Below are positions 1 to 25,170 of a DNA stretch of 25,170 nt, in pieces. Both the position numbers and the translations under genes were made by a program. This DNA is from a virus: positions 1-25,170 of the IMG/VR virus record IMGVR_UViG_3300044491_002454; one strand, 5' to 3'. Numbering within the stretch: the stretch's first letter is position 1; each line of letters starts with the position of its first letter. A model generated the notes under the pieces. The model saw only the letters and a program-made list of their open reading frames with translations, was not told the DNA's origin and searched no databases.

Positions 1-15
1 TTCCTACTCTTGATC

Positions 16-213
16 ATGAATTACGACATCAATGAGAAAGAAACATCCATCGATAATATGGGTGATTCACTATTGATTGCAATTGAAAATGCTGTCAATC
101 GTAACAACATAGGTGATGCAGATGCTATCATGTCTGAGTGGATTGTTGACGGTTGTGATCCTATTGATGGATCATATGAGTTTATTTTCATTCCCAATCT
201 AACCCTGAATTGA
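16..213 (+). CDS. small acidic hypothetical protein (65 aa)
   Basis: ATG at 16 opens a 65-residue acidic protein beginning MNYDINEKETSIDNMGDSLL. The frame is open back to base 1, so the gene could start before the window; 16 is the first ATG. I do not recognise a family. It has no membrane segment and no cysteine motif. The stop at 211-213 touches the ATG of the next small gene (TGATG), as in a translationally coupled phage operon. The function is unknown. Confidence 0.6.
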   Translation: MNYDINEKETSIDNMGDSLLIAIENAVNRNNIGDADAIMSEWIVDGCDPIDGSYEFIFIPNLTLN

Positions 214-398
214 TGTACATTATGAGTAAAAGAGATAAGATTGTCCTTGCACTACAGCAAGTTGATAACATTGAGAAGATCTTTGAGGATCTTGATTATT
301 CAGATTATCTCGTCTCTAAATGTTATAAACTGAAGTACGAATTGCAACGTCAATTGTCACTAATGAATGCCAGCGATGGAGAAATCTTCGATCGGTAG
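213..398 (+). CDS. small hypothetical protein (about 61 aa)
   Basis: This small charged, probably helical protein contains MSKRDKIVLALQQVDNIEKI and ends DGEIFDR. The ATG at 213 overlaps the upstream stop (TGATG). An ATG at 222 (MSKRDK) is an equally possible start, and neither has a clear Shine-Dalgarno. The alternation of hydrophobic and charged residues suggests a helical bundle, but there is no recognisable domain. It is followed by 72 bases holding a promoter/hairpin module, so it is probably the last gene of its small operon. Confidence 0.6.
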   Translation: MYIMSKRDKIVLALQQVDNIEKIFEDLDYSDYLVSKCYKLKYELQRQLSLMNASDGEIFDR

Positions 399-409
399 AC
401 AGTTGGCAA

Positions 410-449
410 AGCGGACCCAATTTCAGTGAAACCCCTTCACAGGGGCACC
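410..449 (+). repeat. hairpin/promoter module, copy 1
   Basis: AGCGGACCCAA, then nine variable bases, then AACCCCTTCACAGGGGCACC. The same arrangement recurs at 2548-2586 with one G fewer. The CCCC/GGGG stem presents TTCACA in its loop, and TTCACA is also the -35 hexamer of the promoter at 436-464. Both copies lie between genes, just after one gene and before the next. Confidence 0.75.
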
Positions 450-464
450 CAAATGCTCTACAAT
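436..464 (+). promoter_or_regulatory. sigma70-like promoter for the 471 gene
   Basis: TTCACA at 436-441, a 17-base spacer and TACAAT at 459-464. The predicted transcript start is near 471, on or beside the ATG of the next gene, so the mRNA may be nearly leaderless. The same -35, spacer length and AATTG extension after the -10 recur at 2574-2602. Confidence 0.6.
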
Positions 465-470
465 TGGCAC

Positions 471-674
471 ATGATAAACAAAGCAATGCTTCTCACTGAC
501 TCCGCTTTCATCCAGGCACTGCGCGACCTGCCTGCCTTCCTTCTCAGCACTGATGCTGATCTTGATATGGCATACGACTGGGTTTGCGAGATGTCTCGCC
601 CTTTCGCAGGCGATCCCGCTGCCTTCGATCTCTTTTATGATGTCTACAACGAAACATTTGACTCTGCCGCTTGA
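471..674 (+). CDS. small acidic hypothetical protein (67 aa)
   Basis: The ATG at 471 gives MINKAMLLTDSAFIQALRDL and a compact acidic protein ending NETFDSAA. The frame is open back to 426, but that part overlaps the promoter hexamers, so 471 (or the ATG at 486) is the better start. No family is recognised. There is a mixed acidic/aromatic C-terminal half and no membrane segment. A gene of unknown function follows 52 bases later at 727. Function cannot be inferred. Confidence 0.6.
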   Translation: MINKAMLLTDSAFIQALRDLPAFLLSTDADLDMAYDWVCEMSRPFAGDPAAFDLFYDVYNETFDSAA

Positions 675-726
675 TTTTTGGGAGTGGCATTCTTCCATCC
701 CTACTAAACAACATTCTCAACCAAAC

Positions 727-1059
727 ATGATTGACATTGATTACACCAAGCGCCTTGATTCTATCGCATATTGTGAAGATATCTGGATTCAAGAAGATAG
801 CATCTGGGTGGGCGAAAAGCGTCTCGCTGCTTTCACAATTACGGAAGACTATAGCGATGACGAAGGTAAATTCCGTGTAAATTGCCGTCGCCAGATGACA
901 CTCACTGATGGTAGACTCGCTTACATCTACCCACGAATTTCTGGGTTTGATAGTATTGCTGAGTGCAAAGAGTTTATCTTTGATTACATCAACTCTGCAC
1001 CATCTATTGCAATCTTCAACGACCAACATCGTAAAGCATTCGAGGTACTATGCGCCTGA
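727..1059 (+). CDS. hypothetical protein (110 aa)
   Basis: The ATG at 727 gives MIDIDYTKRLDSIAYCEDIW and a 110-residue protein ending AFEVLCA. The frame is open upstream to 553, but that stretch overlaps the 471-674 gene and reads like an out-of-frame shadow, so 727 is preferred. The middle (WIQEDSIWVGEKRLAAFTI) alternates like beta strands, and the C-terminal half looks helical. The 3' end overlaps the next gene by ten bases (1050-1059), suggesting coupled translation. No known domain is recognised. Confidence 0.6.
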   Translation: MIDIDYTKRLDSIAYCEDIWIQEDSIWVGEKRLAAFTITEDYSDDEGKFRVNCRRQMTLTDGRLAYIYPRISGFDSIAECKEFIFDYINSAPSIAIFNDQHRKAFEVLCA

Positions 1060-1211
1060 TTCTTGCTGCCTTCGTTATCATCATCGGCACCACAATTGGT
1101 GTCAACGCTATCAACTCCGTCTCAAACATGCAAGACGCTAAGTTATCACGTTTCTGCAAAGGTGTGCCTGTTGGTTCTAGTTACGATGACATGTGCAAAG
1201 ACTTTCGATAA
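1050..1211 (+). CDS. small protein with N-terminal hydrophobic segment (53 aa)
   Basis: The ATG at 1050 lies inside the end of the previous gene. The product begins MRLILAAFVIIIGTTIGVNA, an Arg followed by about 16 hydrophobic residues, which is either a signal peptide or a single membrane anchor. The remaining 30 residues are polar, with two cysteines (SRFCKG and DDMCKD) that could pair if exported. The ten-base overlap supports coupling to the 727 gene. It could be a small inner-membrane or periplasmic phage protein; no family is recognised. Confidence 0.6.
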   Translation: MRLILAAFVIIIGTTIGVNAINSVSNMQDAKLSRFCKGVPVGSSYDDMCKDFR

Positions 1212-1234
1212 TGTGACAATCTACTAACCTGCAC

Positions 1235-1266
1235 ACCCCACAAGGCGTTTCGGCGTGTTGTGGGGT
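1235..1266 (+). terminator. perfect 9-bp GC hairpin, probable terminator
   Basis: ACCCCACAA (1235-1243) pairs with TTGTGGGGT (1258-1266) around a 14-base loop. It lies 23 bases after the stop of the upstream gene, so it can end that transcript. There is no long T-tract; TATAATTG follows at once. The hairpin therefore abuts the -10 element of the helicase gene and may also be part of that promoter. Confidence 0.55.
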
Positions 1267-1272
1267 TATAAT
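1267..1272 (+). promoter_or_regulatory. -10 element TATAAT for the helicase gene
   Basis: TATAAT followed by TG, the same TATAATTG string as the promoter at 2597. No good -35 lies 16-18 bases upstream, because the hairpin occupies that space. If used, transcription starts near 1279. Confidence 0.45.
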
Positions 1273-1298
1273 TGTATCAACAACAAAACCACAGCATT

Positions 1299-2537
1299 TT
1301 GATCAACCTCCGACCCCACCAGTCCCGCGCTCTCGCTGCAATGAGCGCCGCTGATCATGGTCAAATTATTGTACCCACTGGTGGTGGCAAAACTATCATC
1401 ATGATCGAGCATTGTCGTCAACTGCTTAACAACGGTCCCCGCACTATTGTTGTTGTCGCTCCGCGCATTCTTCTCGCTAATCAACTCAGCGAAGAATTCA
1501 TGCAGTTTATTCCTGCAACGTGGACACATGTAGCGCACTGCCACAGTGGAGAAACGCACCACTTCAGCACAACTAAGAGTGACAAACTTGCTCTCTTCAA
1601 TGATACTGCGCGTGCTGCAAAAGAGTCCTGCATTATATTCACCACCTATCACAGTTTGCACCGCGTTGTTGATAGTGGCATCGATGTTGATGCTATCTAT
1701 TTTGATGAAGCACACAACGGTTGTACTAAACATTTCTTTGTAAGTGTTGCTGCTATGAGTATGATTGCAGAGCGTAAGTATTTCTTCACAGCAACACCTC
1801 GCATCAGCAACAAGCATGACCGTGGTATGAATAACCGCGAGATCTTCGGTCCTATTCTTGAGAATGTCCCCGCTCCTGAGTTGATTCAAGGCGGTCACAT
1901 TCTTCCCCCTACGATTGTACCTTTCGAGACTGATCATGTTGTAGATAAGAAGAATCCTCACATGGTCCACAGTAACACTGTGCAGGATATCATTGATCAA
2001 CTCGATGAGACTGACGCTGCAAAAGTGTTGGTTGCTGTGCCATCTTCGCGTGTGCTTGGTAACATCCTCGGTCATACAGATTTGCTCTCTGAGTTGTCTG
2101 ATCGTGGTTATGATGTGTTGCACGTCACATCTAAATTCGGTGCCTATGTAAACAAAACTAAGGTGTCGCGTGAGGTATTCTTTGACACGCTGACTGCATG
2201 GGGTAAGGATAAGCAACGCAAGTTTGTATTGTTTCACTATTCCATTCTGTCTGAAGGTATCAATGTGCCTGGTCTCACTCATTGCATCATGCTCCGCAAT
2301 CTTAACGTAGTTGAGATGGCACAAACGATCGGCAGAGTTATCCGTCTCGATAAGGATGACGCAGCACGATTGCAGAGCGGTGAGATGCAACCACAGCAGT
2401 GGGCAATGTATAACAAACCCACAGGATTCGTGACTGTCCCCGTTCATCGTAACTATGGTGCAGCAGTTATTAAGCGTTTGCAGCGTATCACGGATGAGAT
2501 CTTTGTAAAGGGAGTGCCTGCCACCGCTCTCGTGTGA
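1299..2537 (+). CDS. SF2 DEAD/DEAH-type helicase
   Basis: This is a superfamily 2 ATP-dependent nucleic acid helicase. Counting from the TTG at 1299, the motifs in order are LRPHQ near the N-terminus, Walker A VPTGGGKT (about 25-32), DEAH (136-139), TAT motif III (164-166), SEGINVPGL motif V (318-326) and QTIGRVIRL motif VI (342-350). It has the two RecA-like domains of the UvsW/SSL2-like group but is shorter than T4 UvsW and lacks an extra N-terminal domain. UvsW-type enzymes unwind branched DNA and R-loops in recombination-dependent replication; that role here is inference. The start is uncertain. TTG at 1272 overlaps the likely -10, ATG at 1341 would lose the LRPHQ motif, and TTG at 1299 fits best. 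It is flanked by two promoter/hairpin modules, so it is probably its own unit. Confidence 0.85.
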   Translation: MINLRPHQSRALAAMSAADHGQIIVPTGGGKTIIMIEHCRQLLNNGPRTIVVVAPRILLANQLSEEFMQFIPATWTHVAHCHSGETHHFSTTKSDKLALFNDTARAAKESCIIFTTYHSLHRVVDSGIDVDAIYFDEAHNGCTKHFFVSVAAMSMIAERKYFFTATPRISNKHDRGMNNREIFGPILENVPAPELIQGGHILPPTIVPFETDHVVDKKNPHMVHSNTVQDIIDQLDETDAAKVLVAVPSSRVLGNILGHTDLLSELSDRGYDVLHVTSKFGAYVNKTKVSREVFFDTLTAWGKDKQRKFVLFHYSILSEGINVPGLTHCIMLRNLNVVEMAQTIGRVIRLDKDDAARLQSGEMQPQQWAMYNKPTGFVTVPVHRNYGAAVIKRLQRITDEIFVKGVPATALV

Positions 2538-2547
2538 CAATCGACGA

Positions 2548-2586
2548 AGCGGACCCAAAACCCTGAGAACCCCTTCACAGGGCACC
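2548..2586 (+). repeat. hairpin/promoter module, copy 2
   Basis: AGCGGACCCAA, nine variable bases, then AACCCCTTCACAGGGCACC. It matches the copy at 410-449 except for the variable middle and one missing G. It begins ten bases after the helicase stop codon. Confidence 0.75.
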
Positions 2587-2602
2587 GCTCAGCGTCTATA
2601 AT
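2574..2602 (+). promoter_or_regulatory. sigma70-like promoter for the 2667 gene
   Basis: TTCACA at 2574-2579, a 17-base spacer and a perfect TATAAT at 2597-2602. The predicted start near 2609 leaves a pyrimidine-rich leader of about 58 bases before the ATG at 2667. This is a good match to the host vegetative sigma consensus, as expected for phage early genes. Confidence 0.65.
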
Positions 2603-2666
2603 TGATTCAAGCGAGAGGGGCACAGCAGACCGCCTCCCCGCTCCACACTTCACTCTAAACACTCTC

Positions 2667-2990
2667 ATGCGTAAGATCGAATCTCTGATGAATGATGCCA
2701 TCGCCAACAATAAGTCTTGGCAGTCTGGTAACACTTCAGTATCATTCAACGAGGAAAATAGCACCTCTGTTGTTCGTCTTCATGGTAACAAGATCGCTGT
2801 GATTGGTGATGACTTCCTTCAAGTATTTGATGGTGGTTGGCAGTCTAATACCACCAAATCTCGCCTGAATGCATTGATCGATCGTTTCTGCAATTCTATC
2901 ACCGATGGTGTTTATCAGCGTAAGCATGTGTGGTATCTGAAAGATAACAATGTTGAGCGTGAATTCGAGTCTGGTTATATCTACGCCTGA
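2667..2990 (+). CDS. hypothetical protein (107 aa)
   Basis: The ATG at 2667 gives MRKIESLMNDAIANNKSWQS and the product ends EFESGYIYA. Reading through, there is an N-terminal helix, then two beta-like stretches (TSVSFNEENSTSVVRLHGNKIAVI and DDFLQVFDGGW region), a helix (TKSRLNALIDRFC) and an aromatic C-terminus (HVWYLKD). This suggests a small folded alpha/beta protein. No family name can be given. It is driven by the promoter at 2574-2602 and followed 38 bases later by another small gene, probably in one transcript. Confidence 0.65.
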   Translation: MRKIESLMNDAIANNKSWQSGNTSVSFNEENSTSVVRLHGNKIAVIGDDFLQVFDGGWQSNTTKSRLNALIDRFCNSITDGVYQRKHVWYLKDNNVEREFESGYIYA

Positions 2991-3027
2991 TAACTAACAC
3001 TCACTCTCACACTTTTCTTTTCAAACA

Positions 3028-3183
3028 ATGTATCAACTCCAAATCAAGTACAACAAAATTGGTAACTGGGAAAACACAGTCTTCCTCCCTATGACTCAAA
3101 TGAAAGCATTAGATATCATGGCAATGCATAATAAACTATGGAGTAAAGAGCACTGCTATCGTATCACCCCAGTCACCAATTAA
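3028..3183 (+). CDS. small hypothetical protein (51 aa)
   Basis: The ATG at 3028 gives MYQLQIKYNKIGNWENTVFL and the product ends YRITPVTN. It starts 38 bases after the 2667 gene and is followed seven bases later by the next ATG, so it fits a run of small co-directional genes. The pattern suggests a short beta sheet followed by one helix (MKALDIMAMHNKLW). There is no clear Shine-Dalgarno; the leaders in this block are A/C-rich. The function is unknown. Confidence 0.5.
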   Translation: MYQLQIKYNKIGNWENTVFLPMTQMKALDIMAMHNKLWSKEHCYRITPVTN

Positions 3184-3190
3184 TTCAATC

Positions 3191-3364
3191 ATGAAAACAC
3201 AATCCTCCATCAATTCCACATTTAAGCAACAATTATCAAAACAAAGTCTCTTCCCTTCAACTAAAGCATCAGCACGAAAGATCAACCGAATCCTCACACA
3301 AAAATTAGATAAGACTTATCAGTCTAAATCTAATCTTTCCATCATTACATCTCTCTCTAATTGA
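3191..3364 (+). CDS. small basic hypothetical protein (57 aa)
   Basis: The ATG at 3191 gives MKTQSSINSTFKQQLSKQSL, a Ser/Lys/Gln-rich basic protein that ends SLSN. The stop at 3362-3364 is three bases before the next ATG at 3368. Its composition suggests a disordered or nucleic-acid-binding peptide, but no motif confirms this. It is accepted mainly because of its tight fit between neighbouring genes. Confidence 0.45.
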   Translation: MKTQSSINSTFKQQLSKQSLFPSTKASARKINRILTQKLDKTYQSKSNLSIITSLSN

Positions 3365-3367
3365 AGA

Positions 3368-3586
3368 ATGAAAACATTCTACATCTCTGACGGTAAGACT
3401 TACCGCAATCGCAAAATGCAAAAACTTGCACTCACTCGCTCTGATAAAGTATATCTCCTTAAAACTACTAATTACAAAGATAGCATTTGGATATTCTTCA
3501 CACCATTGCATAGATCAATTCCTGATGTATCAATGATCTCCTCATCTTCATCAATTAAATATCCCTTATTGATTCCCGCACAATGA
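3368..3586 (+). CDS. small hypothetical protein (72 aa)
   Basis: The ATG at 3368 gives MKTFYISDGKTYRNRKMQKL and the product ends PLLIPAQ. The first half looks beta-rich (KVYLLKTTNYKDSIWIFF) and the second half is Ser-rich. It is the last gene of the 2667-3586 run: a near-consensus promoter begins three bases after its stop. No family is recognised. Confidence 0.5.
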   Translation: MKTFYISDGKTYRNRKMQKLALTRSDKVYLLKTTNYKDSIWIFFTPLHRSIPDVSMISSSSSIKYPLLIPAQ

Positions 3587-3588
3587 AA

Positions 3589-3617
3589 TTGACATTAAAC
3601 TCATCAACTGATATACT
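3589..3617 (+). promoter_or_regulatory. near-consensus sigma70 promoter for the 2OG oxygenase
   Basis: A perfect TTGACA at 3589-3594, a 17-base spacer and TATACT at 3612-3617. The predicted start near 3624 leaves a leader of about 29 bases before the ATG at 3653. It is the best sigma70 match I found in the window. Confidence 0.75.
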
Positions 3618-3652
3618 GATCAAACATACATAATTCACACTGCAATTACATC

Positions 3653-4297
3653 ATGTCATCAGACATCTTCACTCAATCACTATCTGACACCCTAGAGGAT
3701 AAAATTCAGCGTGAGCATTATGGTTTATTCCCTACCGCTGTTTCTAAAGTGTCAGTGCCAAATCATGATGATTTCAAACAACAAATCTTAGAATGGATGT
3801 CAACTGAAGATCTACAACTTAAAACAGATCGTAACGCTATCTCTCATAACGTTGCTCAAGTTGGTCCTAACAATAAACTCATTAATGATCTCCCTATTAT
3901 TCACAAACTCCTCGTTGATTCAGTAAACTGGACAAACGACAATACTCTTAAATACGATGCAATTTTCGCTATTCAAGATTCATACCTAGAGATACACAAC
4001 AAGGATGCAATCTATGCTCCTCATGAGCATTCAAACTGCCTCTACTCTCTTACCTATCTTATTAACTACGATCACACATTACACTCGCCAGTTAAATTTA
4101 GACGTAACGTACAATCATCACATTATCCCGTCATTCAACTTCGCTCCACTGATATGACCCCATACAATATGACTGAATGTACATTCGATATGTCTGAAGG
4201 AGATATTATCATCTATCCATCACACATCACCCATGGATATGATACTAACCCTAATGATCAACGTATCACCCTCACTGCTAACTTTGTCCCACAATAG
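3653..4297 (+). CDS. 2OG-Fe(II) oxygenase family protein (214 aa)
   Basis: This is a putative 2-oxoglutarate- and Fe(II)-dependent oxygenase. The jelly-roll iron site is suggested by HEH at residues 124-126 in APHEHSNCLYSLTYL, a distal His in the strand GDIIIYPSHITHG (H191 or H194), and the 2OG-binding Arg204 in QRITLTANF. Using HxH rather than HxD resembles the TIGR02466-like group common in T4-like cyanophages; that assignment is from memory. About 110 residues precede the metal motif and resemble no known domain. The substrate is unknown; relatives hydroxylate proteins, nucleotides or small molecules. It appears monocistronic, with a strong promoter of its own and a 247-base intergenic region after it. 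The fold assignment is fairly firm, the reaction is not. Confidence 0.75.
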   Translation: MSSDIFTQSLSDTLEDKIQREHYGLFPTAVSKVSVPNHDDFKQQILEWMSTEDLQLKTDRNAISHNVAQVGPNNKLINDLPIIHKLLVDSVNWTNDNTLKYDAIFAIQDSYLEIHNKDAIYAPHEHSNCLYSLTYLINYDHTLHSPVKFRRNVQSSHYPVIQLRSTDMTPYNMTECTFDMSEGDIIIYPSHITHGYDTNPNDQRITLTANFVPQ

Positions 4298-4301
4298 ATA
4301 C

Positions 4302-4322
4302 TTTTCCACAACCTTTTCCACA
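4302..4322 (+). repeat. two tandem TTTTCCACA boxes (DnaA-box-like)
   Basis: TTTTCCACA at 4302-4310 and 4314-4322, separated by ACC, giving a 12-base period. A third same-strand copy lies at 4665-4673 inside the next gene. The sequence is one base from the E. coli DnaA box TTATCCACA and, as I recall, equals the box consensus reported for the Synechococcus PCC 7942 origin. Whether host DnaA binds here is inference. Confidence 0.5.
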
Positions 4323-4357
4323 GTTTCCGCATATCCTGGGGAGATTAAAAATGCCTT

Positions 4358-4365
4358 TATAAATA
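4358..4365 (+). promoter_or_regulatory. T4-type late promoter motif TATAAATA
   Basis: A perfect TATAAATA in the intergenic region, 180 bases before the 4545 gene. T4 late promoters need only this -10-like octamer, and cyanophage late promoters are described as NATAAATA. A CTCCG/CGGAG inverted repeat (4369-4373, 4387-4391) follows where the transcript would begin. Confidence 0.5.
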
Positions 4366-4472
4366 TACCTCCGAGAATTATATCTACGGAGTTATAGTTA
4401 CCTTAGACCGTAGCACAAGAGGATTTTTTTGACAACATCTCCCAGGACACTACACAAACCCTCACAGACCAG

Positions 4473-4501
4473 TTGACAATAGTGCCAAAATATGGCATTA
4501 T
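4473..4501 (+). promoter_or_regulatory. sigma70-like promoter with inverted repeat in the spacer
   Basis: TTGACA at 4473-4478, a 17-base spacer and CATTAT at 4496-4501. TGCCA (4483-4487) and TGGCA (4493-4497) form an inverted repeat lying across the spacer and the edge of the -10, a position suited to a repressor or activator site. The predicted leader to the ATG at 4545 is about 37 bases. Confidence 0.5.
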
Positions 4502-4544
4502 TACTAGGTAATCAACTCACCCTACTTCCATCATCTAACTAACA

Positions 4545-4730
4545 ATGGGACGCACCTATAAGCGCAACGATTTGCATAACTCACGACGACCCAAATCCAT
4601 TAGGGAGAAGCGTCAGCAATTCGGCAAGAATAAGCGAGACTACAGTGATACCTATGAGGACAACTTTTCCACAGGTAAGTATCAACAACGCAACATGAGT
4701 AGTGATCACAATCAAGAGGAATCTAACTGA
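4545..4730 (+). CDS. small very basic protein (61 aa)
   Basis: The ATG at 4545 gives MGRTYKRNDLHNSRRPKSIR, and the N-terminal half is densely Arg/Lys-rich (REKRQQFGKNKR). The C-terminal third is polar and acidic, ending DHNQEESN. The composition suggests nucleic-acid or ribosome binding, or a disordered protein, but no domain supports a choice. It is the first of four overlapping small genes: its stop at 4728-4730 shares a base with the next ATG. The third TTTTCCACA copy falls inside it. Confidence 0.6.
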   Translation: MGRTYKRNDLHNSRRPKSIREKRQQFGKNKRDYSDTYEDNFSTGKYQQRNMSSDHNQEESN

Positions 4731-4843
4731 TGAATGAGATTGACAATGATTGGATTGATGACATGCTAGAGGATGATATCCCCGAGTATGATGACCTAAC
4801 TACCGAAACACTCGCTGACACCTATTCTGGAGATTACGAATGA
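4730..4843 (+). CDS. small very acidic protein (37 aa)
   Basis: The ATG at 4730 overlaps the upstream stop by one base and gives MNEIDNDWIDDMLEDDIPEY, ending SGDYE. It is extremely acidic and directly follows a strongly basic small protein. It could be a DNA-mimic-like or charge-neutralising partner, but that is speculation. The stop (4841-4843) overlaps the next ATG at 4840 (ATGA), which argues that this short frame is translated. Confidence 0.55.
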   Translation: MNEIDNDWIDDMLEDDIPEYDDLTTETLADTYSGDYE

Positions 4844-5007
4844 AAACTATCACTCTCACCACCACTCCTCCCGTTGATGTTAAACTATGGGACAAGGGTA
4901 GGAAGTACTTTTGGGCATACGATTATGACGGTTGTCCTAAGTATGGTCCATTCAAATCACGAGAGCAAGCAATCAATGATGCACGACAGTATTCGGAGGC
5001 ACAATGA
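4840..5007 (+). CDS. small hypothetical protein (55 aa)
   Basis: The ATG at 4840 overlaps the previous stop and gives MKTITLTTTPPVDVKLWDKG, ending YSEAQ. It contains an aromatic cluster (KYFWAYDYDGCPKYGPF) and a final helix (SREQAINDARQY). The pattern of a strand pair with Gly/Pro turns followed by 'GPF.SREQA...A' resembles small cyanophage proteins of unknown function. It overlaps the next gene by four bases (ATGA at 5004-5007). Confidence 0.6.
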   Translation: MKTITLTTTPPVDVKLWDKGRKYFWAYDYDGCPKYGPFKSREQAINDARQYSEAQ

Positions 5008-5231
5008 CATCCTACGGAGCAAAGATTGCATCTATTCCACAACAACTAGAAATACTCTTAGATCTATATGATGAGGGTCATTTACCACCAGATGAGCAAG
5101 TCAAACTAGCACAGAGTTTAATAGACTTAGATCTAGATGATTACCTCACACAGTATCAACCACTATGTGATTATTTCATCGCTGAGGGTATGTGCTATGA
5201 TGTAGAGGTAGGTGACACTGAGAGCAGTTAA
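5004..5231 (+). CDS. small acidic hypothetical protein (75 aa)
   Basis: The ATG at 5004 overlaps the stop of the preceding gene. The product starts MTSYGAKIASIPQQLEILLD and ends EVGDTESS. Two predicted helices (PQQLEILLDLYDEGHL and PDEQVKLAQSLIDLDLDDYL) make a small all-alpha acidic protein. It is the last of the four coupled genes, with about 340 bases of structured non-coding DNA after it. No family is recognised. Confidence 0.6.
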   Translation: MTSYGAKIASIPQQLEILLDLYDEGHLPPDEQVKLAQSLIDLDLDDYLTQYQPLCDYFIAEGMCYDVEVGDTESS

Positions 5232-5383
5232 TTCATGCATGTTATGTGTTACCGCGAAGCGGGTATATTAAAAACGCCTACTTCCCTAACCTACAAAAGT
5301 ATCACATCGACTTCGAGATATCTCGACTGAAATCAAATGAAACTTCGGGTCCCCCCCTCTGAAAAAAAATTCCCAGGTTACAA

Positions 5384-5425
5384 AACTGCTCCCCAGGTTT
5401 ACACAACGACCTCGTGGGAGCAGTT
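5384..5425 (+). promoter_or_regulatory. strong hairpin, possible RNA element
   Basis: AACTGCTCCC (5384-5393) pairs perfectly with GGGAGCAGTT (5416-5425). Inside, AGGT (5395-5398) can pair with ACCT (5409-5412). No T-tract follows, so it is unlikely to be an ordinary Rho-independent terminator. It may be an mRNA leader structure, an attenuator, a small RNA or a protein-binding site. Confidence 0.5.
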
Positions 5426-5444
5426 ATCATATATTGCCATAACC

Positions 5445-5490
5445 CTCTCAGAGACGCTCAGGATCGCCTGTAAGGCGGGTATACTGAGAG
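5445..5490 (+). promoter_or_regulatory. two-tier stem with possible -10 TATACT
   Basis: CTCTCAG (5445-5451) pairs with CTGAGAG (5484-5490) and encloses CGCCT/AGGCG (5465-5469, 5473-5477). TATACT at 5480-5485 looks like a -10 element, but there is no good -35. It may be a promoter overlapped by an inverted-repeat operator, or an RNA stem in a longer leader. Confidence 0.4.
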
Positions 5491-5539
5491 TCATGAGTGT
5501 TTCTAGGCAAACCCTCTTATATCCTTTCAAAGTATTTAA

Positions 5540-5573
5540 AACACTACATACTCGTGTAGACCGAAATAGTGTT
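5540..5573 (+). promoter_or_regulatory. nested inverted repeats just before the AbrB-like start codon
   Basis: AACACTA (5540-5546) pairs with TAGTGTT (5567-5573), the latter ending one base before the ATG at 5574. Within it CTACA (5544-5548) pairs with TGTAG (5555-5559). The two pairings share bases, so they are alternatives. Either a DNA operator or an mRNA switch hiding the ribosome site is possible. Confidence 0.4.
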
Positions 5574-5738
5574 ATGAGTAAGAGGTATGTACTTGATGTA
5601 GAGGTAGATGAGCATGGGGAATGTTTTATCACACTCCCTGATGAGTTACTGGATGAGATGGGATGGGCAGAGGGGACTGAGTTAGATTGGTCCGAGGATA
5701 TCGACGGTGCTGTAATTCTTAGAAAAGCAGAGTCGTAA
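5574..5738 (+). CDS. AbrB/MazE-like swapped-hairpin DNA-binding protein (54 aa)
   Basis: The product begins MSKRYVLDVEVDEHGECFIT and continues LPDELLDEMGWAEGTELDW and GAVILRKAES. This is the layout of the SpoVT/AbrB domain: a strand, 'DE.G...ITLP.ELL..MGW..GTEL.W', and a final strand. Such domains dimerise and bind DNA as transition-state regulators or antitoxins. No toxin gene follows; the next gene encodes a coiled-coil protein, so a regulatory role is more likely. The frame is open back to 5337 and an ATG at 5493 exists, but the domain begins at 5574. The nested inverted repeats directly before the start suggest autoregulation (inference). Confidence 0.65.
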   Translation: MSKRYVLDVEVDEHGECFITLPDELLDEMGWAEGTELDWSEDIDGAVILRKAES

Positions 5739-5770
5739 AAAAATCGCGAAGCAAAAAACGGCGTTTAACT

Positions 5771-6064
5771 ATGAGTGAAGATCAGCAACCCCAAAGTTTT
5801 AATTCCATGGAGGAATATGTCAATTGGGGATTTGAGAATTTAAGTAAGGCAATTGTACAATTGACCGAGCGTGTAACACGATTGGAGCAAGCAGTGCAAA
5901 AAATTCCGCCTCCTGGTCCTGACATGATCAAGTATAAGATTCCAGAGACAGAGCATTACTCTAATCTCAAAGAGTTACTTGATAATATCTACGATCGTAT
6001 TGGGACTTTAGAGGGAGAGCGTGATTGCACGAAAGACCGTCTAAATAAACTGGAAGATAGTTAA
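5771..6064 (+). CDS. coiled-coil hypothetical protein (97 aa)
   Basis: The ATG at 5771 gives MSEDQQPQSFNSMEEYVNWG and the product ends RLNKLEDS. Residues about 20-42 (LSKAIVQLTERVTRLEQAVQ) carry a heptad pattern. A Pro-rich hinge (KIPPPGPDM) follows, then a second heptad stretch near the C-terminus (LLDNIYDRIGTLEGERD). It is a helical, probably oligomeric protein. Position just before the large virion gene suggests a small structural or chaperone protein, but no family confirms this. The poor leader (A-rich, CGCGAAGC then AACGGCG) holds no clear Shine-Dalgarno. Confidence 0.65.
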   Translation: MSEDQQPQSFNSMEEYVNWGFENLSKAIVQLTERVTRLEQAVQKIPPPGPDMIKYKIPETEHYSNLKELLDNIYDRIGTLEGERDCTKDRLNKLEDS

Positions 6065-6072
6065 TCATGTAA

Positions 6073-9000
6073 ATGGTCGCGTACATCATTGAAACAGCAA
6101 GAAGTTTCCCCAACCCATTGAGTGGTGCAGGGTTTACTAAAAAATGGGAGCGACCAGCATCCAGTAAGTATGAAAATGGTGATTATAATCTAGGTACTGG
6201 CACAGACTATTACATTACGTTTGAGTCTGGTGGTCCTGGTAGTATGCCATTGGGCAAGGACGAAGTACATTATATTGGTGATCAAGATCCTGGTTGTGTA
6301 GAAGGTTGCGCTACCAAGGGACCTGTGTATCGTTTCTTGCGTGGTGAGAAGCGTGATCACAGATATTCCAATAACCCTAGTATCACTGATAGGGATATGG
6401 GGTGTGAGAATGAAAACTGGAAAGAAGTTGCAGATGGATACAACAAAGAGCCACGGAGTGGTGGACCTGTATTCCATACTCTGCATAACAGAGGTCCTCA
6501 AGACGATGATAATAACTATATCTCTGGTGCAGAGCCATTAAAGGTATGGTTTTCATATTGGCCTGATGACTGTATGCTCACCTTTGGTGATAATTCAGAT
6601 CCTAGTGACTATGGTGGTAATGTTGGTTGCGGTCAAGGTAAGTACTATGAATGCTATACCTTAGGATATGCCTTTGGTAGTTACAACGATGCCTTAGACT
6701 GGGCAGGATCAGAGCAGGCAGATAATATCTTTCCTCTTTATCACTATCGCTACGGTAGCATGAATGCTAGTAGTGGTATAGACATTGATAACTTCTATAC
6801 TATTAGACCAGAGGATGAAGTAAACCTAGAGACAGGTAACAGTGGTGGTGATGGACCTGCAGATTGTAAGGATCCTCGTGGTGAAGAATATGATTATCAG
6901 GGTATCTTGTGTTGGGTATTTGGATCAAATCCTGGTGACGCCCCTAGGCAGGTTATTAGAGACGTTGCTAAGATTGGTCCCACGGGTCAGTGTGTAGATA
7001 AGACTGCTTGGTATAACTATCAGACAGGTGATGGTTATGACTGTGTTTTCAGTTGGAGAGTTTATAACAGAGGTGGTAATCCTTGTTTCAACCAGGCACT
7101 ACGAAAATATGATATCTTTGGTGAGATGGATCCTGGAGCACCTAATGTTGCGTCATGGGGTCATGAGCCAGAAGGTGGCGTCAGTATTGCCAATGAGCAA
7201 GCAAACTTTGAATGGTTGTATGGACTGAATGCGTCTATCAAAGCAGCAGTGCCAAAATTCCTTGGATTTGAAGACTCTTATGATTCTCAATTCCTGTATT
7301 ATCTCTATGATACGAGTACTCCATTCAATGGACCAGTCTTTGGTATCCAATATCGACTGAATGACAAACCATGTTGCCCCAATACGACATGCACTACGGA
7401 TGATACATCGGGTGGTGGTGCTGGTGGGACCAGGCAATCACCATGTTGCAAAGCAAACTACCATAACTATTCGCATTTCTATCAAATTCGCGACGATTCT
7501 TGGGAAACTACGCGGACTAAGATCAAATTAACCAACAAATCTAGCAAAGGTATCAACGAATCCTTCTGGACATTCGATACTACGACCCCTAGAATCCTTT
7601 TCCGTTACCTAACACGGGACGGAGACTTCAATAGAGGGGAGAAAATTAACGGTTGGGATATCGTTAGTGTGTTTTACTTCGGTGATGAGCTCAAATGTGG
7701 CATGATGGAGCTCATGGGCGATGGAAGTGACTTCGATTATGAGGAAGAATTCGAGTCAGATGATGGTGCTCGGATGAAAGTACTCTCTGGACCAGGCATT
7801 GGCGACAAATGTGCCTTTGCTGGAGTGTATGAATTCCCCAAAAAGGTGTCATATTACAAAGTTGAGCTCTCTCCAAGAGCACTTGTCCCCAATCGCACAC
7901 TCGATGCAGCGATAATCAAGGCTTTGGTTGATGATGAAGGCGCAGTTTATGACGTTGAGATCATCAATAATGGTCGTGGATACCATGATGGTAGTGAAGT
8001 AAGAGCTCCAGACGGTAGTACATCACGTCCAAAGGCACAAATTAGTGTAGTTTGTCCCAGAGTGATGGAGGATTTCAGTGCAACTGATGTTACTGAGCAC
8101 CTAGAAGACCTCATTAAGGAGGATTCTTCTATAGAAGAGGCAATTGGATTCACAGAAACACTCAATACAGGTGATGATCCAGCGCGAGATGTGCAGATTG
8201 CAGCTGGTGCTATCAGTGGTGCTGTCGATTATCCCATCAATCATGATGAAACTAAGTTTAAGCTCCGCACTGCGAAGCTAGAGATCTCTAAATTTGATGC
8301 AAATGGTGGTATTGATGAGGTTAGAATCATCGATGGTGGTGCAGGATACTCCAGAAAGCAACCTCCACAGGTGTTTGTGAGTGATCCAGAGTTTATTGAA
8401 TACACTGGACCTGATAAAGGTGAGGAAGAATTGGTAAAAACCTCTCAAAATATCTCAGATGCATTCCAATATACCCAACCTACAGCGCAAGGGGCACGGT
8501 ATGGCACCTATCAACCACCCAAATTTGGGTCTGGTATCAATGCAACAGGTACTTTTACCACATCTGAGTTTGATACTGGCGGTAGAAACTTTGAAAATGC
8601 GTTTTCTGACGAGTCTGCTGCCAATGGTGCCGCAGGTTTTGCCAGTATGAATATGGCACAGATCGCAAAACTAGGTATTGACTCAATCAAAGAGCCCCAA
8701 AGAGCGTTTGCACCTGATAGTTACATCAGAATCGCGCAAGTTGATGAGAATAATGAGACAAAATTGTGCTTTGATCTCCCTCCAAACTGTTTAGAAGTGA
8801 CTGGAAGAGGAAATATCCTCGACGCATTGCCCAAAGAGGACTTTTTTAGCGAAATTTCCAAGATCAATGAGCCAATTCGGGACTATGAGGCGCAAATTAT
8901 GCCTGAATTGTACAAAGCAGCGGCTCAAGTTGACCAATATCAAGAAACAACGTCGCATGTTTACGGTGGATTCAACAAACAGAGGTGTATTTCGATGGGT

Positions 9001-10215
9001 CAACCCGATATTATCAGTATTGGGCGCTGGTTTGACATGCCTTGTGCTTATATGAGCACTACTGAGGCGGGATCTACGATTTTGGACGAGATTCAAGCGA
9101 GTAGAAAGCTCACAAAAGAGCGTGCTTTCGGATATTTGCCTTACAAGTACTGTGCATCTGATGTACAAGAGGCAGAATTCGTTGTTGGCATCCAAGTTGA
9201 GGGTAGAACTACAGGATCTATGGGTGACGACTTCATGGATTTCTTAAGTGCCTTTCAAAAACCCAAATTGACCCCTTCCAGAAAACTTCCTGGAGGCAAT
9301 TCTGGATATCGGACATGGGGATGCTCACGGGGTGGGTATAAAGGTCGCTGTTATCGTGATCCTAATGATGAAGATGACATCATTTATGTGCCAGTCGGGT
9401 TGGAAGAGAATACCTTTGACTATAACCGATCGGGTTATAGTGAAGGTGAGCAGTTTGGTCTTTGGTTATGTGATAATTTGACAAGTCACACCCCTGATGC
9501 TGGATCAACTACTTGGAGTTGGATTTACCAAACTACAGAAACTACAACTACTACAGACCCAGCGACTGGAGAATCCACAACTAGTACAACTACTACAGAT
9601 AATCCAGATTCAGGTGATAGTGGACCATGGACATCATTCCAAGTTGATTGTCCTAATAACAACGTGCCTGTCCATGACTGCTGGGACAAGTATGTACGTG
9701 CCTCAGGAGCGCCCTCAGACGCCCCTCTGGACGTTTATTGTGGGTGGGATGTAAATGGCAACCCAATCCCTGGTAAACGCTTCTGGGAGATCACAGGACC
9801 TGGACCAGCAGCAGGTGGTGGATTTGCTTTTGAGGGAGCACACCAAGCACCAACAGGAGTATATAATCCATTCTGCAACGATTGCGCTAATAATGCTTCT
9901 AATCCTATCTTTGGAGGATTCCTGAGTTTCCTCATTCAACCAAGCGTAAATATTCCTCCATGTGTTGGTCTCGAATATGTTAGTGATGCATCTATTGCAA
10001 TCGATCCCACTAGGATCGATGAGCCAAAAGGAGAAAACTATAAAGTTATGAATATAGGACCTATTAACGGTACTATGCGAGTTAGGAATTGGTTAACAGG
10101 ATCGATTCAGGCACTAAGTAATGCCATAGACAACTATGGCAACCCATACTTCACCGAATGTGATGTTGCTCGTCCTGATGAAACCAGGCAAACAAAAATC
10201 AATGAGGACTTGTAA
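6073..10215 (+). CDS. large virion structural protein (1380 aa)
   Basis: The first ATG after an in-frame stop (6070-6072) is at 6073; the product begins MVAYIIETARSFPNPLSGAG. The N-terminal 300 residues are rich in Gly, Tyr, Asp and Cys and contain segments like GPVYRFLRGEKRDHRYS (about 84-100) and FPLYHYRYGSMNASS (about 221-235). These resemble DUF5648-type repeats of surface proteins (inference). Around residues 630-650 and 745-780 are DVEIINNGRGYHDG and IIDGGAGYSRKQPPQVFV, the same GxGY repeat unit that fills the giant protein at 14484. A Thr-rich linker lies at about 1155-1180. There is no signal peptide or membrane segment. The many cysteine pairs (PCCPNTTC, SPCC) are unusual for a phage protein. 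It sits in the late block before the PAAR-like gene (stop/start overlap TAATG), so it is a tail or baseplate component; its exact position is unknown. Confidence 0.75.
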   Translation: MVAYIIETARSFPNPLSGAGFTKKWERPASSKYENGDYNLGTGTDYYITFESGGPGSMPLGKDEVHYIGDQDPGCVEGCATKGPVYRFLRGEKRDHRYSNNPSITDRDMGCENENWKEVADGYNKEPRSGGPVFHTLHNRGPQDDDNNYISGAEPLKVWFSYWPDDCMLTFGDNSDPSDYGGNVGCGQGKYYECYTLGYAFGSYNDALDWAGSEQADNIFPLYHYRYGSMNASSGIDIDNFYTIRPEDEVNLETGNSGGDGPADCKDPRGEEYDYQGILCWVFGSNPGDAPRQVIRDVAKIGPTGQCVDKTAWYNYQTGDGYDCVFSWRVYNRGGNPCFNQALRKYDIFGEMDPGAPNVASWGHEPEGGVSIANEQANFEWLYGLNASIKAAVPKFLGFEDSYDSQFLYYLYDTSTPFNGPVFGIQYRLNDKPCCPNTTCTTDDTSGGGAGGTRQSPCCKANYHNYSHFYQIRDDSWETTRTKIKLTNKSSKGINESFWTFDTTTPRILFRYLTRDGDFNRGEKINGWDIVSVFYFGDELKCGMMELMGDGSDFDYEEEFESDDGARMKVLSGPGIGDKCAFAGVYEFPKKVSYYKVELSPRALVPNRTLDAAIIKALVDDEGAVYDVEIINNGRGYHDGSEVRAPDGSTSRPKAQISVVCPRVMEDFSATDVTEHLEDLIKEDSSIEEAIGFTETLNTGDDPARDVQIAAGAISGAVDYPINHDETKFKLRTAKLEISKFDANGGIDEVRIIDGGAGYSRKQPPQVFVSDPEFIEYTGPDKGEEELVKTSQNISDAFQYTQPTAQGARYGTYQPPKFGSGINATGTFTTSEFDTGGRNFENAFSDESAANGAAGFASMNMAQIAKLGIDSIKEPQRAFAPDSYIRIAQVDENNETKLCFDLPPNCLEVTGRGNILDALPKEDFFSEISKINEPIRDYEAQIMPELYKAAAQVDQYQETTSHVYGGFNKQRCISMGQPDIISIGRWFDMPCAYMSTTEAGSTILDEIQASRKLTKERAFGYLPYKYCASDVQEAEFVVGIQVEGRTTGSMGDDFMDFLSAFQKPKLTPSRKLPGGNSGYRTWGCSRGGYKGRCYRDPNDEDDIIYVPVGLEENTFDYNRSGYSEGEQFGLWLCDNLTSHTPDAGSTTWSWIYQTTETTTTTDPATGESTTSTTTTDNPDSGDSGPWTSFQVDCPNNNVPVHDCWDKYVRASGAPSDAPLDVYCGWDVNGNPIPGKRFWEITGPGPAAGGGFAFEGAHQAPTGVYNPFCNDCANNASNPIFGGFLSFLIQPSVNIPPCVGLEYVSDASIAIDPTRIDEPKGENYKVMNIGPINGTMRVRNWLTGSIQALSNAIDNYGNPYFTECDVARPDETRQTKINEDL
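9529..9605 (+). repeat. Thr-rich linker in the 1380-aa protein
   Basis: The coding sequence runs through repeated ACT/ACA codons, encoding TTETTTTTDPATGESTTS and more Thr. It looks like a flexible linker between the body and the C-terminal domain, and the low-complexity DNA could vary in length by slippage. Confidence 0.6.
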
Positions 10216-10748
10216 TGGCATACGGATTTCTAAGACCAGTAGCACAATTGAATGGTATGCCTTGCTCTGGACATGGACTTTGTTTGCCTGCTACAATCCA
10301 TTCCGAGCAGAAATGTAAAACACCACCAATCCCATATTCGATTTACATCAAAAACTTTACATGTTGGTGGCCACCTACTTCATTGATCCCCCTTCAGGCA
10401 GTTAATGTCAAAAGAGCGACAGTGCTTGTGAATGGTACACCGATTATGATTCATGGTGATGCATTTTCACCACATATTTCAGCATGTACAAATATCATTA
10501 CTTATATGTGCCCATGTGGTAACAGCGTGTGTCCAGTACCAACACCTATCGAGTGTAGTCGGTTGACAAAAGAAGATCAAGGTGGGAAGGGGCATGAAAG
10601 AGTTGTACAAGCATCAACACTTACAACATATGCATTCAAAGTCCCTGTTGCTCGTATCTTGGATCCTCTTGGAGTGGGTTTCCCTGGATTTTCATATCCA
10701 TGCTCCTCAGTGGTTGCATATGGGTCCCCAACTGTGCTAGCATCCTAA
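10215..10748 (+). CDS. PAAR-like, Cys/His-rich virion protein (177 aa)
   Basis: The start ATG shares a base with the upstream stop (TAATG), with AGGA at 10204-10207 as ribosome site. The product begins MAYGFLRPVAQLNGMPCSGH. It contains RATVLVNGTPIMIHGDAFSP followed by HISAC, and ends SSVVAYGSPTVLAS. These 'V.VNG.P....GD' and 'V..GSPTV' units resemble the strands of PAAR proteins, which cap tail or T6SS spikes with a three-His, one-Cys zinc site. T4 has a PAAR protein, gp5.4, on its spike. The protein is longer than a single PAAR domain and carries about a dozen cysteines, so extra metal sites or disulfides are possible. Assignment is by pattern only; the position among tail genes supports it. 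Confidence 0.5.
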   Translation: MAYGFLRPVAQLNGMPCSGHGLCLPATIHSEQKCKTPPIPYSIYIKNFTCWWPPTSLIPLQAVNVKRATVLVNGTPIMIHGDAFSPHISACTNIITYMCPCGNSVCPVPTPIECSRLTKEDQGGKGHERVVQASTLTTYAFKVPVARILDPLGVGFPGFSYPCSSVVAYGSPTVLAS

Positions 10749-10766
10749 GGTCCCTTAAGGAGCAAA

Positions 10767-10916
10767 ATGGCAACACGAAGCAAAGTCGGCATTTCAGGCA
10801 CCAACTTTATGCCTGGTAAACCCAAGATCACCAGACAGGGGGCATCGAAGAATACTAAATATTCCGCAACCTCAAGAAACGGTAGTAAGAAGCGTTATCG
10901 TGGTCAGGGTCGATGA
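10767..10916 (+). CDS. small basic protein in the virion block (49 aa)
   Basis: The ATG at 10767 is preceded by a good Shine-Dalgarno (AAGGAG, 10757-10762). The product begins MATRSKVGISGTNFMPGKPK and ends KKRYRGQGR, with about a quarter Lys/Arg and no acidic residue that I can see. Its stop overlaps the next ATG (ATGA at 10913-10916). A tiny, wholly basic protein encoded among tail genes could bind nucleic acid or acidic capsid/tail partners; this is inference. I recall similar short proteins in cyanophages but cannot name a family. Confidence 0.65.
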   Translation: MATRSKVGISGTNFMPGKPKITRQGASKNTKYSATSRNGSKKRYRGQGR

Positions 10917-11161
10917 GACCCGAAACCCGTAAAGCGATGGAAATGCTTTGGTCTGCAACATGGAATCTTCCTAAGGCAGCAGACCACTGCAACCTCTCTC
11001 ACAAAGAGATGAAGATCACCTTTAATGAGTATTGCAACTTCCATCCGCCAACATATCGTTATGAAGAAGGAAATTCTATTCATCTCTCAGGATCAGGAGA
11101 TGGCAGCAATACAAAAGATGATCTACCAGATGCAAATGGCGGATCTGGATATCCATCCTGA
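10913..11161 (+). CDS. possible late-transcription accessory protein, gp33-like (82 aa)
   Basis: The ATG at 10913 overlaps the preceding stop (ATGA). The N-terminal 45 residues (MRPETRKAMEMLWSATWNLP, then KAADHCNLSHKEMKITFNEY) form two or three helices with a helix-turn-helix feel: 'AADHCNLSHKEMK'. Short proteins of this type beside tail genes in cyanophages are, as I recall, annotated gp33, the factor that joins gp55 to host RNA polymerase and the sliding clamp for late transcription. The C-terminal third is Gly/Ser/Asp-rich and ends SGYPS. It lacks an obvious hydrophobic clamp-binding tail, so the name is tentative. The last 62 bases overlap the next gene. Confidence 0.45.
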   Translation: MRPETRKAMEMLWSATWNLPKAADHCNLSHKEMKITFNEYCNFHPPTYRYEEGNSIHLSGSGDGSNTKDDLPDANGGSGYPS

Positions 11162-11573
11162 CAAAACCTGTTTTCTTTGTGTCTCACCAGACTACTCCAG
11201 TATTGTGACTCAGCATTTGAGTCATGCTTTGAGTATGGATGGTGAGATTTTTCATATTGAAGCAGTAAATGTACCTTTCCCAGATGAATCCGAAAAACCC
11301 TACAGAATCAACTTTGAGATTGATTACGCTGACTGGGTTTTGGACTGGGAGAATTTTGTGCTAATTGAAGCAGGTGTAATTCGCGGTGGTAACTATACAT
11401 GGCTCACAAAATCCATGGAAAAGTATACTGATAAGAATTATTACTCAGTAGCACTCTACGAAAACGTTGGAAGCAAATTCAAATCAGATTTTGTTTCACA
11501 TTATTATGACAATTCCAAGGAAGATTTACACTTCTGGTGGGAGCGTCCTAACAAGCATTGGGAATGCCCATAA
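11100..11573 (+). CDS. hypothetical protein with weak phosphoribosyltransferase-like motif (157 aa)
   Basis: I chose the ATG at 11100 because AGGATCAGGAG lies directly before it. ATGs at 11025, 11061 and 11136 are alternatives, since the frame is open further up inside the gp33-like gene. The product contains KTCFLCVSPDYSSI and, at about residues 86-101, FVLIEAGVIRGGNYTW. That segment has the shape of a PRPP loop (hydrophobic strand, acidic residue, 'RGGNYT'), but the usual Asp-Asp/Glu-Asp pair is absent, so an enzyme is not claimed. The C-terminus is aromatic and acidic (LHFWWERPNKHWECP). The stop lies inside a CATAAATA late-promoter-like site. Confidence 0.55.
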   Translation: MAAIQKMIYQMQMADLDIHPDKTCFLCVSPDYSSIVTQHLSHALSMDGEIFHIEAVNVPFPDESEKPYRINFEIDYADWVLDWENFVLIEAGVIRGGNYTWLTKSMEKYTDKNYYSVALYENVGSKFKSDFVSHYYDNSKEDLHFWWERPNKHWECP

Positions 11574-11576
11574 ATA
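11569..11576 (+). promoter_or_regulatory. late promoter motif CATAAATA
   Basis: CATAAATA matches the NATAAATA late consensus. It overlaps the stop codon of the preceding gene and lies 32 bases before the GTG at 11601, an apt distance for a late transcript carrying the 46-aa gene, gp25, gp6 and the giant gene. Confidence 0.6.
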
Positions 11577-11600
11577 AAATTACCATGTGGAGGAATCATC

Positions 11601-11741
11601 GTGGCTAACAGTCCAATACCTGACCAAAGTAAGGATTTCATCAAATCGGGTATGCGGCTAATAACCGACCCTAAAAGTGATAAATACCTTAACATGGCGG
11701 CGCGTGAGCGTCAGAATGATCCACCTAAGGATCAAAAATAA
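11601..11741 (+). CDS. small hypothetical protein, GTG start (46 aa)
   Basis: The GTG at 11601 is preceded by a strong Shine-Dalgarno (GGAGGAA, 11589-11595), which decides the start. The product begins (M)ANSPIPDQSKDFIKSGMRL and ends ERQNDPPKDQK. It is hydrophilic, with a predicted central helix (KYLNMAARERQ). It sits between a late-promoter-like site and gp25 with a 12-base gap, so it is likely co-expressed with baseplate genes. The role is unknown; a small baseplate assembly peptide is a guess. Confidence 0.6.
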   Translation: MANSPIPDQSKDFIKSGMRLITDPKSDKYLNMAARERQNDPPKDQK

Positions 11742-11753
11742 AAGGTTACTTCA

Positions 11754-12164
11754 ATGGCATACAGATTTAGATCTGAAAAATACGTTAGTAGAGAGTTTAG
11801 GGACCTTGCGATCTCTTTCGCGTCAAACCCCTTTACTAAAGATTTTGGTGCTGTTAAGAATGAAAATGCAATCAAACAGTCTGTAAGGAATTTAGTACTT
11901 ACAATGTTTGAGGAAAGACCTTTCCAACCTGACGTGGGGTCTGGCGTGAGAAAACTTTTGTTTGAAAATTGGGATCCTTTCACCCAAGATGCAATTAAGA
12001 ATGAAATTGAGAATACTCTAGAAAGACTAGAAACTCGTATTGAAATTGAGAATATTGATTTGATTGATAATTCGGATTTGAATGAAATTCAAATCTCTTT
12101 GGAATATAAAATCGTCGGTCAAGCAATTACGCAAGAAGTTGAGTTCCTTCTAGAGAAGACTTAA
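11754..12164 (+). CDS. 25: baseplate wedge protein gp25
   Basis: This 136-residue protein matches the GPW/gp25 family in length and pattern. It begins MAYRFRSEKYVSREFRDLAI and has the conserved core ERPFQPDVGSGVRKLLFE (about residues 54-71). A helix (AIKNEIENTLERLETRI) follows, and it ends in strands (LNEIQISLEYKIV). In T4, gp25 binds the gp6/gp53 wedge core and links the baseplate to the sheath as the first layer of sheath initiation. AAAGG at 11741-11745 serves as ribosome site. gp6 starts two bases after its stop, so translation is coupled. The assignment is confident. Confidence 0.93.
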   Translation: MAYRFRSEKYVSREFRDLAISFASNPFTKDFGAVKNENAIKQSVRNLVLTMFEERPFQPDVGSGVRKLLFENWDPFTQDAIKNEIENTLERLETRIEIENIDLIDNSDLNEIQISLEYKIVGQAITQEVEFLLEKT

Positions 12165-12165
12165 A

Positions 12166-14472
12166 ATGCCAGCAATTCCTTCACAATTAACATCTCTAGA
12201 TTTCTTTGAAATCAAGGAATCTATTAGATCCTATCTCAGGACTCGTAAAGAATTTTCAGATTACGATTTTGAAGGATCTGCTGCATCTTATTTGCTAGAC
12301 ATTCTAGCATACAATACGTACTATACGGCATTTAACGCTAACATGGCGTTGAATGAAGCATTTCTAGAGACTGCAACAGTCAGAGACAATATTGTCCGTA
12401 TTGCAAAGCAATTAAATTACACACCTCGCTCAGTTAAGTCAGCGAAGGCATGTGTGACACTTGATGTGACTGTACCTATTTCATTGAATGGTGTCAACTA
12501 TCCTGAATATGCAACTCTAAAAAAAGGGGATGTATTTGTAGCATCGACATTTGCTGATTCATTTACCTTTGCAGTGACTAGAGATGTGCAGGTCCCTGTA
12601 GACTCCTCTACTGGCATTGCAACCTTTGATAACCTTGTGATGTATCAGGGCAACCTGCTTACCTATGAATATACCGTTGACTATACGAAAAAGCAGGACT
12701 TCATCATTCCAGATGAGAATGTAGACACTGATTTGATCTATGTTGACATTTCACCAAACCAACAGTCTGAAGAAATTGATACATATACCATTGCCAAGAA
12801 TGTAACCGCCTTGGATGGTACATCTCGTATCTATTATCTGGAAGAAACTGATGATTTGAGATATAGAGTCATTTTTGGTGATGGTGTCATCGGACGTAAG
12901 TTGATCGACGGTGAATTTATTCGTATTTCTTACGTTTCCACTGTTGGTGAGGAAGCTAACGGTGCTAGCGACTTTGCATTTGTTGGAAGAGTCATTGATA
13001 GTGACGGACGCAACATTCCACCTAATAGAATTAAAGTTACCACGATGGAATCTGCCCAACAGGGCGAAAGTAGAGAAGATGCTCTCTCTATTAAGTATCG
13101 GGCACCTAGAGCATTCGCTACACAAAACCGTGCTGTCACTGAAGCTGACTATGAGCACATTGTGTCAGAAATCTTCCCTCAGGCAGCATCAGTTACTGCA
13201 TATGGTGGAGAGAAGTTGTCTCCTCCTGTATATGGAAAGGTTTTTATTGCAGTACGTCCTAAGACGGGCAATAAGTTGAATGCAACTACTAAAAAAGCAA
13301 TTCAACAGGATCTGGCACCTTATGTTGTGGCATCAGTGCAACCTGAAGTCATTGATCCCACCATTTACAATATTATTCCTAAAACCTATGCATATTATGA
13401 TGGAAATTCGACTCCTAAGTCTGGTGCTCAGTTAGGATCGGATATTCTTAAGTCTGTCGATCAATATAATAAGGCAAATCAAAATAATCGCTTTGGTGGT
13501 CGTTTTGATACATCCAAATATGGATCTATGGTAGACAATACCGATGCATCTATTGCAGGTAGTGTTACTCAGGTCACTATTGGTCAAAATGTAGACGAAT
13601 TTGCATTTGGACAAGTCTTTACTCAGTGTATTGACTTTGGCAACCCTTTACATGATCCTGGTAAGTACTCAGGCACTACTCCTGTCGGTGGCGGTAATGA
13701 TGGTCGTTGCACAGAAGATAGAAATTGCCCTCCTGGACAAGTTTGTGTCAATGGTGTTTGTAAGACCCCTTGTGGAGACAGCAGCAGTTGTCCTGAAGGT
13801 TATGAGTGTGTTAATGGGTATTGCGAGCCTAGTGGTGGCACTGGTGATGATGACGGCACTGGTGGTGGTCCTGGCGGCGGAGGTGGCAGTTGTAAGCCTT
13901 CCTTCTCAGTGGTCAAATCTGGCACATTCTACGCTGATGGATACACTGACAATCTGGTAGATCTTGCATTGGCGACAGGTGGCAATACTGGTGCAACTAA
14001 TGCAACTTCAGGTGTCCAAAGTCCTTTGCTGGCAGCAAACGCAACTGCACTCGCAGCAGTAACTGCTAACGTCCCCGTAAAAATCAGAGACGACGGGCAA
14101 GGCAATCTGATGCTAGTTACTGAGAGAGATGAAAGCGAAGTTATCTTGAATGAAAATGTTGGTAGTGTTGATTACAGCACTGGTGAAGTTTGTGTTGGTC
14201 CTATCAATATTGTAGGCACTCCAGACGACTCTACAAGAGTCCCCATCCAGGTGCTCCCCTATCCTGGATCTCTTATTATTCCTCCTGGTGTTGATCCTAC
14301 AATCTTTAATCCTTCGGTCAATACAATCGATATTAACCGAGACCAAATCTCAATCCCCAACTTCGATCCCAACAACTTCGGTGGGTATAATTATGGTAAT
14401 ACAACGGGGATAAATATCATTGACTACCCCGATGATCCCTTCGATTATCCTGTTTCCACGTCCTGTTTCTGA
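12166..14472 (+). CDS. 6: baseplate wedge protein gp6 with cysteine-rich insert
   Basis: The product begins MPAIPSQLTSLDFFEIKESI and has the gp6/baseplate J-like N-terminal domain (FEGSAASYLLDILAYNTYY, about 36-54) and core (YRVIFGDGVIGRKLIDGEF; TEADYEHIVSEIFPQAA). gp6 forms the inner ring of the wedge with gp25 and gp53. At 768 residues it is about 100 longer than T4 gp6. The extra length includes residues about 515-576: two copies of a six-cysteine-like unit 'C....CP.G..C.NG.C' (DRNCPPGQVCVNGVC and SSSCPEGYECVNGYC), then a Gly/Asp linker (GTGDDDGTGGGPGGGGG) and another Cys. The C-terminus (PYPGSLIIPPGVDPTIFNPS onward) is Pro/Asn-rich and ends STSCF. The gene is directly coupled to gp25, and the giant gene starts 11 bases after it. 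Confidence 0.9.
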   Translation: MPAIPSQLTSLDFFEIKESIRSYLRTRKEFSDYDFEGSAASYLLDILAYNTYYTAFNANMALNEAFLETATVRDNIVRIAKQLNYTPRSVKSAKACVTLDVTVPISLNGVNYPEYATLKKGDVFVASTFADSFTFAVTRDVQVPVDSSTGIATFDNLVMYQGNLLTYEYTVDYTKKQDFIIPDENVDTDLIYVDISPNQQSEEIDTYTIAKNVTALDGTSRIYYLEETDDLRYRVIFGDGVIGRKLIDGEFIRISYVSTVGEEANGASDFAFVGRVIDSDGRNIPPNRIKVTTMESAQQGESREDALSIKYRAPRAFATQNRAVTEADYEHIVSEIFPQAASVTAYGGEKLSPPVYGKVFIAVRPKTGNKLNATTKKAIQQDLAPYVVASVQPEVIDPTIYNIIPKTYAYYDGNSTPKSGAQLGSDILKSVDQYNKANQNNRFGGRFDTSKYGSMVDNTDASIAGSVTQVTIGQNVDEFAFGQVFTQCIDFGNPLHDPGKYSGTTPVGGGNDGRCTEDRNCPPGQVCVNGVCKTPCGDSSSCPEGYECVNGYCEPSGGTGDDDGTGGGPGGGGGSCKPSFSVVKSGTFYADGYTDNLVDLALATGGNTGATNATSGVQSPLLAANATALAAVTANVPVKIRDDGQGNLMLVTERDESEVILNENVGSVDYSTGEVCVGPINIVGTPDDSTRVPIQVLPYPGSLIIPPGVDPTIFNPSVNTIDINRDQISIPNFDPNNFGGYNYGNTTGINIIDYPDDPFDYPVSTSCF
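14409..14416 (+). promoter_or_regulatory. late promoter motif GATAAATA inside gp6
   Basis: GATAAATA matches NATAAATA and lies 67 bases before the ATG of the giant gene, within the last codons of gp6. It could add late transcripts for the giant gene. Chance occurrence inside coding sequence cannot be excluded. Confidence 0.4.
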
Positions 14473-14483
14473 TTTCTGAGTAG

Positions 14484-17400
14484 ATGTACAAAAAGAATAT
14501 TGCCGTATCAGATAGAGTTGAGAATCAGCTTCCTGAGTTTATTAGGATGGAAGATCGTCAATTCGTTGACTTTCTTTTTGAGTACTACAAATCTCAAGAA
14601 AAAACTGGTCGTCCTTTTGACATTCTAAACAATCTTCTCAATTATCTTGACTTAGATAATTATGAATCGATCGAGCTTTCAAGTGAAACTAACCTGCTTG
14701 AAAATGTCGGCATCTATGACAATACAATTCGTGTAGAAGACATTGATGGTTTCCAGCCTACTGATGGCACCATCATGATTGATAATGAAATCATGTACTA
14801 CGAGATGGTTACTCGTGGTCCTGATGCTATTATCACTCCTGGTATTTCTACAAGTCAGTTTGACAAAAAGAAACAGCAACTAGAGAATCCATTCCAATTA
14901 TTTGATGGGACAAGACTTACTTTCCCACTGAGTTTCCTAGGCACTCCTGTAGCACCTCCTTCAGTATTTCACCTCATTGTAACAGTATACAATGAAACCC
15001 TAGTCCCCAATGTAGATTATTTCCTAGAGGGGGATCAGATTCGCTTTGATACTCCACCCAGAGAACGTACAGGGGCAGATGACTCTGCTTTCACTGAGAT
15101 TGAATATCTAATCGGTTATGCAGATCAAGGCATCCTTACTATGGATGCTGTGCCTTTTGAGCAGTTTCAGGGTAAGAAACATTATCCTCTGAAGCAAGGC
15201 ACTATTTCATACAACCCAACATCAGAGATTGGTCTGATCGTTAATAAGAATGGCAGGATCCTCCGACCATATGAGGAGTATACTGTATTCCAAGATCAAA
15301 TTGTTTTTAACTTCCCTCTGGGTGCTGCTGATCAAATCAACGTTAGATCTGTTGAGTACATTGCTCCTCAATTTGGATCTGGTGCTGGTGGTGTTGTATC
15401 TGTAGATGATCAAGGACGTGTTGATCGCATCATCCCCAAAACTGGTGGTAATGGATATCGTCTTGATTTCTCCCCTAGAGTTACTATTGGTAGTACTCGT
15501 GGTAGCGGTGCAACTGCTAGGACACTGGTAAGTGGTATTAAGAATATTCAACTTATTGATGGTGGTCAAGGTTACACCTCCTACAACCCACCAATTCCTC
15601 AAGTTGCTGGTCCTTCCGATTCTAATGGCACCCAAGCAAGTCTGTCTCTAACTGTTAGTGATGAGACGGGACAGATTGATAGTATTACTATTGAAGACTC
15701 TGGTAGTGGATATGACTTCATTCCTGCTATTACATTCCTGAATCCTGGTGGTGCTACTATCAGCGATCCCACTATTGATAGTGAAGGTCGTCTGAATGTT
15801 GATAGTATTGCTGTAACATCTCCTGGAAACAGATATACCAATCCACCCACAGTTTATATCGATCCTGCTGGTGATGATGGTATCAATGCTCAAGCAGTTG
15901 CTCGTATTGATCAGAATGGTCAGGTATATGAAATCCAAGTCACTAATCGTGGTAGAGGATATACAACCCCACCTAGAGCAAGAATTATCGACCCCATTGG
16001 TGCTCAAGTACTTGATGTAACTGTTGCATCTGGTGCTGTCACTAACATTGAGATGTTGACAGGTGGTCAGGGTTATACTGATGCACCTTCTGTGTATATC
16101 GTTGACGATAGAAAGGATCCATATGGTGTTGCTATTGGCGGCACAGGTGCAACTGCAGTTGCAACTATCTTTAACGGCGAAATCACTGATATCAATATCA
16201 CCGACTTTGGTGAGGGATATTCTAGTGAGTTTCCTCCCAAAATTTTCATTGCTACACCAAAAGCAGCAAGATCTTCAGTAACTGTAGGATTTAACGAAGT
16301 TACTGGTTATAAAATTATTGAAGGTGGCGAAGGTTATGCACCTTCAGCATTCCTTGGTGTAAGTAGAGGTGTGTCTGGTGCTGTTGGATATGACACTCTG
16401 CATAACGAAATTTATGCAGGAGAGGGACAATTACAACAATCCAATCACTTTAGTGGTGCAAAGGTAGTTAACATTGACGCACTTTTCGTTAAAGAAGTAT
16501 TTGATAAGTTTAGAAGACAGTATCTACCTGGAATCAATTTAGATTACACTGCAATCAACCCTGTCCAGGTAATTAAAAATATTACCGATTTCTATACCTC
16601 TAAAGGTACAAAACTTGCCACACAGTATCTGTTTAAGATCATGTTTGGTGAGCAGGTGGATGTTTACTATCCCCGTGAAGAAATCATCTCACCATCGGCA
16701 GCTAATTGGGTTGTTGACACAATTCTGCGTGCAGAATTGATTTCTGGAGATCCTCTAGATCTTAAAGACTCCCAGTTGACTCAATATGCTGATGAAGTTG
16801 ACTTGTCAGTAAAACCTGCAAGTGCTCTGATTGAAAACGTCATTACAATTATCGAAGGTAGTGATACTATCTACGAATTGGCAATTTCTGAAGAAACTCT
16901 TGCTGGCAACTTTATTATTCCTTACAAGACGACTCTAGTTGAGCCTTTGACTACAACTGGTCAGATTATTACCGTTGACTCTACGATTGGATGGCCAGAA
17001 AGAAACGGCACCATCATAATCAATGATGAGGAGCAAGTACAATATAAGGAGAAGTCACTTAACCAGTTTATTGAATGCACCAGGTCTAAGAATGGTTTTG
17101 TAGAAGACTGGGATCCTGGCACAAGAATTTTCTCAGACATTTTCGTTTATGCGAATAGAGGTCTGCCAAACGAATGTAAACTCAGAGTCCTTGGTATTGC
17201 TGAAGCAGGCACCACTGTCCTTGATGACACTGGGTCTTACTATCTGCAAGGTGACAAACTAAAAGTTGCTAAACTGGGATCTACTGCCGAAGATGAAAGA
17301 CTGACTTCTTGGTTGTACAATGTTAAAAAACTGATCCAAGTCAATAGTGTTACTCCTGGTGGTGTTAACAACCAGACTGCAACTGTTGTTTGCGATAACC

Positions 17401-20400
17401 CTCATGGTCTATTGGTATCCGATCAGGTGACAATTTATGGTGCAAACCCCGTTGTTTATAACGGCACCTTTACTGTCACATCTCGTATTGACGAATTACA
17501 ATTCTCATATCAGATCAATACCCCTACAGAAATTATCCCTGCTGGTAATATCCTGTTGTCGGTTGACCTGAATAGAGGCAAGTCGGACATCACATCTATC
17601 AATAAAGTTGTAAGTGAGTTTACTACAAACATTCAAAACTCCTTCTTTAACGATGATCACGTTTATGTTGCTGCTTCTGGTCTACCCAATTATAAGATTG
17701 GTCCTTTCACTGGCTCGGCGCTGATTCCTGGTAACCAGCGTAAACTACTTCGTTTCCCTAGACTCGTCCAAACGATTTCTGAGCGTCAAGATATCTCTGC
17801 AAACAGCTCGATTGGATCTTGGGTGAATGGTGTGTCTATTTGGGCATACAAGTCTAGAGAGTTTGTTAGATTTGGTCCTCTGACTGGTATTACTGTTACC
17901 AATAAAGGTCAAGACTATGATGCAGGTAGCAAGCCCACTCTTGAAATTACTGGTGGCGGTGGCACAGGTGCTGTCGGTGAAGTTGTTGTCAACGGCAGTT
18001 TGAGTGGATTTGAAGTTACTGCTGAAGGTAGCGGATATACCGAATCTCCTCTGGTCTCCATCGTTGGCGGTGGTGGTATTGGAGCAACTGCACAAGCTGT
18101 CGTAACTGGTGGTCGCGTCACCAGAATTCTGGTTGAGCAACCAGGCACAGGATATACTTCACAACCTAGCGTTTCTATTACTGGTGGTGGTGGCACAGGT
18201 GCTGAGGCAACTGCAAGTGTCCGTGGTCCTATTCAAAGCGTTTCACTGGTATCTAATGGCACTGGATATACTTCATTGCCCGCAGTTAGAGTCAACTCTG
18301 GCGAAGGTGCTCTGGCACAACCTATTGTGATCAATGGTCGTATTGTTTCTATTGCTATTATTAACTCTGGTAGGGGTTACACTACTGCACCAGAAGTTAT
18401 TATCAATGGTGATGGTTTCGGTGCAATTGCAAAGGCAACCATTGGCACTATCGGTGAAGATAAAGGTCGTGTACTTAGTATTACGATTACAAACAGAGGT
18501 ATTGGATATACTCAAGGTCAAACTACAGTCAGACTGCAATCTGTTGGTGAGTTTGCAACATTCTCCCCCGAAGTCTTTGAGTGGAATAAAAATCTCCAGT
18601 ATGACCTCCAAAATAAATTTGATTTTGCAAGAGGATACGTCTTTACTGGTCTGAATAACCAGTTTGGTGGTGAATATGCTCACGTTAGCGATCCTAAAGA
18701 GCTTCGTTATGTGGTTGGCGATAACGTCTTCCTAAATCCTGTTACACAGCAATTCCAAGAAGTTGCATCTAACTTTGAGCACTCTCCTATTTTGGGTTGG
18801 GCGTTTGATGGTAACCCCATTTATGGTCCCTATGGTTACATTGACCCAACTGACCAAAACAGTGGTATCAGAAGACTACGTACATCCTATAAGTTAAAGG
18901 ACAACGTTGTTTTTGATGCAGCAACTAATCCAAACCCTGCTCGTATTGATGGTCCCACAATTGATGACTATGCACCAGGTACATTTATTGATGACTATAC
19001 CTATGACTTCCAGTCTGGTGATTTAGATAACTACAATGGGCGTTTCTGTAAGACTCCAGATTTCCCTGACGGCACATATGCATACTTTATTACTATTGAT
19101 GCATCTGAAGCGGGTGTTGCAGAATTCCCATACATTATTGGACCTCAATTTAACTCTCTTCCTGACAATTGGAATTTTGCTCAGGGTGCAACTCAAGAGA
19201 ATATCCCATCTAACGTTGTAAGATTCAGGGATCCATACGTTAACGTCGATATTGATATTGACCGTCAACCCAACCAAGAGTCCGATGTCCTGACGACTGA
19301 GATCGAAGGATATCCCATTATCTTTGAAATCCAAGATAGTAATAATGATGGTCTGATTGATGCTAATGAGCAACAAGAGATCCTTGAGATGTCCGAAGAG
19401 GCAACTCTGCAGATCTATGACTACTTCCCTCAAGTTTCTAAGGAGTCTAGAGTTGATATCGAAGTTGAGACAACTACTCAGTTTGAAGATGCTCAGATTG
19501 ACGGTTTCGTTATTGAAAACCCAGGTAAGTCTTACCAGGTCAATGACATTGTATTCTTCGATGATGCTGATACTGGTGGTTTCGGTGCATCTGCACAGAT
19601 TGAGTCTGTTAAGGGTCAAAACATCCAATCTTACAGTAAAGAGATCATTGGTGATCGCCCTTATGGTGTGATTGTTACTGATGCAGTACATGACCTTCGT
19701 CAGCAAGACGAAATCATTGTCAACTCCACTCCTGTTGTCGATAACACCAACAAAAACTATAAAGTAAAAGTTGTCTCTGGTGTCGAAAGAGTTAATGTCA
19801 CTCAAGTTGGTATTGGTTATAACGAAGATATTCCTCCTACCTTTGAGTTGATTACTACTTCAGGACAAGATGGTCTTCTGGAGATTGTACTTGAAAATAC
19901 TGGTCAAGTTAATAAAGTTAATATCATTAACTCGGGTAATGCTTATGATCCTGAGAATCCTCCTCAAATTCGTGTTTCCCATCCTCAGCAATTTAAGAAG
20001 ACCCGTTATTGGTTGTCTGAATATGTTGAGGCGACTGGTACAGTTACTGTCTATGACATCAAATCTACTTCAGATCGCTATACCTATATTTGTGGAAGCA
20101 TCGAGGAAGTTGATGAAGATAGAATGGGATTCCTCGCCAAGTTTGATGACCTTGGACAACTGATTTGGGAAAGGACTCTTATTCCTACCAATCCTAATCA
20201 GAAGCGTGCCGAATTCCTTAGAATGGCTATTGATGAGTCATTAGAAAACGACCGAATTTATGTTACTGGCCAAACATTTGATCCTGACAACGCAGTCTAC
20301 AACCCAGATGTCTGGTTGGGACTTTACGAGTCTGGTTTCAATAATGCCAACTCCCCTGACGGCATTCTGCTCTGGCAGAAGTCTATTGCAGGTATCTCTG

Positions 20401-23400
20401 GTAGTACTAGAAGAGACTATGTAACTTCTATTGCACTGGATCAAGATAAGCGTATCTATCTCTGTGGTTATACCGATACCAACTCTCCAGATCCTCAAGA
20501 TATGTGGATTATCCAGTGTGGTATTGATGGAGACCTTGTAGAGAAGCGTAAGGTTGCATCTGAAGATGGATCTGAAAAAATGCAGCAGATCATGTGGATC
20601 TCTGATGACAGATTCTTCTTTGTTGGTGTCAACGAAGAGAATGATGACTGCATCTTTGGTGAATTTATCTATGATGGTGCAAATATTGAGATGGATTGGA
20701 TTCGTCAAATGCCTACTATTGGTGGACGAGTCGAAAATCCAAGATTTACCATGGATGAGTATGGTGCAATCATTCTAGTGTGGGATATCTTCAATTCGGC
20801 ACTTGCTAAGAATGATAAAGTACAAATCAACAAATTCCTCAGAGCATCTGCAAATACTGAGTGGGAATGGGCAAAAACTATTAGTGTTTCTGGCGACTTC
20901 CTGTCTATTAACCATGCAAACATCAGTGTAGACGTATTTGGCAACTATAATCTGGTAACTGATATCATCGAGAGTGAGAATCAAAGATATTCAGTTATTT
21001 CATATCTTAAGTATGATGGCACTCTTCTAAAGCAGACTAAAGTTGATGATCCTGGAAATATTGGTTTCCAGGCAGCAAATCATACAGTTGATAACTCTGG
21101 TGACTGCCATATCCTTGCCAATCGTCAACAGTGCGATCAAATCATCTCTCTACGCTTTGACAACTCGGCAAACTTGCAAGAAGATACAACTAAGCAAGAG
21201 TTGGGCACATATCAGTACTTTGATATCAATGAGACTCTGTATGACCCTACTGTTTATAAGTTTGGATCTGGATCTCTGAAGATTCAGGACGTTGCACCTA
21301 TCTCTATTACCGATTTAGGTCTTACTCCTACTTCTTGGAGTATTAGAGCATGGATGTCGATGAATACTACTGTATATGGCACTAATCATCAACCTACATT
21401 CTTTGATGTTGCTGATAGCACCAATACTAACAGTATCCGTATGGATATTGATGGTGATGCAACATCTCCTGACTATGAGAAGGTAAAAATCTACCTGAAT
21501 GGATCTCAGGTTGCATCTTCAACAACTACAACTAACTGGACTGCATTTGCTAGTGCAACATGGGTCCATGTGACATTCCAGAAGCGTCAAGAGTCCCTTG
21601 GTCTTTACAGATATGAAGTCTTCATCAATGGAAACGTCCAAGCACAATTCCAAAGCACGACGGACGTTGCATTAGATGATATTACCATTGGTGGTCCTCA
21701 AAGTACTCCTACTACTGCCAATTCTTTCCGTGGCAACATCGATGATATCGTTGTTGATGATATTGCACCTTATGAAAACTCTTATTCAATTCCAAGTGCA
21801 TATATCCCAGTAACCACTTCAAACTCTGACTCATTTATTGTTAAGTTTGACAGAGTGCATACTCAGAGAGCAGCATACACCTTTACTGGTCTCACCAAGA
21901 ATAATAATCTCACATTTACTGAGATTACAACTGATATCATTTGGAATACAGTAATTATTCCAGCAATGCAAGCGTGGGAAGAAGGTCCTGGTGGTCTGCA
22001 AATTCTGGACATGTCTCAGACACAGGCACAGTTGATTCCTGGCACTGTTGCCACAACATCTGCATATTTCCAGTATGCATCTAAGACTTCCACCATTCCA
22101 TCACCTCGTGGTCAACGAGTGCTTCTGGAAGCAGACGTGGTGCCCAAATTCTATCTCCGTGACGCACTTTATAATAAGGTTGATAACGTCCAAGAGATTG
22201 TATTCACTCAACCCGTCAAACTGACGAAGTACACTATTCTTCAGCAATTTAATGCTGTCGGCACTACAACTGCTTTTGGCACAATTGTCGAATGTCCTGC
22301 AGGGACTCTGTTGGATCCTGGTCTTGGCACAACTTATAAAGTTGGTAAGATCTTTGGCACATTCAACAGCACTGATAGATTCAGGACTACTGCTGGCGAT
22401 GTTAACCAGATTCTGGGAGAATACTTCCAAAGCGAAGAAGAAGAGAATCCTTGGGAAGCTTCTGTAGCATACAATGCTGGAGATCGCGTTTATAATAACA
22501 AGCGTATCTATGAAGCACAAGGTGCTGGTACATCTGGTGCAATTCCCCCCACACATAATGCAGGTGTGGTGAGTGATGGTGTTATCAACTGGTCGTTTAT
22601 TGACGATGCTGGTAAGTTTACCATTGATCTGACAGAGCATCCTTATCCAAGACCTCAATATATTGGTCTTGACATGCCTGAGCACACTCCTGGCATTCTA
22701 TATGCTGCTGGTCAGCGTGTATGGTGGAAACTTAACGTGTATGAAGTTGCAGTTGGTGGAGGTGGTGTTGCAGGTACAACACATCCAACTCATACCACTG
22801 GAGATGCATCTGACGGTCACGTTACCTGGACATTCATCGAGACTCGTGAGTCAATTAGTCTCTACTCTCGTTTGATGCCTTTCAATCTGGGCGATAACTA
22901 TCAAATTCAGATTCTTGAGACACATCCTGGATCTTCTTTCATTCCCAATGACGTTATCAGCGTTACTGGAGATTATATTAGCTTGGCAGAAGATGAAAAG
23001 TCTGTTGGGATCTCTGGTCTGGCATCGGTTAAGAAGATTCGTGTTACAGCACGTCTTGAAAAAGATATAATCAGATCTTCCCAGAGTAGGACTGATCTGG
23101 TGTATTGTACTTCCAATAGTCAGCACTTCTATAACGAAAATGATATTATCTTCACTGAAGGATTCCAAGGTGATCAATATAATGGATCATTCTTCGTTGA
23201 TAAGGTTATTGGGTCTAGAGAGTTTACATTTAAGATCAGATCGACAGCAGTCTCCGATCCTGCATTCTCACAGAATGCTATCAATAATGTAAACATCTAC
23301 GCTAAGCATCCTACTCTTCTGTTTACTAGAAATCACCAGTACAACTTCGATGTATCTGATGTTTCTAACTTTGGTTACTATTTGTCATTCTCTCAGGACA

Positions 23401-25170
23401 ATCAGTACAAATTGGAGTATTCCTTCAATAATATTGTTAGAGAAGGCACTCCTGGTATTGATGCTACAGGTAATGCAGCACCATTTGTCAAATTCCTGGT
23501 ATTGGGAGATGTCACTAACATCTCTTACTACTTCGACCCATCTAGAATTGGATCTAACTCTCCTGTAGGCGATTCTTCGTTTATTGACGTTATCTCTACT
23601 CCATATGCAGGTAGATTCAATATTTCTGAGATCGTAAGTGATACTGAATTCAAATTCCCACTTAATAGAGAACCTGAGCGTGCAAACGCTGAAATTGGAT
23701 CCGATGATCAAGGAAATGCATATTCCTTCTACTCTACGACTTCCACAAGAGCAGTTGGTCCTATTAACAGCATTCAGTTGGTTTCTCCTGGTGGATTCTA
23801 TAAGAAACTGCCTATCATCTCTGATATTGCATCCTTCCGTCAAATTGAGAAGATTCTCATCGTTGATGGTGGCACAGAATACGCTCCTGGCATCTATTAT
23901 GATGTGCCTATCGATGGAGACGGTGAAGGTGGTAAAGCAATCCTCACAGTACTCTTAGATGAAGAAACTGGGTCTGGTGCCCTTGGAGACGTATCAGTAA
24001 GTGATCCTGGTAAAGGATATACCTTTGCTAGCATTGATGTTGACGCTATTCCTGGTATTCTTGGACCAACACTTGCTGGATCTGGTGGTGCTGTCCAAGT
24101 CGTCATTCCTAGTGAAGGTAGTGGTGCATCAGTCTTCTTGACAGGTAGAAACATCGGTAAGATCAAGAGACTGAAGAATAATGAGTTTGGTTTCGGATAT
24201 TCACACGATTACACTCTGAAACCCGAAATTACTTTCCCAGTCAACCTCCAACTCTTCAATACTTCGATTCTTACTGAAATCAAGATTACTAATCCTGGTA
24301 GCGGTTATACTTCGACTCCTGCAGTTGTTATTGAAGGTGGTGGTGGATCTGGTGCTGATGCAGTTGCTGTTGTCAAAAACAACCGACTTAGTGAGATTCT
24401 GATTAAGAATCCTGGTGCTGGATACTCATCCGAGCCTACAGTCACCCTGAAGTCTGAGTTTAACTACGTTGTCAACCTTGACCTCAACTATCTGCAGTTT
24501 AACTTCCCTCACGGCATTACGACTGGTGCAGAGGTTACATTCCGAGCAGATAATGTAGGTACTACACTTGGCGAATTGCCTAAACCATCTAGTGCAGGTT
24601 TGACCTCTCTGGTTGGTGGTCAGGTCTATTATGCGATTGCAGGTAACCAAAACTCACTGGAATCTGACCAATTGCGTTTTGCACTGACTTTACAAGCAGC
24701 ACAAGCAGGTGATTACATCACATTCTTGACTCAAGGTAGTGGTCGTCAAGTACTTCTTACTGAAGTGTTTGGTGGTGCTGCTGAGGCAGTTGTTGCAACA
24801 TCTCGCTTCCTTGCTGGTGAAGAAGTCTTCCAAGGACCAAGTGTGGAGCAAGCAACTGCAACTGGTATCGTTTCTACAAATACTGGTTGGCAGATCGGTC
24901 CTAAGATTCTTAAGATCGTTGATTACGAAGGTGATTGGAAGCAAGGTGAGCAGGTTAGTGGAAGTATCTCTAAAGCGTCTGGTATTATCGATAACCTGAG
25001 TATTGCTCGTGGTGTGCTCAATATCGGATCTCTGACTAAGACTCCTGGTAAGTTTACCGATGACGTTGGTAAACCTTCCGAGATTGTCCAAAAACTGCAA
25101 GATTCCTACTTCTATCAGAATTACTCCTATGTGGTTAAGTCTGAAATTCCTATTACGGAATGGAAGACTC
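14484..25170 (+). CDS. giant virion structural protein, 3' end outside the window (at least 3562 aa)
   Basis: The ATG at 14484, 11 bases after the gp6 stop, begins MYKKNIAVSDRVENQLPEFI and stays open to the end of the window. Domains in order (residues): N-terminal helical region (1-60); 'GTIMIDNEIMYYE' module (about 80-130), repeated near 825-860; eight GxGY repeats (about 315-640); helical conserved region RQYLPGINLDY to EQVDVYYPREEI (about 680-735); 'HGLLVSDQVTIYG' module (about 975); six GxGY repeats (1140-1350); YHYH-like GWAFDGNPIYGPYGY (about 1438-1452); propeller-like region (1865-2237); LamG-like sandwich (2240-2433); two CBM-like repeats (2655-2790); more GxGY repeats (3100-3330). 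There is no signal peptide. It holds the place T4 gives to gp7, so it is likely a baseplate wedge or peripheral host-contact protein. Proteins of this kind are typical of cyanomyoviruses. The exact role is inference. Confidence 0.88.
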   Translation, partial: MYKKNIAVSDRVENQLPEFIRMEDRQFVDFLFEYYKSQEKTGRPFDILNNLLNYLDLDNYESIELSSETNLLENVGIYDNTIRVEDIDGFQPTDGTIMIDNEIMYYEMVTRGPDAIITPGISTSQFDKKKQQLENPFQLFDGTRLTFPLSFLGTPVAPPSVFHLIVTVYNETLVPNVDYFLEGDQIRFDTPPRERTGADDSAFTEIEYLIGYADQGILTMDAVPFEQFQGKKHYPLKQGTISYNPTSEIGLIVNKNGRILRPYEEYTVFQDQIVFNFPLGAADQINVRSVEYIAPQFGSGAGGVVSVDDQGRVDRIIPKTGGNGYRLDFSPRVTIGSTRGSGATARTLVSGIKNIQLIDGGQGYTSYNPPIPQVAGPSDSNGTQASLSLTVSDETGQIDSITIEDSGSGYDFIPAITFLNPGGATISDPTIDSEGRLNVDSIAVTSPGNRYTNPPTVYIDPAGDDGINAQAVARIDQNGQVYEIQVTNRGRGYTTPPRARIIDPIGAQVLDVTVASGAVTNIEMLTGGQGYTDAPSVYIVDDRKDPYGVAIGGTGATAVATIFNGEITDINITDFGEGYSSEFPPKIFIATPKAARSSVTVGFNEVTGYKIIEGGEGYAPSAFLGVSRGVSGAVGYDTLHNEIYAGEGQLQQSNHFSGAKVVNIDALFVKEVFDKFRRQYLPGINLDYTAINPVQVIKNITDFYTSKGTKLATQYLFKIMFGEQVDVYYPREEIISPSAANWVVDTILRAELISGDPLDLKDSQLTQYADEVDLSVKPASALIENVITIIEGSDTIYELAISEETLAGNFIIPYKTTLVEPLTTTGQIITVDSTIGWPERNGTIIINDEEQVQYKEKSLNQFIECTRSKNGFVEDWDPGTRIFSDIFVYANRGLPNECKLRVLGIAEAGTTVLDDTGSYYLQGDKLKVAKLGSTAEDERLTSWLYNVKKLIQVNSVTPGGVNNQTATVVCDNPHGLLVSDQVTIYGANPVVYNGTFTVTSRIDELQFSYQINTPTEIIPAGNILLSVDLNRGKSDITSINKVVSEFTTNIQNSFFNDDHVYVAASGLPNYKIGPFTGSALIPGNQRKLLRFPRLVQTISERQDISANSSIGSWVNGVSIWAYKSREFVRFGPLTGITVTNKGQDYDAGSKPTLEITGGGGTGAVGEVVVNGSLSGFEVTAEGSGYTESPLVSIVGGGGIGATAQAVVTGGRVTRILVEQPGTGYTSQPSVSITGGGGTGAEATASVRGPIQSVSLVSNGTGYTSLPAVRVNSGEGALAQPIVINGRIVSIAIINSGRGYTTAPEVIINGDGFGAIAKATIGTIGEDKGRVLSITITNRGIGYTQGQTTVRLQSVGEFATFSPEVFEWNKNLQYDLQNKFDFARGYVFTGLNNQFGGEYAHVSDPKELRYVVGDNVFLNPVTQQFQEVASNFEHSPILGWAFDGNPIYGPYGYIDPTDQNSGIRRLRTSYKLKDNVVFDAATNPNPARIDGPTIDDYAPGTFIDDYTYDFQSGDLDNYNGRFCKTPDFPDGTYAYFITIDASEAGVAEFPYIIGPQFNSLPDNWNFAQGATQENIPSNVVRFRDPYVNVDIDIDRQPNQESDVLTTEIEGYPIIFEIQDSNNDGLIDANEQQEILEMSEEATLQIYDYFPQVSKESRVDIEVETTTQFEDAQIDGFVIENPGKSYQVNDIVFFDDADTGGFGASAQIESVKGQNIQSYSKEIIGDRPYGVIVTDAVHDLRQQDEIIVNSTPVVDNTNKNYKVKVVSGVERVNVTQVGIGYNEDIPPTFELITTSGQDGLLEIVLENTGQVNKVNIINSGNAYDPENPPQIRVSHPQQFKKTRYWLSEYVEATGTVTVYDIKSTSDRYTYICGSIEEVDEDRMGFLAKFDDLGQLIWERTLIPTNPNQKRAEFLRMAIDESLENDRIYVTGQTFDPDNAVYNPDVWLGLYESGFNNANSPDGILLWQKSIAGISGSTRRDYVTSIALDQDKRIYLCGYTDTNSPDPQDMWIIQCGIDGDLVEKRKVASEDGSEKMQQIMWISDDRFFFVGVNEENDDCIFGEFIYDGANIEMDWIRQMPTIGGRVENPRFTMDEYGAIILVWDIFNSALAKNDKVQINKFLRASANTEWEWAKTISVSGDFLSINHANISVDVFGNYNLVTDIIESENQRYSVISYLKYDGTLLKQTKVDDPGNIGFQAANHTVDNSGDCHILANRQQCDQIISLRFDNSANLQEDTTKQELGTYQYFDINETLYDPTVYKFGSGSLKIQDVAPISITDLGLTPTSWSIRAWMSMNTTVYGTNHQPTFFDVADSTNTNSIRMDIDGDATSPDYEKVKIYLNGSQVASSTTTTNWTAFASATWVHVTFQKRQESLGLYRYEVFINGNVQAQFQSTTDVALDDITIGGPQSTPTTANSFRGNIDDIVVDDIAPYENSYSIPSAYIPVTTSNSDSFIVKFDRVHTQRAAYTFTGLTKNNNLTFTEITTDIIWNTVIIPAMQAWEEGPGGLQILDMSQTQAQLIPGTVATTSAYFQYASKTSTIPSPRGQRVLLEADVVPKFYLRDALYNKVDNVQEIVFTQPVKLTKYTILQQFNAVGTTTAFGTIVECPAGTLLDPGLGTTYKVGKIFGTFNSTDRFRTTAGDVNQILGEYFQSEEEENPWEASVAYNAGDRVYNNKRIYEAQGAGTSGAIPPTHNAGVVSDGVINWSFIDDAGKFTIDLTEHPYPRPQYIGLDMPEHTPGILYAAGQRVWWKLNVYEVAVGGGGVAGTTHPTHTTGDASDGHVTWTFIETRESISLYSRLMPFNLGDNYQIQILETHPGSSFIPNDVISVTGDYISLAEDEKSVGISGLASVKKIRVTARLEKDIIRSSQSRTDLVYCTSNSQHFYNENDIIFTEGFQGDQYNGSFFVDKVIGSREFTFKIRSTAVSDPAFSQNAINNVNIYAKHPTLLFTRNHQYNFDVSDVSNFGYYLSFSQDNQYKLEYSFNNIVREGTPGIDATGNAAPFVKFLVLGDVTNISYYFDPSRIGSNSPVGDSSFIDVISTPYAGRFNISEIVSDTEFKFPLNREPERANAEIGSDDQGNAYSFYSTTSTRAVGPINSIQLVSPGGFYKKLPIISDIASFRQIEKILIVDGGTEYAPGIYYDVPIDGDGEGGKAILTVLLDEETGSGALGDVSVSDPGKGYTFASIDVDAIPGILGPTLAGSGGAVQVVIPSEGSGASVFLTGRNIGKIKRLKNNEFGFGYSHDYTLKPEITFPVNLQLFNTSILTEIKITNPGSGYTSTPAVVIEGGGGSGADAVAVVKNNRLSEILIKNPGAGYSSEPTVTLKSEFNYVVNLDLNYLQFNFPHGITTGAEVTFRADNVGTTLGELPKPSSAGLTSLVGGQVYYAIAGNQNSLESDQLRFALTLQAAQAGDYITFLTQGSGRQVLLTEVFGGAAEAVVATSRFLAGEEVFQGPSVEQATATGIVSTNTGWQIGPKILKIVDYEGDWKQGEQVSGSISKASGIIDNLSIARGVLNIGSLTKTPGKFTDDVGKPSEIVQKLQDSYFYQNYSYVVKSEIPITEWKT
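15430..16380 (+). repeat. GxGY repeat cluster 1 in the giant protein
   Basis: Eight units of about 30-45 codons each contain a Gly-rich turn and GY, for example GGQGYTSYNPP, SGSGYDFIPAITF, RGRGYTTPPRARI and GGQGYTDAPSVYIVD. The unit is a strand, 'GG.GY...P.V.I', then 'G.GA.A...V..G.I..I'. The regular strand/turn pattern suggests a beta-solenoid or stacked beta-hairpins. Confidence 0.7.
17890..18540 (+). repeat. GxGY repeat cluster 2 in the giant protein
   Basis: Six nearly tandem units of about 30-35 codons include EGSGYTESPLVSIVG, PGTGYTSQPSVSITG, NGTGYTSLPAVRVNS and SGRGYTTAPEVIING. GGGGTGA/GGGGIGA follows in the first three. The DNA keeps similarity too: GGTGGCACAGGTGCT occurs in two units (17958 and 18187 areas). 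This is the clearest recent duplication in the protein. Confidence 0.75.
18771..18900 (+). other. YHYH-like domain segment of the giant protein
   Basis: Residues about 1430-1472 include EHSPILGWAFDGNPIYGPYG and then RRLRTSYKL. The phrase 'GWA.DG.PIYGP.GY' is the hallmark of the YHYH family, found in secreted bacterial proteins and cyanophage structural proteins. Its function is unknown; copper or carbohydrate roles have been suggested for relatives but are not shown here. Confidence 0.6.
20077..21195 (+). other. beta-propeller-like region of the giant protein
   Basis: Residues about 1865-2237 repeat a blade-like pattern of 45-60 residues: YTYICGSIEE ... AKFDDLGQLIWERT; RIYVTGQTFD ... ILLWQKSI; RIYLCGYTDT ... 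GDLVEKRKV; RFFFVGVNEEN ... MDWIRQM; and GNYNLVTDIIE ... YDGTLLKQTKV. The order strand 'iyv.G', strand, 'G..lW.k.i' resembles SBBP-type propellers. Fold assignment is by pattern. Confidence 0.5.
21201..21783 (+). other. LamG-like (concanavalin-type) domain of the giant protein
   Basis: Residues about 2240-2433 show the LamG order: YKFGSGSLKIQ, PTSWSIRAWMSM, SATWVHVTFQKR, EVFINGNVQAQF, DDITIGGP and FRGNIDDIVVDD. The 'W.HV.f', '.ING.' and 'ITIGG...FRGNIDDI' elements are characteristic. Such sandwiches often bind glycans or proteins at cell surfaces, which fits a host-contact role (inference). Confidence 0.7.
22447..22850 (+). other. two CBM-like repeats of the giant protein
   Basis: Unit 1 (about residues 2655-2709) has SVAYNAGDRVYNNKRIYEAQ, then PPTHNAGVVSDGVINWSFID. 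Unit 2 (about 2737-2790) has LYAAGQRVWWKLNVYEVA, then HPTHTTGDASDGHVTWTFIE. The pattern 'Y..G..V.....Y....G..G..PTH..G..SDG...W.FI' resembles chitin-binding type 3 or phage carbohydrate-binding modules. Confidence 0.6.
23780..24460 (+). repeat. GxGY repeat cluster 3 in the giant protein
   Basis: More divergent copies lie here: GGTEYAPGIYYDVPI, PGKGYTFASIDVDAI, PGSGYTSTPAVVIEG and PGAGYSSEPTVTLKS, with GGGGSGADAVAVV in the best-kept unit. Three looser copies also occur at about 19500-19985. Together with clusters 1 and 2 I count about 23 copies in the part of the protein seen. Confidence 0.65.

Follow-up and report, generated by a model that had tools for sequence, protein, structure and literature searches.

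By its sequence, a giant gene in a virus record encodes the gp7 baseplate wedge subunit of a T4-like marine cyanophage, its conserved core cut into three segments (A, B and C) by very large insertions. The DNA analyzed, called the window here, is the whole 25,170-base stretch of that record; the gene's frame on the plus strand has zero internal stops and is still open where the window ends, much as a preliminary description had reported (one frame filling 10.7 kb, more than 3560 residues, leaving the window). The gene is a new member of a known and abundant family of cyanophages (Kyanoviridae), PHROG 701. What is new is the split-core anatomy, together with the correction that results from it to the published view that gp7 is absent from such phages. 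The fuller explanation, a gp7 wedge subunit with a split core and inserted arms that would touch cell-surface glycans, we consider probable.

A giant member of a cyanophage family

The PHROG 701 profile matches with 4,687.7 bits, aligning residues 6-3561 to positions 4-3476 of a profile 6136 long. The family is found in hundreds of cyanophage genomes, where its members are labeled hypothetical, "YadA domain", "head and packaging" or "wedge initiator"; the relatives of the window protein are annotated gp7 or "baseplate wedge initiator". Matching GenBank phage records number 484 for the first half of the window protein and 375 for the second. The orthologues in P-TIM40, P-RSM6, S-SZBM1 and S-WAM1 (7,351, 8,573, 6,619 and 6,737 residues, respectively) are collinear with it along its full 3,560 residues, with 59-63% identity, and orthologues showing the same order span 5,512-8,573 residues. 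Because the complete, near-collinear relatives are 6,619-8,573 residues long, only about half of the gene lies in the window, which by this comparison holds roughly the first half of a baseplate protein of ~7,000 residues.

The gene stands directly 3' of gp6 and after gp25 (phrog_219 with PF21379, and phrog_261), the three genes being adjacent in the order gp25, gp6, giant gene, so the "gp7 position" given to it earlier is correct. PHROG 701 is assigned to the category "head and packaging"; we reject such a role on the strength of gene position and of the gp7 core, which is present in the members of the family. Several neighbors have features of their own. The gp6 protein (768 aa, vs. about 700 aa in P-TIM40) contains an inserted region in which a Dickkopf_N-like motif rich in cysteine (PF04706, E = 8e-5) lies beside a glycine-rich stretch. 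Upstream, positions 6073-10215 encode a protein of 1,380 residues with GxGY-like motifs and many cysteines, for which Pfam gives zero matches and which occupies the place of P-TIM40 PTIM40_93, and positions 10215-10748 encode a PAAR-like protein (phrog_281).

A gp7 core in three segments

Core profiles were built from the giant proteins together with the small gp7 proteins of Moby (503 aa), phiM12 (1,007 aa) and Melnitz-2 (896 aa), leaving T4 out. Searched against T4 gp7 alongside decoys and 1,000 shuffles, the core B profile scores 30.3 bits at residues 732-758, compared with 9.3 for the best shuffle, and the core C profile scores 18.6 bits at residues 864-889, compared with 13.9 for the best shuffle. 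The core A profile gives no direct match to T4 gp7 (2.8 bits) and is linked to it via phiM12 only; residues 6-122 of phiM12 gp7 match T4 gp7 640-758 (E = 7e-6), a bridge between T4 and the giants. A survey of 1,890 ORFs from 20 loci yields exactly one core-bearing ORF per locus. All three segments are found in 17 phages plus the window, segments B and C in T4, and segment C only in P-RSM1, which is cut at the end of its record. (S-SSM7 has two genes labeled gp7, the core being present only in the first, SSSM7_101.)

Structure prediction adds little for the core, which AlphaFold models poorly (pLDDT 30-70). Foldseek comparison of this poorly predicted core model to T4-type gp7-sized chains returns probabilities of 0.12 or less, which are not meaningful, and the model of residues 1-1130 has zero trustworthy matches in the PDB, and only orthologues and diffuse matches among viral models.

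Cyano- and pelagimyophages have been said to lack gp7, its place being taken by VrlC (PMC7029224). Were cyanomyophages to have lost gp7 in this way, the giant would be an unrelated structural protein that happens to sit in the same place, as might be suggested by its tiny whole-protein similarity to T4 gp7 and by a Pfam search of the whole protein that reports five families, the T4 gp7 domain models not among them (Baseplate_wedge, PF23786, is a weak match). We regard this as extremely unlikely, since cores B and C do match T4 gp7, the core makes up much of the 503-residue Moby protein, and none of the VrlC-position ORFs among the 1,890 from the 20 loci contains the core. The core-bearing giant, identified from sequence comparison, contradicts the statement as it applies to cyanomyophages. 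Naming the protein gp7 with an insertion-split core corrects the notion that cyanomyophages lack gp7, and for structural work Table 1 marks the three short stretches to be modeled in wedge density.

Presence in the virion is known through orthologues of the window protein, from published mass spectrometry. S-SZBM1_208 (6,619 aa) was detected in purified virions by 71 peptides at 13.5% coverage (PMC9146016, Table 1), and T4-GC969, which is the S-SM1 orthologue SSM1_102, was detected in S-SM1 virions (PMC3037559). The protein had been called baseplate-associated, with absence from virions as a possible refutation; its core homology to gp7 and these two detections both favor the call.

Table 1. 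Features of the giant gp7 gene and the two genes before it
Feature	Position in window (residues)	Strand	Basis or remark
gp25, baseplate wedge subunit	11754..12164	+	phrog_261
gp6, predicted wedge partner	12166..14472	+	phrog_219, PF21379
Giant gp7 gene	14484..25169	+	3,562 codons, ATG start, 3' end past window
gp7 core segment A, helical	14496..14669 (5-62; core taken as 2-61)	+	profile matches phiM12 11-63 (E = 7.5e-6) and Melnitz-2
First "GTI.I..E...Y" module	14661..14888	+	profile of residues 60-135 finds 815-855
Beta-rich domain	14889..15338 (136-285)	+	diverged copies in slot 3 of relatives
GxGY block I, end of slot 1 insertion, beta repeats	15339..16463 (286-660)	+	motif count, profile comparison, AlphaFold
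gp7 core segment B, "DFYxSKGT" helices	16446..16784 (655-767)	+	PF23786; T4 gp7 732-758
Second "GTI.I..E...Y" module	16881..17198	+	profile comparison
GxGY block II	17874..18578	+	motif count, profile comparison, structure prediction
YHYH-family domain, YAYF subtype	18660..19103 (1393-1540)	+	PF14240, E = 1.5e-28
Predicted beta-propeller, about seven four-stranded blades	20040..21125 (1853-2214)	+	AlphaFold, Foldseek
LamG / concanavalin-like domain	21300..21755 (2273-2424)	+	PF13385, E = 2.3e-6
CBM-like repeat 1	22419..22619	+	CBM_5_12; PDB 7eea; self-match
CBM-like repeat 2	22635..22886	+	profile comparison with repeat 1
GxGY block III	23871..24473	+	motif count, profile comparison
gp7 core segment C, start	25041..25169 (3520 to window end)	+	core profile; "HP.GF" end just past window

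Domains carried by the insertions

The domains listed in the preliminary description are recovered. Its estimate of about 23 GxGY repeats agrees with 17 exact G.GY motifs (shuffled mean 1.4, maximum 8 in 1,000 shuffles) plus degenerate copies recognized by eye (GNRY, GQDY, GKSY, GNAY, GGFY, GTEY). The GxGY blocks are well conserved. Block I, which is absent from S-PM2, S-SSM7 and P-SSM2, is modeled with pLDDT about 90 over most of residues 300-620 (AlphaFold model of residues 1-1130, 77 sequences). Duplication of the "GTI.I..E...Y" module is supported by the profile of residues 60-135, whose match to the second copy has E = 2.3e-4 in the window protein and reaches 2.3e-7 in a relative.

The YHYH-like domain scores 100.5 bits to PF14240, against a curated cut-off of 25. 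This domain has been proposed as a metal-dependent hydrolase on the basis of conserved histidines and an aspartate (PMC7824862), and one histidine and several aspartates are indeed invariant in the copies compared here, as they might be if the domain cut the cell envelope. Such an enzymatic role is nonetheless very unlikely, as read from these sequences: both of the histidines that give the motif its name are replaced (YAYF) in the window, in nearly all phage copies compared and in nearly all of the nearest bacterial relatives. The proposed metal-hydrolase site is therefore incomplete. YHYH domains 85-86% identical to that of the window occur on three contigs (L102, L103, L104) filed under Flavobacteriales and a Euryarchaeota MAG; these are probably cyanophage contigs binned into MAGs. 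Diverged YHYH copies also occur in neighboring baseplate genes of relatives (L002 41044-42624, L003 35346-39677), and the P-SSM4 gene among these also has GxGY and CBM-like modules. Diverged copies in neighbor genes suggest module exchange within the operon.

The propeller-like region is confidently predicted as such, with about 26 strands and pLDDT about 85-92 over most of residues 1853-2214 (AlphaFold model of residues 1131-2300). Foldseek against the PDB assigns probability 1.00 to CylK, Sec12, Photorhabdus lectins and sialidases, and the TM-score to a 347-residue lectin is 0.66; by sequence, the SBBP propeller repeat is marginal only (E = 7.6e-4). The LamG-like sandwich is matched by PF13385 (Laminin_G_3) just above cut-off. 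The two CBM-like repeats match each other (E = 2e-11 and 3.7e-13), and CBM_5_12 matches residues 2657-2684 with E = 1.2e-3, below the family cut-off. The LamG and CBM5/12 stretches are putative carbohydrate-binding folds, assigned at the level of fold. To call the whole a catalogue of surface-binding folds is accurate for the propeller, LamG and CBM-like parts, which are typical of surface binding, and too broad for YHYH, which is no known binding fold.

Fixed and variable insertions

Counting everything outside the cores as insertion, the window protein has 593 residues in slot 1 and 2,752 in slot 2, the latter comprising a GxGY block, the YHYH domain, the predicted propeller, LamG and the two CBM-like repeats. 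Slot sizes were compared in 19 proteins. Slot 1 is 588-599 aa in all giants, and 0-111 aa in small gp7 proteins and in the group of S-PM2, S-CAM3, S-SSM7 and P-SSM2. Slot 2 measures 105 (T4), 241, 354, 770, 1,549-2,193 and, in the giants, 2,577-2,795 aa. Slot 3, which follows the core and lies past the window end, is the most variable part between phages, with 5-212 aa in the small gp7 proteins against 523-4,948 aa in those of cyanophages (2,084-4,948 in the giant relatives). Self-comparison of slot 3 arrays lists zero internal repeats with the settings used, and cross-comparisons between different phages give many repeated matches.

All 52 long environmental relatives are collinear with the window, though they were drawn from the best-matching 80 loci and so are biased towards it. 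YHYH and propeller are present in every one, LamG in 25, and CBM-like repeats as a pair in 14, singly in 10 and not at all in 28. LamG and CBM are together missing from slot 2 in 27 of the 52, and are therefore dispensable for a working gp7. The propeller-LamG-CBM stretch is the fastest-evolving part of the protein: residues 2101-2500 have 19-43% identity to relatives, with flanks at about 60-85%. Surface binding is still plausible for this reason, while unproven.

The insertions may instead be structural, building an extra baseplate layer or skirt in which lectin-like folds are simply stable building blocks. This we hold to be possible though doubtful, and the proposed effect, a strengthened wedge or a transmitted trigger, is doubtful to the same degree. 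The near-fixed lengths of slots 1 and 2 among the window protein and ten giant relatives, the constancy of YHYH and propeller, and the well-conserved GxGY blocks are all in its favor. Against it, the propeller-LamG-CBM stretch is the least conserved and the LamG-CBM pair comes and goes, a behavior that suits exposed binding parts better than packed structure.

Host range

The suggestion that this domain order may decide host range is weakened by the sequence comparisons. P-TIM40 and P-RSM6 were isolated on Prochlorococcus NATL2A, S-SZBM1 and S-WAM1 on Synechococcus, and all four share the same order, the kind of result that the preliminary description had offered as a refutation. Nor does the gp7 lineage track the host genus: on a tree of 16 gp7 proteins, host genus changes 5 times, against a mean of 5.0 for shuffled labels, i.e. 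it is randomly placed. That the choice of cyanobacterial host is set by domain content and order could be argued from the several binding-type folds in one virion protein, and from reports that host adaptation affects baseplate and fiber genes in general (PMC6224464); given the identical order in phages of both genera, the random placement of host genus and the collinearity of the environmental relatives, we judge it unlikely. Host adaptation has been attributed to other proteins, namely a YadA-domain protein and short tail fibers (PMC6224464, PMC9910659). The genus on which a phage was isolated describes its hosts only coarsely, since a cyanomyophage may be a generalist, and effects at the level of strains may still exist. 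The parts to which the comparisons point as candidates for a role in adsorption are residues 1853-2801 and the variable slot 3.

A proposed role in the baseplate

In the preferred reading, that of a wedge subunit with inserted arms, the three core segments would fold together with two gp6 chains into the wedge trifurcation unit, six gp7 copies per baseplate, by analogy to T4 and TssF2-TssG; (gp6)2-gp7 and (TssF)2-TssG wedge units have been described (PMC6300606). The literature searched yielded no baseplate structure for any marine T4-like cyanophage. The GxGY repeats would serve as rigid spacers, holding the YHYH, propeller, LamG and CBM-like domains away from the baseplate, where, to go by their folds, these domains may touch cell-surface glycans. 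If host range is affected at all, it would then be adjusted through changing sequences in the exposed domains and through slot 3 with its variable array, and not through the order of the domains.

Long tail fibers are not seen by TEM in S-SZBM1, and are reported missing from S-WAM1, P-RSM6 and P-TIM40 as well (PMC9146016). Among the isolates compared, a slot 2 with the LamG-CBM cassette occurs in these four, a correlation that concerns one clade. In these phages the arms may do part of the fibers' work. The bolder version, in which six 7,000-residue gp7 copies replace the long tail fibers of the P-TIM40-like clade, is tentative and we think it rather unlikely; if true, it would put receptor binding and the contraction-triggering wedge on one polypeptide.

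Comparison with known systems

The closest known counterparts are the giant gp7 proteins of cyanophages (PHROG 701), likewise placed after gp6: P-TIM40 PTIM40_99, S-SZBM1_208, and those of S-WAM1, P-RSM6, P-SSM4 (gp7) and S-SM1 (SSM1_102) show full-length collinear homology with 43-63% identity over the window part. They differ from the window protein only by sequence divergence and by the LamG-CBM cassette, which at its place in slot 2 is common to the window and the P-TIM40 clade, the other isolates being without it. A cyanophage tailspike receptor-binding domain (PDB 7eea) resembles CBM-like repeat 1 over ~65 residues (E = 1.7e-7); it belongs to a different tail protein, and the CBM-like module alone is in common.

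More distant is the wedge family of T4 gp7 (1,032 aa), TssG and P2 gpI, also encoded one gene after gp6, which shares core segments B and C, including the KGT helices of core B. Cores A, B and C occur in order in the minimal gp7 of the Stenotrophomonas phage Moby (slot 2 of 241 aa, slot 3 of 57 aa), in that of the Sinorhizobium phage phiM12 (770 and 5 aa) and in that of the Methylophilales phage Melnitz-2 (354 and 212 aa). In T4 gp7 the additional domains (648 aa) precede the core and slot 2 holds a mere 105 residues, whereas the window protein has its extras inside and after the core. Compared in this way, the sequences describe one conserved gp7 core that has grown at points that differ from lineage to lineage.
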